From Lentisphaerota bacterium (GTDB lineage: Bacteria; Verrucomicrobiota; Lentisphaeria; Victivallales; Victivallaceae), in NCBI GenBank assembly GCA_015061815.1, contig SUVW01000002.1:1-64000 (forward strand): DNA of 64,000 nucleotides, written 5' to 3'. The notes below the pieces were generated by a model. That model saw nothing but the letters and a program-made list of their open reading frames with translations. It was not told the origin of the DNA and did no database searches. Positions 1-64,000 of this stretch are shown one piece after another. Numbering within the stretch: the stretch's first letter is position 1; every line of letters starts with the position of its first letter. Position numbers and translations under genes: made by a program.

Positions 1-1
1 C

Positions 2-265
2 AATGGCTCTGCGGATGTAAACCTTGTTGAAATGAAATTAGCCTCAAATAGTAAATTGAAGCAAAATCTTGAAAATCAAGTGGAAATTTATAAGAAAGCA
101 AATAATACAGTAAATGCATTGAAAGTGATATTATGTTTTTCTGAATCTGAATTAGCCAAGGTATCCCATATATTGTCTGAACTTGGACTTTCAGAAGAAA
201 AAGGCGTGTATGTTATTGACGCTAGTCCTAATAAAATTTCGGCATCAAACGCTGTTACGCATTAA
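2..265 (+). CDS. C-terminal end of a probable PD-(D/E)XK nuclease-fold protein (5' end outside window)
   Basis: The reading frame is open from the first bases of the window and stops at 263-265, so only the last 87 or so residues are seen. An ATG at 32 is internal and has no ribosome-binding site. The visible part has an acidic residue followed by a strand and E-x-K (ADVNLVEMKLAS), which matches the D...ExK half of the PD-(D/E)XK fold. A helix rich in Lys, Asn and Gln follows, then an amphipathic C-terminal segment. This fold is known in restriction, repair and recombination nucleases. The specific function is not determinable from the fragment. The next gene starts 12 bases downstream on the same strand. 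Confidence 0.5.
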   Translation, partial: NGSADVNLVEMKLASNSKLKQNLENQVEIYKKANNTVNALKVILCFSESELAKVSHILSELGLSEEKGVYVIDASPNKISASNAVTH

Positions 266-277
266 ATAGGATTGGAA

Positions 278-763
278 ATGGAAACTGAACTTTGTAATAT
301 GTGTATGATCACTGATGCTCAAGGGCGGGTGTTGGTGCAGGAGAGATTGCCGAAGCCGTCGAATCCGTGGTCGGGGTTGACTTTTCCCGGGGGACATGTG
401 GAGCCGGGAGAAACAGTTGTGGCTTCGGTTATCCGCGAGGTTCAGGAGGAAACCGGTTTGACCGTTTCCAACTTGCAGAATTGCGGATATATTCAGTGGT
501 ACAATCCAGTTAAACAGTCGCAGTATTTTGTATTCCTTTTCAAAACCAGCACCTTTTCCGGAGAACTGACCGCTTCCGTTGAGGGCAACGTCAAGTGGAT
601 GACTCTCAACGAAATGCTTGCCGGAAAACTCGCTCCAAACATGACCAAATACCTCGCCGTCTTCCAAAACGAAAACATCCCCCAAGCCTACGGCATCTCC
701 GGTAAAGGGTTGAATGTTTTAGATTATAACGGAAACAACATCGAAAGTTTTAATACAAAATGA
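278..763 (+). CDS. NUDIX hydrolase (MutT/8-oxo-dGTP diphosphatase-like)
   Basis: NUDIX enzymes hydrolyse a nucleoside diphosphate linked to another group, often to clean the nucleotide pool. The complete NUDIX box is visible (GGHVEPGETVVAS, then REVQEETGL), with the catalytic REVQEE core at about residues 50-56. The length of about 161 residues fits a single-domain NUDIX protein. I chose ATG 278 because AGGA lies at 268-271 with six bases of spacing; the in-frame TTG at 272 is too close to it. The stop overlaps the next start as ATGA (760-763), which suggests translational coupling to the nuclease-like gene that follows. A housekeeping role in nucleotide sanitation is the default. The flanking nuclease-fold genes leave a nucleotide-modifying accessory role possible. 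Confidence 0.88.
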   Translation: METELCNMCMITDAQGRVLVQERLPKPSNPWSGLTFPGGHVEPGETVVASVIREVQEETGLTVSNLQNCGYIQWYNPVKQSQYFVFLFKTSTFSGELTASVEGNVKWMTLNEMLAGKLAPNMTKYLAVFQNENIPQAYGISGKGLNVLDYNGNNIESFNTK

Positions 764-1341
764 AATCTTTATTTACTGTTCACGCTGGAGAATATCTTAC
801 CGGTGCTTATATTGAAGAAAAATTATCAAACAAAGAGCATTCATACAATGTTTGGGTCCCGGGACGGGATACCGGGGTTGATTTACTGGTCACCAACTCC
901 AATAATACCAAGATGTGTTCATTGCAGGTAAAATATACCAAAGACTATTATTTAACTCTCGGCAATGCTGATGCAAAATTTCGCAGCAATCTTACTACTT
1001 GCGGATGGTGGACTTTGGATCGGAATAAAATATTGACCTCACCTGCTGATTTGTGGGTTTTAATGTTGCTGCCTTTTGATAACAAAGATCCGCAATTTAT
1101 TATCATAACTCCACAGGAACTGCTGCAGCGGTTGTCAAAGATTCATGGCAACAGTTCAAAACTCAACACTTATTTTTGGATCACCAACGACCAGGATAAT
1201 CCACGGTGCATCGAAACCAGGGGACTTAAAGCTACTGAAAAGTATGCTATTTTTGCTAAAAATGAATCCCCAAAAGAATCCGTAAGAGACTTTTCTGAAT
1301 TTCTCAACAATTGGAATCCACTCCTGGAAAAATTGAAATAA
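760..1341 (+). CDS. PD-(D/E)XK-like protein, uncharacterised
   Basis: This 193-residue protein is not one I can name. The N-terminal part has a helix with a conserved-looking Glu (HAGEYLTGAYIEEKL), then VPGRDTGVDLLV and a strand with QVK (CSLQVKYTKDYY). That order, E ... D ... QxK, is a known variant active site of the PD-(D/E)XK nuclease fold. The rest of the protein has mixed secondary structure with a Trp-rich segment near the middle. It overlaps the NUDIX gene by four bases, so the two are very likely made together. It could be a nuclease, or a family member that kept only the fold. No signal peptide or membrane segment is present. Confidence 0.65.
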   Translation: MKSLFTVHAGEYLTGAYIEEKLSNKEHSYNVWVPGRDTGVDLLVTNSNNTKMCSLQVKYTKDYYLTLGNADAKFRSNLTTCGWWTLDRNKILTSPADLWVLMLLPFDNKDPQFIIITPQELLQRLSKIHGNSSKLNTYFWITNDQDNPRCIETRGLKATEKYAIFAKNESPKESVRDFSEFLNNWNPLLEKLK

Positions 1342-2054
1342 TTGTGACTTTATTATAGGATAAAGTTGCAAGTTTCCAAACGGCTGATTGTGCAAAGGTA
1401 ATATTATGAAAAAGATTTATGCTATAAATGTCAGTGGCAGAAGTTCAATGGCGAAGATTGGCGAAATCTTCTGATCAGGCTCTTAAAAAAACAACTGCTG
1501 AAACTTATCACTGCGATGCCGGAAAAGCCGGAAATTTATCTTGTTCAGAAAGATCTCATCTGGAATCAACAAACTTTTGAACTCCACCGCAACTGGCAAG
1601 ACTACCTCTCGGACTTTTGAAATTTTGCTACCGTAGTTTTATGCGAAAGAGTGTCTCATTCAGATACAAAACGTATAAATTCCGGCATTTTGCTCCAAGC
1701 CGCAATCCACGCTAGACGAAATATAAACTATGATCACATATCATTAAGCACATAGTTCAAAATGATGAGATTAATCAAGCTTACCCCAATCATACGAGCA
1801 TGGTTTGAAAAAATAGCATCTCCATGCTATATTAGGCGCAAATGTTATTCTATTCTTAAAAATAACCGTTGTGGAGAAAAATATTACTGTTTTTGCTCGT
1901 TGGTGGCAAATATAATTTGTGATTTTCTATGATTGTTTGGAAATATCAAACAAGGTAAAAGCACAGCTTCTGAGGTTTTTTCTAGTTATTATATGTTGTA
2001 TTATTCAAGCATTTTTTGTTCTCGGTTAGTCTAAGAAATAAAAGTGAGGAATTT
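1342..2054. other. Gene-poor AT-rich interval
   Basis: No intact gene is seen here. It holds the possible gene remnant at 1402-1620, described separately, and a small perfect hairpin at 1814-1829 (TAGCAT, CTCC, ATGCTA). The last 200 bases before the protease gene are very AT-rich and probably contain its promoter, but no -35/-10 pair stands out clearly. Confidence 0.5.
1402..1620 (+). pseudogene. Possible remnant of a small gene
   Basis: A frame bounded by a stop at 1399-1401 and a stop at 1618-1620 is open for about 72 codons. It reads like real protein: WRNLLIRLLKKQLLKLI, then MPEKPEIYLVQKDLIWNQ and ELHRNWQDYLSDF. There is no usable start before ATG 1516. A short frame that does start properly (ATG 1406) runs 22 codons in another phase and ends at 1472-1474. 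The simplest reading is a small gene broken by a frameshift near its 5' end. It could also be chance coding potential. I recognise no family. Confidence 0.35.
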
Positions 2055-3515
2055 ATGAAAATAGCACGTTTAGGACTCTGTATATTTATTTGCCTGTCTC
2101 TAATCTCATTTTGCAACTTGTATGCAGATGATTTTTCAAAATGTGCAATGATAAGGGGAGACGGGGGACGTGGATCCGGCTTTTTTATCCACAAAAACAA
2201 TCAAGTATTTGTCGTCACATGCAATCATATCGCATTGAACCTTAAAAATATGGAAATTTACGATACGGAAGGGAAAAAATATGCATGTTCCAAAGTTTTA
2301 TCTGCGACAGATCGTGACATTGCGATTATTCCCATTGATAATTTGGCACGGCAAGAAATAGACAAGTTACAATTTTTTCATATTGCCCAGTCGTTCCAGA
2401 TTGATAATACATCCGACTCATTAATTTGTTATGGAGATAGCGAAGGACGCGGCGTTATCGTTTCTTGTCAAGGAAAAATTTTGGGGAAAGGAGGCAGGTA
2501 TATTGAAGTTGATACACCTTTTGTACAGGGGAATAGCGGTGGTCCGCTTGTTGATAAAAAAACTGGGAAAGTCATAGCAGTAGCGTCATTGCTAACCGGG
2601 TTGCAAAGTAACCAATGGGTAAAAGGAACTCGCTTTGATGCCAGCAGTAATCAGGCGCGTCGTTTTGGAATGCGTCTGGATAATTTAGATTGGGCAACGC
2701 TGAAAGAATTGACTTTCCCCATGATAAAAGATACACATACTGCGAAAACTCTATTTAGACAGAAAGACTATACGAATGCGTATATATATAGTCGTAAAGC
2801 GGATTTCGCAGACTCAGAAATCCAATATCAATTGGGGTTTATGCTATTTACAGGAAAAGGATGTAAACAAAATACAGACGAAGCTATGCGTTATTTGAAG
2901 AATGCACAGGATCAAGAAAATCCGAATGCGCTTTTCTTTTTGGCGTCTCAAGGAATTTACAAGGATAATCATGAAAAAGTGCAAAAATTGCGCAAAGCTG
3001 CCTTTAATGGACATACCGCTGCGCAAATGCGTTTATGGGCAATTTATTCAAAAGGGATCCCGGAAATTCAACCTGATCAAGAGGAGGCAAATAAATGGTT
3101 GCGTACAGCAGCTGCATCCGGTGATCCCACTGCGCAATCTAATTTGGGTTGTATGTATACTTATGGCATCAATGGATTTCCTAAAGATGAATCTGCTGCA
3201 TTTAAATGGTTGAAGTTAGCTGACGAAAAAAGTAAAGAAATTAATAATCCGTCATTGAGAGCTTTCGTTTTTTTTGAATTGGGGCGCGCATATTGCAATG
3301 GTCATGTTGTCAAAGAAGATGTTTTTCGAGGTGGTTATTATTTACAAAAAGCTGCAGAACTTGACAACGCCAGCGCACAATTTATGCTAGGCATTATGTA
3401 TTACATGGGAAAAGGCGTCGCACAAGACCACAAAAAGGCGGTGTTCTGGTATCGCAAAGCTGCCGCCCAAGGTAATACCAATGCAAAAAAGGCGTTGAAA
3501 ATGTTGGGATACTAA
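2055..3515 (+). CDS. Secreted trypsin-like serine protease with C-terminal Sel1 repeats
   Basis: Residues 1-24 form a signal peptide (MKIARLGLCIFICL, cleavage near LYA-D), so the protein is exported. Residues 30-215 are a trypsin/HtrA-type protease domain with the whole triad visible: His58 in TCNHIAL, Asp88 in DRDIAI, Ser161 in GNSGGPL. From about residue 265 to the end there are Sel1/TPR-like repeats, for example EANKWLRTAAASGDPTAQSNLG and KKAVFWYRKAAAQGN, which normally bind protein partners. ATG 2055 was chosen over an upstream in-frame ATG at 2016 because AGGA lies at 2047-2050 and the signal peptide starts there. It stands alone on the plus strand. No PDZ domain is present, so the repeats probably supply substrate or partner binding. 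Confidence 0.85.
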   Translation: MKIARLGLCIFICLSLISFCNLYADDFSKCAMIRGDGGRGSGFFIHKNNQVFVVTCNHIALNLKNMEIYDTEGKKYACSKVLSATDRDIAIIPIDNLARQEIDKLQFFHIAQSFQIDNTSDSLICYGDSEGRGVIVSCQGKILGKGGRYIEVDTPFVQGNSGGPLVDKKTGKVIAVASLLTGLQSNQWVKGTRFDASSNQARRFGMRLDNLDWATLKELTFPMIKDTHTAKTLFRQKDYTNAYIYSRKADFADSEIQYQLGFMLFTGKGCKQNTDEAMRYLKNAQDQENPNALFFLASQGIYKDNHEKVQKLRKAAFNGHTAAQMRLWAIYSKGIPEIQPDQEEANKWLRTAAASGDPTAQSNLGCMYTYGINGFPKDESAAFKWLKLADEKSKEINNPSLRAFVFFELGRAYCNGHVVKEDVFRGGYYLQKAAELDNASAQFMLGIMYYMGKGVAQDHKKAVFWYRKAAAQGNTNAKKALKMLGY

Positions 3516-3667
3516 CTTGAAAGGCTGTAAGCTATTTTGTATTATGGCAAAACTAATCCGATAATGTTGAAATAAGGCTATAAAAAAAGTCCATTTAAAA
3601 TTATATCAAAACCAATTGTTAATTCACGAAATTCAAGAATTGATCATATAAGAATGTTGCAGATTTT

Positions 3668-4540
3668 ATGAAACAAGATAATGCTAAAGTGCTTTGGCAC
3701 TATACATCAATAGATACGTTGGTTAAGATATGTACTAATTTAACCATGCATGCCACACATTATGCTTTTATGAATGATGCAGAAGAAGTGAAAATGGGAG
3801 CAAATTCTATATTAAACGCTATTGAAGATATGTCTAAATCAAAAGAGGATAAAGATACATTTAACTATATTCGCACTAGGTTTAATGATCTACTTGGGGA
3901 TCCTATATTAAATTTGTTTTATATAATTTCTTTTTCAAAAGCTAGAGATGCGTTGTCTCAATGGCGTGGATACACTCCAACTTGCGGGGGGTGTGCAATT
4001 GGTTTTGATGCTTCAAAATTAGAGCAAGCGTTATCAAAAAAGATAGATTCCAAATATGGAATTAGACACGCACCGATGGCATTTGTGGATTGTGTATATC
4101 CTAAAACACAAAGAGCAATTCAGTTAACTGCTGCTCCTTTTTTAGTACGAATAAAGGATTTTTATAAATCAAGAAATGAGAATAATCAAAACGAGATTGA
4201 ATTGAAAATATCCCAAGAATTCTGGAAACTTATGAGTTGGACATATTGTGTAAAAAATCCTTGTTTTGAAGAAGAACAAGAAAAACGTTTGGTATTCAGT
4301 CATCTTGCACCATATTCGACAATACAATTTGAAAATAGGAAACCATTTTTGGAAATTTCAATAGACAAAAAAATTTTTCCTGATTTAATCAAAGAAGTCA
4401 TAATATCTCCACACGGCAATGTTGAGAAAAATATACAATTTGTCCGTTTCTTTTCTCATGCCTTAAACGAAAAATATAATTATAAAGTTCCAAAAGGTTT
4501 GCTTTTCCCTGTAACCAAAAGCAAACTTCCCTATCGATGA
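3668..4540 (+). CDS. DUF2971 family protein
   Basis: The protein of 290 residues matches the DUF2971 pattern. An N-terminal LWHYTSIDTLVKI is followed by HATHYAFMNDAEEVKMG, then a strand FYIISFSKARDALSQWRGY and a GCAIGFDASKL segment. DUF2971 is known from many bacterial accessory regions but has no established biochemical role. No membrane segment or signal peptide is seen. The ribosome-binding site before ATG 3668 is weak. Base composition is AT-rich like the neighbouring protease gene and unlike the later sugar-enzyme genes, which suggests acquisition. It is followed by a decayed fragment in the opposite orientation. Confidence 0.75.
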   Translation: MKQDNAKVLWHYTSIDTLVKICTNLTMHATHYAFMNDAEEVKMGANSILNAIEDMSKSKEDKDTFNYIRTRFNDLLGDPILNLFYIISFSKARDALSQWRGYTPTCGGCAIGFDASKLEQALSKKIDSKYGIRHAPMAFVDCVYPKTQRAIQLTAAPFLVRIKDFYKSRNENNQNEIELKISQEFWKLMSWTYCVKNPCFEEEQEKRLVFSHLAPYSTIQFENRKPFLEISIDKKIFPDLIKEVIISPHGNVEKNIQFVRFFSHALNEKYNYKVPKGLLFPVTKSKLPYR

Positions 4541-4571
4541 TAAAACGGCAATCTACTAATATTTGATGAAA

Positions 4572-4600
4572 AGCGTACCAGAATTATTCCTGATACACTT
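4572..4600 (-). terminator. Hairpin terminator downstream of a decayed gene
   Basis: GCGTACCAG (4573-4581) pairs, with G-U wobbles, with CTGATACAC (4590-4598), and T runs lie on both sides. It sits just after the stop of the remnant at 4618-4746. Its sequence closely resembles the hairpin at 32978-33007, which follows the intact relative of that remnant. Confidence 0.6.
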
Positions 4601-4617
4601 TTGTTTTGAATATATCT

Positions 4618-4746
4618 TTATTCCATTCCAAACATCTTCCGTTGCTCGTCCCAGTTTTCCTGGAAGCCTTTGCGGAACTTGGATGCCGTTGTGGTTGGCG
4701 TTGATTTGACTTCTGTGATTGCAAAATAGAGAACCGGTTGAGGATA
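4618..4746 (-). pseudogene. 3' remnant of a recombinase-associated (ParB-like) gene
   Basis: On the minus strand, a frame of about 42 codons with no start ends in KGFQENWDEQRKMFGME. This resembles the tail of the protein at 33025-33372, which ends in TGLPADWEEQKKFLRIE: Trp, EQ, Lys and the spacing to the end are kept. The downstream hairpin is also conserved between the two places. I infer that a gene of this type once stood here and lost its 5' portion, perhaps during insertion or deletion in this accessory strip. Assignment from a 40-residue tail is tentative. Confidence 0.45.
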
Positions 4747-4790
4747 TCAAAAAACTATGTCCAATTCTTTGGGGGTAAATAAACCTGTAT

Positions 4791-5180
4791 TCAGAGAAAT
4801 CTTGTGAAATATTCTTCGAAAAACTTTTGGCATATTGAATTCAAAATTTCCTTGGACATTAAAATTTTCTTCAATTGGCGCAGTTGTATTTTTATGTTTG
4901 TTACTGTCATCGCATTGTACTGCTCGCCACTTGCTTGATAAATATAAAATCCTGTTATTGCAGTTGTACTATTAATAAAAGCTCCGTATTCCTTGAGGTA
5001 TTCTTGCAATGTTTGCAAAAGAATTTCCTTATCCTCCAAGCACAAAACGTCATCAATCTTTTTAGTTTTCGCCTGAAAGGTGTTGTAGCAATGAACCAGC
5101 TCTGCGGCTGTTTTTATAGCGCCAGATACAACGAAAGATTTTTCATCATTATTAATGTTTACGTACTGCTGTTTTTCCAT
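4791..5180 (-). CDS. Uncharacterised 129-residue protein
   Basis: I do not recognise this family. The product is small, soluble and probably mostly helical, with many Lys, Glu and Gln residues (KTKKIDDVLCLEDKEILLQTLQEYL) and no signal peptide. The start is well supported: AGGGGG lies nine bases before ATG 5180 on the minus strand, and a consensus-like promoter is found at 5249-5277. It is a stand-alone transcription unit, and the decayed remnant downstream has its own terminator. The palindrome over the promoter -10 region suggests the gene is repressed by some regulator, possibly itself, although no DNA-binding motif is obvious. Confidence 0.65.
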   Translation of the reverse strand: MEKQQYVNINNDEKSFVVSGAIKTAAELVHCYNTFQAKTKKIDDVLCLEDKEILLQTLQEYLKEYGAFINSTTAITGFYIYQASGEQYNAMTVTNIKIQLRQLKKILMSKEILNSICQKFFEEYFTRFL

Positions 5181-5238
5181 TATTTTTCCCCCTTGTGAAA
5201 AAACTTTTGCCGGTCAGTAATAACCAGCACCCCATTAT

Positions 5239-5277
5239 TTGGGAAATCATTATAATATATTCCCAATTTTTTTTCAA
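5239..5277 (-). promoter_or_regulatory. Sigma-70 promoter with overlapping palindrome
   Basis: On the minus strand TTGAAA (5277-5272) is followed by a 17-base spacer and TATAAT (5254-5249). TTGGGA (5239-5244) and TCCCAA (5261-5266) form an inverted repeat that straddles the -10 element, as expected for a repressor site. It drives the gene starting at 5180. Confidence 0.65.
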
Positions 5278-5394
5278 CACATTTTTGTGTTTTTTACAAA
5301 AAAATTATTGGGGAAGAAAAAATGGAACCAGGAGTTCCGCAATTAAGGTATGGGGCTCGGGAAATCTTTTTATAATCCGGCCGGAGGGAGATGG

Positions 5395-5481
5395 ATGATT
5401 TCAAAACTGGCAGTTTTGCATTGGATGTTTTTCGATTGGAAAAATCCTCCACTATTTTTTTGTTTAAATTTCAAGTCGTAA
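5395..5481 (+). CDS. Possible 28-residue small protein
   Basis: An ATG at 5395 lies seven bases after GGAGG (5383-5387), within the strong GGAGGGAG at 5383-5390, and opens a 28-codon frame rich in aromatic residues (LHWMFFDWKNPPLFF). TATAAT sits at 5371-5376, and a terminator hairpin overlaps and follows the stop. The arrangement looks like a complete minimal transcription unit. It could equally be a small regulatory RNA in which the frame is accidental, since a second frame begins at ATG 5391. No convincing -35 element is seen at the expected distance. Confidence 0.3.
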   Translation: MISKLAVLHWMFFDWKNPPLFFCLNFKS

Positions 5482-5514
5482 GTTCTTAATAATTAGCTTG
5501 CGGCTTTCTTTTTT
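5472..5514 (+). terminator. Rho-independent terminator
   Basis: AAGTCGTAAG pairs with CTTGCGGCTT across an AT-rich loop, using two G-U pairs, and is followed by TTCTTTTTT. It points along the plus strand. Confidence 0.6.
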
Positions 5515-5812
5515 ATTGGGACCGGCCATTGTTTCGGGTGAATTCTGCAATATCCCGGAAACACCTCATTCCCGGGCTGATAACTTATCGATAACTTATT
5601 ACCCGTTTTGCCAAAAGTCAAGCGGATTTTTTCAGTAACTTCAAGTATATAATACCCGGAAATCCATCGGGTTGTGACCTTTGCGGATATTCGGCGGAAT
5701 CCGGGTTTCAGGTGATACTCATGCAGAGAGCTATTCTATTGAAAAGCAAATCTGAATATGTCATCTTTGCCCCATCATCTTCGGATTCATCAACAATGAA
5801 AGGTGTTCTTTT

Positions 5813-6691
5813 TTACAAATCAACTTTTATTTTTTTATTTTTACGGAATGCACCGGGAGAAACTCCAAGTTTGTGCCGGAATTGCCTGCCGAAATAATTG
5901 GAATCGGAAAATCCGACTTCGGCAGCAATTTCCGTCAAACTTTTGCCGGTGGTCTGCAATAAGATCACTGCTTCTGAAATCCGCAGCTGCAGAGCATATT
6001 GCAGCGGAGAACACCCTACTGCGGTTAAAAAATTCCGCTGCAATGTCGCCCGCGACATACCTGAAGCACGGCACACGGCGGCAATTGTGAAATTTTCACG
6101 ATAATGCTTGTTGATAAAGGTAATAGCTTTGGAAATATAATTATAAGTGCTATTCTGCTTTTTCTCCTTTTCCGAGAAAAGCCTTGACAAATATGCCAAT
6201 ATTTCAATAAATATTCCCAAACAGCAAAACAGATGACCCGGAATCTGATTGATACTTTCCTGATGCAGCCGGGCTGCCAACTCCAGAATGAAGGCAAAAG
6301 AATCATCTTCCGCATGGAGTTGCGGATACAATTCATCTTCTCCGGAATGGAGGAAAAACAGTTTATTGAATCCCGGTTGCTGGGCGGCATCCAATAGCGG
6401 CATAGGCAGTGCTTCGGGAATAAAGAGAATATTAACCAGAGAAAAATCGGGCGAAACATTCCGGAATTCATGATTGAAATTCCGGGGAACAATAAAAATA
6501 TCATTCTTTCTGACTGTATTCATCCTGCCATTACAGAAATGCTGAGCTTCACCACGGAAAATCAGTACGATTTCCACAAATTCGTGCGTATGCGGTTTCG
6601 TGTTTTCCTGCGGTTCGCTCCAGTAAACATATAACGGGAAGTTGGTAATAGTACCAGCTGATACGATTGCCAGAGTTTTATTTTCCTGCAT
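5813..6691 (-). CDS. AraC-family transcriptional regulator
   Basis: The N-terminal 150 residues form a cupin-like sensing domain (HTHEFVEIVLIFRGEAQHF). The C-terminal 100 residues are the paired AraC helix-turn-helix domain (FTIAAVCRASGMSRATLQRNF, then SLTEIAAEVGFSDSNYFGRQFRHKLGVSPGAFR). Such proteins usually bind a sugar or glycan fragment and activate a nearby catabolic operon. GGAGGG stands nine bases before ATG 6691. It is divergent from the glycan operon starting at 6890, with 198 bases between the two starts, so it is the natural candidate regulator of that operon. The repeated motif TTGAGCAAATCKTTAA found upstream of 6890 and 11544 may be its binding site. Confidence 0.9.
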   Translation of the reverse strand: MQENKTLAIVSAGTITNFPLYVYWSEPQENTKPHTHEFVEIVLIFRGEAQHFCNGRMNTVRKNDIFIVPRNFNHEFRNVSPDFSLVNILFIPEALPMPLLDAAQQPGFNKLFFLHSGEDELYPQLHAEDDSFAFILELAARLHQESINQIPGHLFCCLGIFIEILAYLSRLFSEKEKKQNSTYNYISKAITFINKHYRENFTIAAVCRASGMSRATLQRNFLTAVGCSPLQYALQLRISEAVILLQTTGKSLTEIAAEVGFSDSNYFGRQFRHKLGVSPGAFRKNKKIKVDL

Positions 6692-6848
6692 TTTTAACCC
6701 TCCAGACCGGTTTGATTATTAAGATAATTGCCGAAATCAGAATTTTCAATATGAGAAATATAAAAAAAACAGTAATATGAGCGTTTTATGCTTCTAAATA
6801 AGCCTTTTGTGATGGATTTAAGATATTATTATGCTAAATTAAAGAATA

Positions 6849-6864
6849 TTGAGCAAATCTTTAA
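6849..6864 (+). promoter_or_regulatory. Candidate AraC-type operator, copy 1
   Basis: TTGAGCAAATCTTTAA lies 25 bases before the esterase start. The same 16-mer with one change occurs at 11447-11462. A tentative promoter lies just upstream (TTGTGA at 6807-6812, 17-base spacer, TATGCT at 6830-6835). The link to the divergent AraC gene is inferred. Confidence 0.4.
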
Positions 6865-6889
6865 TTGAGTGTGCAAAGCAGGTACGGAT

Positions 6890-8923
6890 ATGAAGTATAT
6901 TCTGGAAATAATTGTTGTTTTCAATGTATTGCTTTTATCGGCAGGGATAAAAGTGAGCGTTGTTTCAGATCGTGGATCAAGACAGTACCGTTGCGGAGAA
7001 CAGGCGGTTTTTACCATTTCCGTAAAAGAAAAAAATATCCCGCTTGAATACGGAGTTGTAAAAGCCGTTTTATCCAATGGCACAACGATCCATGAAACCC
7101 GGATCATAGATTTAAGTCAGTATGAAAATGATAAAATCCGGATCAACGGAACTTCGGTTCAGCCGGATCTTTTGCGTTGTGATGTAAGCTATACCCATAA
7201 CGGCAAGGAGATCAAAAGTTCTTCCTGTGTGATATTTGATCCTGAAAAAATAATCCCGGCTTTACCCGAACCGGATGATTTCAAATCTTTCTGGGATGAT
7301 GCGTTATTGGAAAGCCGTACTTTCCCGGCTGTTAAAACCGAATTTACAGGAAGAAACAGCCTCGGATGCCGAATTTACAATATAACAATTCCAGTTCCCG
7401 GCGGCGTGGTCAGAGGCTTTTTATCCTATCCGCCGGAAAATGGAAAATATCCGGTGATAATTCAGGTTCCGGGGGCGGGAGCGGGAATGAGTGGTAATCC
7501 GGCTTCCGACAAGGAATTTATCTGGCTGTCTTTGAATGTTCATCAATACGATCCGGAAAATTGTCAGCAGGAGTATAAAAAACTTTGTGCGGCATCTCAT
7601 GCAAAAATTGCATACAGCGGCTGGGGGGCCTATATTTACGACGGAGCAGAATATCGCAAGAATTCTTATTATTACCGCGTTCTGCTGGGAATATCACGGG
7701 CGGTTGATTATGTTGCATCCCTGCCGGAAGCGATTCCGGAAAAAATCGGCTATTGCGGGGTAAGTCAGGGCGGTGGCATCGGCTTGATGCTGGCTGGTTT
7801 GAATAAAAAAATATCAGCAATAACAGTCGGGATACCGGCATTTTGCGACCATGGCGCTTTTCAGAAAAAACGGGCGGAGGCATGGCCTGAATATGGAAAA
7901 TTTTTCCGCAGTAAAAATAAACAATCATTTTCTGAGGTCTTGTATTTTGATGCGGCGAATTTTTCCCGCTACATTAATTGCCCGGTACGGATAACCGCCG
8001 GAATGAAAGATACTCTTTGTCCTTTACCGGCGGTGCTTGCCGCCTGGTCAGTTATCCCTTCTTGCGACAAACGGTTATTTATGGAACCGGAAACGGCTCA
8101 TGGAACCGGTTCGGCATTTCGTGATTCTGTAAATTGGCTCAAATCAACCTTGAAAGGAGAAAAAAATATGTCTTTGCAATTCGACTTACCGGTAACGGCT
8201 GATCAGTGGAACGGTTTTGACCGTTATAATTTCCGCATCGCTGATTGTGATGCATGGATCGTGAAACCCAAAGTGCCTGCACCGGGTAATAAATGGATGT
8301 GGTGCATGGAGTTTCCTGATGCATTCACTCCACGCTGCGGAGCATTGCAATTGCTGGAAAAAGGCTATTATATTGCCCATATCGTTGTCGGCAACACCTA
8401 CGGCTGCCCGGCGGCATTAAAACAATTTGAAAAATTTTATGAATTTGCCGTGAAAAGTGGTCTGTCTTCCAGAGTCGTCCTGCAGGGTTTAAGCCGAGGC
8501 GGACTTTATGCCTACCGTTTTGCCGAAATCGATCCGGACAGAATTTCAGTTATTTACGGAGATCATCCTGTTTGCGATATAAAGAGCTGGCCCGGCGGCA
8601 AAGGTAAAGGCAGCGGCAGTCAGAAAGACTGGTTGAATCTGATAAAGCTCTACGGTTTCAAAGATGAAGCTGAAGCACTTGCCTGGCAGGGAAATCCAGT
8701 GGATAGACTGCAGAAACTTGCTGATGCAGGCGTTAAAATAATCCATGTAGTCGGTGACAGCGACAGCGTCGTCCCTTACGAAGAAAACTCACTGCTGGTT
8801 GAAAAACGTTATCCGGCAATGGGCGGAGAATTCAAAATTATTCTGAAAAAAGGTATCGACCATCATCCGCACGGTTTGGATGATCCATCTGAAGTAGTGG
8901 ATTTTATACTGAAAAATAATTAA
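6890..8923 (+). CDS. Secreted double esterase: AXE1-type acetyl esterase fused to a second alpha/beta hydrolase
   Basis: A signal peptide (MKYILEIIVVFNVLLLSAG) is followed by an immunoglobulin-like region. Residues 120-420 are an acetyl xylan esterase/cephalosporin deacetylase-type hydrolase with nucleophile motif GVSQGGG, acid in AGMKDT and base in ETAHGTG. Residues 427-678 are a second hydrolase with GLSRGG, GDSDSVVP and DHHPHG. Both halves have complete triads. Such enzymes remove acetyl or other ester groups from polysaccharides so that glycosidases can act. ATG 6890 has AGCAGG seven bases upstream; an in-frame GTG at 6869 is less likely. At the junction an SD (AAAGGAG, 8153-8159) precedes an in-frame ATG at 8168, so the second half may also be made alone. 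It is the first gene of the plus-strand operon. Confidence 0.82.
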   Translation: MKYILEIIVVFNVLLLSAGIKVSVVSDRGSRQYRCGEQAVFTISVKEKNIPLEYGVVKAVLSNGTTIHETRIIDLSQYENDKIRINGTSVQPDLLRCDVSYTHNGKEIKSSSCVIFDPEKIIPALPEPDDFKSFWDDALLESRTFPAVKTEFTGRNSLGCRIYNITIPVPGGVVRGFLSYPPENGKYPVIIQVPGAGAGMSGNPASDKEFIWLSLNVHQYDPENCQQEYKKLCAASHAKIAYSGWGAYIYDGAEYRKNSYYYRVLLGISRAVDYVASLPEAIPEKIGYCGVSQGGGIGLMLAGLNKKISAITVGIPAFCDHGAFQKKRAEAWPEYGKFFRSKNKQSFSEVLYFDAANFSRYINCPVRITAGMKDTLCPLPAVLAAWSVIPSCDKRLFMEPETAHGTGSAFRDSVNWLKSTLKGEKNMSLQFDLPVTADQWNGFDRYNFRIADCDAWIVKPKVPAPGNKWMWCMEFPDAFTPRCGALQLLEKGYYIAHIVVGNTYGCPAALKQFEKFYEFAVKSGLSSRVVLQGLSRGGLYAYRFAEIDPDRISVIYGDHPVCDIKSWPGGKGKGSGSQKDWLNLIKLYGFKDEAEALAWQGNPVDRLQKLADAGVKIIHVVGDSDSVVPYEENSLLVEKRYPAMGGEFKIILKKGIDHHPHGLDDPSEVVDFILKNN

Positions 8924-8933
8924 AGAGTGGATT

Positions 8934-11429
8934 ATGGGAAAAAATATTGAAAATGTTGCCGATACCGGCAGCAGTAAGCAGGCAAGATTTCATAAACTTT
9001 TCGGAGATGCTTCTGAAATGTATTTGCCGGCATCACCTGAAACCATGAGTTCTTTACGGCGTGACGGAATGGATTTTCAGACATTCGTACTGCCCCGGGA
9101 ATATCCGGTGGTCAGCGATAATTTTCTGCCGGAAGCGGTGAAAAATATCGCCGTTCCGCAGTTTGAGGTGCAGCCGGGGGAATTTTTCGTATTTCAAATC
9201 ATGGTATGGGCACCGGAAACCGGGATCGGCGGGGTGTCGGTAAATGCCGATTCCTGGCAGGTATTTACTCCCGCAGGAAATATCCGTGCAGGAAAAGTCA
9301 AAACTTTCTTTCTCGGAAAAAGCTTCCCGACAGGATCTCATGGATTGGTCAGGGAAAAGTTTATTATCTCCTCAACTTCTCACGGTGAATTGATTCTGGA
9401 GCAGTCGTTCAATATTTCCGGTGAAATTTTAAGTGACGGCGGAGAATCAGATGATAACCGTTGTGCCAGATTACGCTGGTTGAATTCTGATATCGGCAGA
9501 GAAGATACGGTATTCGATCCTTACATTCCGTTGAGCCGCAAGGAGCGGAAAATAACTTTTCTCGGTCATACTGTAACTCTGGATGAAAATGGCCTGCCCT
9601 GCAGTATCACCTCAAATTTCTATAATAGCAATCAAAAAACCGGTGGTCCGGAAAAGGAACTTTTGAGCAAACCGCTGCAATTCAGCTGCAATGGTTCTTC
9701 ATTCCTTGGTTCTGATCTGACCTTTACTTCAGAATCGGCAAGCCGCATAAGCTGGGAAGTATCCGGGTGTCTGGGAAAAACAGCTGCCCGCTTGAACGGT
9801 TTTCTGGAATTTGACGGTTTTATGCGGTTTCAATTGGAATGTACCGGAGCCGGAGAATTTTTTCTGGACCTGGAGTGTCAGAACCATGAATTTTTCATGG
9901 GTTTGGGCCGCAAAGGTGATAAAGCTCCGGAAAAATTTCTCTGGCACTGGGATAAACTTGCCTGGCAGGATGGGTGTTTTCTGGGAAATATTGACGGTGG
10001 AATCAAATTACGCCTGTTTGACCGCCGGTCGCACCGCCCTTTGACCAATTGTTACTATCACTTCCGTGAACTTCATTTGCCTGAAGCATGGCATAATAAC
10101 GGAGCAGGCGGTATTTCCATCGACGGCAGCCATGTCAGAGCTTTTTCAGGCAGTCTTGATTCCGGAATGCACGATTTCGGTTTTGAACTGCAAATCACGC
10201 CATTCAAACCGGTCAATATGGAAAAACATTTGAGAACCCGTACATTCCACCCGCAAATGCCATCCTTTGCCGATGCGGATGATGAATATTGCGGAATCGA
10301 TTTCCCGATGCTGCAAAAATTGGGGATCAACCGTCTGGTTCTGCATCACGGAATCGCTGCAAATCCATTTATAAATTATCCTTTTACTGCAGAAGCTCTC
10401 GGAATATTGCGTAAAATCACAGATAAAGCTCACCAGTCGGGTATGGAAGTGGAGCTTTATTACACAGTGAGGGAATTATCTATCCATCCGGCAGAATTTC
10501 ATGCCTTCCGGGGAATGAAAGGGGAAATATTTTTCCCGGGTTCGGGGCCGGATTCGCTTCCGGTGACCAATTATGCCGGGCAAAATCCCTACCTGAAAGA
10601 ATATCTGGATTTCCCGTATCTTCCTGCATGGGGGGAAGTGATAAAAAATGGCGTAAATAAAAATAATATCGATCTGGCTTTGGAAGTAACTCCGGAAAGC
10701 AGGCGGATGGAAAATTTTTATCTGGAAGGCTTGCGGTATTTATTGGAAAAATGTCCTTTAGACGGTTTGTATATTGATGATTCAGCCTTGTCACGCGAAG
10801 GATTTCAGCGGCTGCACCGGATATTCCGCAAGTACCGGCATAAAGCTCCATCGCTGGATTTCCACGCATGGAATCCATATGAACCGGAGTGGACAAAACA
10901 GGATTTCGGCAAATGTACCCCTGCCATGCGGGATATGAGTATTCTGCCTTATATGACCAATTTGTGGTTCGGAGAAAGTTTTGATTATGAAAAATCATCT
11001 CCGGATTTTTATCTGACAGAAATCTCCGGTTTGCTTTTCGGTCTGCCGGGGCAAATGCTTTCCAATCCCAATCAATATCGCGGGATCGTTTACGGCATGA
11101 CATCCCGTTACGGCTGGCAGGGGGAACCGCAGAATATCTGGACGTTTCTGGATAGCTTCGGCATAGATGGGTTAAATTTTGAATATTTTCCGCAAAATAT
11201 ATCATTGCCGTTGGATATTCCGCCGGAAGCAAAGATCAGATATTCCATTTTCAGTAACCGTGACGGTAAAAAATTTATTGCACTTGCTTCATGGGATGAG
11301 CAGGAATTGCACTTGCAGTTGACCGACCGGAACTGGCAGATTGAAACGATTTCTGATTTTCAGAAAGCAACTGATGGCCAGATAATTATTCCGCCCGGTA
11401 AAGGAGTGATAATAACAAGTAAAAAATGA
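8934..11429 (+). CDS. Glycoside hydrolase-like protein (DUF6067/GH123-related)
   Basis: This 831-residue protein has an N-terminal beta-sandwich half and a C-terminal TIM-barrel half. The segment LRWLNSDIGREDTVFDPYIPL followed by FLGHTVTLDENGLPCSI is typical, as I recall it, of the large DUF6067 proteins common in Lentisphaerota and Planctomycetota. The barrel has LVLHHG, VELYYTVREL and CPLDGLYIDDSALSREG; the YIDD aspartates lie at a strand end where catalytic acids are expected. No signal peptide is visible, so it may act in the cytoplasm on imported oligosaccharides, or the true N-terminus differs. It starts 10 bases after the esterase stop. The substrate is unknown. Confidence 0.65.
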   Translation: MGKNIENVADTGSSKQARFHKLFGDASEMYLPASPETMSSLRRDGMDFQTFVLPREYPVVSDNFLPEAVKNIAVPQFEVQPGEFFVFQIMVWAPETGIGGVSVNADSWQVFTPAGNIRAGKVKTFFLGKSFPTGSHGLVREKFIISSTSHGELILEQSFNISGEILSDGGESDDNRCARLRWLNSDIGREDTVFDPYIPLSRKERKITFLGHTVTLDENGLPCSITSNFYNSNQKTGGPEKELLSKPLQFSCNGSSFLGSDLTFTSESASRISWEVSGCLGKTAARLNGFLEFDGFMRFQLECTGAGEFFLDLECQNHEFFMGLGRKGDKAPEKFLWHWDKLAWQDGCFLGNIDGGIKLRLFDRRSHRPLTNCYYHFRELHLPEAWHNNGAGGISIDGSHVRAFSGSLDSGMHDFGFELQITPFKPVNMEKHLRTRTFHPQMPSFADADDEYCGIDFPMLQKLGINRLVLHHGIAANPFINYPFTAEALGILRKITDKAHQSGMEVELYYTVRELSIHPAEFHAFRGMKGEIFFPGSGPDSLPVTNYAGQNPYLKEYLDFPYLPAWGEVIKNGVNKNNIDLALEVTPESRRMENFYLEGLRYLLEKCPLDGLYIDDSALSREGFQRLHRIFRKYRHKAPSLDFHAWNPYEPEWTKQDFGKCTPAMRDMSILPYMTNLWFGESFDYEKSSPDFYLTEISGLLFGLPGQMLSNPNQYRGIVYGMTSRYGWQGEPQNIWTFLDSFGIDGLNFEYFPQNISLPLDIPPEAKIRYSIFSNRDGKKFIALASWDEQELHLQLTDRNWQIETISDFQKATDGQIIIPPGKGVIITSKK

Positions 11430-11462
11430 GCAGATAGTGCTTTCTGTTGAGCAAATCGTTAA
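11427..11462 (+). promoter_or_regulatory. Candidate AraC-type operator, copy 2 (two half-sites)
   Basis: TTGAGCAAATCGTTAA (11447-11462) matches the 6849-6864 site at 15 of 16 bases. A related half-site, TGAGCAGATAGT, begins at 11427, exactly 21 bp (two helical turns) before TGAGCAAATCGT at 11448. AraC proteins are known to bind direct repeats with this spacing. The position before the pseudopilin gene suggests an internal, co-regulated promoter. Confidence 0.45.
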
Positions 11463-11543
11463 GGAAAATGCTTTTTCGCAGAGTTACATTAAACAACGTA
11501 CAATAATGGTTTTATATCATAAAAAAAATAAAAGGAGGTAAGA

Positions 11544-12263
11544 ATGCAGAAAAACAGATTTACAATAATTGAATTACTTATCGTCTTCATCGGTATTCTG
11601 ATTTTTTCAGGTTTGGCGATCCCCCTGTTCGGAAATATCGATTCTTCAGCCGGCAGAATGAGCTGTGAAGATTCTTTGAAAAAGCTGATGGCGGGCTGTC
11701 TCTCTTATCAGGCGGATAACAACGGTTACTACCCATTGGCGACAGCGGATGCGGCAAATAAACCGGATGTCTGGATCGGATTGGTTCAGACCTCTATGCT
11801 GAAAAAATATGTGCCGCAATCAATTTCTCTCTGGGGATGTCCGGAAAACAAACTGCCGAAAAAAGCGTTGGGCAGAAGCTATGCCTATAATTACGGTTAC
11901 AATTTCTGGGCCTTTTCCAAAGGAATGCAGTTGAAGAACAATGCCGGATTTACCAACGACATGTTCAAAAATGAAAAAAATCCTGCCAACACCGTGGTAT
12001 TTCAGGATGGAGCAAACAGAATGAATACTCCGGGAATAATCCACTGGTCGGAACAGCATATGAATCCGCAGGTGCAGAAAAGTGCCGCATCGACAGCCCA
12101 TAATAACGGAGCTGTTGTCAATGCCGGTTTTGCCGACGGTCATGTTGCAGTATTGAATGCCCCTGAACAAACCTGGAACGACAGACGGAAAAACGGAGCA
12201 TTTTTTAAAGAAGTTTTCCCTGATGCAGCATTCTGCTATCATACTAACTATATAACCAAATAA
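11544..12263 (+). CDS. Pseudopilin-like secreted protein with prepilin-type leader
   Basis: The N-terminus KNRFTIIELLIVFIGILIF is a type IV pilin/type II secretion leader: a short basic stretch, cleavage before Phe, Glu at +5 and a hydrophobic helix. The remaining 200 residues form a globular domain with WGCPENK, a Tyr/Asn-rich YAYNYGYNFW stretch and the C-terminal NAGFADGHVAVL motif of the DUF1559-like family. A strong AAGGAGG precedes ATG 11544. Proteins of this kind are extremely numerous in Lentisphaerota and are thought to form surface or secretion-related filaments, though their role is not established. It lies directly before a paralogue and within the glycan locus. Confidence 0.85.
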   Translation: MQKNRFTIIELLIVFIGILIFSGLAIPLFGNIDSSAGRMSCEDSLKKLMAGCLSYQADNNGYYPLATADAANKPDVWIGLVQTSMLKKYVPQSISLWGCPENKLPKKALGRSYAYNYGYNFWAFSKGMQLKNNAGFTNDMFKNEKNPANTVVFQDGANRMNTPGIIHWSEQHMNPQVQKSAASTAHNNGAVVNAGFADGHVAVLNAPEQTWNDRRKNGAFFKEVFPDAAFCYHTNYITK

Positions 12264-12278
12264 AAAAGGAAAGTACCA

Positions 12279-13319
12279 ATGAAAAAGTTTACCCTTATCG
12301 AACCTCTGGTGTGTGCTGCTTGTAAAGTTAGGGTTTTGCCGTTTTATTACCTCAAAATAATTTATAAAAACGACACATCCTTACGCCCGCAAGGGCGCAC
12401 TTCACGCATTTTTGACAGCGGTCAAAAATGCTCTTCACACCTTCACATCTTCACTCAATCAGCGTTCACGCTGATTGAACTTCTGGTTACTACTGCACAA
12501 CAGAACTGTTTTTCAAAAATAAAAAAATACACATCCTTACGCCCGCAAGGGCGCACTTCACGCATTTTTGGCGGAAGCAAAAAATGCTCTTCACACCTTC
12601 ACATCTTCACTCAATCAGCGTTCACGCTGATTGAACTATTGGTCGTGATTGCGATAATCGCCATTCTGGCAGCAATTTTGCTGCCCGCCTTGAACAGTGC
12701 CAGAGATTCCGGCAGAACTGCCAGCTGTATATCTTCTTTGAAGCAAATCGGCAGCGGAGTAATGATGTATTGTGATGCGAATGACGGTTATTACATGTGC
12801 AGTGCCAAAGATACCACGATCTCAGACGGCGGCGGCTGGGGTGTGATCCAACTCAAATTGATGGAACCTTATTGTCCCAAAGAGGTGATTGTATGGGGAT
12901 GCCCGGGCAACTCAGGTGCAAAATCGACCACCAACAATACTTACTATTTTAATTACGCTTACAATGCTTATGGTTTTGCTCCGGAAATGCATGTTCCAGG
13001 AAATGGCGGTTTCAAATCCAATATGTTCAGAGGTCAGAAAAGTTCTTCCAACACCGTTATTTTTCAGGATAGTACCAGTTCCACCAATACCGCCCACCTG
13101 GTTCACTGGGCTGAGACTTATATGAATCCGAACTGTGCCGGTTCGATTGCATCAACTGCTCATAAGGCGGGTAAAACCGTTAATGCTGCGTGGGCAGACG
13201 GTCATGCTTCCAGTCTGTCAGCTCCGTATGACACCTGGGAATACAAACGCAGCAACGGTTCTGCATTCGGCTATACATTTGCGGATGCGACATTCTGGTA
13301 TCACACCAATTTCAAATAA
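12279..13319 (+). CDS. Pseudopilin-like protein with three stacked prepilin motifs and an in-frame repeat insertion
   Basis: The C-terminal 220 residues are a normal paralogue of the preceding pseudopilin ([28 protein letters not shown]). The N-terminus is abnormal: FTLIEPLV at residues 4-11, then FTLIELLV near residues 63-70, and [17 protein letters not shown] near residue 115. Motifs two and three each end a copy of the same 37-residue segment ([13 protein letters not shown] ... [13 protein letters not shown]) encoded by a direct repeat. Only the third motif is followed by a real hydrophobic helix. The frame is open through both copies, so the protein could be made, but a leader of more than 110 residues would be exceptional for prepilin peptidase. 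Functional translation may start further in, or the gene may be crippled. Confidence 0.75.
12373..12484 (+). repeat. Palindromic prepilin-leader element, copy 1
   Basis: About 112 bp, repeated at 12529-12640 with a period of exactly 156 bp (52 codons). It contains three hairpins: CGCCC-GCAA-GGGCG (12384-12397), an 11-bp stem GCATTTTTGAC-AGCG-GTCAAAAATGC (12406-12431), and AATCAGCG-TTCA-CGCTGATT (12457-12476). TTCAC also recurs every nine bases around 12434-12455. Its 3' end encodes FTLIEL. Confidence 0.85.
12529..12640 (+). repeat. Palindromic prepilin-leader element, copy 2
   Basis: The second copy differs from copy 1 mainly in the middle hairpin, where the loop side reads GGCGGAAGCA but the GCATTTTT/AAAAATGC arms pair and the length is unchanged. 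The outer hairpins are identical (12540-12553 and 12613-12632). The hydrophobic pilin helix follows directly. Confidence 0.85.
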
Positions 13320-13403
13320 GTCAGAATTTTTGAAAATTTTGCCGGTACAGGGTATTTGTGCCTTTTTTCCGGAAAAAGAAAATAAATTAAGGTAATGTCA
13401 ATA

Positions 13404-15902
13404 ATGAAATCTCATTTTTTTGCAGCCGCAGTGATTATATCAACTGCAATCACTGCCTTTTCCGCTCCGCCGGAAACGGCACTTTTGAGCCGTTGGAAAT
13501 TTGATGAGGGATATGGCACAGGCTCCTCCGATTCCTCTCCGGTAAGAAATCATCAGGCGAAAATAATCAACGGCCAATGGATCGATGGTATATCCGGTAA
13601 AGCTGTCGAGTTTGACGGCAGCGGTTATGCGGAAACTCCGTTACCGGGCAGTATTGTGCCTCTGAATGGTTTTACTATCGATTTTTATTTCAGACCCGGC
13701 AATACCAGAAATTATCAGTATGTTTTCGGAGCAAAATGCAATCCATCTCCGGGTGTACCGGGCTTTGGCATATTTATCCGTCTTGCCCAGGGAACATTTC
13801 TTGAATGCGGTATCAGCACTTCCCGCGGATGGCAGGAAGTTAAATACTTTGGAACAATGGAAAAAGGTAAATGGTACCGTTTTACCATGATCGTGGAAAA
13901 GGGACGTTACCGGGTATTTCTGGATGGCAAACAGTATGGCGAAAGAGTCATCCCTGAAGTGAAATATAACAACGCCCTGCTTTTTTATGCCGGACGCAAT
14001 CCCTGGACCGAGAAAGATAAATTTATCGGTGCGATTGATGAGTTGAATTATTACAACCGGGCGATTGATCCGGAGGAACTTTTTGCCGATGATCCGCTGG
14101 CTGGAGAAAAAAATGCTGCAGTAAAAGAATATGAAGCGGCGGCAAAGTATTTCTATTTGTGCAAATTGGTGCGGCAAAAAGCATTGCCGGTCGAGTTGGA
14201 TGAAGTGAAAAAACTTTTTACCGATTATGCTGCAAACCGGGCAGAGATCCGGAAAAAACTTGATATTCTGGGGAAAAAATCAGCACAACCGGATTTTGAA
14301 TATACTGCCTGCGGAAAAGTTTATACAGTTTCACCGACATCTCCAAGTGCAATTCTGCCCGATGATGATCCGGCGGCAAAAGGAGCATTGGCAGCCAAAG
14401 AGCTTATGACAGTCGCAGCACAGGGGGAGTATGAAGCAGCAAGTTTCATATTCCGGGCGGCAAAAAATTTGAAAAATGTTTCGGTCAAAGTTGAATTACC
14501 GGGATTTCCGCAGAAAAATATCGATATAAAATATCTGATCTGTTGGCTGCGGGATGGCGGAGCATGGTCGAAACACTTGAATAGTACCCGTTCTCTGCCG
14601 TCTCCGGTTCCGGAATTGCTGGTCAATGACCCGGAATTCATCAATCGCCGTTTTGATCTGCAACCCCCGCTTATTACCGGAAACGGCAGTAAAGTCATTC
14701 CGGTAAAAGATGCTGATAAATTATTACCGTGCAATATCGGTGCCGGAAAAAATCAGCAGTATATTATAACCTTTAATACCGGTAAAGATGTCAAATCCGG
14801 AATTTACCGGGGCAAAGTGATTTTAAGCTCCGGTTCGGAAAAAATTGCAGAAATACCGCTGACATTGCGGGTAGTGCCGGTAAAACTGCCTGCTGCGATG
14901 ACCAGATATGATTTAGATTCTCCCATTGAATACAGCGTTTATTATTGGGGACATCCAACCTTTGATAAAGTCGTGCCTCTGGGCGGCGTTATGCGTTCGA
15001 TGGAACGTTTTGAAGCCGAGATGAAAAATCTGGCAGCACATGGTATAACTTCACCGGCATTCACCTTGCGCGGAGCAAAGTACCAATATGAGCGGCCGGC
15101 AGAGAACCGTCATGCCATCAGACTTGCTGTGAAAAACGGTTTATGCCGCAATGGCATTTATTTCGGCGGTTCCATTGATGCCCGTGCCAGAAGTAAAGCT
15201 CAGCTTGAAGAAGTTTACAACCGGGTGAATAAACTTATCAGAATGATTCGTGCTGCCGGAGTGAAAAGTCCGGTGTATATATATGGACAGGATGAACAAA
15301 CCACCAAACTGGAACATGAAGTACAATTCCCTGCCAAACATGCCATTCACAGAGCCGGAGCATTGAATTGGGTCAGCACTTTCCCTGATGCCTTTGATTA
15401 TGTCAAAGAAAGTAAAACTCTTGATCTTGCCAATGCTTATGGTGTGCCAAGCCGTGAAGAAGCTGCCAAATGGCACAGTATCGGCAGCAAAGTCTGGAAC
15501 TACGGGGCTCCGCAGGCAGGTGAATGGGATCCGTCTGTTTACCGCCGTAATGCAGGTATGGTTTTGTGGTCAAATAATTATGACGGATTTTGTGATTACT
15601 GTTATTGTGATCCTTTTGTCATCGACAGCAAAAGACAATTCAATCCCTATTTTCTCGGATACGGATTTGTGGTACCGACCATTAACGGGGTGATCAACAC
15701 TCTGGCATGGGAAGGATTCAGGGAAGCATCTGATGATGTACGTTTCATTACCGCCTTGCGTTTGCTCGCCAGAAATAAAGGCATTGATGAATTGAAAAAA
15801 GCTGATGCATTTCTTGATTCATTCAAGCCTGTTGAAGATGATGTTGAATTGATCAGATATATGATCATCGATGAAATTATCAAACTCAAAGAGGTAAAAT
15901 AA
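13404..15902 (+). CDS. Secreted LamG plus GH123-like glycosidase
   Basis: A signal peptide (MKSHFFAAAVIISTAITAFSA) precedes a LamG/concanavalin-like domain at about residues 25-230 (LLSRWKFDEGYGT, GFTIDFYFRP, GAIDELNYYNRAI), which probably binds carbohydrate. After a helical linker comes a beta-sandwich and then a TIM barrel at about residues 490-830. In the barrel IYGQDEQ carries an Asp-Glu pair of the kind used by GH20/GH123 enzymes for substrate-assisted cleavage of N-acetylhexosaminides. ATG 13404 fits the SD AAGG (13389-13392) better than ATG 13395, which is only two bases from it. The stop overlaps the next start by one base. A true GH123 specificity is inferred, not proven. Confidence 0.7.
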   Translation: MKSHFFAAAVIISTAITAFSAPPETALLSRWKFDEGYGTGSSDSSPVRNHQAKIINGQWIDGISGKAVEFDGSGYAETPLPGSIVPLNGFTIDFYFRPGNTRNYQYVFGAKCNPSPGVPGFGIFIRLAQGTFLECGISTSRGWQEVKYFGTMEKGKWYRFTMIVEKGRYRVFLDGKQYGERVIPEVKYNNALLFYAGRNPWTEKDKFIGAIDELNYYNRAIDPEELFADDPLAGEKNAAVKEYEAAAKYFYLCKLVRQKALPVELDEVKKLFTDYAANRAEIRKKLDILGKKSAQPDFEYTACGKVYTVSPTSPSAILPDDDPAAKGALAAKELMTVAAQGEYEAASFIFRAAKNLKNVSVKVELPGFPQKNIDIKYLICWLRDGGAWSKHLNSTRSLPSPVPELLVNDPEFINRRFDLQPPLITGNGSKVIPVKDADKLLPCNIGAGKNQQYIITFNTGKDVKSGIYRGKVILSSGSEKIAEIPLTLRVVPVKLPAAMTRYDLDSPIEYSVYYWGHPTFDKVVPLGGVMRSMERFEAEMKNLAAHGITSPAFTLRGAKYQYERPAENRHAIRLAVKNGLCRNGIYFGGSIDARARSKAQLEEVYNRVNKLIRMIRAAGVKSPVYIYGQDEQTTKLEHEVQFPAKHAIHRAGALNWVSTFPDAFDYVKESKTLDLANAYGVPSREEAAKWHSIGSKVWNYGAPQAGEWDPSVYRRNAGMVLWSNNYDGFCDYCYCDPFVIDSKRQFNPYFLGYGFVVPTINGVINTLAWEGFREASDDVRFITALRLLARNKGIDELKKADAFLDSFKPVEDDVELIRYMIIDEIIKLKEVK

Positions 15903-17491
15903 TGTCACTGTGGAATCCCACTATTCCGATTGAGCTCGGTTCCCGTCTGGAATTGTTTCTGGATGATAAAATGATCGAACACACCGAGGGCACATACCGC
16001 CGGATCCACCATCCGATCGCAGATGAAATCGTTATGACTCTGAATGAAGAGCATGAACACACTAATAATTCAGGCAGTTACAACAGTATTATTTTTGACG
16101 GCGAAAAATATCTCTTTTACTACCGGGCAAATTTCTGGCATCCGACAGAAGAAGAACCGGTGCGTAACGAGAATGTCATTCTCTGCGTTGCAGTCAGTAC
16201 TGACGGGATCCATTTTACCCGGCCGCAGCTGAATATTCTGAAATCCGGTTACAATGCAGTTTTGGATTCAACTATGACCCGTGATCTGGTTCCGGATGAG
16301 TTGAATGATATTTGTGCGTCTACAACAACGGTTTTCTATGATGAAAATCCCGCCTGCCCGGCAGAGGAAAAATATAAAATGCTGGTGACCAATGAGCGTC
16401 CTCCGCACGGGAAAGCCAATGGTATCTGGCTTTATATTTCAGCTGACGGCTATCATTTTACCCGAAAAGGCGGCAAATTTGCTTTGCCGGATGGTTGCGG
16501 TTATGATTCAGCCAACCGGGCATTTTATGATCATACCATCGGCAAATACCGGGTTTATCAGCGGCAGTGGCGGATCTGCGGCAAAGATTGGGGAAGGACA
16601 ATTGTTACTCACTGCACTGAAGATTTCGTGACTTTTACCGATACCCATGTATTGGAATATGATGCTGAATTTGAATCATTCTTTCAGCTGGGACAGAATC
16701 TTTATACCAACAATGTCGCTCCATATTTCCGGGCACCGCATATTCTTCTGGGATTTCCCAAGCGTTATGTGGAATGGGGACCGGAACCGGGAGTATATGT
16801 ATTGCCCAAAGATTATGATTCCAGAATGCTCTCCCGTCCTGATCTCCGCCGCCGCACCTGGCGGGCAAGACATATCGAACCCCGGGCTGGTACAGCAGTA
16901 ACCGATACAGTATTGATGACCAGCCGGGATGGAGTTCACTTCAAAGGTTTTGGTGATTCATATCTGATGCCGCCGCCGCAGGATGATTCCTGCAACTACG
17001 GCAGTGCTGCAATAATTAACGGTATGATGGTTACCAAATCCGCAATGGGACACGGGGCTCCGGATGAGTTGTCGTTTCTGGTCGCAGAAGGTATCTGGAA
17101 CAATGCCGATGTCCGCATACGCCGTTACCATACCCGTATCGACGGCTTTGTTTCCATGCACTTCAAAGCTGCCGGCGGATCACTTTACACTCCGGTATTC
17201 ATTTTTGATGGCGGAAGGCTGGCTCTGAATATTGAATGCGGGGCATTCGGTGGAATCCAGGTCGAAATCCGGGATGATAAAGAGCGTCCTTATCCGGGAT
17301 TCGGGATCACCGATGCTTTGATGATCACCGGTAATGATCATCAGATGATTGCCCGTTGGCGGAATAAGGGAAGTGATTTACGGGAATTGGCAGGCAAACC
17401 GGTGGAATTGCGGATCTTTGCCCGTGATTGCGACTTGTACAGTATGCAGTTCATCCCTTATGAACCCGATCCGGAAATTCCTGAAGTATAA
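15902..17491 (+). CDS. Five-bladed beta-propeller glycosidase-like protein (GH32/GH43-like)
   Basis: The start ATG overlaps the preceding stop (TAATG), indicating coupling. The first 370 residues contain repeated blade motifs such as LCVAVSTDGIHFTRP, WLYISADGYHFTRK and VLMTSRDGVHF, characteristic of the GH32/GH43/GH130-type propeller. The last 130 residues form a beta-sandwich (LYTPVFIFDGGRLALNIE) like the C-terminal module of GH32 enzymes. LFLDDKMIEH near the N-terminus recurs in related PVC proteins and offers one acidic residue of a possible active site. There is no signal peptide. It probably removes a terminal sugar residue, but the sugar cannot be told from sequence. Confidence 0.65.
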   Translation: MSLWNPTIPIELGSRLELFLDDKMIEHTEGTYRRIHHPIADEIVMTLNEEHEHTNNSGSYNSIIFDGEKYLFYYRANFWHPTEEEPVRNENVILCVAVSTDGIHFTRPQLNILKSGYNAVLDSTMTRDLVPDELNDICASTTTVFYDENPACPAEEKYKMLVTNERPPHGKANGIWLYISADGYHFTRKGGKFALPDGCGYDSANRAFYDHTIGKYRVYQRQWRICGKDWGRTIVTHCTEDFVTFTDTHVLEYDAEFESFFQLGQNLYTNNVAPYFRAPHILLGFPKRYVEWGPEPGVYVLPKDYDSRMLSRPDLRRRTWRARHIEPRAGTAVTDTVLMTSRDGVHFKGFGDSYLMPPPQDDSCNYGSAAIINGMMVTKSAMGHGAPDELSFLVAEGIWNNADVRIRRYHTRIDGFVSMHFKAAGGSLYTPVFIFDGGRLALNIECGAFGGIQVEIRDDKERPYPGFGITDALMITGNDHQMIARWRNKGSDLRELAGKPVELRIFARDCDLYSMQFIPYEPDPEIPEV

Positions 17492-17616
17492 TGAATTTGC
17501 AGTTATCAGAAAAAAAGCTGTACTGTTTGCATATTATGATCAATAATACGGATGCCAAAGCTGGTTATACTCAGCCGCAGCTTGTTTGAAAGTGATTTTT
17601 TATTCAGAGGTAATAA

Positions 17617-19194
17617 GTGAATTTTCATAGTCACAGTATTCCTGACCGCCGCCGGCGTTTTTATCTGTCGATGCAGAAAGTTCTTTTGCATCAGCAGGTG
17701 GAAAATCCTCTGGTGGTAACAGACAATCAGGAATATCAAAGTGTCATACACTATTGCAAAGAGATGATGACGATCCATCCTGGAGGCAGGATAATTCTCG
17801 ACATCGGTAAATCGATCCATGGCGGTATCCGTCTGACTTATTGCGACGGGCCATGCCGGTTGCGGGTAAAATTCGGGGAATCGGTCAGTGAAGCAGTCAA
17901 TACACCTGATCCTGACAGTTCCTGCAGGGAAGCGGTACTGGAAACTTCAAACTTCGGGATGCTTGAATACGGAAATACGGTTTTCCGTTTTGTACAAATC
18001 GAAAATATCGGAAAAGTTCCGTTTGTCTGTCAGAATATTATCGCAGTTGCACTGGAATGTGATTGTATCGTAACCGGAGCATTTGAATCTTCCGATAAAT
18101 TGCTTAACGATATCTGGAAAACAGCTGTCCGCACGGTACATTTATGTATGCAGGATTACATTTATGACGGATCCAAGCGGGATCGCATCGTCTGGATGGG
18201 GGATCTGCATCCGGAAGTCAAAGGTATTTGTTGTGCATTCAGCGATACCGCGATCGTACGGGATACTCTGGAATTCATCATCCGTCAGACTCCGTGCGGG
18301 GAACCGATGAATGGTTTTTACACATATTCCTGCTGGTTTATCATCACTTTGTGGGATTATCTGTGTATTTCGTCAGATGACCGTTTTGTCAGAGAGCATG
18401 CGGAATATATCCAAACTGTTTTGCGGAAATGGAGTACTTATGTCGATGCTGACGGCAAATGCATCATGCCTGAACCGCTGTTCCTCGATTGGCCCAATGA
18501 AAATCATCCGCAAGCAAAATCAGCAGGAATCCATGCTTTGTTATATTGGATGATCACTTGCGGGATCAAACTGTTGAATTATCTTGGAAAAGACACCTCT
18601 TTCCTGCACACCGCACAGCGGAAACTCGGCAGTAATATTCCTGCTTCTGCCGGACGGAAAGCACCTGCAGCACTGTTGACTTTGACTGGATTATCCGATT
18701 GCCGTAATATTCTGGAAACAGATCCATTCGCGGGAGTAAGCACCTTTTACGGGTACTATATGCTGCTGGCAAAAGAAACAGTTGCCGCACAGAAACTCAT
18801 TCGCCGCTATTGGGGCGGGATGCTGGAATTGGGAGCTTCCAGCTTCTGGGAGGATTTTGATTTGGCGTGGATGGAAAATGCCGGAAGAATTGATGAGATC
18901 CCCGTATCGGGCAAAAGGGATATTCACCTTGAATGCGGGGCATATTGTTACAAAGGTTTGCGTCACAGTTTAAGTCACGGCTGGAGTTGCAGTCCGGCAC
19001 CTTTCCTTTCAGAAAGATGCCTCGGCGTATCTTTTCCGGAACCGGGCAAAGTAATTGTCAAACCTGATTTGGGTGATTTGCAGGAACTTCACGGACAGGT
19101 ACCGACACCATTGGGTATTATCACGGTTGAAGCAGATTGCAGAGGTCGTAAAAATATAGTTATTCCTGACGGTTTGATTCTGGTCAAAGAGTAA
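17617..19194 (+). CDS. Alpha-L-rhamnosidase-like six-hairpin glycosidase (GH78-like)
   Basis: The protein starts at GTG 17617, with AGAGG six bases upstream. Residues 30-160 are a beta-sandwich (GGRIILDIGKSIHGGIRL, LRVKFGESVSEA). The rest is an alpha6/alpha6 barrel starting QDYIYDGSKRDRIVWMGDLHPE. The (K/R)RDR..W.GD motif is a hallmark of the GH78 family, in which the acidic residues near it bind rhamnose. The C-terminal all-beta tail (LGDLQELHGQVPTPLG) is also typical. At 525 residues it is shorter than secreted GH78 enzymes and lacks a signal peptide, which fits a cytoplasmic enzyme acting on imported oligosaccharides. Rhamnose is the most likely product. Confidence 0.78.
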   Translation: MNFHSHSIPDRRRRFYLSMQKVLLHQQVENPLVVTDNQEYQSVIHYCKEMMTIHPGGRIILDIGKSIHGGIRLTYCDGPCRLRVKFGESVSEAVNTPDPDSSCREAVLETSNFGMLEYGNTVFRFVQIENIGKVPFVCQNIIAVALECDCIVTGAFESSDKLLNDIWKTAVRTVHLCMQDYIYDGSKRDRIVWMGDLHPEVKGICCAFSDTAIVRDTLEFIIRQTPCGEPMNGFYTYSCWFIITLWDYLCISSDDRFVREHAEYIQTVLRKWSTYVDADGKCIMPEPLFLDWPNENHPQAKSAGIHALLYWMITCGIKLLNYLGKDTSFLHTAQRKLGSNIPASAGRKAPAALLTLTGLSDCRNILETDPFAGVSTFYGYYMLLAKETVAAQKLIRRYWGGMLELGASSFWEDFDLAWMENAGRIDEIPVSGKRDIHLECGAYCYKGLRHSLSHGWSCSPAPFLSERCLGVSFPEPGKVIVKPDLGDLQELHGQVPTPLGIITVEADCRGRKNIVIPDGLILVKE

Positions 19195-19217
19195 ACATTG
19201 AAAGTGATTTATTAAAA

Positions 19218-19859
19218 ATGGATAGTGTGATTGAAAAACTTTCCGAAATAAAAATCGTTCCGGTGCTGGTTCTGGAAGATGTCAGAGCCGGCTTGAAAAT
19301 GTGCGAAGTTCTGGTTGAAAACGGTCTTCCGGCTGCGGAAGTCACCTTCCGTACCAGTGCCGCAGAAAAAATCATCCGTGAAGCGGCAAAAGAGTTTCCC
19401 GAACTTTATCTCGGTGCCGGAACGATTCTGAATACCGGTGATCTGCACCGGGCATTTGATGCCGGAGCAAAGTTTGCCGTTGCCCCCGGATTCAATCCGA
19501 CAGTGATCAAAGAAGCTGTAGAAAATGATTTTGCCTTTGCTCCGGGAGTGTGTACTCCATCGGAAGTAGAACAGGCAGTTGAACTCGGCTGTAAATTTTT
19601 GAAGTTCTTCCCTGCTGAAGCCGCAGGCGGTGTAAAGATGCTTAAATCAATTATTGCTCCTTACCGTCATCTGGGAATCTGTTTTATGCCTACCGGCGGA
19701 GTGACTTCCGCCAATGCCGCTGATTATCTTGCAATCAAAGAGGTTGCTGCAGTCGGCGGTACCTGGCTGGGGAAAGCCGAAGATATAAAAGCTGAAAACT
19801 GGGATGCGGTTGCAAAGGCTGTAAAAGCCGCAGTTGAATTGAAAAATCATCTTGCGTAA
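19218..19859 (+). CDS. eda: 2-keto-3-deoxy-6-phosphogluconate aldolase
   Basis: This class I aldolase splits 2-keto-3-deoxy-6-phosphogluconate into pyruvate and glyceraldehyde-3-phosphate. The catalytic residues are visible: Glu41 in AAEVTFRT and the Schiff-base Lys129 in FLKFFPAEAAGG, with the phosphate loop PTGGV near residue 160. At 213 residues it has the usual length. It is followed after 10 bases by a KDG kinase, giving the last two steps for hexuronates that enter as 2-keto-3-deoxygluconate. The upstream glycosidases are on the same strand, so the operon probably feeds uronate sugars here. Confidence 0.93.
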   Translation: MDSVIEKLSEIKIVPVLVLEDVRAGLKMCEVLVENGLPAAEVTFRTSAAEKIIREAAKEFPELYLGAGTILNTGDLHRAFDAGAKFAVAPGFNPTVIKEAVENDFAFAPGVCTPSEVEQAVELGCKFLKFFPAEAAGGVKMLKSIIAPYRHLGICFMPTGGVTSANAADYLAIKEVAAVGGTWLGKAEDIKAENWDAVAKAVKAAVELKNHLA

Positions 19860-19869
19860 GGGAGAAAAA

Positions 19870-20964
19870 ATGCTGAATTACAAATCCGCAGAAAGTTGTG
19901 CATTTGATGCCTTGAGTCTGGGGGAGATCATGCTCCGTTTTGATCCCGGAGCAGGCAGAATACATACGACCCGTAATTTTCAGGTTTGGGAGGGCGGCGG
20001 AGAATACAATGTTGTTCGCGGTTTACGCCGCTGTTTCGGTTTGAGAAGTGCCGTTGTCACCGCTTTTGCCGATAATCCGGTTGGACATCTGGTCGAGGAC
20101 TTTATCATGCAGGGCGGTGTTGATACCCGTTTTATCCGCTGGATGGAGTTTGACGGTATCGGCAGAAGTGCCCGCAACGGATTGAATTTTGTGGAACGCG
20201 GCTTCGGTATCCGTGGAGCCAAAAGCTGCAGTGACCGGGGAAACACCGCCATATCGCAGTTGAAAACCGGAATGATCGACTGGGATGAGATTTTCGGTAA
20301 ATATGGAGTCCGTCACTTTCATACCGGAGGAATTTTCGCTGCATTGTCAGAATCCACTTTTGAAGTGGCGATCGAAGCGTTGAAAAAAGCTAAAGAGTAT
20401 GGTACTGTCACCAGTTATGATCTCAATTACCGCCCCAGCCTCTGGAAAAGTATTGGCGGTGTGGGAAAAGCAAGAGAGGTCAATAAGGAGATCGCCCGAT
20501 ATGTCGATGTGATGATCGGCAATGAGGAGGATTTTACCGCCTGCCTCGGCTTGGAAATCGACGGAGTTGATGCCAATTTGACCAATTTACAGATCGAAAG
20601 TTTCAAGGCGATGATCCAAAAAGCGGTTTCGGTTTATCCTAATTTCCGAGTCGTTGCGACGACGATGCGTTCAGTAAAAAGTGCTACGGTCAATGATTGG
20701 GGAGCGATTGCATGGGCAGACGGGAAGTTTGCCGAAGCGGTGAAACGCCCTGAATTGGAAATTTTTGACCGGGTTGGCGGTGGAGACAGTTTTGCTTCAG
20801 GTTTGATCTACGGCTTGATCACGGGAGAAGATATTGATTTTGCGGTCAACTGCGGAGCTGCACACGGCGCATTGGCAATGACTACTCCGGGAGATACCTC
20901 AATGGCGACCAAAGCAGAAGTTTTGAAACTCATGCAGGGAGCTGGTGCACGTGTAGACCGCTGA
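19870..20964 (+). CDS. kdgK: 2-keto-3-deoxygluconate kinase (PfkB family)
   Basis: PfkB-type sugar kinase that phosphorylates 2-keto-3-deoxygluconate to the substrate of the aldolase encoded just before it. The N-terminal LGEIMLRFDP and WEGGGEYNV segments bind the sugar; EDFTACLGL and the C-terminal DRVGGGDSFASGLIYGL hold the ATP site, with the catalytic Asp in GGGDS near residue 305. ATG 19870 has GGGAG at 19860-19864. An in-frame TTG at 19852 would overlap eda and is unlikely. The kinase specificity comes from context: among PfkB proteins only the pairing with eda points to KDG. It is the last gene of the series. Confidence 0.9.
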   Translation: MLNYKSAESCAFDALSLGEIMLRFDPGAGRIHTTRNFQVWEGGGEYNVVRGLRRCFGLRSAVVTAFADNPVGHLVEDFIMQGGVDTRFIRWMEFDGIGRSARNGLNFVERGFGIRGAKSCSDRGNTAISQLKTGMIDWDEIFGKYGVRHFHTGGIFAALSESTFEVAIEALKKAKEYGTVTSYDLNYRPSLWKSIGGVGKAREVNKEIARYVDVMIGNEEDFTACLGLEIDGVDANLTNLQIESFKAMIQKAVSVYPNFRVVATTMRSVKSATVNDWGAIAWADGKFAEAVKRPELEIFDRVGGGDSFASGLIYGLITGEDIDFAVNCGAAHGALAMTTPGDTSMATKAEVLKLMQGAGARVDR

Positions 20965-21255
20965 AAATGATATTTTGATGATGAATTATTCAATTGTTGA
21001 TTGATCTGATAAGTCATATCACAAAGGTGTGATTATCTTTTGGCTTTTAAGCTTGGAATACATTAATAATAACTAAAAGAAGACTGTTATTATGGCGAAC
21101 GCCAAAGTAACTTATATTTCGATATGTTTTGATTTACAGTATTGTAAAAATTTCTTTAATATTCCGAGGCAATTTCAAAAGTCCTCAAAAATTTTTGAGG
21201 CCTTTTGCAATTACCTCTATTGTTTTACTTTTCTTAACAAAGCAAACTGCTATGC
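20965..21255. other. Convergent intergenic region with a palindromic element
   Basis: The interval between the convergent kdgK and PHP genes holds no gene. Its main content is the 52-bp palindrome at 21166-21217, which may serve as a terminator for both strands. Confidence 0.6.
21166..21217. repeat. 52-bp near-perfect palindrome (repeat element, full copy)
   Basis: The core CCTCAAAAATTTTTGAGG (21183-21200) is perfectly palindromic. The arms continue outward as GAGG, AATT and CAAAAG on the left, matched by CTTTTG, AATT and CCTC on the right, with only single-base mismatches between blocks. The left 31 bases recur exactly at 31442-31472. It may terminate transcription on both strands or be a small mobile palindrome. 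Confidence 0.75.
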
Positions 21256-22365
21256 TCAGTTGACCAGCATGAACGGCTGGGCGTACAGTTTTTCTCTGGT
21301 GACGTGATCACTGGCGGTCAAGCGCAGGAAAACGTGTTTATCCCGCTCTTTTTCATCGAGCTGATAAACAAATTCATCGCTGCCGTAACCATCCATGACC
21401 ACACCCTGCGCTGAAGTGAGTTGAAAGATCATCTTTTTATTGCACTTGGCACGCAATGTCCTGCCGTCAAAACTGATATGCTCAAACTTGAATCCGTTTC
21501 CGAGGATCGCACCGTAAAATCTGCCCTGCCGGTAAGCACGCAGACACGCTTCGGCGGTGCGCTCTTCCGGGAGCAGAATGCATTTGCCCTTCCAGGTTTC
21601 CATCGTATGATCTTCGACAAAAAATCCGAAACACTGTCTGCCTGAAGCAAGGATATGATCCCATTCAACTTCGGAATTTTCAGTATAATCCAGATTGTTG
21701 TAGTTGAATACCTCGATACCCAGTACCCGGGGATCATAATCCAGCACTTCCATCATAAAACTTATCGGCAGATGCGACCAGTGGGGGTGGGCAATGACCG
21801 CACCGCCGCCGTCCGGGATCATCAGCGCGTCAAACATAGCATCCAGCCCGGTTTTCCACGTTGTCGGACATCCCAGCGCGTAGCCGTGTTCGTGAAGACC
21901 GAACTCATGTTTCCGGTCAAAGTGACTGGTTGCCAGAAATGATCCGGGCGCACAGATGTGCAGATAGACATTGTGATCGGAAAACCAGTGATGTTCGGCA
22001 TTCGGTGCTTCCAGCAGAGTGCCGGGGATATTTTTTATCACCGGTTCACCCGGTTCTGCCGGAAGTTTAGCGGCGAGTTCTTTATCCCATTGTGCGACAA
22101 CCGGGGCGAAGTCGATCTTTTCCCGGATGATTTTTCCGTCTTTCACGCAGCCGTTCTGACTGATACGGAAGGTATTTTCCCGGATATCCGCCAGCGGATA
22201 CCAAGGTGCCGAGGGATAATAGTTGGAAAAAGTGGCAAATTCCAACCCTTGCGCCACAAAATCATCGAACATCTTTTGCGTGGTGCAATGCATGTGGGTA
22301 CAGCCGGTGACCGGAGTGACCTTTTCCCAATTCACTCCGGCATAGGGATTCGGATTTCTGCTCAT
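21256..22365 (-). CDS. PHP-domain-like metal-dependent hydrolase
   Basis: About 370 residues with a PHP-like pattern of metal ligands: GCTHMHCTT near the N-terminus, HWFSDHNVYLH in the middle, VIAHPHWSHLP and FFVEDHT further on. PHP proteins are metal-dependent phosphoesterases or related hydrolases. The C-terminal 80 residues form a beta-rich extension seen in PHP proteins encoded beside glycosidases. ATG 22365 follows the GH20-like stop by seven bases, with GAGG between them; an in-frame TTG at 22380 is less likely. It closes the minus-strand operon. The substrate is unknown. Confidence 0.7.
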   Translation of the reverse strand: MSRNPNPYAGVNWEKVTPVTGCTHMHCTTQKMFDDFVAQGLEFATFSNYYPSAPWYPLADIRENTFRISQNGCVKDGKIIREKIDFAPVVAQWDKELAAKLPAEPGEPVIKNIPGTLLEAPNAEHHWFSDHNVYLHICAPGSFLATSHFDRKHEFGLHEHGYALGCPTTWKTGLDAMFDALMIPDGGGAVIAHPHWSHLPISFMMEVLDYDPRVLGIEVFNYNNLDYTENSEVEWDHILASGRQCFGFFVEDHTMETWKGKCILLPEERTAEACLRAYRQGRFYGAILGNGFKFEHISFDGRTLRAKCNKKMIFQLTSAQGVVMDGYGSDEFVYQLDEKERDKHVFLRLTASDHVTREKLYAQPFMLVN

Positions 22366-22372
22366 AACCGCC

Positions 22373-24235
22373 TCACACAAACCAGCCGCCGGTAGCGATC
22401 ATGCGGTAACGCAATTCTCCCCAGCCGATAGTATCATATTTATGGTCAAGTTCATGGATATGGTCGATGACTCCGGATTCCAGTTCATCGATCCGGCGGA
22501 CGGTTTCGATATAGCGTTCTTTAAGACCGCCGAGCCGGATCTGCATGATTTCCAGGCCGTAAGATTTGTAACCTCTGAACCACTGTTCGCGGAAAGAATC
22601 ATTGAGCATATCCAACGCATCACAAAGAGCGGGAACCATGTCGCATGCTTCGGCAAGAGTGGTGAAATCCCGCTGCAGATAACCGGCGAGCAGTTTTTTG
22701 CGGAATTCGATCTTGCGGATAAGCACATTGAGGATGTTCCACGCATAATCGATATAACCGGCTTTGCGGTCATCCCGTTTATTTTCGGCAAGTTTGATCA
22801 ATCTCCGGTATTCTGCGAGAGTGCGATCCCAGATATCTTCGCCGTGATGGAGCATTTCGTGCCAGACGATACCCATGAGCGGATCGTCCCACAACACGGT
22901 AGCGGTGTTGACATTTGTCCAGCGGTCAAGGGTGCCTTCGCTGTGCTGGAACTCCATTTTTCCCAGTTCGGTCTGCAGGAAATAATCCGTTCCGCAGACA
23001 GCGGAAAATACTTTGGAAATACGTTCATCACATGCTTCAGAGTTGAATGCCTTGTCCGCCGCCCAAGCCATTGAAGCAAAGGCGGATTCAAATTCGCAGT
23101 AGCCTCCGTCATCGCCCCACATAGTGTAGACGATATCCCGGCAGTTGACCTGCTGACAACCGGCGATGCAGGCGGAAACCGTCGCTTGGGTCAACTCAAA
23201 ATCGCACCACAATCTCGCCCAGGTGTGGATCCCCGAAGCCATCATCGGAGCGTGACCGTTGAGACTGCGGGTACTTTGAAGCATTCCGGCATAGGTCTCT
23301 TTGTCGCGGTGGCTGTAATCCCAGTAGGCAAGCTGCACGCATTTGGGAATGGCATCGCGCACATCCTGCGGGATCTGGGAACTGTCGGTGTAGTACTCCT
23401 GATTTTTGTTGCCGAACCGGAAGTACATATCACCCCAGATGATCGGCTGCAGATCATACTTGCCGCACATTTCACAAAGTTTATTCAAATGGCGGTTGTA
23501 GATATCAAATGGACGCTCATAACCGTGAATATCCATGAATCTGCCGCGCCCGAGATCGTGAGTTTCGTCCATCCCCAGATGGATGCGGCGGGAATCAAAG
23601 GCTTCGCTCCAGAATTTGAGCATTTTTTCCAGCAGCGCATAACTTTTTTCATCATCGGGCATGATGACGTTATCGGTATCTTTGGTGGTTTCGTAGATGT
23701 GCCAGCGCAGGACGGGTTCAAGATGTCCGAGCGCCTGGATCGAAGCGATCATCTCGATGCCGAGTTTTTTCGCATAAGCATCGATCTCTCTGACCTCCTC
23801 CAGAGAATATGCTCCGCGCATGAAGCCGAAGTAGGTTTCCCCGGGAAGCTGATAGGCATCTTTGGTGTAAAGCATCGCCATGTTGTAGCCGAGCAGAGAC
23901 ATCCTCCGGAGCCATTTTTTGAAATATTCCGGAGTTACGACCATTGTCCGGGAGCAATCCAGCAGAATACCGTGAGTATCAAAGCAGATTTTTTCATCCG
24001 CTTCCAACCCGGCCAGCGCATAGCCGATCCCCCGGCCGGCAAAAGAGGCATTGCCGTAGGTGACGGTGAATTTTTCGCCGTCTTTCTTGACAGAAAGCCG
24101 GTCTTTATCATCGCATTTTTCAAAGAAAAGATTGCTTTTTTCCGCACATTCGATGATCGGGTATTCTTCGGCCAGAGTGCGGATGACCGGATGTAATTCT
24201 GCCGGTACGGCAGATGGGTTCCAATAGAGAGTCAT
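22373..24235 (-). CDS. GH20-like beta-N-acetylhexosaminidase
   Basis: The protein has an N-terminal alpha/beta domain (residues 1-110) and a TIM barrel. The barrel shows GILLDCSRTMVVTPEYFKKWL, MLYTKDAY, IQALGHLEPVLRW and the catalytic pair in IHLGMDETHDLG, where Asp-Glu act in substrate-assisted hydrolysis of N-acetylhexosamine glycosides. The C-terminal 200 residues are helical. I chose ATG 24235 because an earlier in-frame start (24319) would overlap the upstream gene and adds a poorly structured extension; the SD is weak for either. No signal peptide is present, so it probably works on imported fragments. Confidence 0.78.
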   Translation of the reverse strand: MTLYWNPSAVPAELHPVIRTLAEEYPIIECAEKSNLFFEKCDDKDRLSVKKDGEKFTVTYGNASFAGRGIGYALAGLEADEKICFDTHGILLDCSRTMVVTPEYFKKWLRRMSLLGYNMAMLYTKDAYQLPGETYFGFMRGAYSLEEVREIDAYAKKLGIEMIASIQALGHLEPVLRWHIYETTKDTDNVIMPDDEKSYALLEKMLKFWSEAFDSRRIHLGMDETHDLGRGRFMDIHGYERPFDIYNRHLNKLCEMCGKYDLQPIIWGDMYFRFGNKNQEYYTDSSQIPQDVRDAIPKCVQLAYWDYSHRDKETYAGMLQSTRSLNGHAPMMASGIHTWARLWCDFELTQATVSACIAGCQQVNCRDIVYTMWGDDGGYCEFESAFASMAWAADKAFNSEACDERISKVFSAVCGTDYFLQTELGKMEFQHSEGTLDRWTNVNTATVLWDDPLMGIVWHEMLHHGEDIWDRTLAEYRRLIKLAENKRDDRKAGYIDYAWNILNVLIRKIEFRKKLLAGYLQRDFTTLAEACDMVPALCDALDMLNDSFREQWFRGYKSYGLEIMQIRLGGLKERYIETVRRIDELESGVIDHIHELDHKYDTIGWGELRYRMIATGGWFV

Positions 24236-24257
24236 AAAACAGTTGCTTTTTTTTAAA

Positions 24258-24995
24258 TTAAAGTTCGTCAAGTTCCTGTGCTTCTCCGATGATTTCGGAG
24301 GGTTCGAGCGGATGGTCATAAAGTTTCAAATCAGCAATCGCACCGTCAAAATAGTAGTAATAGCCGCGCGAATAGGCACCGACCGTGAGGAAATCTTCGC
24401 CGTTGGTCAGCGGGAAAGTTTCGCCGGGAGCACTTTCGACAGCAAGTTCGCCGTTGAGGTAGATTTTGGCGGTTTTGCCGTCAAAGGAGAGTACGATATG
24501 GGTCCAGACATCTTTGGCGATGGGGGTTTTACCCTTGGCGGTGGCCAGTACTTTAAAACTGTTGCCGTCGCCGGTGAGCCACCGCCAGGTTTTGTAATCA
24601 TAAGTGATCCGGAACCCCGGGCCTTTGCTGCCTTTGGCGGTAGCCGCCAGATCAAAGCCGTCTCCGGCATCTGCAGCCAGTTTGTACCACGCCGAAAGCG
24701 CGAAGCCTTTGGTGAAGTCAAATTTTTTCATCCCTTTGACGATCACGCAGGCACCTCCGGCACGTTTGCGGAAAGCCAACCCTTTTTTGGCGTCAAAAAG
24801 CAAGGCTTTTTTGCCCTGCGGCCCCTCGACGGCAGTGAGAAATTGACCGCGAGTGATGGAAACCGGCAAATTATTGGCGGAGGCATCTTTGATCCCCTGC
24901 GGAACCATTTCCAGAGAAACGACCGGAGCGGATTTCTCTGCCGCACCGAGAATAAACGCTGCGGCACAAACTGAAAGTACGACTGTTTTTTTCAT
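24258..24995 (-). CDS. Secreted LamG-domain protein
   Basis: A clear signal peptide (MKKTVVLSVCAAAFILGAAE) is followed by one LamG/concanavalin A-like domain that fills the rest of the 245 residues. FALSAWYKLAADAGDGFDL, VWTHIVLSFDGKTAKIYLNGELA and GAIADLKLYDHPLEPSEI are classic strands of this fold. There is no catalytic domain. It is probably an exported carbohydrate-binding or surface-attached protein working with the larger secreted protein encoded upstream, only 12 bases away. Its ligand is unknown. Confidence 0.8.
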   Translation of the reverse strand: MKKTVVLSVCAAAFILGAAEKSAPVVSLEMVPQGIKDASANNLPVSITRGQFLTAVEGPQGKKALLFDAKKGLAFRKRAGGACVIVKGMKKFDFTKGFALSAWYKLAADAGDGFDLAATAKGSKGPGFRITYDYKTWRWLTGDGNSFKVLATAKGKTPIAKDVWTHIVLSFDGKTAKIYLNGELAVESAPGETFPLTNGEDFLTVGAYSRGYYYYFDGAIADLKLYDHPLEPSEIIGEAQELDEL

Positions 24996-25007
24996 AATAT
25001 ATATTCC

Positions 25008-27848
25008 TTATTTGAAGATCTCAATTTCGCTTACTCCGGCACGGTCGCCGTTGGTAGCGGTCACATCCAGACGTAATCCGGTGGCAGTAACGGTCGGAAA
25101 GTTGAATTCCCGTTTATACTCTTTGCCGCCGGTGACACTGGCGATTTCCACCCATTTGCCATTGACTTTGACGGAAACGGTATAATCTTTCAAACTCTTA
25201 TCCAGACACCAGATAACTGCTTTGCTGAATGTCTGCGGCTGTTTGAAGTCCATCTGCACCCAGACCGGCAGTTCTTTGGCTTTGGAGAGCCACGCGAAAC
25301 GCTGACCGCCGTAATTTTTATCGAATTTGATACCGTCGGCCAGATGCCACAAGGTATCGATGGGGCGGCGGAACACTTTGGCATTGGAATTGGTGGTGAC
25401 GCTGACAGTGACATCTTCAAATTCCTGCCAGAGCAGACTGCCGGGGACTTTGCGGGCGGCATTGGCTTCGGCGATAAGTTTTTCAGCTTTGGCAACCGAT
25501 ATTTCCGGATGGAGTTCGCTGCTGGTCGTATAAACGTGTACCTGGAAATTGTCAAAGGTATCGGTGAATTTGCCGTTTTCCGCCGGAATGAAGCGTTCTT
25601 CGGCAAAAACCTGCAGTTTTTTGCTGCCGATCTCCGGTATATCAAAGGTGATCTGATGTTTTTTATCATCGGTGGAAACGGCAAAGATCCAGTAATCGCC
25701 CTTGTATTTCCGGACAATCCAGCGCACCGGGCCGCCTTTGGCGCTCATAGCGGCAGTTTTGGCTTCCGGTTCCATAAGGATATTGCCGTAATGGTTGAAT
25801 TCCTTCATCAATTCGACCATACCGATCTTTAATTCCGGATAATATCTGCCATCCGGTGCGGTGTAAGCAAAGATACCTCTGGCGCAGATGATATGGGCGA
25901 GGAGGAACTCCGTCCGGATCTCATCATAAGAGGGTGTCCGGGTGAAAATAGCACCGTAATCGGCATAATTGAACCCCTGCTGCATATAAGCGATGGTCTG
26001 TTCTTTGCCGATGTTTTTGTAGAAATCCACGGCGCGGTCGAGGTAGGAAACCACCTGCCCCATGTTGGCTTTCTGCTTATCCCGGTCGATGTGGGGATAC
26101 GGGTGCAGGCCGTTGACTTCGGCGGCGTCGATGAAGTCCATCATGCCGTCGACGGTGTTGTTGGAAACGAATATCGGGTGGTACGGGTCGGCTTCGCGAA
26201 TGGCTGCAGCGAGAGCAACCAGCATTTTCTGCGGGAATCTGCCGTTATCCGGTTCATCGACGAGGAAGTGGGCGAAGGTATCCGGATCGACAGACAGTTT
26301 TTTGGCAGTTGAACGGATCAGAGCCAGATCTTCTGCCGAAAGTTCCGCTTTGCCGGATTTCAGCATCGTGGTAAATGGATGTTCGGAGAACTCTCTGGTC
26401 AGCCGTCTGACTCCGGCGGGAAGTCCGTGATCAAACGCGGTTTTGGAAGTTTTGATACCTTCGATATGGTGGTTGCGGGCATTCCATTCGGTAGTGATGA
26501 AGAATTTTTTACCGTCGACATACCAGTTGCCGTCCTTGCCGCGCCACACCTCATTTTTGAGGTAAGGCAGTTTCCGGAAGCTTTTTTCCACCGTACCGGC
26601 AGCCGGATCATCTGCGATCGAAGCGGTGAATTTATAATTTCCGTCGGGCAGTCCGGCGGCATCGAACTTCACATTGCCGCTGACGTTGAGGAGTTTTTCA
26701 CCGTAAACTTTGCCTTTATCATCGAGCAGAGCAACTTTGGCGGCCCGTCCGGGCAGATTGATCCTGACATCAGCGGAAATTTCTTTCAAATTCTGCGTGG
26801 CAAAGATCGCGTCGCGGTAATGGGGATCACGCAGAGTGATTTCCAGCGGTGAAAAACCGATTTTCACCGGGAATGAACTGCGGTGCAAAACTGTATTTTT
26901 CTGATCATGGACCGTGATATAGCAGGTGTAGTTTCCGGCTTTGCCCAATTTGATGCCGGCAGCAGTGACTATTTCAGTTTTGCCGGGAGCAAAATCCTTT
27001 TTTACCGAAGCCATACCGGCATCGCTGTTATTTTTCAGGATGCAGGAGATTTTGGTCTGCTGTTTTTTTCCGGTGTTGTTGACGATATTGCTTGAAACAT
27101 CGGCACAGATGGTTTTTCCGGCCGAGGAGGTCTTGACCACCGGCGGCGTGAAACTCCACGCATAGGGTGAAAGATCCATATCGAAGCCTTCAAGTTTGCG
27201 GAAAGCTCCGGCATTGTGAAAGAGTCCGTTTTTGCCGATACTGGAATCTTCAAAAATACTGCGTGCGCCGCGGGCGATATTGATATTGACCGGGAATTCG
27301 CCGTTTTTATCGTTGCGGATCTCCAGCGTGCTGTAAGGGATCATCACTTCGCATTCCCAGTAATCCGGATGGGAGGTGGAAACTTTGCTTCTGGCAGTGG
27401 AGTTCCAACGGATATTGGCGACATAGCCGCCCTGATTGCAGTAACGGTCGAGCATGGTATTGCCGGCAGTGATGAAAAAGTGGAAATATTCACTGCCGGT
27501 CGCCCCGATATCGAGCATGATCTCCACACACTCATGTCTGCCCAGTCCGGTACCGCCGTCCCGGGGATAGGTGGGCGGGATCACCGGCTTGCCCGGAGCC
27601 CAGAAACTGCGGAAGCCGAAATAGAATGCCTTGTCATCATAAAGGATCCGCACTTCGGTGCGGTGATCTGGTTTTTCCCCGGTATTGATAACGGAAAATT
27701 TATCGAAAACCTTTGCCTGTTTCCAGACGGTATCATCCAGTTTACCGTCCAGTTTCGGCGCTTTGTCACATCTGACTGCCACCGGATTGGCGGCAGATAC
27801 CGCCACTCCCATCATCAGAAAAAAGAGCACAAAAAGGGTATGTTTCAT
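25008..27848 (-). CDS. Large secreted CBM9-like / TIM-barrel / discoidin protein
   Basis: The signal peptide begins at ATG 27848 (MKHTLFVLFFLMMGVAVSA); the upstream TTG frame adds only a poor extension. Residues 22-230 are a CBM9-like sugar-binding domain (KLDGKLDDTVWKQA, VRILYDDKAFYFGFRS, YFHFFITAG). Beta-sandwich modules follow to about residue 440. A TIM barrel (GKKFFITTEWNARNHH, HFLVDEPDNGRFP, DAAEVNGLHPYPH) carries a DEP acid pair of the type used by glycosidases. The C-terminal 130 residues are an F5/8 discoidin-like domain (GQRFAWLSKAKELPVWVQMDF, VIWCLDKSLKDYTVSV). It probably binds and cleaves an extracellular glycan. Confidence 0.72.
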   Translation of the reverse strand: MKHTLFVLFFLMMGVAVSAANPVAVRCDKAPKLDGKLDDTVWKQAKVFDKFSVINTGEKPDHRTEVRILYDDKAFYFGFRSFWAPGKPVIPPTYPRDGGTGLGRHECVEIMLDIGATGSEYFHFFITAGNTMLDRYCNQGGYVANIRWNSTARSKVSTSHPDYWECEVMIPYSTLEIRNDKNGEFPVNINIARGARSIFEDSSIGKNGLFHNAGAFRKLEGFDMDLSPYAWSFTPPVVKTSSAGKTICADVSSNIVNNTGKKQQTKISCILKNNSDAGMASVKKDFAPGKTEIVTAAGIKLGKAGNYTCYITVHDQKNTVLHRSSFPVKIGFSPLEITLRDPHYRDAIFATQNLKEISADVRINLPGRAAKVALLDDKGKVYGEKLLNVSGNVKFDAAGLPDGNYKFTASIADDPAAGTVEKSFRKLPYLKNEVWRGKDGNWYVDGKKFFITTEWNARNHHIEGIKTSKTAFDHGLPAGVRRLTREFSEHPFTTMLKSGKAELSAEDLALIRSTAKKLSVDPDTFAHFLVDEPDNGRFPQKMLVALAAAIREADPYHPIFVSNNTVDGMMDFIDAAEVNGLHPYPHIDRDKQKANMGQVVSYLDRAVDFYKNIGKEQTIAYMQQGFNYADYGAIFTRTPSYDEIRTEFLLAHIICARGIFAYTAPDGRYYPELKIGMVELMKEFNHYGNILMEPEAKTAAMSAKGGPVRWIVRKYKGDYWIFAVSTDDKKHQITFDIPEIGSKKLQVFAEERFIPAENGKFTDTFDNFQVHVYTTSSELHPEISVAKAEKLIAEANAARKVPGSLLWQEFEDVTVSVTTNSNAKVFRRPIDTLWHLADGIKFDKNYGGQRFAWLSKAKELPVWVQMDFKQPQTFSKAVIWCLDKSLKDYTVSVKVNGKWVEIASVTGGKEYKREFNFPTVTATGLRLDVTATNGDRAGVSEIEIFK

Positions 27849-27868
27849 CTCTCTGTTACCTTTCTGAA

Positions 27869-28645
27869 TCAATAGGGCCCGAAACCCCAGGTGAAGGCTT
27901 CTTTAAATTGATCTTTTTCAAAAAGTCCGTTACTGTTAAAAGGCAGATATTTGGTATCTCGGGTACAAATCCATTCATAATGGTGGGTTTCGGTATGTCC
28001 GTCGGAATAAAGAGCATTGGCATTCCGGTTATGGCGCGGAGCAATCGCTTTATAAGTGGAAATCATACTTTTGCCCCATGCTTTATCGGCGCTGGCATCA
28101 TCCCAGGTATACCACACATCAGCGTGAGTTATCAACTGCGAAGGACTTTTGATATGACCGATTTTACGCAACTGTGTAGTTTCATAACCGACACCGGCGG
28201 ATTCTTTGAAATACTGACTGTTATAACCGTAAGAGGTGTATTCGGTGCGTGCGTCATAGTATTTCAGACTGGGGCAGCGGAAAATATTGTTGGAGTCGGT
28301 AAAATTTTTATTTCCGTTCTTGAGAGTCTGTCCGGTATTTTGACAGATACCGGCAGTTGCCCAATCGTAATAGGAATTTGCGGCGGTATACAATCTGACC
28401 GACGGATAAAGATCGTCATTGGAAGCCACATACATGGTCAAACCGTTTCCGATCTGTTTGAGATTGCTTATACAACTGGCGGTTCTGCCGCGTTCTCTGG
28501 CGGAGTTGAGCGCGGGCAGCAATATCGCCGCCAGAATGGCGATAATCGCAATCACCACGAGCAGTTCAATGAGAGTAAAGCAGTATTGCTTTACTCCATT
28601 GTGCACAAGGGAGCCGGTACTTTGGGGGAACATTTGCTTTTTCAT
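27869..28645 (-). CDS. Pseudopilin-like secreted protein with palindrome in its leader
   Basis: After a 22-residue leader ending in VKQYC, the motif [20 protein letters not shown] starts the mature helix, followed by [16 protein letters not shown]. The globular part has [39 protein letters not shown] and the C-terminal [13 protein letters not shown] motif (SDGH) of this family. GAAAGG lies upstream of ATG 28645. The DNA encoding GVKQYCFTL is a perfect inverted repeat at 28573-28596. It sits between the metallophosphoesterase and CBM9 genes in the minus-strand series. Its role, as for other Lentisphaerota prepilin-type proteins, is not known. Confidence 0.85.
28573..28596. repeat. Perfect inverted repeat over the prepilin motif
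   Basis: GAGTAAAGCA (28573-28582) and TGCTTTACTC (28587-28596) are exact reverse complements around GTAT. On the coding (minus) strand this encodes the end of the leader and Phe-Thr-Leu of the prepilin motif. Confidence 0.85.
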
Positions 28646-28688
28646 AACTCTTTCCTTTCTTTTGTTATTATGGAGACAAACAGGTTAC

Positions 28689-31094
28689 TTATTCAAAACA
28701 GATCAGCCGTCCGGCAAAATCCGTTACATACATCCGGTCATTGGCAAAGGCGGGCGCGCCGAATCCGGGAATGCCCAGCGCGATCTTTTTTACCACTTTG
28801 CCGGTATTGATATCAATCATATAAATAAATCCGTCCGCATTGGTGAAGTACATGATGTTCCCCCGGATCACCGCTCCGGAAGAGAGATTGGCACGGCTGC
28901 GGTTCCAGGTGTTATAAGGGCCGGTTTTCATCATGGCATTATCCGCCAACGGCAGTTTCCAGATGGTTTCAAGCGTATTTTTATCCAACGCGTAAAGATT
29001 TCCGGCGTGGGCGGCGGCGATTATCAGTTTTTCCGTGATCAGCAGCGGCATGGTCGAGGAATATAAACGCTCCCCCAGATCCTTCTGCGCGAGAATATTG
29101 CCGCTTTTGGCATCAAAGACAAAAACGGTTTTTGTTCCTTTGATATAAAATCTGCCGTCGGCATAGACCGCTGAAGCGGATTGCCCGCCGAATTCGCCGC
29201 GCTCCTTTTTCCAGAGCAGTTTGCCGTTATCAGCGTCAAACGCATAAATCCCGTCCCCGTTGGTGGCGGTGCAGACCACACCTCCTCCGACGGTGATGGT
29301 GTTGACCGAACCGGTATCGAAACTTTTTGCCGGATTGCGCCAGAGAACTTTGCCGGTGGCGGCATCCAACGCCCGGAGCGTATCACGGCTGCCCGCAAAA
29401 ATTTTGCCGTCACTGTAAACCAGTCCGGCGGTCAATACCCGGTAATCCGCACAATAGGTGTGTTCCGTCCAGAGCAGTTTTCCCTGACTGTTCAAAGCGA
29501 AAACTTTGCCCCGCAGGTCGATGGCGAAAACTTTGCCGTCGGCGGCAGCCAGCGAATTGGGAACGCTGTTTTTGACTCTTCTGCCCCACAATTTTTTACC
29601 GGTCGCCGCATCAAAAGCGTAGATTCCACCGTTGAAACTGTTATGATTGTCGATCGTGGCGGTGAATACTTTGCCGCCGCTTACCACCGGAGAAGCCATC
29701 AGGATTTCCCCTTTTACCGGAGAAATAAAGCCGATACGGTCATAAAGCACCGGTTTGGCCTGCGGATAATATCCGTTATGGGCGGCATTGCCGAGAAAGT
29801 TTCCCCAATTATCCGTGATTTTGACCGCCGCCTTTTCCGCCGGAACAACGGTAAATTCTTTGCTGAAACTTTTTCCGGAAGCGGTCTGCGCGGTGACGGT
29901 CACCTGGCCGGAAACTTTACCGGCAAGTTCCGCCTGCCATGCCATATTGGAAAGGGTGGCAAGTTCCACAGTTTTATCCCCTGCCCGGGCAGAAACTTTG
30001 ACCACCGGATCAGCGGAGTTGTAAGCGATCGCCGAGAGCGCCGTATTGCCGTTGTTTTCAAAGGTCAGCAGCGACAAGATCTGATGCTGACCGCTCCAGA
30101 TGAGCGAACTTGACCACTTTTTGCCGTCATATTTCAATACGCGGACGGCAGCCGGGTTCCAATCTTCACCGCCCATATTGGTATGGCTGGTGACGTAAAC
30201 GGAATAACTTCCCGGATAGTGCATCACCAGATTGTAGTGGCTGTGCGCCAGAATGACCCCTTGCGTATTATACCGGTCAAGGAAGATCTTTTTCCCCGCA
30301 CCGGTAGTGAAATATATCCCGGAAGTACCACTGGAGGGCGTACCGTGCATAATAAAAAACTTCGGCTGATCTTTGGGGAGCATGGCAAGGAGTTTTTCCA
30401 GATAATCGCCGAACTCCTCCATAGTATAAGGGCGGGGATATTTGGCGGGACTTGACGCCGTCATCACACCGATATCGCCGTATTTCATGGGGGCGGCGAT
30501 GAAAATGACTCCGCCGCGCTCAAAACTGTACCAGTAAGGGCCGATGATCCTTTCATAAGCACCGGGTTCGGGTTTATTGATATCGTGATTGCCGACGACG
30601 TAGAAGTGGTCAAAAGGCAGTGTTTCTGCTTTGAAGCGTTGGGCATGGGCATTCATGCCGTGCAGATTGCAGATATCTCCGCCGTTGACGATGAAATCGG
30701 CTTTGAGGTTTTTGCCGAGTTCGATAAGATCATCGCTCCACACCGCCATATTTGCGGTTTCCGGGTCGCCGTAATGGAGAAAGAGCAATTCTTTCCGGTC
30801 TGGAACAATTTTACCGGGGAAGTCGTAAACCTCTTTGCCCTTTTCCAGTTTGATAAACCTCTTTGCCGCCCGGAAAGTTCCCGGTTCGTGGATCATCACA
30901 TAAGCACGTTTGCCGCCGGATTCCAAAGTGTAAGAACCATCTGCCGCAGTTCTGGTCAGATTCGTCCCGTCGGAAACGATGATCCCGGCAAGCCCCTTAC
31001 CGCTGCTTTGTTCAAAAATCCGTCCTCTGATCTGCGCCGCCGCCAATTGGCAAGCCGACATGGCACTTAAAAAAAACAGGAAAATTTTTTTCAT
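28689..31094 (-). CDS. Secreted metallophosphoesterase fused to a PQQ-type beta-propeller
   Basis: A signal peptide (MKKIFLFFLSAMSACQLAAA; SAC could be a weak lipobox) precedes a short carboxypeptidase-regulatory-like domain (IRGRIFEQSSGKGLAGIIV). Residues 95-330 are a calcineurin-like phosphoesterase with metal ligands in LHYGDPE, NGGDICN, VVGNHDIN, IMHGTP and LAHSHYN. Residues 430-801 are a beta-propeller with repeated blades such as GIYAFDAATGKKLWG, LRALDAATGKVLWR, GIYAFDADNGKLLWK and FVFDAKSGNIL, the PQQ-repeat pattern. It is the first gene after the minus-strand promoter at 31206-31234. The phosphoester substrate is unknown; the propeller may bind a polymer or a partner. Confidence 0.82.
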   Translation of the reverse strand: MKKIFLFFLSAMSACQLAAAQIRGRIFEQSSGKGLAGIIVSDGTNLTRTAADGSYTLESGGKRAYVMIHEPGTFRAAKRFIKLEKGKEVYDFPGKIVPDRKELLFLHYGDPETANMAVWSDDLIELGKNLKADFIVNGGDICNLHGMNAHAQRFKAETLPFDHFYVVGNHDINKPEPGAYERIIGPYWYSFERGGVIFIAAPMKYGDIGVMTASSPAKYPRPYTMEEFGDYLEKLLAMLPKDQPKFFIMHGTPSSGTSGIYFTTGAGKKIFLDRYNTQGVILAHSHYNLVMHYPGSYSVYVTSHTNMGGEDWNPAAVRVLKYDGKKWSSSLIWSGQHQILSLLTFENNGNTALSAIAYNSADPVVKVSARAGDKTVELATLSNMAWQAELAGKVSGQVTVTAQTASGKSFSKEFTVVPAEKAAVKITDNWGNFLGNAAHNGYYPQAKPVLYDRIGFISPVKGEILMASPVVSGGKVFTATIDNHNSFNGGIYAFDAATGKKLWGRRVKNSVPNSLAAADGKVFAIDLRGKVFALNSQGKLLWTEHTYCADYRVLTAGLVYSDGKIFAGSRDTLRALDAATGKVLWRNPAKSFDTGSVNTITVGGGVVCTATNGDGIYAFDADNGKLLWKKERGEFGGQSASAVYADGRFYIKGTKTVFVFDAKSGNILAQKDLGERLYSSTMPLLITEKLIIAAAHAGNLYALDKNTLETIWKLPLADNAMMKTGPYNTWNRSRANLSSGAVIRGNIMYFTNADGFIYMIDINTGKVVKKIALGIPGFGAPAFANDRMYVTDFAGRLICFE

Positions 31095-31205
31095 TTTTCA
31101 CCCTCAATATCCTGAATGACCGACCGTAAATTCACAATGTGAAATGAAGTGCATTTTTATTTCATATTATAAAATTATCAGGTACAAAACTGTAACAACA
31201 GTAAC

Positions 31206-31235
31206 AATATAGCACGCTTTTGACCTTTTGTCAAA
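31206..31235 (-). promoter_or_regulatory. Strong sigma-70 promoter with a palindromic operator
   Basis: On the minus strand TTGACA (31234-31229), a 17-base spacer and TATATT (31211-31206) form a near-consensus promoter. TTTGAC-CTTTT-GTCAAA (31219-31235) is a perfect inverted repeat covering the -35 element, as expected for a repressor. It lies about 110 bases before the metallophosphoesterase start. Confidence 0.75.
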
Positions 31236-31269
31236 TACCTTTCGATCCAGGCAGAAACGAGGTCAGCCA

Positions 31270-31413
31270 TTAAATACCGTCACTGCTGCAAATGTGTTTT
31301 CCCGGCAGGAAAAATATCTGCCATAAGCTGAACGATCTGCCGGCAATTTCCCCGAAAATCTTTATTCCCGGGTCAGCTGGATTTAATTTTTTCAGTTCTT
31401 CGGAAATTTCCAT
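31270..31413 (-). pseudogene. Possible 47-codon gene fragment
   Basis: A minus-strand frame starts at ATG 31413 with GAGGTG upstream at good spacing and begins MEISEELKKLNPADPGIKIFG, a plausible protein start. It ends after 47 residues without forming a recognisable domain. The half palindrome at 31442-31472 lies just upstream. I read it as the 5' end of a gene truncated by rearrangement, with chance coding as the alternative. Confidence 0.35.
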
Positions 31414-31441
31414 TGTCAACACCTCGTATTTTTGTATTTTA

Positions 31442-31472
31442 GAGGCAATTTCAAAAGTCCTCAAAAATTTTT
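31442..31472. repeat. Half copy of the 52-bp palindrome
   Basis: These 31 bases are identical to 21166-21196, the left arm and centre of the palindrome there. The right arm is absent and the sequence diverges immediately after the central T run. Confidence 0.75.
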
Positions 31473-31549
31473 AAAAATAAAACTGATATTGCAGTGTCAC
31501 CGATTGCTGTCCTTGATTTTTGCCGCAGCTGATAGTTTTTCGTCCAATC

Positions 31550-31580
31550 TGGAATTGAATTCCATTTTAGACGAAGATTT
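31550..31580 (+). repeat. TGGAATTGAATTCCA repeat, copy A
   Basis: The 15-bp perfect inverted repeat TGGAATTGAATTCCA is followed by TTTTAGACGAAGATTT. Upstream, TTCGTC (31539-31544) is complementary to the GACGAA in the tail, extending the palindrome in this copy. Confidence 0.8.
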
Positions 31581-31629
31581 TTGATTTTCCTTGATGAAAC
31601 GGCTTGAAAAAGCCAAAATATCGGCTATA

Positions 31630-31660
31630 TTGGAATTGAATTCCATTTTAGACGAAGATT
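31630..31660 (+). repeat. TGGAATTGAATTCCA repeat, copy B
   Basis: Identical over 31 bases to copy A and ending 11 bases before the ATPase start at 31672. TCGGCT upstream (31621-31626) is shared with copy C. Confidence 0.8.
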
Positions 31661-31671
31661 TGAGGTTTCGT

Positions 31672-32898
31672 ATGTTTATTGAACGGCAGCTTAAAACTAT
31701 TATAGAAGCAGGAAGTAAGTTTTTTCCGGCAATATTGCTGACCGGTCCGCGCCAGGTCGGTAAGACAACTTTTCTGCGGCGTATGGCTGAACCGGAACGC
31801 CGGTATGTAACTTTAGATGATGCAAGCGTGCGGACTCTGGCACAGGAAGACCCCAAAGGATTTATTGAAAAATTCGCTCCGCCGGTACTGATCGATGAAA
31901 TCCAATATGTGCCGGAATTGCTGAATTATATCAAAATCGTCATTGATGAACAGCGTTTCAATGATCCGGAAAAGGCAAAAGGTATGTATTGGCTTACCGG
32001 GTCGCAGCGTTTTCCGCTGATGAAAGGTGTATCTGAATCACTTGCCGGACGCATTGGTATTTTCGAAATGTCCGGATTAGCACAATCTGAACTGGCAGAT
32101 AGAAAAAATACCCCCTTTACGCCTGATATACAGTTCACTTCAGAAAAAGGCGGCAGTGCAAGTGAATTATTCAAACGCATCTGGACGGGCTGTTATCCGG
32201 AAGTCATCAATGCCACGCCGCAGGAACGGGACTTCTTTTATTCAAGTTATATTGCCACTTATCTTGAACGTGATATCCGTAATTTTACGAAAGTTCACGA
32301 TCTTGATAAATTCTATAAATTCCTTTGCTCCTGTGCTGCCAGAACCGGTCAGTTGCTCAATAATGCGGAGCTTGCCAGAGATGCCGGAATCGACAACAAA
32401 ACAGCTCAAAGCTGGCTGACGATTCTGACCTCTTCGCGTATCGTGTATCTGCATCAGCCATACACCGGAAGCCTTACAGCAAGGTTGGTCAAGACTCCCA
32501 AGCTCTATATGCTTGATACCGGATTATGCGCGTATCTTACCCGCTGGCCCACTCCGGAAACTCTGGAAGCAGGCGCAATGAGCGGAGAATTTTTTGAGAC
32601 CTGGTGCATTTCAGAAATACTGAAATCTTACTGGAATGCCGGAATCAACGAGCCCTCGTTGTATTTCTATCGCGATAAGGACAAAAAAGAAATCGACCTG
32701 CTGATTGAATCTGCTGATGGTTTTTATCCGGTTGAATTCAAAAAGTCCTCCACTCCCAAGGGTGAAGATGCCAAGCATTTCAGTGTACTTGATAAACTTA
32801 AAATAAATGTCAAAAAAGGCGCAGTAGTCTGCTGCTGTCCGGAAATAATGCCGTTACCAAATAAAGATGTATTGTGCATTCCGGCATCGTTGATTTGA
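31672..32898 (+). CDS. AAA_14/DUF4143 ATPase
   Basis: The N-terminal half is an AAA_14 P-loop domain with Walker A LTGPRQVGKTT (about residues 24-34) and Walker B-like VLIDEIQYV. ERDIRNFTKVHDLDKF and the winged-helix-like QLLNNAELARDAGI follow. The C-terminal DUF4143 part has FYRDKDKKEIDLLIE and PVEFKKS, a PD-(D/E)XK-like pattern. Family members are widespread, often stand-alone and mobile-looking, and their role is unsettled. ATG 31672 has GAGG six bases upstream; an in-frame ATG at 31591 would translate the repeat and lacks an SD. Near-identical repeats end just before the start (31630-31660) and begin 27 bases after the stop (32925), as if the gene were a cassette. Confidence 0.85.
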   Translation: MFIERQLKTIIEAGSKFFPAILLTGPRQVGKTTFLRRMAEPERRYVTLDDASVRTLAQEDPKGFIEKFAPPVLIDEIQYVPELLNYIKIVIDEQRFNDPEKAKGMYWLTGSQRFPLMKGVSESLAGRIGIFEMSGLAQSELADRKNTPFTPDIQFTSEKGGSASELFKRIWTGCYPEVINATPQERDFFYSSYIATYLERDIRNFTKVHDLDKFYKFLCSCAARTGQLLNNAELARDAGIDNKTAQSWLTILTSSRIVYLHQPYTGSLTARLVKTPKLYMLDTGLCAYLTRWPTPETLEAGAMSGEFFETWCISEILKSYWNAGINEPSLYFYRDKDKKEIDLLIESADGFYPVEFKKSSTPKGEDAKHFSVLDKLKINVKKGAVVCCCPEIMPLPNKDVLCIPASLI

Positions 32899-32924
32899 TG
32901 AATGACAATGATTTTCGGCTGATT

Positions 32925-32951
32925 TGGAATTGAATTCCATTTTAGACGAAG
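32925..32951 (+). repeat. TGGAATTGAATTCCA repeat, copy C
   Basis: The same 15-bp palindrome and TTTTAGACGAAG tail as copies A and B, located 27 bases after the ATPase stop in the same orientation. Confidence 0.8.
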
Positions 32952-32974
32952 TTTTCAATAAGCCCCAGAAAAAC

Positions 32975-33012
32975 AAACAGCGCACCGGGATTGTTCCTGA
33001 TGCGCTGTTTTG
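32975..33012. terminator. Bidirectional terminator hairpin
   Basis: CAGCGCA (32978-32984) pairs with TGCGCTG (33001-33007), with inner GGGA/TTCC pairing, and T-rich runs lie on both sides. It can end the ATPase transcript and the minus-strand gene at 33025. It resembles the hairpin at 4572-4600. Confidence 0.7.
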
Positions 33013-33024
33013 CTTGATGGGGAA

Positions 33025-33372
33025 TTACTCTATCCGTAAAAACTTCTTCTGTTCTTCCCAGTCTGCCGGAAGTCCGGTCTTGAGTGACTTGAGGGTAATG
33101 TGTTCCGGCAATGCTCCGATGAGTGCCAGATGGATGATTTCCGGCGAAAGCTGTGCCAACTGGAGCGTGTGAGAAATCACTGCACGCTCTTTACCGAGAT
33201 GTTTGGCAAGCTCCTGCACGCTTTTGAACAATCCGTCATCCAGGTACTGCTGCCACTGAATACCGTTGGCGATAGCTTTCAGCAACGGGATCTGACTTTG
33301 TACGGTATGGGTATTTTCCCTGCGGGCAATCACTCTGGTTCTGCCGGTCTTGCGAATGATCGCAGGGAACAT
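33025..33372 (-). CDS. Orphan recombinase-associated helix-turn-helix protein
   Basis: The 115 residues contain a ParB-like helix-turn-helix (FKSVQELAKHLGKERAVISHTLQLAQLSPEI) followed by GALPEHITLKSLKTGLPADWEEQKKF. This pattern is known from the small protein or domain encoded after site-specific recombinases of phages and integrative elements. Here no recombinase is present: upstream there are only about 100 bases before the DUF4160 gene. No ribosome-binding site precedes ATG 33372. It may therefore be a leftover of a lost element. A decayed relative of its tail and terminator lies at 4572-4746. Confidence 0.6.
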   Translation of the reverse strand: MFPAIIRKTGRTRVIARRENTHTVQSQIPLLKAIANGIQWQQYLDDGLFKSVQELAKHLGKERAVISHTLQLAQLSPEIIHLALIGALPEHITLKSLKTGLPADWEEQKKFLRIE

Positions 33373-33410
33373 TGGATCGGGTATTTTTTTGCTTTTTTCT
33401 GTTTTTTAAC

Positions 33411-33453
33411 TTGAATATCTCTAATTTAGAGTTATGTTATAATCAGAGATTAT
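33411..33453 (+). promoter_or_regulatory. Promoter region of the DUF4160/DUF2442 pair with two palindromes
   Basis: TATAAT (33438-33443) is a perfect -10; the best -35, TTGAAT at 33411-33416, is 21 bases away. CTCTAATTTAGAG (33419-33431) and ATAATC-AGA-GATTAT (33439-33453) are perfect inverted repeats, the second covering the -10. This is the layout expected for autoregulation. Confidence 0.6.
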
Positions 33454-33472
33454 CAAAACAGGAGATTCAGCT

Positions 33473-33727
33473 ATGCCGGTAATCGCACGATTTTACGGAA
33501 TGATCATCAAGATGTATTTACAGGGCAAGGAACATGGCGTTGCTCATATCCATGTTATTTATGGTGAATGTGCAGGTGTCATTGATGTCCGTACCGGTAA
33601 AATGCTTGAAGGAGATCTTCCGCCAAAGGCGTTGTCTATGATTGAAGAGTGGACTTTGCTTCATCAGCAGGCACTGCTTAAAATGTGGGAAACCCAGGAA
33701 TTTGCACAGCTTCCCCCATTGGAGTAA
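33473..33727 (+). CDS. DUF4160 protein
   Basis: At 84 residues this is a complete DUF4160 protein: MPVIARFYGMIIKMYLQ, then HGVAHIHVIYGE, VIDVRTGKMLEGDLPPKAL and a C-terminal EEWTLLHQQALLKMW. The conserved His-x-His near residue 26 suggests a metal or catalytic site, but none is established. DUF4160 genes are usually followed by DUF2442 genes, and the pair has been regarded as toxin-antitoxin-like. Here too the partner starts 10 bases after the stop with a full SD. Two palindromes over the promoter fit self-repression. Expression is probably bicistronic. Confidence 0.85.
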   Translation: MPVIARFYGMIIKMYLQGKEHGVAHIHVIYGECAGVIDVRTGKMLEGDLPPKALSMIEEWTLLHQQALLKMWETQEFAQLPPLE

Positions 33728-33737
33728 GGAGGTAACT

Positions 33738-34166
33738 ATGTTTCACAAAATTTCAAATGTCAAGCCGTTGCAGAATATGATGCTGTTTGTGGAGTTCCGC
33801 GATGGCACAGAACTCATCTACAACGCAGGGGCTCTTCCGGCTCAAAATGAAATTTTTAATGAACTGAAAAATCCGGAGCTTTTTGCACAGGTCAAGGTAG
33901 ATACCGGCGGATACGGAATCAGCTGGAACGATGACGTCGACCTTGATGGAGAGGAAATCTGGGCGAATGGCACTGTTGTAAAAGATGCTCTGCAGATTTC
34001 TCCCGGCTGTTCTTGTCCAACTTGCGGGCAGAAAATCCGCCGACGCAGTGAAGCACAGGCAAATGCCAGTCGGGCAAATCTGGCAAAGCGTACCCATAAA
34101 GGTGGACGCCCGATCAATCCCAACAGTAAGCGCCAGCAGATGCTTGCGAAAAAGGCTCTTGCGTAA
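33738..34166 (+). CDS. DUF2442 protein with zinc-knuckle and basic tail
   Basis: Residues 1-85 are a DUF2442 domain (KISNVKPLQNMMLFVEFRDGT, YNAGALP, WNDDVDLDGEEIWANG). The remaining 55 residues are an extension: CSCPTCGQKIRRR, which has a CPxCG knuckle that may bind zinc with the preceding Cys, followed by a very basic stretch (RRRSEAQANASRANLAKRTHKGG). That tail looks suited to DNA or RNA binding. AAGGAGG lies six bases before ATG 33738. As the partner of DUF4160 it may be the antitoxin and repressor acting on the palindromes at 33419-33453. No experiment known to me settles which partner is toxic. Confidence 0.8.
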   Translation: MFHKISNVKPLQNMMLFVEFRDGTELIYNAGALPAQNEIFNELKNPELFAQVKVDTGGYGISWNDDVDLDGEEIWANGTVVKDALQISPGCSCPTCGQKIRRRSEAQANASRANLAKRTHKGGRPINPNSKRQQMLAKKALA

Positions 34167-34167
34167 T

Positions 34168-34437
34168 AGCGTTTTCACTCATAAGGGGTATCGTGTTGCG
34201 TTACCGATTTTGGTAACTGTTTTTTGGCCGCTTCACACACTGGGGGTGATTCTTTTGATGTCCGTAATGATCATTGCCGAAATTTTGCCTGAAAAGGCCG
34301 GGGACAGTTTTCTTGCTTTCTGCGATTATATTTCTGCACCATTCCTTAAGATAATTAAAAAAATATTTGGAGATTCCGGCAGTGGGCACGGGTCTGCTAA
34401 CCGGGCTTTTCATATAGACACTGGCGGCTTCGATTAA
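34168..34437 (+). pseudogene. Small membrane-protein frame without a good start
   Basis: A frame open through the end of DUF2442 continues to a stop at 34435-34437. Its last 85 residues look coding: a hydrophobic helix (ALPILVTVFWPLHTLGVILLM) then EKAGDSFLAFCDYISAPFLKIIKKIFG. AAGGGG lies near 34183, but the nearest start codon after it (GTG) is in another phase. A frameshifted small membrane protein is the likely explanation. Confidence 0.35.
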
Positions 34438-34544
34438 CAGGATGATCGAATTTGGGAAAATCTCATATATTATTGTAATATATATTTCAGTATCAAGTCA
34501 TAAATAACAATGCGACAGTTAATTGAATACGGTAAATAAAAACA

Positions 34545-34574
34545 AAGAGTTCAATCATACTTGACTGAACTCTT
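34545..34574 (-). terminator. Terminator after tRNA-Val
   Basis: AAGAGTTCA (34545-34553) and TGAACTCTT (34566-34574) are exact complements; on the minus strand TTTGTTTTT follows. It ends the tRNA transcript. Confidence 0.8.
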
Positions 34575-34587
34575 GAGAATTTTCCGA

Positions 34588-34664
34588 TGGTGGGCGGTAC
34601 GTGACTCGAACACGTGACCTCTGCCGTGTGAAAGCAGCGCTCTAACCAACTGAGCTAACCGCCC
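34588..34664 (-). tRNA. tRNA-Val (anticodon CAC)
   Basis: On the minus strand the sequence folds as a full 77-base tRNA with encoded CCA. The acceptor stem is GGGCGGT/ACCGCCC, the D-arm GCTC...GAGC, and the anticodon stem CTGCT/GGCAG with loop TTCACAC, giving anticodon CAC for GUG codons. The T-arm is CACGTG-TTCGAGT-CACGT-like with the conserved TTCGA. A terminator follows. Accessory genes lie directly downstream of it in this window, but no attachment-site duplication was found. Confidence 0.93.
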
Positions 34665-34765
34665 GGAAACAGCGTTTATGTTTATAATATAATTCCGGTA
34701 TCAAAAAAAATCAAGTCATATTTACCGAAAATTCCAAAGTCCGGCAAAAAATCGCCGGCTTATCC

Positions 34766-34794
34766 TTGATTTTATCTTTTTCACACTGTATATT
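34766..34794 (+). promoter_or_regulatory. Sigma-70 promoter of the isomerase gene
   Basis: TTGATT (34766-34771), a 17-base spacer and TATATT (34789-34794) lie about 50 bases before the isomerase start at 34842. Confidence 0.65.
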
Positions 34795-34841
34795 ACCTGT
34801 AATGCAACCCCAACATTTTTTGATATATGGAGACCGATAAA

Positions 34842-35714
34842 ATGGCAGCTGTTACAGTTAGTTTTCTCTACGATTTTGAACATGTTGATGACAAAGGCAG
34901 AGTGCATATCATGCACGAATTTGCTGCAAACGGGGCCAAACATCTGGTTTTAAGTGGTACCCTTATCCGCAAAATCCTCGTTAATCACAGCATGATTTCC
35001 CAATTAAATGAGGAGATGGCCGGAGCCGGTTTGAGTTTTGCCGATGCCCATGCTGTTTTCGGTAAATTTCTGGATTTGAATTGTCCGGTCGAAAAAGCCC
35101 GCCCGCAAATGCTTCTGCGCCATGAATTGAGTTTGCAGATCGCCGCTGATATGGGCGTGAAAACCATCACCATCCACACCGGCAACGAAAACGCTTATCC
35201 GGAATATGATGTCGATACTCAAACCGGGTATCTGAAAAAATCACTCGACCATCTTCTGCCGGTCGCAGAAAAACTCGGCATCACTATCTGCATAGAAAAT
35301 ATCTGGCACCGGATAAATACTCCGGAGCGTCTGCTGGAAGTCAAATCATGCTTCCCGACCGATGCCCTCGGCTTCTGCTACGATGCCGGACATGCCAATC
35401 TGATGGATAAGGGACGCTCGAATCCCGAATCAAATCCCTGTCAGGCATGGGGAAGCGACACACCATCATGGGATGATCACATTCTGGAAAAAATGCTTCC
35501 GCATGTAGTAAATTGCCATCTGCATGACAACTGCGGGGTAAACGACCAGCACCGCAATCCCGGTGCAGGCAATATCGATTGGGATCATATCATGCAGCTG
35601 CTCGGTCAAGCTCCCCGGCTGGAGGTCATCCAGAGCGAAGTCATCCCGGTCATGGTGAATGCCCCCATCCGGAGTATCTGTGACAAATTCGCTGAACTTG
35701 TCCGGAAAATGTAA
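34842..35714 (+). CDS. Sugar phosphate isomerase/epimerase family (xylose-isomerase-like TIM barrel)
   Basis: A TIM-barrel protein of about 290 residues with the metal ligands typical of the AP endonuclease-2/xylose isomerase-like family: ITIHTGN, ITICIENIWHR, LGFCYDAGHANL, VVNCHLHDNCG and a final Glu in VIQSEV. Such enzymes isomerise or epimerise sugars or related keto acids. ATG 34842 was chosen because GGAG stands nine bases upstream (34829-34832); ATG 34827 has no SD. It has its own promoter and no cotranscribed partner. The specific substrate is not evident. Confidence 0.82.
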   Translation: MAAVTVSFLYDFEHVDDKGRVHIMHEFAANGAKHLVLSGTLIRKILVNHSMISQLNEEMAGAGLSFADAHAVFGKFLDLNCPVEKARPQMLLRHELSLQIAADMGVKTITIHTGNENAYPEYDVDTQTGYLKKSLDHLLPVAEKLGITICIENIWHRINTPERLLEVKSCFPTDALGFCYDAGHANLMDKGRSNPESNPCQAWGSDTPSWDDHILEKMLPHVVNCHLHDNCGVNDQHRNPGAGNIDWDHIMQLLGQAPRLEVIQSEVIPVMVNAPIRSICDKFAELVRKM

Positions 35715-35745
35715 CCGGAGTGATCTGCCGGCCGGCCGCCGGGAA

Positions 35746-36573
35746 TCAATGCATGAATGGCAGTCTGCCGGGAATATCCTTGATCACCACGTTCAATTCA
35801 TTATTCACTGCGCTGACTCCCGGTAAAGCCTTCACGATCTCCACCGCCCGTCTGGCGGCCGCTGCAGATGATATATCCCCCCGGAGGGTAACGGTATCAC
35901 TTTCATCGACAATGACTTCCGGGAAACGCAGCTGGAATTCCGGCATTGCACACAACCTCTGCCTGATCACCTGCGCCCGGGCAAGTAATTCCAACTGTTT
36001 TTTCCGGACTCCGGATATAGGTCCCGGCAGCAGCTGCGGAATCAGCAGAGTAACTTTTTCCATTGGTATTTCAGCGGTGTTGATGACCAGATCGTAATTA
36101 TCCGGGTCTTTCCAGCTTTTTCCGTAATAAAAGCCGCAGAATTTCTCCCGGATGGAATCACTCTGGGCAACGATTTTTTTGGCTTCGCTTTCAGGGATGG
36201 CCCGTTCCAGAGCGATCTGCCGGATACGGAACTCATCCGGAGCACTCAACCGGATACGCAGACAACTGACCAGATCATGCAGCATAAAGTTGCCGCCCCG
36301 GCCGACTATTGCGATATTATCCTGAATCAGTTCCTGCAGGATAACCGTCCGCAAACTCTCCCAGTAACAACTTGCGCCGTTGGTAACAGCTCCGGCAATA
36401 CCGGGTTTGGATTCATCGAAACGGGAAAAGCTGCTGCTGTCGATACCAAGTTCATTGAATCGTTTTTCCAGAGTTGCCCGGCTGACACAGCGCAATCCGA
36501 GCGCGGCACACAGGGCAAGTTCTTCTCCGCCGGCAACAGCTCCCAATTCTCTTGCGATCGTCAATACAGCCAT
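35746..36573 (-). CDS. Cytidylate-kinase-like protein with C-terminal BON domain
   Basis: Residues 1-190 resemble the cytidylate kinase-like family (AVLTIARELG at the start, IAIVGRGGNFML, RIRLSAPDEFRIRQIALERA, YYGKSWKDPDNYDLVINT). The usual glycine-rich phosphate loop (RxxGSGGxxI) is changed to RELGAVAGGEEL, so kinase activity is doubtful. The last 70 residues form a BON domain (FPEVIVDESDTVTLRGDI, LPGVSAVNNEL), normally a lipid- or ligand-binding fold in envelope proteins. This combination is uncommon. ATG 36573 follows GGGAGG; a longer in-frame version to 36633 lacks support. It is divergent from the esterase operon. It may sense a nucleotide rather than phosphorylate one. Confidence 0.72.
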   Translation of the reverse strand: MAVLTIARELGAVAGGEELALCAALGLRCVSRATLEKRFNELGIDSSSFSRFDESKPGIAGAVTNGASCYWESLRTVILQELIQDNIAIVGRGGNFMLHDLVSCLRIRLSAPDEFRIRQIALERAIPESEAKKIVAQSDSIREKFCGFYYGKSWKDPDNYDLVINTAEIPMEKVTLLIPQLLPGPISGVRKKQLELLARAQVIRQRLCAMPEFQLRFPEVIVDESDTVTLRGDISSAAAARRAVEIVKALPGVSAVNNELNVVIKDIPGRLPFMH

Positions 36574-36763
36574 ATCCACCTCCCTTGTTGATTTTTTTGT
36601 CGCAGGCCTGAACCGTTGCTCCGACCCGTACAATGGGAATATAATTCAACCGGAGAAAAAATACAAGAGATTTTTACAAAAAAAGTTGTTTTTTTCTTTA
36701 AGCGATGTATCTTAACTGGTGAACAAAGAAAATGAAGGATATTATACGGAAAGGAGATGAATA

Positions 36764-38716
36764 ATGATTCTGGGGGCAATTTTTCAAGACGGAGCAGTTC
36801 TTCAACGGGATATGGATATTCCGGTTTGGGGGAAAGCTGCGGCAGATTCAGTGGTCAAGTGTGAATTTGACAATACGGTATCTGCGACCAGATCATCTGC
36901 ATCCGGAGATTTCATACTCTATCTGCCGCCGCACGATGCCGGCGGACCATTTGAATTGAAGGTATTTATCCCCGGCAATGAGGATGAAAAAATCATCTGC
37001 CGCGATGTTATGGTCGGCGAAGTGTGGCTGGCTTCCGGTCAATCCAATATGGCTTACATGTTGAGCAGCCGTTTGAGTGCCGGTTTTACTGCAACGGCCG
37101 ATGAACAGGAAAAACTTTTCCCGGAAATGGTCATGGACCCGGAACGGCTCCGGATGTTTACGGTGGAAAAATGCGCTTCCGGTGCTCCGGAAAGCAGCTG
37201 TTCCGGCCAATGGGCAAAAGCTTATCCGGATAAATGCGGCACGATGTCTGCAGTCGCCGCATGGTTCGCCCTCGGGCTGCAATACCATCTTGATGTACCC
37301 GTCGGCATCATTACTTCCGCCTGGGGCGGCACGATCGCCGAAGCATGGATGAGCAATCAGGCTTTAAGCATGATTCCGGAAACCTCCGGCCTTGCGGCCG
37401 CTGTGCGCCGGAGCCGCTGGCAGGATAAACGCTGGGGTGAAACCGGCAGACAATTCAATTTGTACGAAGACCTCGGATATGTGAAAAAAGATTCCGGCAA
37501 CAACGGTGAAGCGATGGGCTATGCCGGAAAAAACTTCGATGACTCCCAATGGAAGACGATGAAAGTTCCCGGCAGCTGGATAAAACAGTATATTTCCGGA
37601 AACGGAGCTGTCTGGCTGCGCCAGAGTGTGCAAATACCGGAATCCTGGGCCGGATGCGATCTGCTTCTGACCGGCGGTGCAGTGGATAAGCATGATATAA
37701 GTTACTTCAACGGCGTGGAGATCGGCCGGACCGGCAAGGATCTTGAAGTCGAGTATTACAATACCATCCGTTCTTATCCGGTTCCGGGCCGGTTGGTCAA
37801 CGGCGGGCAGAATATTGTTGCCATCCGGGCATTTTCTTTCGCCCATGACGGTTCGGTGACCGGGGATTGGCAGCTGGAGAATCAGATGACCGGGGAGAAG
37901 ATCCGTCTTAACAGTCAATGGCGGGCCAAAGCTGAATATGACTGGGGCAGAGTCGATTGCAAACGCGGCGGTTTCGGTCCGGATAATCCCAACACCCCGG
38001 GGATACTTTTTGACGGCATGATCCGGCCGCTTATTCCGGCGGCGATACGCGGAGTCATCTGGTATCAGGGTGAGAGCAACGCTGATGACAGACAAAATGC
38101 CCGCAATTACCGGAATATTCTGCAAAACCTGATCGGCGACTGGCGGCGGCAATGGGGACTGCCGGAAATGCCGTTCATCATCGTACAGCTGGCAGGCTAC
38201 GGTGAAAGGAACAACTTTTTCCGGGAATCCCCCTGGGCGGAATTGCGGGAATCCCAGCGGCTGCTGGCAAAAAATGATCCGCATATTTTTATGGGCAGTG
38301 CTATTGACCTCGGCGAAGAGAGCGACATCCATCCGCAGAATAAAAAAGATGTCGGCAAACGTCTGGCCATGAGTGCTCTGCATCATATTTACGGTTGTCA
38401 GGATGCCGTCCCTTCCGGTCCGGAAGTACTAAAAGCTTATGCCACTGCAGACGGCCGGGTAAAAATCGACTTTGCCCGGGCGGAAGGATTGAAATTGACT
38501 TCGACGGCCCATACCTTCTTTCTGACCGGTGAAAAAGGTGACTGTCGGGCAGCAGAGCAGCTTGAGATCGATGATTCTTCCGTTATCATTTCCGGCGGCA
38601 ATGCGGCAAATGCAGTTGAAGTATATTATGCGTGGGCAGATTTTCCGGAAACTGCACTCTATAATGCGGCCGGTTCTCCGGCATCTTCATTCCGGATCGG
38701 GGTGGAAAGAGCATGA
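36764..38716 (+). CDS. Sialate O-acetylesterase-like carbohydrate esterase
   Basis: The 650-residue protein has the SGNH-type esterase domain of sialate O-acetylesterases: VWLASGQSNMAYML gives the nucleophile Ser (near residue 93), GIITSAWGGTIAEAWM the oxyanion part, VIWYQGESNAD a conserved block, and DIHPQNK the Asp/His of the triad near residue 521. A jelly-roll module (residues 230-400, DSQWKTMKVPGSWIKQ) is inserted, as is usual. The N-terminal LGAIFQDGAVLQRDMDIPVWG is typical too. AGGAG precedes ATG 36764. No signal peptide is seen. It removes acetyl groups from sialic acid or other sugars. It overlaps the glycerate kinase gene by four bases. Confidence 0.88.
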   Translation: MILGAIFQDGAVLQRDMDIPVWGKAAADSVVKCEFDNTVSATRSSASGDFILYLPPHDAGGPFELKVFIPGNEDEKIICRDVMVGEVWLASGQSNMAYMLSSRLSAGFTATADEQEKLFPEMVMDPERLRMFTVEKCASGAPESSCSGQWAKAYPDKCGTMSAVAAWFALGLQYHLDVPVGIITSAWGGTIAEAWMSNQALSMIPETSGLAAAVRRSRWQDKRWGETGRQFNLYEDLGYVKKDSGNNGEAMGYAGKNFDDSQWKTMKVPGSWIKQYISGNGAVWLRQSVQIPESWAGCDLLLTGGAVDKHDISYFNGVEIGRTGKDLEVEYYNTIRSYPVPGRLVNGGQNIVAIRAFSFAHDGSVTGDWQLENQMTGEKIRLNSQWRAKAEYDWGRVDCKRGGFGPDNPNTPGILFDGMIRPLIPAAIRGVIWYQGESNADDRQNARNYRNILQNLIGDWRRQWGLPEMPFIIVQLAGYGERNNFFRESPWAELRESQRLLAKNDPHIFMGSAIDLGEESDIHPQNKKDVGKRLAMSALHHIYGCQDAVPSGPEVLKAYATADGRVKIDFARAEGLKLTSTAHTFFLTGEKGDCRAAEQLEIDDSSVIISGGNAANAVEVYYAWADFPETALYNAAGSPASSFRIGVERA

Positions 38717-39840
38717 AGATCATTATCGCTCCCGACTCTTACAAAGGTGCCATGCGGGCAGAAAAAGTTGCACAGATACTGGCAGAAGGGTGGCAGAGCA
38801 TCCGGCCGGATGATGAAGTTGTGTGTATTGCACTGTCTGATGGCGGTGAAGGAATGGCAACAGCTCTGGCCGCCGCGCGCAACGGCAGATTTATTGAAAT
38901 CCCCACCTTTGATGCTCTGATGCGCCCGGTTTCGGGCAAAGCGGCGGTGCTGGATAATACCGCCGTGCTGGAGAGCGCAGAAGCAAACGGGATAGAACAC
39001 TTGAGTAAAAGCGAATTGAATCCTCTGGCCGCAAGTACCTACGGAGTGGGGATCATGCTGAAAAAATTGCTGGATAGCGGCTTCCGTGATCTGCTTATCG
39101 GCATTGGCGGCAGTGCAACGGTCGATGGTGGAGCCGGTATGCTTCAGGCACTGGGGGCAAAATTTTTCGACCGCCGTGATCTGCTTCTGCCGGAAGGCAT
39201 CGGCGGCGGCGGCTTGCGGGATGTGGCGAAAGTGGATATTTCCGCATTGGATAAACGCCTGACGGAGTGCCGGATCAAAGTCGCTTGCGATGTGACCAAT
39301 CCTTTATGCGGCCCCGACGGGGCAGCGGAAGTTTTCGGCCCGCAGAAAGGTGCAAGTGCGGAAATGGTCAGAAGTCTGGATGAAAATTTGCGACATTGGG
39401 CCGCATTATGGGATGATAATGCCGATCATCCGGGCGACGGTGCCGCCGGAGGCCTGGGCTTTGCCCTGCGGAAAATCCTGCACGCCGAACTGGTTTCCGG
39501 TGCGCAACTGATCATGCGGTACAGCGGATTTCTTGATGCCCTGCCCGGCAGCTCTCTGGTGATAACCGGCGAAGGATGCAGTGATGAGCAGACCGTCTGC
39601 GGCAAATTGTGCGCCTGTGTCGCCGAAGCGGCAGCCGGACACCGGATACCGACGGTTCTGATTTCCGGAGCATTGCGGGGAGATACGACCGCTTTGGAAA
39701 AGATTTTCTGCGGCTGTTACAGCATTGCCCCCGGGCCGGTCTCTCTGGATGAAGCGATTGCCGGAACCGGAAAAAATCTCCGGCGCATGGCGGCAAATCT
39801 GGCTGAATTGATCTCCTGTTCTCCGGCGGCAAAACTGTAA
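38713..39840 (+). CDS. Glycerate kinase (GarK/GlxK type)
   Basis: MKIIIAPDSYKGAMRAEKVAQ, ALSDGGEGMATAL, LIGIGGSATVDGGAGMLQALG, CDVTNPLCG and ITGEGCSDEQTVCGK are the signature blocks of type I glycerate kinase, which phosphorylates D-glycerate (to 2- or 3-phosphoglycerate) in hexarate or glyoxylate breakdown. The length of 375 residues is normal. ATG overlaps the esterase stop (ATGA), so the two are coupled. In this window no tartronate semialdehyde reductase is seen, so the glycerate source is not visible. It stands between two sugar-active enzymes. Confidence 0.92.
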   Translation: MKIIIAPDSYKGAMRAEKVAQILAEGWQSIRPDDEVVCIALSDGGEGMATALAAARNGRFIEIPTFDALMRPVSGKAAVLDNTAVLESAEANGIEHLSKSELNPLAASTYGVGIMLKKLLDSGFRDLLIGIGGSATVDGGAGMLQALGAKFFDRRDLLLPEGIGGGGLRDVAKVDISALDKRLTECRIKVACDVTNPLCGPDGAAEVFGPQKGASAEMVRSLDENLRHWAALWDDNADHPGDGAAGGLGFALRKILHAELVSGAQLIMRYSGFLDALPGSSLVITGEGCSDEQTVCGKLCACVAEAAAGHRIPTVLISGALRGDTTALEKIFCGCYSIAPGPVSLDEAIAGTGKNLRRMAANLAELISCSPAAKL

Positions 39841-39859
39841 TCCCGGATAATAAAATATT

Positions 39860-39889
39860 TTGACGGGGTCGACCCTGCCATTTTACACT
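39860..39889 (+). promoter_or_regulatory. Candidate promoter with central palindrome
   Basis: TTGACG (39860-39865), an 18-base spacer and TACACT (39884-39889) form a moderate promoter 100 bases before the GH36-like gene. GGGTCGACCC (39866-39875) is a perfect palindrome in the spacer and may be an operator. Confidence 0.5.
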
Positions 39890-39989
39890 GCATATATCAC
39901 ACAAATCGTCAATAATCCGGATATCAGGTTTGCATTTCCTTTTTTGCAGGATATATTACAGAAAAACGTAATTATTTGGAGAAAAATTT

Positions 39990-41777
39990 ATGAATACTGC
40001 AATTTTGCTGCCGAGTGGCAATTCTGTCAATGTCAGTTGGGAAAAAAATGATTCATGGCTTTTGACTTACGAAACCACAGTCATATCCGACGGGGTGGAA
40101 GAGCTGACCCTCACCTTGAATAATGACCGGGAATCCGCTTTTCCGGATATGCTGGTCTCTTTCCGCATACCCAAAGGGGAAATCGCCACCCGCTGGAACG
40201 CCAATTTGAATCTGGAAAAGACCCTGCTCCCGGAGTGGGGAACCGCTTTTATCAGCGAACTTGCTTGCGGTGCACCGGTACTTGGATTGATAAATCAGGA
40301 TGACAGCAACGCTTTGTGCTGTTCGGTATCCGATGCTCTGCGCCGGATAATCTGGAAATCCGGAGTCAAAGAACATACTTTTGAGGTCAATACCATCCTG
40401 GAGTTTTTCACCGTCCCGGAACCGCCGGAAAAGTTTTACCAGGTGACTTTGCGTTTTGACCGGCGGCAGCTCCACTTCAGCGATGCGGTCAAAGCTGCAT
40501 TTGAAAATCTGGAAAAACTTCCGCAATACACTCCGGCGGCCACTCCGCCGTCAGGCTTTGAACCGCTTTACTCCACCTGGTACAGCTATCATAAAGATAT
40601 CACCGACCATGAAATCGAAAAAGAGTGCGCCATCGCCAAAAATTACGGCATGGAACTGGTCATTGTCGATGACGGCTGGCAGAGTGCTGACGGTGTCTGC
40701 ACCTATGCTTCCTGCGGCGATTGGGAAGTTGCCCCCAACCGTTCACAGGATATGGCGGCCCATGTCAGACGTATTCACGACCTCGGCATGAAGTATATGC
40801 TCTGGTATTCAGTGCCGTTTCTGGGGATCGACAGCAAAAATTATCCGAAACTTAAAGATAAGTGCCTTTTCTTCCGTGAAGCAAGCCAGGCGGCAGTCCT
40901 TGATCCCCGCTTCCCGGAAGTGCGTCAATTCTTGATAGACACCTATTGTCAGGCTTTGCGCGACTGGGATCTGGATGGATTCAAACTGGATTTCATTGAC
41001 CAGCTGGCTCTTGCTCCAGATACAGTTGATCCGGCGATCGCCCGGAATTATGCGGGGCGGGATCACCGGAATATCGCCCTGGCCACCGATGTTCTCATGA
41101 CCGGTATCATAGATGCGTTGAGAGCCATCAAACCGGATATTCTGATCGAATTCCGGCAGAAGTATATTGGTCCGGCCATCCGCAAATACGGCAATATGAT
41201 GCGGGCCAACGATTGTCCGGGGGATATCACCGCCAACCGGGTACGCATTGCCGATCTGCGCCTCTCTTCCGGAGCAACTGCGGTTCACGGTGACATGCTG
41301 CGCTGGGATTATGCGGAAAGTGTCGAATCTGCCGCCAAACAGCTTTTAGCCGTCCTCTTTGCCGTGCCGCAGATTTCGGTAAAACTGGCAGAGATTTCCC
41401 CGGAACATCTGGAGATGATCAACTACCGGCTGAAATTTTACAAGCAGCACCAAAACACACTGGTGCAAGGCAGATTCATCCCCTCATTCCCGGATATGAA
41501 TTATCCGCTGCTGCGCGGTGAAAGCACCAATGAAGCGATCAGTGTGATATATCTTGACCGGTTGACTGCACCCTGCGGCAAATTGGCCGGCGGATTCAAC
41601 GAACTGGTGGTCAATGCTTCCAACCTTCCGGAAATAACCGTCGAATTGCCGTGCAAAGCTCACGCGGTCATCTGCGACTGCTGCGGCCGGGAAACTGCCC
41701 GGATCGAAGCAATTCAAGGGCTGAATAAGATCCCGGTCCCGGTGGCCGGAGTCGTGGAATTTACCGCCGCTGTCTGA
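39990..41777 (+). CDS. GH36/melibiase-like glycosidase
   Basis: The N-terminal 190 residues are a beta-sandwich. The TIM barrel starts at PLYSTWYSYHKDIT and shows LVIVDDGWQS, MLWYSVPFLG, DLDGFKLDFIDQLALAP (nucleophile Asp in KLDF near residue 333), ILIEFRQKYIG and MRANDCPGD (candidate acid/base Asp). That order is the clan D pattern of alpha-galactosidase-like GH36 enzymes. GGAG lies nine bases before ATG 39990. There is no signal peptide, so it is presumably cytoplasmic. Alpha-galactosides are the usual substrate, but other alpha-glycosides are possible. Confidence 0.78.
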   Translation: MNTAILLPSGNSVNVSWEKNDSWLLTYETTVISDGVEELTLTLNNDRESAFPDMLVSFRIPKGEIATRWNANLNLEKTLLPEWGTAFISELACGAPVLGLINQDDSNALCCSVSDALRRIIWKSGVKEHTFEVNTILEFFTVPEPPEKFYQVTLRFDRRQLHFSDAVKAAFENLEKLPQYTPAATPPSGFEPLYSTWYSYHKDITDHEIEKECAIAKNYGMELVIVDDGWQSADGVCTYASCGDWEVAPNRSQDMAAHVRRIHDLGMKYMLWYSVPFLGIDSKNYPKLKDKCLFFREASQAAVLDPRFPEVRQFLIDTYCQALRDWDLDGFKLDFIDQLALAPDTVDPAIARNYAGRDHRNIALATDVLMTGIIDALRAIKPDILIEFRQKYIGPAIRKYGNMMRANDCPGDITANRVRIADLRLSSGATAVHGDMLRWDYAESVESAAKQLLAVLFAVPQISVKLAEISPEHLEMINYRLKFYKQHQNTLVQGRFIPSFPDMNYPLLRGESTNEAISVIYLDRLTAPCGKLAGGFNELVVNASNLPEITVELPCKAHAVICDCCGRETARIEAIQGLNKIPVPVAGVVEFTAAV

Positions 41778-41780
41778 CTT

Positions 41781-43859
41781 TCAACGGCGGTCAAATTGAC
41801 GGCAAAGAGCAAATATCGCCACCAGGATCCCTCCGGAAATCAAAACCAGTGATGGTACTTCACCGGAGGTTTCCTGCCGGGTGTAACCGGCATAAAGCAG
41901 AATTCCGGCGGCAAACAGCCCGGCCAGATTGCATACCGTGTCAAACAACCTGCCGAAAAACTTTGACATCCGCCCGCCGCGTTTTTCCGGAGCAAGAGTC
42001 GATGGTGCTTCCCCGGAACGTTTCATGGCGCAATAGACCATCAACGCAGTCATCTTTTCCATAGACATCCCGGCATGCTGTGCCGCTTTGGGAACCAGAC
42101 TGTGATCGGTGTTTCCCGGCAGGGAATTCCCTTCAAGCACACGCGGCACCCCATCGGCATCCACAATAAAGTCCACCCGCAGAATATCCCGGCACCCGGC
42201 AGCATGATAGAACTTCAACGCATACTCTCTGGCCAATTCAGTCACCGCCGGCGGCAGTGACCGGGGCGGACAAAAATATTCCGTTGTCCCGTTCCTGTAA
42301 ACATATTTGGCATCCCAGTCATACACGCCCCCGGACGGCGGTACGATCTCAATAACCTCCATTGCCACAGCATTAAGCACCGGCACGGTTATTTCTGTAC
42401 CTTTGATGAATTCTTCGACCAGCAATTCATCGGCATACTTGAAAACTTTATCCAGTGCATCATCCCACCCCCGGGCATCCTGCACGATCTCAATACCGAC
42501 CGTTGAACCTTCACATGGAGCTTTGACCACCAGCGGGAAATGCAAATCTTCCGGGATCTGCCGCGCCGACCGCGTGACAACGGCCCAGCGGGCAGTGGGC
42601 AAAGCGATCTTATCCAGCAACCGCTTGGTAGCGATCTTATCCATCACCAGCCAGCTGGATGCCGAACCGGAACCGACAAAACGGATCGCGGCTTCTTCCA
42701 GCATCCGCTGCAGTGTGCCATCCTCACCGAATCCACCGTGAAGTACCGGATAAACCACATCGGCCTCCAGCATTGTTCCGGTGATCTCACATTTGCGGAT
42801 ATCGGTGTGATCAACTTTGAATCCGGCATTGCGCAGAGCCCGGGAAACAGTTTCCCCGCTTTTCAAAGACACTTCTCTTTCACTGCTCACGCCGCCGCAC
42901 AGAACATTCACCCGGGGCGCGGGGGTATCGCTCTCGATCAAACCGGAAAGTTCCGGATTGACCGGAATGATCTCTGTCCGCAGATAAAACCCGTGTTTAT
43001 CACTGACTGCCCGGCGCAGAATACGGATCATTTCCAGATAATCCGCTTCAGTGGCATCTCCGGTATTCATCAGATAGTTGGCATGTTTTTCGCTGACCAG
43101 CAGATCCCCCACCCGCAAACCGCGCAATCCGCACTCATCAATAAGTTTTCCGGCACTGTCCTGCGGAGAGATATTGCGGAAAGCACATCCGGCGGTACGT
43201 CCGGCCGGTTCCCGTTTACGGCGATGTTCATTTTCCAGACATATTTCCTCTTCTTCCAATGCGGCATTACTTTCGCGCAATTCAAAAACCGCTTCGGTGA
43301 TTATCACATCTTCCGGAATCGAATTACCCCGGTAAAACCATTGGATATCATCTTTGCCCGCGCAGTACGGCTTCCCATCATAAAAAAAGCCGCGCACCTC
43401 CTTTACCAATGAAGATATCTCCACCCCATTGGCTCCGGCATTCATCCGCAATGCGCCGCCGATACTGCCGGGAATACCGGATAAGGGGGCCAGACCGCCC
43501 AAACCGGCCTTGCCGCACAGCGAAGCCAGCAGCGGCAATTTGGCATACGCTCCGCACTCCACACAATTTCCATTGATCGCCACCCGGGAAAAGGCCTTGC
43601 CCGCCAGCCGGATGCCGACAGCTTTACATTTCCGGTCACTGCCGACCAGATTGGTCCCGGCTCCGAAAAGAAACAGCGGATGACCTTTCTTTGCCAGCAA
43701 TTTCAACAGCTTGACCAGTTGCGCTTCATTATCCGGTTCAGCCAGAACCGGCAACGGAGCTGAACCGCATCCCAGAGAAGTAAGTTCTTTATATGAAACA
43801 TCTGCCGAAATCTTTATTTCCGGCAGTTCCCGGCGCAGCAAATTGATGATCGAACTCAT
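41781..43859 (-). CDS. murB-ddl: MurB-Ddl fusion with C-terminal membrane helices
   Basis: Residues 1-300 are UDP-N-acetylenolpyruvoylglucosamine reductase: FLFGAGTNLVGSD for FAD binding, LSGIPGSIGGALRMNAGA, and GCAFRNISPQDSAGKLIDECGL followed by SEKHANYLMN. A Cys takes the place of the Ser often found as proton donor. Residues 312-620 are D-alanine-D-alanine ligase: LCGGVSSEREVSLKSG, PVLHGGFGEDGTLQ, APCEGSTVGIE, LRVDFIVDADG and EGNSLPGNT. Residues 640-692 add one or two membrane helices (LAGLFAAGILLYAGY, LVLISGGILVAIFAL). The protein therefore joins two steps of peptidoglycan precursor synthesis at the membrane. Its ATG overlaps the hisI stop by one base. Confidence 0.93.
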   Translation of the reverse strand: MSSIINLLRRELPEIKISADVSYKELTSLGCGSAPLPVLAEPDNEAQLVKLLKLLAKKGHPLFLFGAGTNLVGSDRKCKAVGIRLAGKAFSRVAINGNCVECGAYAKLPLLASLCGKAGLGGLAPLSGIPGSIGGALRMNAGANGVEISSLVKEVRGFFYDGKPYCAGKDDIQWFYRGNSIPEDVIITEAVFELRESNAALEEEEICLENEHRRKREPAGRTAGCAFRNISPQDSAGKLIDECGLRGLRVGDLLVSEKHANYLMNTGDATEADYLEMIRILRRAVSDKHGFYLRTEIIPVNPELSGLIESDTPAPRVNVLCGGVSSEREVSLKSGETVSRALRNAGFKVDHTDIRKCEITGTMLEADVVYPVLHGGFGEDGTLQRMLEEAAIRFVGSGSASSWLVMDKIATKRLLDKIALPTARWAVVTRSARQIPEDLHFPLVVKAPCEGSTVGIEIVQDARGWDDALDKVFKYADELLVEEFIKGTEITVPVLNAVAMEVIEIVPPSGGVYDWDAKYVYRNGTTEYFCPPRSLPPAVTELAREYALKFYHAAGCRDILRVDFIVDADGVPRVLEGNSLPGNTDHSLVPKAAQHAGMSMEKMTALMVYCAMKRSGEAPSTLAPEKRGGRMSKFFGRLFDTVCNLAGLFAAGILLYAGYTRQETSGEVPSLVLISGGILVAIFALCRQFDRR

Positions 43860-44242
43860 TATTTCTTCTCCTGATACACTTTATCCGCATCAAAAACCGT
43901 CTGTTCTGTTTCCCGCAAGCCATCCCCGGTCACCTCCCGGTAAAAACAACTCCGGTGTCCGGTGTGGCAGGCTCCGGGCCCCAACTGCTCGACCTTGAAT
44001 ACCACCGTATCCAGATCGCAATCCACCAGGATCGAATGTATTTTCTGCAAATGGCCGCTGGATTCCCCCTTTTTCCACAACTTGTTACGGCTGCGGGAGA
44101 AGTAGGTGGCATAACCGGAATTCAACGTTTCCGTCCACGATTCCGGAGAAATATACGCCAGCATCAAAACTTCTCCGGTTTGCCAATCCTGCGCCACCGC
44201 CGGGATCAGACCGCCGCTTTTCTGAAAATCCAGTTCCACCAT
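43859..44242 (-). CDS. hisI: Phosphoribosyl-AMP cyclohydrolase
   Basis: HisI opens the purine ring of phosphoribosyl-AMP in histidine synthesis. The 127-residue protein has AVAQDWQTGEVLMLAYI, YFSRSRNKLWKKGESSGH, VDCDLDTVVF and the metal-binding GPGACHTGHRSCFYR. The HisE pyrophosphohydrolase half is absent, so this is the short form. It is not among other histidine genes here but between rpe and murB-ddl; its stop overlaps the murB-ddl start (TAATG), so the pair is likely coupled. Confidence 0.94.
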   Translation of the reverse strand: MVELDFQKSGGLIPAVAQDWQTGEVLMLAYISPESWTETLNSGYATYFSRSRNKLWKKGESSGHLQKIHSILVDCDLDTVVFKVEQLGPGACHTGHRSCFYREVTGDGLRETEQTVFDADKVYQEKK

Positions 44243-44265
44243 ATCACCATATCCTCCGCCGGCAA

Positions 44266-44973
44266 TTACAGCGCACTGTCAAATTTGTCCTGCGCATCAC
44301 GCAAAGCCTGAACTCCGGCAGACATCCCTTCCGGATGACGGAATACCGCTGTCCCGGCGACCAGTACATTCGCTCCGGCGGCAACCACTTTTTCCACTGT
44401 TTTTCCGCTTACGCCGCCATCGACTTCGATATGACAGGACAGACCTCTTTTGAGTATCTCCCGGCGGAATGCCGCAATTTTCGGCACCTGATCCTCCATA
44501 AAACTCTGTCCGCCGAATCCCGGTTCGACGGTCATCACCAGAACCATTTCCAATTTGTCCAGATAGGGGAAAAGTGCTTCTGCCGGAGTTCCCGGACGCA
44601 AAGACATACCGGCGGTACAGCCGTGAGCATGGATGCACTCTATGGTCTTCAAGGGATCATCGGAACTTTCCACGTGAAATGTGATATGATCCGCCCCGGC
44701 TTTCACAAATGCCGGAGTATAAAACAACGGACGGTCGATCATCAGATGCACATCAAAAAGTGCCTGATTACGCTTGCGCAATGAAGTTATCACCGGCACA
44801 CCGAACGAAATATTCGGCACCATTTTGCCATCCATCACATCCAGATGCAGCATCTCTGCTCCGGCGGCAACCACCTCATCACACTCTTTACCCAGTTCAC
44901 AAAAATCCGCCGCCAGTATCGACGGTGAAATCAATATTTTATCCTGCTGAAATTTTCTGATATCCTGCGGCAT
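44266..44973 (-). CDS. rpe: Ribulose-phosphate 3-epimerase
   Basis: It interconverts ribulose-5-phosphate and xylulose-5-phosphate in the pentose phosphate pathway. The TIM barrel has ISPSILAADFCELG, LHLDVMDGKMVPNISFG, FDVHLMIDRP, MTVEPGFGGQSF and IEVDGGVSGKT, which hold the metal-binding His and Asp residues. At 235 residues it is of normal length with a short N-terminal extension (MPQDIRKFQQDK). AAAGGA precedes ATG 44973. The hisI gene follows after 23 bases. Confidence 0.95.
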   Translation of the reverse strand: MPQDIRKFQQDKILISPSILAADFCELGKECDEVVAAGAEMLHLDVMDGKMVPNISFGVPVITSLRKRNQALFDVHLMIDRPLFYTPAFVKAGADHITFHVESSDDPLKTIECIHAHGCTAGMSLRPGTPAEALFPYLDKLEMVLVMTVEPGFGGQSFMEDQVPKIAAFRREILKRGLSCHIEVDGGVSGKTVEKVVAAGANVLVAGTAVFRHPEGMSAGVQALRDAQDKFDSAL

Positions 44974-45080
44974 ATTTTAATTCCTTTCAAATATATAATA
45001 AATTTTGTTGCTTCTCTTGCATCTGACCGGAGGGTGACACACATCGCGTTTCATGCGATTTTGACACGATCTCCGGGCCA

Positions 45081-46361
45081 TCACATAAGTTTTCTGCGTT
45101 TCAAATGAAATTCCCAAGCCTGACGGCGGCGGATCTTGCGGACAAAAATTTCCGCATTTTTCCAAACCATCCGATCACCGACTTTGACCTGTTTTCCAAG
45201 TTCCCGGCCGAACCACGACGATACCGATTCCGCCCGGCGCGGCAGATCCAGCTGCGTATCCCGGGCCAGCTGCGCCAGCGGAACTCCGCCGCCGACCACC
45301 CAGAGATTATCTCCGGGCGCATAAAATGTCCGGGGCAAGGGATCAAACTCATCATCCAGATCCCCGATCAACTCCTCGACAATATCTTCCAGCGTCACCA
45401 ATCCGCAGGTTTTTCCGGAAACCGCCTCGCGGATGATCGTCATGTGACAATGCTGGGCGGCAAACATTTCCAGCAGTTTTGATGCACTGTCATCTGAATC
45501 AGCAAAGGCGATCGGCCGCATGATGTCAGATACTTTCATATCACCTTTGCCGTGCTGCACCGCCAGAATTATCTCCTTGATATTCACATACCCCGGCACC
45601 CGGCTGCGATCTCCCTCGATGCACAGGGGATAGCGGGTGTGAAAGTCATCACCGGTGGCATTTATCGCATCATCCAGCGACATATCAGCATCCAGAAAAG
45701 AGACATCTTCCAAAGCGATCATCACATCTTCGGCACACTTTTCAGAGAGCGACGGCACCATCCGGATTATTCTCTCCTGACGGCTGGAGATCGCCTGATT
45801 GCTCCGCGCCATTGCCGCCAATGCCGAAATCTCTTCAGCCGGAGTCGGCCGCGCCGGAGCGTTTCCTTCAAACGGACGGTTGATGATTTTGGTCAGTTTT
45901 ATCAATGGTGCCAATACCAATGTTGCGATATACAGCGGACGGACGGCCACTTTCAACACTGTCACATTGAATCTCACACCCAATGTTTTAGGCAGCAATT
46001 CCGTATACTGCACCATCACCAGTGTGAAAATCAGCGAAAACACGCCCATATATTTGCCGTACCCGAGTTCCGAAAAACTTGCTCCGGCCACAGCGGCACC
46101 GATCGTGTGCGCCGCCGTATTCAAAATCAGGATCACCGCCAGCGGTTTATCTATTTCCCGTTTCAAATTTTGCGCCAGATCTCCGATCACCGGATGCTTC
46201 TGCCGCAATTCGGCCAACTGACTGGGCGTAATACTCAATACCGCCGCTTCCATCAATGAACATAAATGTGAAACAAATAACGCACACGCCAAACTGACCG
46301 CAAATATTATCCAATTTTCCGCACTGCCCGGCAGTGCGCCGAATATAAAGTAATCCTCCAC
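45081..46361 (-). CDS. CNNM/CorC-type membrane protein with CBS domains
   Basis: The N-terminal 150 residues hold four hydrophobic segments of a CNNM (DUF21) domain, with SLMEAAVLSITPSQLAELR and LLPKTLGVRFN. A CBS pair follows at about residues 190-330 (CIEGDRSRVPGYVNIKEI, CGLVTLEDIVEELIGDLDDE). The last 85 residues are the CorC/HlyC domain (LWVVGGGVPLAQLARD). Family members affect magnesium or cobalt transport; their direct function is debated. It is read in the same direction as rpe but separated by about 100 bases, so it may be transcribed independently. Confidence 0.88.
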   Translation of the reverse strand: MEDYFIFGALPGSAENWIIFAVSLACALFVSHLCSLMEAAVLSITPSQLAELRQKHPVIGDLAQNLKREIDKPLAVILILNTAAHTIGAAVAGASFSELGYGKYMGVFSLIFTLVMVQYTELLPKTLGVRFNVTVLKVAVRPLYIATLVLAPLIKLTKIINRPFEGNAPARPTPAEEISALAAMARSNQAISSRQERIIRMVPSLSEKCAEDVMIALEDVSFLDADMSLDDAINATGDDFHTRYPLCIEGDRSRVPGYVNIKEIILAVQHGKGDMKVSDIMRPIAFADSDDSASKLLEMFAAQHCHMTIIREAVSGKTCGLVTLEDIVEELIGDLDDEFDPLPRTFYAPGDNLWVVGGGVPLAQLARDTQLDLPRRAESVSSWFGRELGKQVKVGDRMVWKNAEIFVRKIRRRQAWEFHLKRRKLM

Positions 46362-46500
46362 TTTTTTCCCCGATATTCAGATCTGTACGCGTTCTCTGTT
46401 TTTTGCGTACACCTTCATGCTGAAAACTTTTTATACCGCCCGGAAGGTCAGCATCCTTTCCGGCGGCATTTACAGAACAACCCGAACCGATTTTATCAAA

Positions 46501-48123
46501 TCACATCGCTGTTGTCTCCTTGGGGATAAATTTTTCAGCGGCATCGGCCTTTTCAGCATTCATTTCCGCTTCGAGAATGCTGACCAGTGCCGGCGGCAGA
46601 TTACGGCGGTTGTTGTCGATGATCCCCTGCTTGATACGGTTGTATGAGGGCAGGACATTGCGCTTGACATCTTTATTCCTCTGCACATAGCTGGAGTGGA
46701 TGTAACGCGCCAGCCGTTCATTGGCCACTGCCGCATCCCGGTTTCCGTAAATCAAATTGATTATCGCTCGCTGTATAAGACCGCTGATGACTGAACTGGC
46801 TTTTTCCACGTCTGCATCCCGCACATCTTCGGCGAATTCGACCATAACAAATTCATCCAGATTGTTGCGTTTCTGCGGCCCGTCGATCTTCACCAGCCGG
46901 TCAAAAAATTCCTGCGCTTTGGTTATATTGCCGTTGATGTAGATCAACGGGATGGCATCTTTAAGATAGTTGATCTTGGCACTGCGGAAACTGTTGCCGG
47001 CTCCGCTGCCGGAATATTCAGCTTCGCCGACCTCAAAGGCTGCGTATGCCGAATCCGCCAGATTCAAGTTGGGAACCGATTGTATGCTTCTGCCATCCTC
47101 GCCGAGCATCAGGATACGGCCGCTGCGGAATGCCGCCTGCAAACTGTTGGAAACAATACGCACACAGTTGATATCCGGTGTCCGGCCGCCGGCTGAACTC
47201 TTTTCCACTCCCAGCGTGGCCCAGTAGATCGCCTGCGATTCCGGCACACGCCAATCCATTTTACCGTATTTCCGGTCGATCTCCACCATCTTTTTCGGAT
47301 CGAGTTTCAATTTGCTGCGAAGCAATTCCGCCCGGAAAAACGCATCCAGCGCAGCAAATTCATCCCGGGAGAGATAGAGCCGCAACTGTTCCGGCAACGC
47401 CGCTTTGACCGGCGTGCGGAAAGCTGTGAACAACTCATCATAATTATTGTATCCGGCCTTTTTCACCGCTTCCCAGAAAGAAGAATTTTCCGGATACTTT
47501 TTAAGGAACTCATCTTTCCCGGCCGGAGCAGCCGCCAGCAATTCCCAATCCGGCGTCGTGCTGCCCAGAATATTGTTCATCTGGATCGCCATCTGATTTT
47601 TATAATACAAGTTGGCATCATCCATCAGATTGCCGAGTTTATGCAGATAGATCCATGACAACTCCCGGAAAAGCAGCGGATCATCCGGATTGTAAAGCAT
47701 CGCCTTGTCCCGGATCAGCCGGATACCTTCGTTGACCCAGTACCAGCGGTCCTCGTAATCTGAACTGGTTACGGAAATATTGTACGCCAGATTCCATGCC
47801 AGATACGCCGTACCGCCGGAATAATTCGGCTGCAAATCAGTTATCCAGCGCGCCAGCTGCACCATCTCAAAGTAATTTTTCTTGCCCTTGAGCATCTCCG
47901 ACCGCAGCCACAATACATCCGCCAGCAACCCCCGGAAACTGCCCAGAGCCACTGTCGTGAATACCACCGCCGGCGGCGCATCATTCACCGCTCCGGAAAA
48001 ACGCAGCTGCTCTTCATTGATCACCCGGTCAAGTTTATACTCCATCCGGCGGATACCGAAAAGTGCCGCCGCTGTAACCAACAGCAGCACCAAAATCAAT
48101 GTCATATTGCGGAATCTGTTCAT
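46501..48123 (-). CDS. Membrane-anchored helical repeat protein linked to an ABC exporter
   Basis: One N-terminal membrane helix (MTLILVLLLVTAAALFGI) anchors a 500-residue helical protein facing the periplasm. Early conserved-looking blocks are GSFRGLLADVLWLRSEMLKGKKNYFEMVQLARWITDLQP and WNLAYNISV, followed by TPR-like helices. I do not know a named function; similar proteins occur next to ABC-2 transporters in PVC bacteria. The start overlaps the permease stop (ATGA), so it is coupled to the exporter and may be its accessory or substrate adaptor. Confidence 0.6.
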   Translation of the reverse strand: MNRFRNMTLILVLLLVTAAALFGIRRMEYKLDRVINEEQLRFSGAVNDAPPAVVFTTVALGSFRGLLADVLWLRSEMLKGKKNYFEMVQLARWITDLQPNYSGGTAYLAWNLAYNISVTSSDYEDRWYWVNEGIRLIRDKAMLYNPDDPLLFRELSWIYLHKLGNLMDDANLYYKNQMAIQMNNILGSTTPDWELLAAAPAGKDEFLKKYPENSSFWEAVKKAGYNNYDELFTAFRTPVKAALPEQLRLYLSRDEFAALDAFFRAELLRSKLKLDPKKMVEIDRKYGKMDWRVPESQAIYWATLGVEKSSAGGRTPDINCVRIVSNSLQAAFRSGRILMLGEDGRSIQSVPNLNLADSAYAAFEVGEAEYSGSGAGNSFRSAKINYLKDAIPLIYINGNITKAQEFFDRLVKIDGPQKRNNLDEFVMVEFAEDVRDADVEKASSVISGLIQRAIINLIYGNRDAAVANERLARYIHSSYVQRNKDVKRNVLPSYNRIKQGIIDNNRRNLPPALVSILEAEMNAEKADAAEKFIPKETTAM

Positions 48124-49547
48124 TTTCTCACCGCCGCTCCCAATTCACGCCGCCGGTACAGCCAGATGCCGAAAAGGAACAAAGGCACACCACGCAGCAG
48201 GAAATATTTGAAAAAGAGTTCTCCAATATAGGAAAATTCGATCAGATCTCCGCCGGACAGCAGATCGGTCACATCAAAATGCTGCAGCGGAATAACCACC
48301 AGAAGCAAAAGCTGCGCCAGAAATTGTCCCGCATGATCCCAGGCCGATTCAAGGAAAAATGAGGAATCTGTCAACACCATCGACAACGCTCCGAACAACA
48401 GATAACTGACCACCATAAATACCGCCGTCGGCATCGTCAGAAAACCACCGAATGCACACGCCAGACCGGATAAAAGCAGCAGTTGTATCGTCATCACCAC
48501 TATCGCCCGCAGATAATTCATCTCAAAACTGCAGACCGGGATCAGCAATTTCGGTCCGTCGGCAGTCTGATAGTAATGTTTGCCGCCCATGCGGTCAAAA
48601 TTAGCAGCTTCCACCAGCACCGTACCGTCTTTGGTGATCACCCCTTTGGGAAGTTCCTTCTCGTGAAAAACCCCGGTAAAATGAGTTTCCGGTCCATTGG
48701 TCAGAGCAAAAGGATAAAGCGCGTAACTGCCATCTTCCCCGGCATGAGGCATAAACACCGCCCACTGAATGCTGCTTTCACGCTGATCTTCGCTGGAAAC
48801 TTTGCCCAGATAAGGACGGTAACGCAGGATCAATGAAGTATCATTCAATTCTTCGGGTACATTTTCAAACACCCAGCGGTATGCTTCGCCGCTTTGAACT
48901 TCAATGGGAAGTTTGTCGATCTGCTCTTTGAGTTCATCGCGCATCTTGAGCAATTCCGAATCCGGCAGCTGCTTGCCCTCTTTCTGCAGTTCACGGACCC
49001 GCCGCTGAACCGCAAATTCTGCAGCCCTTTCCGGGTCCCGGGCTTTGGGCATATAACTGCGGCGGCCGACCAGCACCTGCGAACGGATACGCTCTTTTTC
49101 CGATTTGGCATTCTCCCGCGCCAGCTGACGATCCGCCAGTGCGCCCTCTTCCCCGGCACTCTGATAACGGAACATGACCATCGCATACACCGCTGCCGCC
49201 GATATCAGCAGCAACACGATATTTATCATATTGATCCCGGTCCATTTGCCCAGCCAGATCGTGATCCGCGAAACCGGTTTGGAAACCACCATGTGTATCT
49301 GGTAACTGTCTATGTCATGCGACATGATGTAACAGCCCAGCCACAACGATGACAGAGTCAGAATAATACTCACTGCCCACAAGCTGTACAGAAGTGACAC
49401 CCGGATCAGATCTTCCGGTTTTCCCACTGATACTGATACCGGTATGACGGTGACACACAACAGCAAAAGCAGCAGCAGCAATTGAAAAATATGTGACCGC
49501 ATCGCATTGCGGAAAGTCAAAGCAACTATGGCTCTAAACGCTTTCAT
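48120..49547 (-). CDS. ABC-2 type transporter permease
   Basis: The membrane part has an N-terminal helix (FQLLLLLLLLCVTVIPV), two further helices around residues 50-135 and four at the C-terminus. Between them lies a soluble domain of about 220 residues (AGEEGALADRQLAREN ... FDRMGGKHYYQ), large for this family and presumably outside the membrane. The motif SHDIDSYQIHMVVSKPVSR is the coupling-helix region usual in ABC-2 permeases. TAATG links it to the preceding ATPase gene. The exported substrate is unknown. Confidence 0.82.
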   Translation of the reverse strand: MKAFRAIVALTFRNAMRSHIFQLLLLLLLLCVTVIPVSVSVGKPEDLIRVSLLYSLWAVSIILTLSSLWLGCYIMSHDIDSYQIHMVVSKPVSRITIWLGKWTGINMINIVLLLISAAAVYAMVMFRYQSAGEEGALADRQLARENAKSEKERIRSQVLVGRRSYMPKARDPERAAEFAVQRRVRELQKEGKQLPDSELLKMRDELKEQIDKLPIEVQSGEAYRWVFENVPEELNDTSLILRYRPYLGKVSSEDQRESSIQWAVFMPHAGEDGSYALYPFALTNGPETHFTGVFHEKELPKGVITKDGTVLVEAANFDRMGGKHYYQTADGPKLLIPVCSFEMNYLRAIVVMTIQLLLLSGLACAFGGFLTMPTAVFMVVSYLLFGALSMVLTDSSFFLESAWDHAGQFLAQLLLLVVIPLQHFDVTDLLSGGDLIEFSYIGELFFKYFLLRGVPLFLFGIWLYRRRELGAAVRK

Positions 49548-50737
49548 TATTCACCTGATTTACCGCCCAGCAGCGAATCCAGTTTGTCATTGGCCCGGCG
49601 GATATTATCTGCCGCCTCCTCTGACCGGCTCTTCGCCGTTTCTGCTGCCGCCGCTGCGGTTTGTTTAGTTTCCAGTACTGAAGCGATCTTCTCATCGGCA
49701 CTTTCCACCGCTGCTGCCGGAGAATCTTCCGGGCCGGCGGCCGGAGCTGCAGCACCGGCATTTTCCTGCATAAGCGAATTGAGTACCGCATTTTTATCCG
49801 ACTTATCCACGCTGTCGCCCACCAGATATTCCGCAATGCCGCCACCGCCGGCAACTCCGGCAGTTTCGACACTTTCACGTCTGGCTTGAGAGATAACATC
49901 GAGGAAGAATTCTTCCAGCGTCCGGCGGGGATGATCAACATTGAATTGTTCCCCCTGCAGATTTTCCCGGAGCAGGCCCAGCAGTTTATCCATCGTTTCT
50001 TTCGGCAGCTGCGGAGTCAATATCCGGGTCTTGTCACTGACGGTCAGCAGATCATCCAACGCGCCCTCGGCCCGGATCTTGCCGCCGTACAGAATTATCA
50101 CCCGGTCGCAGATATCTTCCACATCGCTCAACAGGTGGCTGGTGATAAGAACGGTTTTGCCCCGCTTTTTCAATGCCAGTATCAAATCTTTCACTTCCCG
50201 GCATCCCAACGGATCAAGTCCGCTGGTCGGTTCGTCAAGGATCAGAAACGCCGGATCATTGATCATCGCCTGGGCCAGACCGATGCGCCGCGCCATACCT
50301 TTGGAAAATTCCCCCACCCGGCGGTAACGCGCATGGGCCAACCCGACCATATCCAACAGCTGATCGATCCGCCGCTTCCGGTCTTCAGCCGAAATATTGA
50401 AAAGTGAACCGAAGAAGTTCAATGTCTCTTCCGCTGTCAGAAATTTATAAAGATAAGACTCTTCCGGCAGATAACCGATCTCCCGCTTGGTTTCCACTTC
50501 CCGGGGGGATTTACCGAAAACGGTAACTTTGCCGCCGGTGGGATAGAGCAGCCCCAGAAGCATCTTCACGGTTGTGGATTTCCCCGAACCATTGGGGCCG
50601 AGCAAACCGACCACCTCTCCCGGTTTGATCTCAAAATCAATACCGTTGACCGCCCGGGCTTTCGGCCGCTGCCAGAAATCCCGGAACATTTTGGTCAAGC
50701 CGACAGCCTGTACCACCGGTTCATAATTGCGTTCCAT
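49547..50737 (-). CDS. ABC transporter ATPase with long acidic/alanine-rich tail
   Basis: Residues 1-220 form the nucleotide-binding domain: Walker A GLLGPNGSGKSTT, Q-loop region GYLPEESYLY, signature FSKGMARRIGLAQAM and Walker B FLILDEPTSGLD, with the H-loop in LITSHL. After a CcmA-like C-terminal region the protein carries an extra tail of about 110 residues rich in Ala and Glu (AGAAAPAAGPEDSPAAA, then a helical KSRSEEAADNIRRAND), not part of the usual family. It powers the permease encoded next and begins 12 bases after the P-type ATPase stop. Confidence 0.88.
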   Translation of the reverse strand: MERNYEPVVQAVGLTKMFRDFWQRPKARAVNGIDFEIKPGEVVGLLGPNGSGKSTTVKMLLGLLYPTGGKVTVFGKSPREVETKREIGYLPEESYLYKFLTAEETLNFFGSLFNISAEDRKRRIDQLLDMVGLAHARYRRVGEFSKGMARRIGLAQAMINDPAFLILDEPTSGLDPLGCREVKDLILALKKRGKTVLITSHLLSDVEDICDRVIILYGGKIRAEGALDDLLTVSDKTRILTPQLPKETMDKLLGLLRENLQGEQFNVDHPRRTLEEFFLDVISQARRESVETAGVAGGGGIAEYLVGDSVDKSDKNAVLNSLMQENAGAAAPAAGPEDSPAAAVESADEKIASVLETKQTAAAAAETAKSRSEEAADNIRRANDKLDSLLGGKSGE

Positions 50738-50749
50738 CTGTAAATCCTC

Positions 50750-52822
50750 TTACGACAATTGTTTTTCTGAATCAGCTTTATCCGCCAATGTCAGTTCTTC
50801 ACCGGTACGCACCAGACGCGCACTGTTGAATACGATCACCAGCGTACTGCCGGCATGGATCACTGCCGCCCAGATCGGAGTCATCAATCCGACAATGGAA
50901 AGAATCATACCGCCAAAGACAAACAACATACCGAAAATCAAATTCTGATTGATCACCACCTGGGATTTTTTCGCCAGGAAAATCAACATCGCTATCCGGC
51001 GCAAATCGTTGGTCATCAACGCTACTGAAGCACTGTTGATCGCAATATCACTGCCGATAGCTCCCATCGCGATACCCAAATCACCGGCTGCCAGTGCCGG
51101 AGCATCATTCACACCGTCACCGACCACTGCAACCGTATGGTCGCGTTTGACATTTTCCACAAATTCGACTTTGGTTTCCGGCAGACAACCGCTTTTGAAC
51201 TCATCGATATTGAGTTGACCGGCGACCTCTTCGGCGACCGACTGACGGTCACCGGTGACCATCGCGCAATAACGGACTCCGAGGCGGCGCAAATCTGAAA
51301 GCAGTACCTGGGATTCTTTACGTATTTTATCGCGGAAACCGATCCAGCCGATAACTTTGTCATTTTTGCTGACATAAACCACACTCATACCGGCAGCTTC
51401 ATCCGGGTCGCTCTCCGGCAGGATCAAACCGTTTTCCCGCATCCAGTTGGCCCGGCCGACCCGGCAGAGTTCACCGGCGGCGGTACCGGAAACACCTTTA
51501 CCGTGTTCCTCGGAGAAACCGGATACTTCATCCAATTCCAATTCGGCTTCCTGCGCCAGTTTGATGATCGCCAAAGCTGTCGGGTGGTTGCTCAACCGTT
51601 CCACCGATGCCGCGCAACGGAGCAATTCCGCCGGAGAAACTCCTTCAACCCCCTGCAGCTTGACCACCGAAAGCAAACCGTCTGTCAACGTACCGGTTTT
51701 GTCAAAGACAAATGCCGAAATCCGGCTGGCCAGTTCCAGATGGCTGATATTTTTGATAAAAATGCCCAAACGCGCTGCCGCCGCCACTGCCGCAACCACC
51801 GCAGTCGGAGTTGCCAGCACCACTGCACAGGGACAGGCAATGACCAGAAACGCGATAACCGAATCCATATCCCGGCTGAACCACCAGGTTATCCAGGCGA
51901 TCATCAACACCGTCGGGGTGTAATATCCGGCGTAGCGGTCAATGATCCGGACTACCGGAGTACGGCTGGCTTCCGCCTGCATGATCATCTCTTTGACCTT
52001 GCCCAAAGTGGTGTCGCCGCCGACCTTGGTCACGACGACATCCACTGCACCGGTCAGGTTCTGCGTACCGGCAAAGACATCATCTCCGGAAACTTTTTCC
52101 ACCGGCACGGATTCACCGGTAATGGAGGCCTGATTGACGGTACTTTCGCCGGAAATGATCTGGCCGTCCACCGGGAAATTTTCTCCCGGACGGATACGGA
52201 TGCGGTCACCGACATGCAGATCCTGCGCGGCAACTTCACGCTCTTTGCCGTCTTCGCCGATCAGATTGGCGGTATTTGGAGTAAGTTTGATCAACTCCTC
52301 GATCGACCGCTGCGCACCGCTGGCGGTACGGGTTTCGATGATAATGGTCACCAGCAGGAAAAATGCGATGATCCCGGCAGTCTGGAAATCAGCTTTCACC
52401 AAAGCCGCCAGAATCGCCAGAGCCACCAGTTCATTCATGTAAACTTTGCCTTTGACCAGATCTTTGACCGCCGTGATGATGATCGGCAGAGCCAGAATAA
52501 ATGCTCCGAAAAGAGCCGACATGTAAGAAGCGAACTGCTGTTCCGGCAGCAACGCTTCCAGAATAAAGCTGTTGGCGGTCAGAATACCGCCGACCAGTGC
52601 GAAAAAGACCCGCCCCATACTGCGGTCATGACCGACACCGCCCTCGGCTTTGTGATCGTGTCCGCAAATACAGGTGCTGTCCTCTTTATGGTGATGATCG
52701 TGACCGCAATTGCAGTGATCGTGTTCATGGTCATGATGGTCGTGACCGCAATTGCAGTGATCGTGTTCGTGATCATGGCCGCAGGCGCAGCCATGCTGAT
52801 GTTCGTGGATATTTTCGCTCAT
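50750..52822 (-). CDS. Heavy-metal P1B-type ATPase with His/Cys-rich N-terminus
   Basis: This pump uses ATP to move a soft or transition metal across the membrane. The core shows TGES in the actuator domain, the metal-binding CPC in ACPCAVVLATP (about residue 330), the phosphorylated Asp in DKTGTLT (about residue 374), HP in SNHPTALA and GDGVNDAPAL. Instead of a heavy-metal-associated fold, the first 65 residues are a His/Cys-rich tract with two tandem 14-residue units (residues 18-31 and 32-45). CPC with a His-rich tail suits Zn, Cd or Co export, or Cu. It follows the SPFH gene by two bases, so they form one operon. Confidence 0.93.
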   Translation of the reverse strand: MSENIHEHQHGCACGHDHEHDHCNCGHDHHDHEHDHCNCGHDHHHKEDSTCICGHDHKAEGGVGHDRSMGRVFFALVGGILTANSFILEALLPEQQFASYMSALFGAFILALPIIITAVKDLVKGKVYMNELVALAILAALVKADFQTAGIIAFFLLVTIIIETRTASGAQRSIEELIKLTPNTANLIGEDGKEREVAAQDLHVGDRIRIRPGENFPVDGQIISGESTVNQASITGESVPVEKVSGDDVFAGTQNLTGAVDVVVTKVGGDTTLGKVKEMIMQAEASRTPVVRIIDRYAGYYTPTVLMIAWITWWFSRDMDSVIAFLVIACPCAVVLATPTAVVAAVAAAARLGIFIKNISHLELASRISAFVFDKTGTLTDGLLSVVKLQGVEGVSPAELLRCAASVERLSNHPTALAIIKLAQEAELELDEVSGFSEEHGKGVSGTAAGELCRVGRANWMRENGLILPESDPDEAAGMSVVYVSKNDKVIGWIGFRDKIRKESQVLLSDLRRLGVRYCAMVTGDRQSVAEEVAGQLNIDEFKSGCLPETKVEFVENVKRDHTVAVVGDGVNDAPALAAGDLGIAMGAIGSDIAINSASVALMTNDLRRIAMLIFLAKKSQVVINQNLIFGMLFVFGGMILSIVGLMTPIWAAVIHAGSTLVIVFNSARLVRTGEELTLADKADSEKQLS
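52688..52771 (-). repeat. Tandem 42-bp repeat coding the metal-binding tail
   Basis: Two adjacent 42-bp units encode HEHDHCNCGHDHHD and HEHDHCNCGHDHHH. The DNA copies differ at few positions, which points to recent duplication. Confidence 0.85.
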
Positions 52823-52824
52823 GA

Positions 52825-53964
52825 TTATTTACCCTCCCCCGCCCCGTCGGCAGCGGTGGCTGTTTTCGGTTCACGGTTAAGTTTGAGCCAGAGGGACTTG
52901 CCGCTTCCCTGGGGGCCGAGTACGAATTTGTCACCGTCTTTATAAACGTCAGCGGCGACCTCTTTAAGCATTTCAGTATAAAGAGCCATCGTCAAAGTAC
53001 CCGGATTGTTCCGGTGCTGTTCATAAATTTTATTGAAGTGATCGCTCTGCGCTTCCAGCTGGGCAGTCACCCGGTTTTTGTATGCTTCGGCGGCAGCGAT
53101 GATCGCCGCGCTCCGGGAAACTGCTTCATTTTCCTGTGTGACCTTGTAAGCCAGTGCCTCGTTGCGCAGTGCGGAACTGGCATTGGCCGCCGAAGTGACC
53201 TCTTCAAATGCCTCTTTGGTCTTGACCGGCGGATAAATGCGGTTCAAGCCGACATTTTCGATAACTATACCGCAATCATGGGCTGCCACCAGTTTGGCGA
53301 ATTCCCTGCGGACATCGTCGCTGTATTTGCTCTGTCCGGCATAGAGGATATCATTGACTTCAGACTGTGCCGTTACCGAAATCACCGCCCGGCGGAAAAG
53401 ATTGCGCAGAAACGTCACCGGACCGCGAGTACCGGTCATGCCGTCGGCATCTTTGAACTCATCATCCGGAGTGACTTTGCCATTCTCCACCGGGAACAGG
53501 GGAGTAAGCAGATTGCAGTAATACTTCTCCGGATTATCCACCCGGTAGGCGATCGTCCACGAACTGTGAACGATATTGGCATCACCGGTCATCACATAGG
53601 TATCCCGGCCGGGTTCCAGAGAATCCCCGCCGCCACTGGGCGTGGCTGCTGCCGCGAAATCCACTTCCAGAAGCTGCTGACTGGTCTGTACCCGGATAAA
53701 CTGATTGACCGGGAAAGGCAGAAACCAGTGCCCGCCGGTGGTGTAAGTGCCGGAGATCCGGCCGAAACGGGTCACGATCACCGCCTGCTGCGGTTCCACT
53801 GAAAAGTATCCTGCGCCGCTGACAAAGTAGATCAATGTGGCGATAATGCCGATCAACAGCAGTAAAAACGCCACGCGCAGACTTTTGGCCAAAGACTTCA
53901 ACCCGGCATCATAACGGCCGCTGCGGTCGAATTCATTGGTTATTACACTCTTGTTTTCCTCCAT
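52825..53964 (-). CDS. SPFH-domain protein (HflK-like)
   Basis: One membrane helix (LRVAFLLLLIGIIATLIYFV) is followed by an SPFH/band-7 domain: VEPQQAVIVTRFGRI, GGHWFLPFPVNQFIRV, GDANIVHSSWTIAYRV and LRNLFRRAVISV. A helical coiled-coil region rich in Ala and Glu follows (AFEEVTSAANASSALRNEAL). In other bacteria HflK and HflC form a cage that limits the FtsH protease at the membrane. Here it is encoded with two more SPFH proteins and a metal pump, so it may organise a membrane microdomain around the pump. Confidence 0.85.
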   Translation of the reverse strand: MEENKSVITNEFDRSGRYDAGLKSLAKSLRVAFLLLLIGIIATLIYFVSGAGYFSVEPQQAVIVTRFGRISGTYTTGGHWFLPFPVNQFIRVQTSQQLLEVDFAAAATPSGGGDSLEPGRDTYVMTGDANIVHSSWTIAYRVDNPEKYYCNLLTPLFPVENGKVTPDDEFKDADGMTGTRGPVTFLRNLFRRAVISVTAQSEVNDILYAGQSKYSDDVRREFAKLVAAHDCGIVIENVGLNRIYPPVKTKEAFEEVTSAANASSALRNEALAYKVTQENEAVSRSAAIIAAAEAYKNRVTAQLEAQSDHFNKIYEQHRNNPGTLTMALYTEMLKEVAADVYKDGDKFVLGPQGSGKSLWLKLNREPKTATAADGAGEGK

Positions 53965-53976
53965 GATCGCTCCTTA

Positions 53977-54906
53977 TTACTTGGTTGCGGGAGCCTGGGC
54001 TCCGGGGATCACAGTTCCGGGTTTCAACAAATCAAAAGGCGGCATATCGGTATTGACCACCATTGTGGTACGGCCGCGCATCATCACCCGCAGAGCTTCG
54101 ATCTTGCGGAGAAATTCGGCCAGTTCCGGATCTTTGGCGAATTCTTTGTAAAATTTGGCCGCTTCCGCATCTCCCTGGGCGCGCAATTTCAAAGCATCAG
54201 CTTCAGCGCGGGCGATCTTCTGATCCCGTTCCAGATTGGCTTCGACCCGGATCTTTTCCGCTTCGCTCTTTCCTTTGGAAATATTTTCATCCGCAAAGCG
54301 TTTGCGTTCAGCGATCATGCGTTCAAAGACCTTTTCCGTAACCGTTTTCGGCACGCCGAGACTGTTGATGCCGACATCGACGATCTCAATACCGAATGAG
54401 GAAGTATCCCGGGTGAGAGTATTTTTGATCTCGCTCATTATCTCATTGAGCTTCAACATTTTGCCATCAGCATTGACGACCTGGTCGAATTTCCGTTTCC
54501 CGAATGCGGTATTTTTCGCGCTCCGCATCAGAGTATTGAGTACATCTTCGGCATTGGTCACATCTTTGAGCTTGCTGAAAAAAGTTTCAACTGCACTGAT
54601 ACGGTAATTCACATAAATACCGACGATGATATTATGTCCATCCTCGGTCACGGTCTCTTCCAGTTTGCCGCTGCTGCCCTCATAACAACGGATGCGTTTG
54701 TCAAAGCGGTAGACCTTCTGAAACGGGAAAGGCCAGCGGAAGTGCAATCCGGCCTCTTCGACCACTGACGGTCTGCCGAAGGTCGTAAGTACTGCCACTT
54801 CGGTCTGATTAAGCTGAAATGAAAATACCGCCGTAAGCAAGATCAATGCCACGATCAGACCGAGGAACATCGTCGGCCAATGTTTGAAAAAATTTCCCTT
54901 TGCCAT
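53977..54906 (-). CDS. SPFH-domain protein (HflC-like)
   Basis: A single N-terminal helix (MFLGLIVALILLTAVFSF) leads into the SPFH domain: LNQTEVAVLTTFGRPSVV, AGLHFRWPFPFQKVYRFDKR and EDGHNIIVGIYVNYRI. Then come DVGINSLGVPKTVTEKVFERM and the long helix ERKRFADENISKGKSEAEKI, a strong HflC feature. The last segment, ALRVMMRGRTTMVVNTDMPPFDLL, is also typical of HflC. It lies between the other two SPFH genes with 12 and 35 bases of spacing. Confidence 0.88.
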   Translation of the reverse strand: MAKGNFFKHWPTMFLGLIVALILLTAVFSFQLNQTEVAVLTTFGRPSVVEEAGLHFRWPFPFQKVYRFDKRIRCYEGSSGKLEETVTEDGHNIIVGIYVNYRISAVETFFSKLKDVTNAEDVLNTLMRSAKNTAFGKRKFDQVVNADGKMLKLNEIMSEIKNTLTRDTSSFGIEIVDVGINSLGVPKTVTEKVFERMIAERKRFADENISKGKSEAEKIRVEANLERDQKIARAEADALKLRAQGDAEAAKFYKEFAKDPELAEFLRKIEALRVMMRGRTTMVVNTDMPPFDLLKPGTVIPGAQAPATK

Positions 54907-54941
54907 AATTTTATTCTGCCTCCAAATTATATTTTTTATTG

Positions 54942-56888
54942 TTAATTCTTATCGCTTAATTCAGACACGTCAAGATTCACCAGATCCAGTCTTTCGTTTT
55001 TCTCAAAATTCATCTGGTAAACCATATCTTTGATATCAGCCGGCACCACATACTTCTGTACAGCCGCGCCGTCACTCTCCAGAGCTTCCATTTTGGCATT
55101 GAGCATAAACATCTGCGGCATGCTGCGGAAGGCTTTCAACTGTTCACTGAAGCGTTCACTTTCAGCTTCGGCGATGACTTTGGCACTCTCTGCCCGGCTC
55201 AATGCCGATTTTTCGATACTGAATGCCGCTGCCTCTGCCGCCGGCAGAACCGTATTGCGGTAGGCTTGAGCTTTCAACGTTTCCGTCTGCCGTTCCTCGA
55301 TGGATGAGATCACATTCTGATAGGCCGGGGCGACATTTTCCACCGGCGGGTGAGCATCCATGATCGCCACGCGGATGATCTCGACTCCCAGTTCGTTCTG
55401 ATCGGCAAGCTTCTGCAAATTCTGCTGCAGAACCGCTTCGGCCCGTCCCCGGCCGGAAGCCATGAAATCTTCCATCGTCGTACCGGCCAGAAATTCAACA
55501 ACTGCCTGTTCACCAAGTTTTTTCATCACTGCATCCGGATCAGCATTGCCGTAAGCATAACGGACAACTCCATCCTCACGGATGCGGTACTCCACCGGAA
55601 TGGCCATGTTGACAAATGAAATACCTGAACTCTCCGTATTCAAAGCGGATGCCCCATCTTTGCCGCGACCGGTGGTCACTTCCGGTTCTTTGACTGCCAC
55701 GACAAACGGATCTTTGGCCACGCCGTGTTCATTGGTCCACAAAACCACCGGAGAAGCTGAACGCTCTTTGGCAGTTTCCATGCTCTCACCGATAACCATC
55801 CGCTTCACTTCAGTGCAGCTGAATTGACGGATCGTGCCGAAAGGATAAGGAAGTGTCCAGTAAATCCCCGGAGTAAGCACCTCATCAGTAAGGGCTTTCC
55901 CGAATTGTTCACGGATGCCGACATTGTTGGGACCAACTTCATGAACCGCTGTAAATCCCCAGAAAAGCACCGCCCAGAGCAGCAGCACCGGAAAAAACGA
56001 TCTTTCGATAAATCCGTATATCCATGTCCCGGAAACTTTGAAACCGAATTGATAATCCAGTGCCGAAGCGATATTCCGCAACACCCCGCCGGGTTCGGTA
56101 AAGAGTGCCAGAAGCTGGCTTTCAAAAACCGGACGGCTCTCGCCGATGGTGCGCGGACGGTAAAATTCTATAACTGAATTGACGATAAATTCACCGCCCA
56201 GAATAACGAATATCCAGAAAAACACCTTCGCAACGATCGGATCAGCTCCCACGATGTTGTTGCTGTAAAGCAGCGCGCATACCGCAGATGCCCCCAGAGT
56301 GAGAAAACCCATCATCAGCCATGCCCCCACCGGACGAAGCCAACGGAATCCGGCCATACGCGACTGACCGACCATGAAGGCCCCGGAAAGGACACTTACC
56401 ATCATCAAAACCGCCGAAATCAATGCCGTATGTACCGGAGAACCGGTCATTACCACCCCGGCATCCTTGCGGAGATTCCAGGTATCGACATTGTTCCACA
56501 GCATCAGAGCGATCACTGCCATCGCCGCCACTGCGATCACAAACGGGGCGAAACGGGTATAATTGGCAAAACTCCGGCCGGCAGTGAAGCGGACATCTTC
56601 TTCCACATTCAAAGCACGGCTTTCCATCCGTTTGGCCAGCAGGCGTTTCTCCTCCTCCTCGCGCTGGACGGCTCCGTAGAGTATCCCGTAAATAAACGAC
56701 ACTGCTGAAAACAACAGAGCCAATGCAAACGGCACTGCCGCCAGAGAGAGGACATCCCCACCCCGCTTGGCTGCCAGTATCAGCACTGCGACCAGCAAGA
56801 TCAATGAACCGATCGCACCGATAACTGACAATTTAGTCAGCAGCCGCGCCCGGTCATCCGTACGTTTGTATTCTTCTGTTTTGTCCAA
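54942..56888 (-). CDS. Large SPFH protein with multi-helix membrane domain (HflK-like)
   Basis: This 648-residue protein is about twice the size of normal HflK. The first 300 residues hold about seven hydrophobic helices (for example SVIGAIGSLILLVAVLILAA, FVIAVAAMAVIALML, HTALISAVLMMVSVLSGAFM, SFFPVLLLWAVLFWGF). The SPFH domain begins at HEVGPNNVGIREQFGK and continues to LGVEIIRVAIMDAHPPVENV, followed by a helical stalk (SIEKSALSRAESAKVIAEAESERF). It is the first gene of the operon that runs on to the P-type ATPase and probably the ABC exporter. Confidence 0.82.
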   Translation of the reverse strand: MDKTEEYKRTDDRARLLTKLSVIGAIGSLILLVAVLILAAKRGGDVLSLAAVPFALALLFSAVSFIYGILYGAVQREEEEKRLLAKRMESRALNVEEDVRFTAGRSFANYTRFAPFVIAVAAMAVIALMLWNNVDTWNLRKDAGVVMTGSPVHTALISAVLMMVSVLSGAFMVGQSRMAGFRWLRPVGAWLMMGFLTLGASAVCALLYSNNIVGADPIVAKVFFWIFVILGGEFIVNSVIEFYRPRTIGESRPVFESQLLALFTEPGGVLRNIASALDYQFGFKVSGTWIYGFIERSFFPVLLLWAVLFWGFTAVHEVGPNNVGIREQFGKALTDEVLTPGIYWTLPYPFGTIRQFSCTEVKRMVIGESMETAKERSASPVVLWTNEHGVAKDPFVVAVKEPEVTTGRGKDGASALNTESSGISFVNMAIPVEYRIREDGVVRYAYGNADPDAVMKKLGEQAVVEFLAGTTMEDFMASGRGRAEAVLQQNLQKLADQNELGVEIIRVAIMDAHPPVENVAPAYQNVISSIEERQTETLKAQAYRNTVLPAAEAAAFSIEKSALSRAESAKVIAEAESERFSEQLKAFRSMPQMFMLNAKMEALESDGAAVQKYVVPADIKDMVYQMNFEKNERLDLVNLDVSELSDKN

Positions 56889-57022
56889 TTTTTCACCTTT
56901 CTATTGGTTTGACAAATTTTTACTGCAACTTAACCTTAATATATACTATTACACCGTCAAAGGTCTTTTTTCAACCCCTGACGGTAAAAATTATGCAATT
57001 ATCATTCCGGCAAAGCGGGGTT

Positions 57023-57904
57023 TCACTTGATTTCAGTGATCGAACCGGCTTTGACAATGATCGCGCCGTTTTCTCCGAACCGGCCATCTGCCCTGCCGGA
57101 AATTTTCACCTTTTTATTCTCCATCGCCTTGAGCAGAGCCGGATCATCACTGCTGACAAAAGCCTGATTCAACCCCTCCGGAGCTGTGAGCAGCGTATAG
57201 TCGGTTTTGGGAGAACTGCTGTACTTCCATTTTACCAGAACTCCCTGCAATTCAATAACTTCCTCTTTTTCCGGTGCAAATTTTTCTTCCGCATCGGCTT
57301 TGACCTCTTCAACTGCCGGATTGACAACAGTTTTGCTTTCTTCCGGAATATTCTTTTCCTCTTTCGCCGGGCTCTGCGCTTCAACTTTCTGTGTATTTTC
57401 TTCAGCGGCGGCAGCAGTACCGGCGATATTGCCTTTTTCATCGAATTTTGCCGGATCGTAATTCACCAGAAATGATGCAGCATAAACTTTTATATCCGCT
57501 GAAGCCGGAACTTTGATCCGCACCCAGCCGTTTTTGCTGCTGCCGGTCTTTTCCACTGCGGTCCCCGCCGGAAGAGTTCCGAAACAGGGGGCTTTGGAGT
57601 CCATCGCCGAACGCATATTCAACTCTCCGGTAAGTTTGCCGTTGCGGTTGATCCGCGCTTCGGAAACATAAATGGCCAGAGTTTCCGGAGCTTCGACTTC
57701 CAGCCAGTTGCCGATGATACGGCGTATACGCAATTCCGTCTTGTCGGCGACCTTGCCGATCACCGGATGCTGAAGTCCCGGTCCCAGACGCAAATTGAGC
57801 AAATCCGCATTTACTTTGCCCGGGATCACCGGTTTTTCCGTGCCAAAAGCCGGGATACACAGGATGGAAATCATTGTCAAAACTGCAAAAAACGTCTTAT
57901 TCAT
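57023..57904 (-). CDS. Secreted protein with two SH3-type domains
   Basis: A signal peptide starts at ATG 57904 (MNKTFFAVLTMISILCIPAFG), preceded by AAGGAG; a longer frame to 57970 lacks an SD. Two bacterial SH3-like domains follow: VNADLLNLRLGPGLQHPVIGKV and LNMRSAMDSKAPCFGTLPAGT. After an acidic, Lys/Glu-rich linker (about residues 150-215) the C-terminus has a small beta-domain (LQGVLVKWKYSSSPKTDYTLL, KKVKISGRADGRFGENG). SH3b domains generally bind peptidoglycan peptides, so a cell-wall role is likely. It is divergent from the xer gene. Confidence 0.8.
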   Translation of the reverse strand: MNKTFFAVLTMISILCIPAFGTEKPVIPGKVNADLLNLRLGPGLQHPVIGKVADKTELRIRRIIGNWLEVEAPETLAIYVSEARINRNGKLTGELNMRSAMDSKAPCFGTLPAGTAVEKTGSSKNGWVRIKVPASADIKVYAASFLVNYDPAKFDEKGNIAGTAAAAEENTQKVEAQSPAKEEKNIPEESKTVVNPAVEEVKADAEEKFAPEKEEVIELQGVLVKWKYSSSPKTDYTLLTAPEGLNQAFVSSDDPALLKAMENKKVKISGRADGRFGENGAIIVKAGSITEIK

Positions 57905-57981
57905 CGCTATTTTCTCCTTTTTTGTTGCATTTTTACAAATATACAGTATTTTAATATACTTGACTAACACGTGTGGTGCAA

Positions 57982-58968
57982 ATGAAAAACGAAAAAAATT
58001 CTCTCAAAACCGGAAAATATGTTACCGCTTTCCTCCGTTACCTGCAAACGGAAAAAGAGTCTTCACCTCATACCGTTGCCGCGTACCTCGCCGGAATCAA
58101 AGAATTCGCCATCCTTGTCCGTGATTCCGACCTCACTTTTGATCAGTGGCAAAGTGTCGATCGTGAGCAGGCCCGTTCTTTTGTTATCGCTCTGCACGAT
58201 GCCGGAAACGCCAAACGGTCGATCCGGCGCAAGCTGTCTGCCATGCGTTCTTTTTTCCGTTTCATGATGCGTTCAGGAGAGGTCACAAGCAATCCGTTCC
58301 TTGATCTGCCGGTACTGAAAACGGATAAAACTTTGCCGAAAGTAATGAGCATCAACCAGGTGGAACTGCTGATACAGGCGGTCGATTCCTGGTGGAAAGA
58401 TGCGGAAGCCGCCGGTACTGTCCGTTCTGCCGGGGGCGCACTCTTTTCCTCATCCCGGGATAAAGCTCTGATCGAAGCCATCTACTCCGGCGGTCTGCGC
58501 ATCAGTGAGGTTCTCAATCTTGATTATGCCGATGCCGACATTTCCAGCGGCGTGATCAAAGTACGCGGCAAGGGAAAAAAAGAACGCCTCGCCATGCTCG
58601 GGACTCCGGCAAGAACCGCCCTGCGCGAATATCTGCGTTACCGGAACGCCGCCGGAGGCGGCAGAGAGCGTAATTCCCCGCTGTTTCTCAACCAGTCCGG
58701 CACCCGTCTCACCCCGCGTTCATTCCAGCGCAACTTGAAAAATTACCTCCTTGCCGCCGGTCTGCCGCCGGACTTCACCCCGCATAAACTGCGTCACTCT
58801 TTTGCCACCCATCTGCTCGATGCCGGTGCCGATCTGCGCAGTGTGCAGGAGATGCTCGGCCATGAGAATCTTTCCACCACCCAGATCTACACTCATGTCA
58901 GTGCGGAAAGATTGAAAAAAGTCTATTCGCAAGCTCATCCTCTGGCTGTCAGAAAGAAGAATAAATGA
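57982..58968 (+). CDS. Tyrosine recombinase of the XerC/XerD family
   Basis: The N-terminal SAM-like domain (FLRYLQTEKESSPHTVAAYLAGIKEF) and catalytic domain are complete. Visible catalytic residues are Arg in GGLRISEVLNL, Lys in VRGKGKKERLAML, His-x-x-Arg in PHKLRHSFATHLL, His in LGHENLSTTQ and Tyr in IYTHV. Xer proteins resolve chromosome dimers at dif with FtsK. The loop before the first Arg carries extra residues (SWWKDAEAAGTVRSAGG). ATG 57982 was chosen; the GTG codons at 57973 and 57976 are alternatives and no strong SD is seen. It overlaps hrpB by four bases. XerC and XerD cannot be told apart from sequence alone. Confidence 0.9.
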   Translation: MKNEKNSLKTGKYVTAFLRYLQTEKESSPHTVAAYLAGIKEFAILVRDSDLTFDQWQSVDREQARSFVIALHDAGNAKRSIRRKLSAMRSFFRFMMRSGEVTSNPFLDLPVLKTDKTLPKVMSINQVELLIQAVDSWWKDAEAAGTVRSAGGALFSSSRDKALIEAIYSGGLRISEVLNLDYADADISSGVIKVRGKGKKERLAMLGTPARTALREYLRYRNAAGGGRERNSPLFLNQSGTRLTPRSFQRNLKNYLLAAGLPPDFTPHKLRHSFATHLLDAGADLRSVQEMLGHENLSTTQIYTHVSAERLKKVYSQAHPLAVRKKNK

Positions 58969-61400
58969 AAGATTTTCCCGAATTACCGCTTTTTCACCAT
59001 CTGGGACAGATTTCCGGAGCCTTGCTGGAGAAAAAATGTGCCGTCATCGCCGCTGAACCGGGGGCCGGAAAAACAATGCTGGTGCCGGTGCTGGTAAAAT
59101 CTCTTGCTCCCGGCGGCATGACCATTCTCGTTGAACCCCGCCGGATCGCCGCGAAAAGTGCGGCTCACGGGATCGCTGCGATGCACGCTCTGCAAATCGG
59201 CAGCGATACCGGTTTTGCCGTGCGCGGCGAACAGTGCCGGTGTGCTCATGATGGTATTCTGGCGGTGACTCCGGGTATTTTGCTGCAGATGCTGCAGGAA
59301 GATCCGGCTCTGGAAAAGGTTTCTGCAATCATCTTTGACGAATTCCATGAACGCTCCGCCGACACCGATCTGGCTCTGGCCCTGGTGCTGGATATGCGTG
59401 GATCTTTGCGCGAAGATCTGCTGCTGACACTCATGTCGGCCACTATGGAAGGTGAAAAAACTGCCGCTTTTCTCGATGCTCCGCTGATCACCGTCCCCGG
59501 CCGGGGGTTCCCGGTGGATATCCGCTACCGGGAAAATATCATCCATTGGCAGGATATTCCCCGGATGACCGCCAGAGCAGTACTGGAAAACCTGTACACC
59601 ACCGGCGGAAATATTCTGGTCTTTCTGCCCGGAGCAATGGAGATCACCCGCTGTCAGGAGCTTCTGCAGCATCTTGATCCCCGGGAATTTGCCATCCATC
59701 CGCTGCATGGTTCGCTCCCTTTTGACCGGCAGCAGGCCGCTTTGCGCCCCGCCGCAGCCGGAATACGCAAAATAATTCTGGCCACCAATGTTGCCGAGAG
59801 CAGTCTGACCATCGACCGGGTCGATTGTGTCATTGATTGCGGTTGGGAAAAACGGGCCGACTGGCATCCGGGAGCGCAGATGACTTTTCTGGAAAACCGC
59901 CGCATCACCAGAGCTTCAGCTGTCCAGCGGGCCGGACGGGCCGGCCGGACGGCACCGGGGGTGGCGATCCGCTGTTTTGACCGCCTGACTTTTGAGAAAA
60001 TGAATGCCAATACTGAACCGGAAATACTGCGTTCGGAACTTTCCGGAATACTTCTCGCCATCGGCTGCTGGGGAAGCAGACCGGGGGATTTGAAATTTAT
60101 GGATATGCCGCCGCTTCCGGCGGTGACTGCCGGAGAAAAACTGCTGCAGGATCTGGATCTTTTCACCCGTGAAAACCGTCCCACTCCGGCCGGAAGAGCG
60201 GCCGCCGCACTGCCGGTATCCCCGAGGATCGCCGCAATGATGATTTTTTCCCCGCCGGAATTGCGGCAACAGGCAGCGGAATTTGCCGCCATTCTGGAAG
60301 AAAAAGATGATTTCAACGCTTACAACACCGTCGATCTGCGGGAAAGGATCCACCGGATGCGAAACGGACAGGGAAATTTTCATATTCAAAGAAATATCTG
60401 TCAGAAATTATTGAAACTCTTTCCGCCGCAAGCAGAAACAACAGATGCCGATTGGGGACTGCCCATTGCCATCGCCTTTCCGGAATGGATAGCCCGCCGG
60501 AAAAATGCCGGGGGCACGGTATACCAGCTGGCCAATGGCAAAGGTGCTATTCTCAAGGAGGATGATCTTCTGCGTCAGCAGGAATTCATCGCCATCGCCC
60601 GGTTGGACAGCAATCTTTCGGGAAACGCTGTTATCCGGCTGGCTCTGCCGGTCAGAAAAGAGAGTATCGAAAAATTCTTTTCCGCCCGGATAAAAGAAAA
60701 ATATTCCACCGTTTTCGATCAGGAAAGTGAAAAACTGCTCTCTTTTGCAGAAAAAAAACTTTCCGGATTGACCTTGAGCAGACGCCCCTGTCCCACCCCC
60801 CGGGAGATGGTTGTGCCGACTCTGCTCAAAGAGATGATACACCGGCAGATGCAGCTGCCGCCGCCGGAAAACAAACGCGCATGCGCATTGTGGGAACGTA
60901 TCCGTTTTGCCGGGAACAGCGGCACTGCAGAAGTGCCAAAAACAGATGAAAATTTCATCCTTTCTCTGGCAGAGTGTTTCCCCGATGATATCAATACGGT
61001 CAACGATTTGAAAAAAGCGGACTGGTACAGTGCCATGCGGCGCAAACTGGATTTTGAACAGCTCCGTCTGCTCGACCGGCTCTGTCCGGAATTTTTCACC
61101 GCTCCCACCGGAATGACCTTTCCGATAGACTATTCCGGTGAACAGCCGACACTGTCCATACCGATCCAGCAGCTCTACGGTGTCACCACCCATCCGGTTG
61201 CCGGAAAAAATTCCATACCGCTGCGTATCGAATTGCTCTCTCCGGCACGGCGGCCGGTACAGATAAGTTGTGACCTGCCGGGATTCTGGCAGGGATCGTG
61301 GAAGCTGGTAAGAAGCGAAATGCGCGGCCGCTATCCCAAGCACGAATGGCCCGAAGATCCGGCGCGCGCACTTCCCATGCGTCACTCGGTCAAACGGTGA
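58965..61400 (+). CDS. hrpB: ATP-dependent helicase HrpB
   Basis: A DEAH/DExH-type helicase: motif I AEPGAGKT at residues 30-37, motif Ia LVEPRRIAAKS, motif II DEFHE, motif III SATME, motif V ATNVAESSLTI and motif VI QRAGRAGRTAPG. The winged-helix and helical-bundle domain follow, and the C-terminal part carries the HrpB-specific tail ending GRYPKHEWPEDP. At 811 residues it has the usual length. The biological role of HrpB is not well defined. Its ATG overlaps the xer stop, so the two are cotranscribed. Confidence 0.95.
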   Translation: MKDFPELPLFHHLGQISGALLEKKCAVIAAEPGAGKTMLVPVLVKSLAPGGMTILVEPRRIAAKSAAHGIAAMHALQIGSDTGFAVRGEQCRCAHDGILAVTPGILLQMLQEDPALEKVSAIIFDEFHERSADTDLALALVLDMRGSLREDLLLTLMSATMEGEKTAAFLDAPLITVPGRGFPVDIRYRENIIHWQDIPRMTARAVLENLYTTGGNILVFLPGAMEITRCQELLQHLDPREFAIHPLHGSLPFDRQQAALRPAAAGIRKIILATNVAESSLTIDRVDCVIDCGWEKRADWHPGAQMTFLENRRITRASAVQRAGRAGRTAPGVAIRCFDRLTFEKMNANTEPEILRSELSGILLAIGCWGSRPGDLKFMDMPPLPAVTAGEKLLQDLDLFTRENRPTPAGRAAAALPVSPRIAAMMIFSPPELRQQAAEFAAILEEKDDFNAYNTVDLRERIHRMRNGQGNFHIQRNICQKLLKLFPPQAETTDADWGLPIAIAFPEWIARRKNAGGTVYQLANGKGAILKEDDLLRQQEFIAIARLDSNLSGNAVIRLALPVRKESIEKFFSARIKEKYSTVFDQESEKLLSFAEKKLSGLTLSRRPCPTPREMVVPTLLKEMIHRQMQLPPPENKRACALWERIRFAGNSGTAEVPKTDENFILSLAECFPDDINTVNDLKKADWYSAMRRKLDFEQLRLLDRLCPEFFTAPTGMTFPIDYSGEQPTLSIPIQQLYGVTTHPVAGKNSIPLRIELLSPARRPVQISCDLPGFWQGSWKLVRSEMRGRYPKHEWPEDPARALPMRHSVKR

Positions 61401-61406
61401 TCGCCG

Positions 61407-62078
61407 TTAAAATACCAGAGTGACCTCTTTGATCTCCATTTCCAGCATATACGGAGTGTTGCCCTCGTAACCGATCAGACTGCGGGCAAAAACAGACTGT
61501 TTTTCCGCATTGTAATTGATCGTACTGACTCCGAAATCAGGATTGTCATTAACCCGGATGGAGATCCGGTCCGGATTCAGCGGCACCCGGCAGGTGACAA
61601 AACCGGTATCATGGAGCTGCTTGCCGCTGCCGTCACTGATCTGATAACGGATCTGCATACTTCCGGCGTTATATTCGATACGCACGATATAATCCTGTTT
61701 CTGCAGACCTTTCCAGGGTTTGGCAGTGACCGGCTTGCCGAAACTCACTCCGGAATAAAAGTGAAGCAATGCTCCGGAATCGGATTTGCCGAAACGGACA
61801 AAAGCATTCTGCATTTTCCTTTTGCTGTTGGATACGCCCACCCAGATATTGCCGTAAGGTTTGATATTGGTGACAGCAAGTTTGAATTCCACCTGAAAAT
61901 TCTGTCCGGAAACCGGCGGGATGGCGATGGATCGCTCCATATACTCCAAATTGCGGACATCTTTGTAAGTGGCCTCTGCCAGTTCCGGCTGGGTGGCAAA
62001 ATCAAATTTGACGGTTTTGGGTTCTGCCGCTGCTGCACCGAGAACCGACAGCGCGAGGAGCATCATGATTTTTTTCAT
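61407..62078 (-). CDS. Secreted beta-rich protein, uncharacterised
   Basis: The signal peptide (MKKIMMLLALSVLGAAAAE) is followed by about 200 residues of alternating strands, for example FQVEFKLAVTNIKPYGNIWVG, GALLHFYSGVSF and DYIVRIEYNAGSMQIRYQI. The pattern resembles concanavalin-type jelly-rolls that bind sugars, but no defined family is recognised. It has few neighbours in common with the hrpB operon, which converges on it with six bases between the stops. It may belong to the secreted glycan-related set that continues upstream on the minus strand. Confidence 0.65.
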   Translation of the reverse strand: MKKIMMLLALSVLGAAAAEPKTVKFDFATQPELAEATYKDVRNLEYMERSIAIPPVSGQNFQVEFKLAVTNIKPYGNIWVGVSNSKRKMQNAFVRFGKSDSGALLHFYSGVSFGKPVTAKPWKGLQKQDYIVRIEYNAGSMQIRYQISDGSGKQLHDTGFVTCRVPLNPDRISIRVNDNPDFGVSTINYNAEKQSVFARSLIGYEGNTPYMLEMEIKEVTLVF

Positions 62079-62144
62079 TTTCTTTTTTCCTTTTTATTGT
62101 TTCAATTTTTGTAAAATTTTCCCGGCAAATAAGATTGCAGCATC

Positions 62145-63716
62145 TTATTTATCCCCTTCCAAAAAATACTTCCGGCACATATCATCGACCTTCTCTTTCA
62201 ATCCCGGCAATGTGGCCGCACTGAAAAATGCCATTCCCGGCGATTCCGGAGCCAGTTTTCTGATCAATGCGATCTGTTTTTCCAGATAAGCCGCATGATC
62301 TTCCGCGCTGCCGAATCCGGCGTAATTACGGTGAGTGCCCAAACCGATAATGGTTTTGTCGAGCACCCCCATCCGGCGAAGCATATTTATATCCTTTTTC
62401 AAACTCTCTTCCATCGGAGCATTAAAGGTATGATAACGCTCCGGCATAACCAGATCGATCGTACCATCTTTCAGAGCTTCAACGATCTCCGGCTTGAGAT
62501 TTGCCCCGATGTGCCAGAGAGCGATAAATGCATCCGGGTGGGTTTTACGCAACTGGCGCAATACGGAAATATATTTTTCCGGTTCAATATTTCCGCCCAG
62601 TTCATCATACTGCAAACCATCCGGAGCATCCGTTGAATCAAGTATCTTATGGTAACCGGAAATATCATCCGATTTGACACAAATATGCAATCTTTTACCG
62701 CCAACCCGTTTCCAGTGTTCCGGATTATCTGTCCCGGCGGTAGCGTGATCCAATTCAGCGGCATTTCCGTACCAGATGAAGTGCAGCGGCTTATCTGCCG
62801 CATGCAGCTGCAGCAGAAGTGAATTATTCTCCATCTGCCGGTCACTGTCGGCGGCGATATTCAAAGCCAGCTGATGTTTTCCCCGTTTTTCCGGCTGCCA
62901 ATTCCCTGCGACCATCACCGATTCTCCGGGGGCCAGAGAAATCTTTTCCCGGATCACCCCCGGCAAAGTAACTTCGGCACTGCCAGCTTTTCCGCCGCAG
63001 TTGCTTATCCGGAACGCTATACGGTTTTCCCGGCCGGTCACCGGATAGCGGGTACTCAAGAAGACATCCTGATTTTTCACCACATTACTTTGGCCATCGA
63101 TCATGAAGTCAGGGAAATCCCCGTAACAGAAGTAACTTTTTGCGGCAGAATCCCTGCCATTCACATCCTGAATGCACACCGTATAAAATTCGCTTTTCCC
63201 CGGCTGCGGCGCAGGCAGACGGAATTCTGTCGCGGACACCGGTGCTTGTTCAATAATTTTACCGGCCTTGTTTTTGAGCTGTATTGTCCGGCTCATGCCC
63301 CGGATCTCCAGCGGCAGCGGTTCCCACACCAGCCTCGTTCCCTGCTTGTCACTCCGGACTGAAAAATCCACCGGCGGCAAAGTATAAGCCGGATTCTCAT
63401 CCACCGGCCCGGCCTGAATGGTATAATCGCGGGTTTCTCTGCCGAATTTATCGCACGATGTCACCATATAGTAGCCCTGACCGCCGGACTTCGGCACGAT
63501 CAGGCAGCTGCCGTCGGCGGCCCGGCACCGCTGGCGAACGGCAAAAAAGATATTCTGCGGAGTGATCTTTTCCGAATAACGGTAGATCATCACATATTCT
63601 GCCGGGGCATTTTTCCACGCCACCAGTGTTTTACCGCCATCCGGACGGCACTCTGTGATCTCCAAAGCCCCCAGATACAACGGCAGTAAAACTGAAATCA
63701 ACCATAACTTTTTCAT
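62145..63716 (-). CDS. Secreted multi-domain protein with C-terminal TIM-barrel-like region
   Basis: A signal peptide (MKKLWLISVLLPLYLGALE) is followed by two fibronectin-type or similar beta-domains (residues 25-185), a CARDB-like domain (residues 200-300, NQDVFLSTRYPVTGREN, KRGKHQLALNIAADSDRQMENN), and a C-terminal alpha/beta region (LHFIWYGNAAEL, ALWHIGANLKPEIVEAL, DLVMPERYHTFNAP, IIGLGTHRNYAGFG) that looks like a glycosidase-type barrel. No catalytic pair can be named with confidence. It follows the CARDB-containing partial gene at the window edge by four bases. Confidence 0.6.
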   Translation of the reverse strand: MKKLWLISVLLPLYLGALEITECRPDGGKTLVAWKNAPAEYVMIYRYSEKITPQNIFFAVRQRCRAADGSCLIVPKSGGQGYYMVTSCDKFGRETRDYTIQAGPVDENPAYTLPPVDFSVRSDKQGTRLVWEPLPLEIRGMSRTIQLKNKAGKIIEQAPVSATEFRLPAPQPGKSEFYTVCIQDVNGRDSAAKSYFCYGDFPDFMIDGQSNVVKNQDVFLSTRYPVTGRENRIAFRISNCGGKAGSAEVTLPGVIREKISLAPGESVMVAGNWQPEKRGKHQLALNIAADSDRQMENNSLLLQLHAADKPLHFIWYGNAAELDHATAGTDNPEHWKRVGGKRLHICVKSDDISGYHKILDSTDAPDGLQYDELGGNIEPEKYISVLRQLRKTHPDAFIALWHIGANLKPEIVEALKDGTIDLVMPERYHTFNAPMEESLKKDINMLRRMGVLDKTIIGLGTHRNYAGFGSAEDHAAYLEKQIALIRKLAPESPGMAFFSAATLPGLKEKVDDMCRKYFLEGDK

Positions 63717-63720
63717 CTTT

Positions 63721-64000
63721 TCACCGTACCATTACCGGCAGTATCTGCTGATGATCCAACAGCGTATCGCTGATATTTTCCGGGATTATCTCCATGAAAA
63801 TTTCCGTTCCTCCCCGCTTTTCCGGGGTCCACTGCACTTCAACAGTCGCCGGTTTCGGGTAACTCTCCAGGCGGAAAGCCGGTACGCTGTTGATTTTACT
63901 GCTGCCGATAAGTTTACCGCCGTAAGCCGGATTGCCGCAGTAAAAATTGACCGTGACCGCCCCGGAATCCATTCCGCCGGCATTGAAAACTCTGCCGATG
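63721..64000 (-). CDS. C-terminal end of a CARDB-like secreted protein (continues beyond window)
   Basis: The frame is open to the end of the window and stops at 63721-63723. The visible 92 residues match a CARDB/adhesion-type beta domain: VFNAGGMDSGAVTVNFYCGNP, GGKLIGSSKINSVPAF and ATVEVQWTPEKRGG. ATG 63972 is internal and without an SD. The gene is upstream of, and probably cotranscribed with, the next secreted protein. Its catalytic part, if any, lies outside the window. Confidence 0.7.
   Translation of the reverse strand, partial: IGRVFNAGGMDSGAVTVNFYCGNPAYGGKLIGSSKINSVPAFRLESYPKPATVEVQWTPEKRGGTEIFMEIIPENISDTLLDHQQILPVMVR

Follow-up and report, generated by a model that had tools for sequence, protein, structure and literature searches.

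The DNA studied here, called the window, comprises positions 1 to 64,000 of the forward strand of contig SUVW01000002.1 from a Lentisphaerota bacterium (GCA_015061815.1). ORF analysis places a four-gene operon on the minus strand at window positions 50750-56888, in which the genes for three SPFH proteins, named here SPFH1, SPFH2 and SPFH3, are followed by the gene for a P1B-type ATPase. The ORFs, Pfam and NCBIfam confirm the earlier note on this DNA, which had described three SPFH genes and then a P1B pump after two bases; by the ORF coordinates the spacing between SPFH3 and the pump gene is exactly two bases. The operon and the features around it, in the direction of transcription, are as follows.

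56946-56974, minus strand: element resembling a promoter, TTGAAA-N17-TAATAG, ahead of SPFH1; genus relatives have comparable ones, judged by eye
54942-56888, minus strand: SPFH1, TTG start, 648 aa; third SPFH subunit with an N-terminal six-TM bundle, then TM7 and the SPFH domain
53977-54906, minus strand: SPFH2, 309 aa; HflC-type subunit with one TM
52825-53964, minus strand: SPFH3, 379 aa; HflK-type subunit with one TM
50750-52822, minus strand: P1B-type ATPase of the SPFH-linked clade, 690 aa; His/Cys-rich N-terminus, CPC in TM6, and in TM8 a His that replaces the Asp of ZntA
49547-50737, minus strand: ABC-transporter ATPase; a gene of this kind lies next to the pump in 51 of 71 loci, and its membership of the module is uncertain
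48120-49547, minus strand: ABC-2-type permease, 475 aa, named via distant homologues; adjoins the ABC ATPase gene
46501-48123, minus strand: protein of unknown family, 540 aa, with one N-terminal TM; conserved together with the ABC pair

The Pfam domain Band_7 was found in SPFH1 (E 4.5e-10), SPFH2 (E 7.1e-30) and SPFH3 (E 2.5e-20), and in SPFH1 it matches residues 317-542 with no other Pfam domain in the protein. Hydropathy gives one TM segment each in SPFH2 and SPFH3 and seven in SPFH1 (22-40, 46-64, 113-131, 155-173, 189-207, 218-236 and 297-315), in agreement with the earlier description of SPFH1 as a seven-helix protein; the seventh segment directly precedes the SPFH domain. SPFH1 is thus at odds with the description of SPFH proteins as having only one membrane segment (PMC12407830). 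SPFH2, which had been called an HflC, scores 143.3 against the NCBIfam HflC model and so passes its cut-off of 134.4, and in the tree it clusters with HflC. Both other proteins had been labelled HflK-like, and both fall below the cut-off of the NCBIfam HflK model (159.4), SPFH1 with 84.4 and SPFH3 with 120.5. The label suits SPFH3 better than SPFH1. SPFH3 is sister to canonical HflK (support 97/95) and also matched the HflK chains 7vhp and 7vhq in the PDB, whereas SPFH1 together with the Proteobacterial operon members forms a clade of its own (support 98/93) outside canonical HflK and HflC. Judged by this placement, SPFH1 is a third SPFH lineage, distinct from HflK and HflC. Each of the three types recurs in both Verrucomicrobiota and Proteobacteria in the tree. 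An AlphaFold2 model of SPFH1 built from four sequences had a pLDDT of 41 and a pTM of 0.27 and was set aside. That the six-TM bundle of SPFH1 is a diverged CDF transporter was considered and rejected, the hhalign probability against the CDF part being only 21%.

The pump carries the Pfam domains E1-E2_ATPase (3.2e-52) and Hydrolase (2.2e-23), scores 534 against the NCBIfam heavy-metal P-type ATPase model TIGR01525 (cut-off 346), and has the E1-E2/HAD core, DKTGT, HP, GDGxND and, in TM6, the CPx motif (here CPC) of a P1B-type ATPase. The operon pumps share the P1B fold, DKTGT, HP, GDGVND and usually CPC with the exporters ZntA/CadA (P1B-2) and CopA (P1B-1), but they differ from these in forming their own clade and in the replacement of K693 and D714 of ZntA. 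All SPFH-linked pumps, including those of the Proteobacterial operons, fall into one clade with support 100/100. Among 87 operon-type pumps the position of K693 is occupied by I, V, T or L and never by Lys, and that of D714 by H in 82 and Q in 4, with Asp in none. The P1B-2 signature, a Lys in TM7 and an Asp in TM8, is thus absent from the window pump, and in the aligned columns the Met and Ser ligands in TM8 of CopA are replaced by His and Thr. One class-level pump family lacks both TM6 cysteines, having VPAA instead of CPC, which fits poorly with a standard metal site. The TM8 histidine was dropped as a unique hallmark of the operon-pump clade because it is present in other P1B lineages as well.

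The earlier note had proposed conservation of the four-gene order as a check, and the order SPFH1-SPFH2-SPFH3-P1B is kept in 73 of the 78 loci with complete downstream sequence across the Verrucomicrobiota, so the arrangement is more than chance. Of the five exceptions, two have the pump directly upstream; genus g35 and G040 carry parts of the operon at separate loci. Co-occurrence was counted by hand in one set of 241 genomes for both genes, and the exceptions were checked. SPFH1 is present in 96 of these genomes and 94 of the 96 have the operon-type pump; the 145 genomes negative for SPFH1 have none, save for one fragment of 123 aa at a contig end. Plasmids of Rhizobium, Paraburkholderia, Klebsiella and Burkholderia bear the same four genes, and on the Paraburkholderia plasmid a zinc ABC importer is encoded next to them. 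Two plasmid HflK matches, H1 and H10, were rejected as operon members because they are ordinary hflK-hflC pairs without the pump. Taken together, these sequence comparisons show that one HflC-type and one HflK-type subunit, a third SPFH protein carrying a six-TM bundle and a P1B ATPase from a clade of its own are inherited together, throughout the phylum and into Proteobacteria. Among loci without the pump, L125 continues into a rhamnosidase-like gene and gave no sign of a swapped client. Further pumpless loci are L080, with an ORF of 922 aa, and L137.

Natural fusions of SPFH domains to metal transporters, which are new in this analysis, were found as P1B-Band_7 proteins in four genomes and as CDF-Band_7 proteins in two genomes and on one plasmid. 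A P1B fusion occurs with HflC and HflK partners (L263, L264). In the CDF type a Cation_efflux domain is N-terminal on the first SPFH gene, and these modules also carry a ZntA-like pump. The window SPFH1 does not belong to this type, since a Pfam scan found no N-terminal Cation_efflux domain in it. The fused pumps and fused SPFH domains belong to lineages other than those of the window operon; they are therefore analogues of it and not direct proof for it, and they indicate that SPFH sets joined metal transporters repeatedly.

SPFH proteins occur in all domains of life and few of their clients are known, the best proven bacterial one being FtsH. From the gene order, the co-occurrence, the separation from ftsH described below, the private pump clade and the two kinds of fusion, we consider it rather likely that the operon encodes an HflKC-like SPFH assembly dedicated to the metal pump. 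SPFH2 and SPFH3 would together make a periplasmic belt and dome as a hetero-oligomer; SPFH1 would be part of the same ring, with its six-TM bundle docking or partnering the pump within the enclosed membrane patch. The dome would govern the pump's stability, its lipid environment or the metal pool. Points against this reading are the separate loci in g35 and G040, the VPAA pump family, the possible service of the set to FtsH in this genus, and the mild phenotypes of a PaFlo5-7 deletion mentioned below. Stomatin domes that enclose AQP1 and UT-B are a precedent (PMC12407830). They resemble the proposed assembly in that an SPFH ring surrounds a transporter, but they are eukaryotic homo-oligomers around channels, whereas the window set has an ATP-driven pump and a putative enclosure. 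The flotillin-associated rhodopsin cluster is a parallel case (PMC10308929): in bacteria, an SPFH gene and a gene from a family of membrane transport proteins are cotranscribed there too, but with one flotillin and with rhodopsin in place of the metal ATPase. Whether HflKC-type assemblies enclose metal transporters in general, so that caged pumps form a class with the window operon as the most widespread form and the covalent P1B-SPFH and CDF-SPFH fusions as independently evolved ones, we judge to be an even question.

Alternatively, the SPFH set could be an ordinary HflKC partner of FtsH with which the pump is merely co-expressed, for example for the zinc need of FtsH. SPFH2 passes the HflC model, PA2437-2439 of Pseudomonas aeruginosa are interpreted in the literature as FtsH modulators, and the only HflK/C-type genes in the genus of the window are those of the operon; a search of its own genome found no others. 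For this reason the SPFH proteins of this genus may additionally serve FtsH. As the sole explanation it is unlikely. No ftsH was found at any SPFH locus in neighbourhoods across relatives, contrary to what the earlier note had named as refuting its reading, and the single ftsH of the window genome is on another contig (C4). The near-perfect co-occurrence of pump and SPFH1, the scores of SPFH1 and SPFH3 below the HflK cut-off and the existence of P1B-SPFH fusions also speak against it, as does the canonical HflKC that P. aeruginosa has besides (PMC13086221). Compared with E. coli HflK-HflC-FtsH, the likeness lies in the grouping of SPFH2 with HflC and of SPFH3 beside HflK, and the difference in the third, seven-TM subunit and in the linkage to a P1B pump and not to ftsH. 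The choice of the pump over FtsH as dedicated partner is thus supported by gene order, co-occurrence, pump clade and fusions.

Somewhat less likely still is that the SPFH proteins are a scaffold or chaperone acting through a lipid domain, assembly or stability, which touches the pump from outside without a cage. Flotillin-type SPFH proteins have been proposed as stabilisers or scaffolds of membrane proteins, the rhodopsin pair would be a parallel here too, and the linkage data are all equally compatible with this explanation; however, in E. coli subunits of the HflK/C type form cages, either closed or nautilus-like, and the fusions tether the SPFH domain to the pump itself. It is very improbable that an old gene order is shared by ancestry alone among unlinked products: although the ABC neighbour genes are often conserved as well, the set persists at the scale of a phylum and recurs on plasmids from a different one, the genes co-occur despite a patchy distribution, and SPFH-transporter fusions arose independently. 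The dedicated pump assembly accounts best for these data. The operon across a phylum with its own pump clade, and the fusions to two kinds of metal transporter, define a candidate SPFH client, supply several ready constructs for structure work and suggest that metal pumps, like the protease for which this is known, are surrounded by SPFH rings in bacteria.

The earlier interpretation is thus partly supported; the part not supported is that the pump is metal-exporting. P1B ATPases are mostly exporters, the cytosolic N-terminus of the window pump is rich in His and Cys, and the CDF-fusion modules contain a ZntA-like pump, so that caged export, with metal released into a closed periplasmic compartment, is conceivable. 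We regard it as doubtful, and it competes only with uptake, not with the enclosure itself. The Lys and Asp ligands of ZntA are missing in all 87 pumps, and the closest studied locus by gene order, P. aeruginosa PA2439-PA2435 (PaFlo5-7 and HmtA), points the other way. It has the same order HflK-HflC-SPFH-P1B as the window, with HflK, HflC and HflC-family genes beside the P1B ATPase, and the match is one of gene order. Its expression is raised by Zn depletion (PMC4542158, PMC11761036), the promoter of its first gene, PA2439, is bound by Zur with Zn (PMC8531726), and HmtA is reported to be a Zn/Cu importer, a role that awaits confirmation (PMC10393844); one study saw no repression of the hmtA mRNA by Zn. 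No clear Zur palindrome was seen upstream of the window SPFH1, only the promoter-like element, and the genome has one Fur-family gene. By analogy with HmtA, Zn or Cu is the probable cargo, and uptake or starvation homeostasis is more probable than detoxifying export. The accounts of PA2439-PA2435 consulted here do not treat the SPFH proteins and the pump as one complex; deletion of PaFlo5-7 gave only mild phenotypes in a study that does not mention the pump (PMC13086221). A dedicated pump assembly could explain two loose ends in P. aeruginosa, namely, the role of PaFlo5-7 and why HmtA is said to be unlike other P1B ATPases.

The earlier note had described three SPFH genes followed two bases on by a P1B pump, and ORFs and domain searches confirmed this arrangement, with the pump gene starting 2 bases past the SPFH3 stop.

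The operon and its products
56888-50750, minus strand: four-gene operon (ORFs)
SPFH1, minus strand: 648 aa, Band_7 (domain search)
SPFH2, minus strand: 309 aa, Band_7 (domain search)
SPFH3, minus strand: 379 aa, Band_7 (domain search)
P1B ATPase, minus strand: 690 aa, P-type ATPase core (domain search)

By NCBIfam, SPFH2 is HflC above the cut-off, SPFH1 and SPFH3 match HflK, both under the cut-off, and the pump is assigned to the heavy-metal P-type ATPases. In a PDB sequence search SPFH3 and SPFH1 matched E. coli HflK and the pump matched CopA, CadA-type, and ZntA structures. Membrane segments throughout are hydropathy calls and by these SPFH1 does have the seven helices ascribed to it, the seventh immediately ahead of the SPFH domain, while SPFH2 and SPFH3 have one each. 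The window's genome is of the Lentisphaeria type, 2.5 Mb in size, and the nearest named matches are Lentisphaeria MAGs, two of these from ruminant gut. Upstream of SPFH1 is a gene for an SH3-domain protein (57023-57970) that accompanies the operon in the closest relatives only. The pump is followed (46501-50737) by genes for an ABC ATPase, an ABC-2-type permease, and a 540-aa protein whose family is unknown. The ABC ATPase has this position in 51 of 71 loci; locus L074 carries the three genes inverted.

SPFH1 is present in 54 of 60 relatives and in 96 of 241 genomes of the phylum. Neighbourhoods of SPFH1 loci were fetched, the ORFs were labelled by the window proteins, and of the 91 loci the 78 with at least 4.5 kb downstream were used to count the order. 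SPFH1-SPFH2-SPFH3-P1B on a single strand is kept in 73 of these 78, which bears out the conservation of the four-gene order; of the five loci that depart from it, two have the pump immediately upstream. When the same 241 genomes were searched with the window pump there was a gap in bit score, operon-type pumps scoring about 430 bits or more with at least 40% identity and other P1B pumps at most 411 bits. By a hand count from the two lists, which depends on MAG completeness, the operon-type pump is in 94 of the 96 genomes with SPFH1 and in none of the other 145 except for a 123-aa fragment at a contig end (G032). Contig breaks fall within the operon in three genomes (G005, G058, and G171), the pump is located apart in G040, and in genus g35 SPFH1 is at a separate locus with SPFH2-SPFH3-pump-ABC kept together (L197, L199 and L196, L198). 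In L080 a 922-aa ORF of unknown nature (5992-8760) comes straight after SPFH3 and the pump is missing there. The four-gene operon is also annotated on Rhizobium, Paraburkholderia, Klebsiella, and Burkholderia plasmids.

The alternative is that in most relatives the SPFH genes go with ftsH and not with the pump. The window's genome has a single ftsH, on a different contig and without an adjoining SPFH gene, and its fourth Band_7 gene belongs to a different type. Close relatives have few other Band_7 genes, although G040 and G054 each carry an HflK/C-like pair at another locus. The conserved order, the co-occurrence with the pump, and the lone unlinked ftsH therefore argue against this alternative. 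A tree of the SPFH proteins places SPFH2 from both phyla alongside HflC and makes SPFH3 the sister group of HflK; SPFH1 forms a separate, third clade (98/93). The label HflK-like suits SPFH3 better than it does SPFH1. From this branching we conclude that the three-subunit set is old and has moved together with the pump.

Sequence comparison documents the composition and order of the operon, its co-inheritance, the separate clades of its members, and the fusions described below. By analogy to HflKC, a periplasmic belt and dome would enclose a membrane patch in which SPFH1 and the pump lie; the odd number of TM segments fits an HflK-like orientation of SPFH1. That transporters can be clients of SPFH proteins has a precedent in stomatin, which encloses AQP1 and UT-B (PMC12407830); gene order offers a bacterial parallel in the flotillin-associated rhodopsin (PMC10308929). 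The parts of the module are ordinary; the combination, with a third subunit having seven TM segments, is unusual. In the open-licence literature on SPFH or HflK together with P-type ATPases we found no paper describing it, a description elsewhere being possible, and the word ATPase is absent from the paper on 12 SPFH subfamilies (PMC2636767). The SPFH-pump module is real, widely conserved, and apparently so far undescribed.

Fusions of metal transporters with SPFH domains came to light from a second SPFH trio, in G056.

Fusion genes, by locus
L089, 1128-2657: CDF (Cation_efflux) + Band_7 (domain search)
L266 (G155), 2683-4215: CDF (Cation_efflux) + Band_7 (domain search)
L268 (Aquibium oceanicum plasmid gene), 9001-10548: CDF (Cation_efflux) + Band_7 (domain search)
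L263, 1440-4454: P1B ATPase + C-terminal SPFH (Band_7), single ORF
L264, 6137-9109: P1B ATPase + C-terminal SPFH (Band_7), single ORF
L265, 130-3009: P1B ATPase + C-terminal SPFH (Band_7), single ORF
L267, 4864-8031: P1B ATPase + C-terminal SPFH (Band_7), single ORF

HflC and HflK genes follow the CDF fusions at L089, L266, and L268, and at L089 and L268 these are followed by a PPIase and a ZntA-like P1B. The four P1B fusions (959-1055 aa) have E1-E2_ATPase, Hydrolase, and Band_7 domains, with SPFH genes downstream in the three checked (L263, L264, and L267). Since the fused pumps form a clade among other P1B pumps, outside the operon clade, and the fused SPFH parts group with HflK-like proteins and not with SPFH1, the trees indicate separate events joining SPFH sets to metal transporters. 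As analogues, they lend support to the general idea of an SPFH-metal transporter association without proving it directly for the window operon. The six-TM bundle of SPFH1 compared with CDF gave an hhalign probability of 21%, which does not establish kinship.

In a tree with CopA, ZntA/CadA, and other P1B pumps, the operon pumps of both phyla share one side of a branch (100/100; 200 of 200 bootstrap trees). All of 87 operon pumps have the phosphorylated Asp and the TM6 Pro; of the two TM6 Cys, one is conserved in 75 pumps and the other in 76. None has the ZntA Lys, and the position of the ZntA Asp is occupied by His in 82 pumps and by Gln in 4. The TM8 His was dropped as a diagnostic on its own because other P1B lineages have it too. 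The N-terminus of the window pump is rich in His and Cys, which is frequent in its genus and rarer farther out.

The earlier note took the pump to export metal. In P. aeruginosa, PA2439, PA2438, and PA2437 (HflK, HflC, and HflC-family) adjoin PA2435, HmtA (PMC4542158); the match of the window operon to this locus is one of gene order and composition. The three SPFH genes are PA14_33070/33080/33110 (PMC9431628), named PaFlo5-7 elsewhere with the pump unmentioned (PMC13086221). Under zinc depletion the genes of the operon go up 5.6- to 14.4-fold (PMC4542158) and its proteins go up as well (PMC11761036), and Zur with Zn binds the PA2439 promoter (PMC8531726). HmtA is reported to import Zn and Cu, from hypersensitivity and raised metal content, with confirmation called for (PMC10393844; PMC8456098; PMC5353632). 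Given the P. aeruginosa findings and the lack of the ZntA ligands, uptake or a starvation response is judged somewhat more likely than export, a reading carried over from other systems. On the Paraburkholderia plasmid, a zinc ABC importer, a GTP-binding protein, which we read from the context as COG0523-type, and a PCu(A)C copper chaperone precede the operon. The upstream region in the window has no clear Zur box; the genome has a Fur-family gene. It also encodes another P1B pump, which is CopA-like, and a single ABC-3 metal permease.

Some lineages of operon pumps have TM6 variants, namely, VPAA, CP(I/V)A, and (I/L)PCA. In one class-level family (L108, L110, L112, L114, L142, L143, and L144) VPAA replaces CPC while the catalytic motifs are intact, and for this reason the cargo of these pumps may not be a usual metal.
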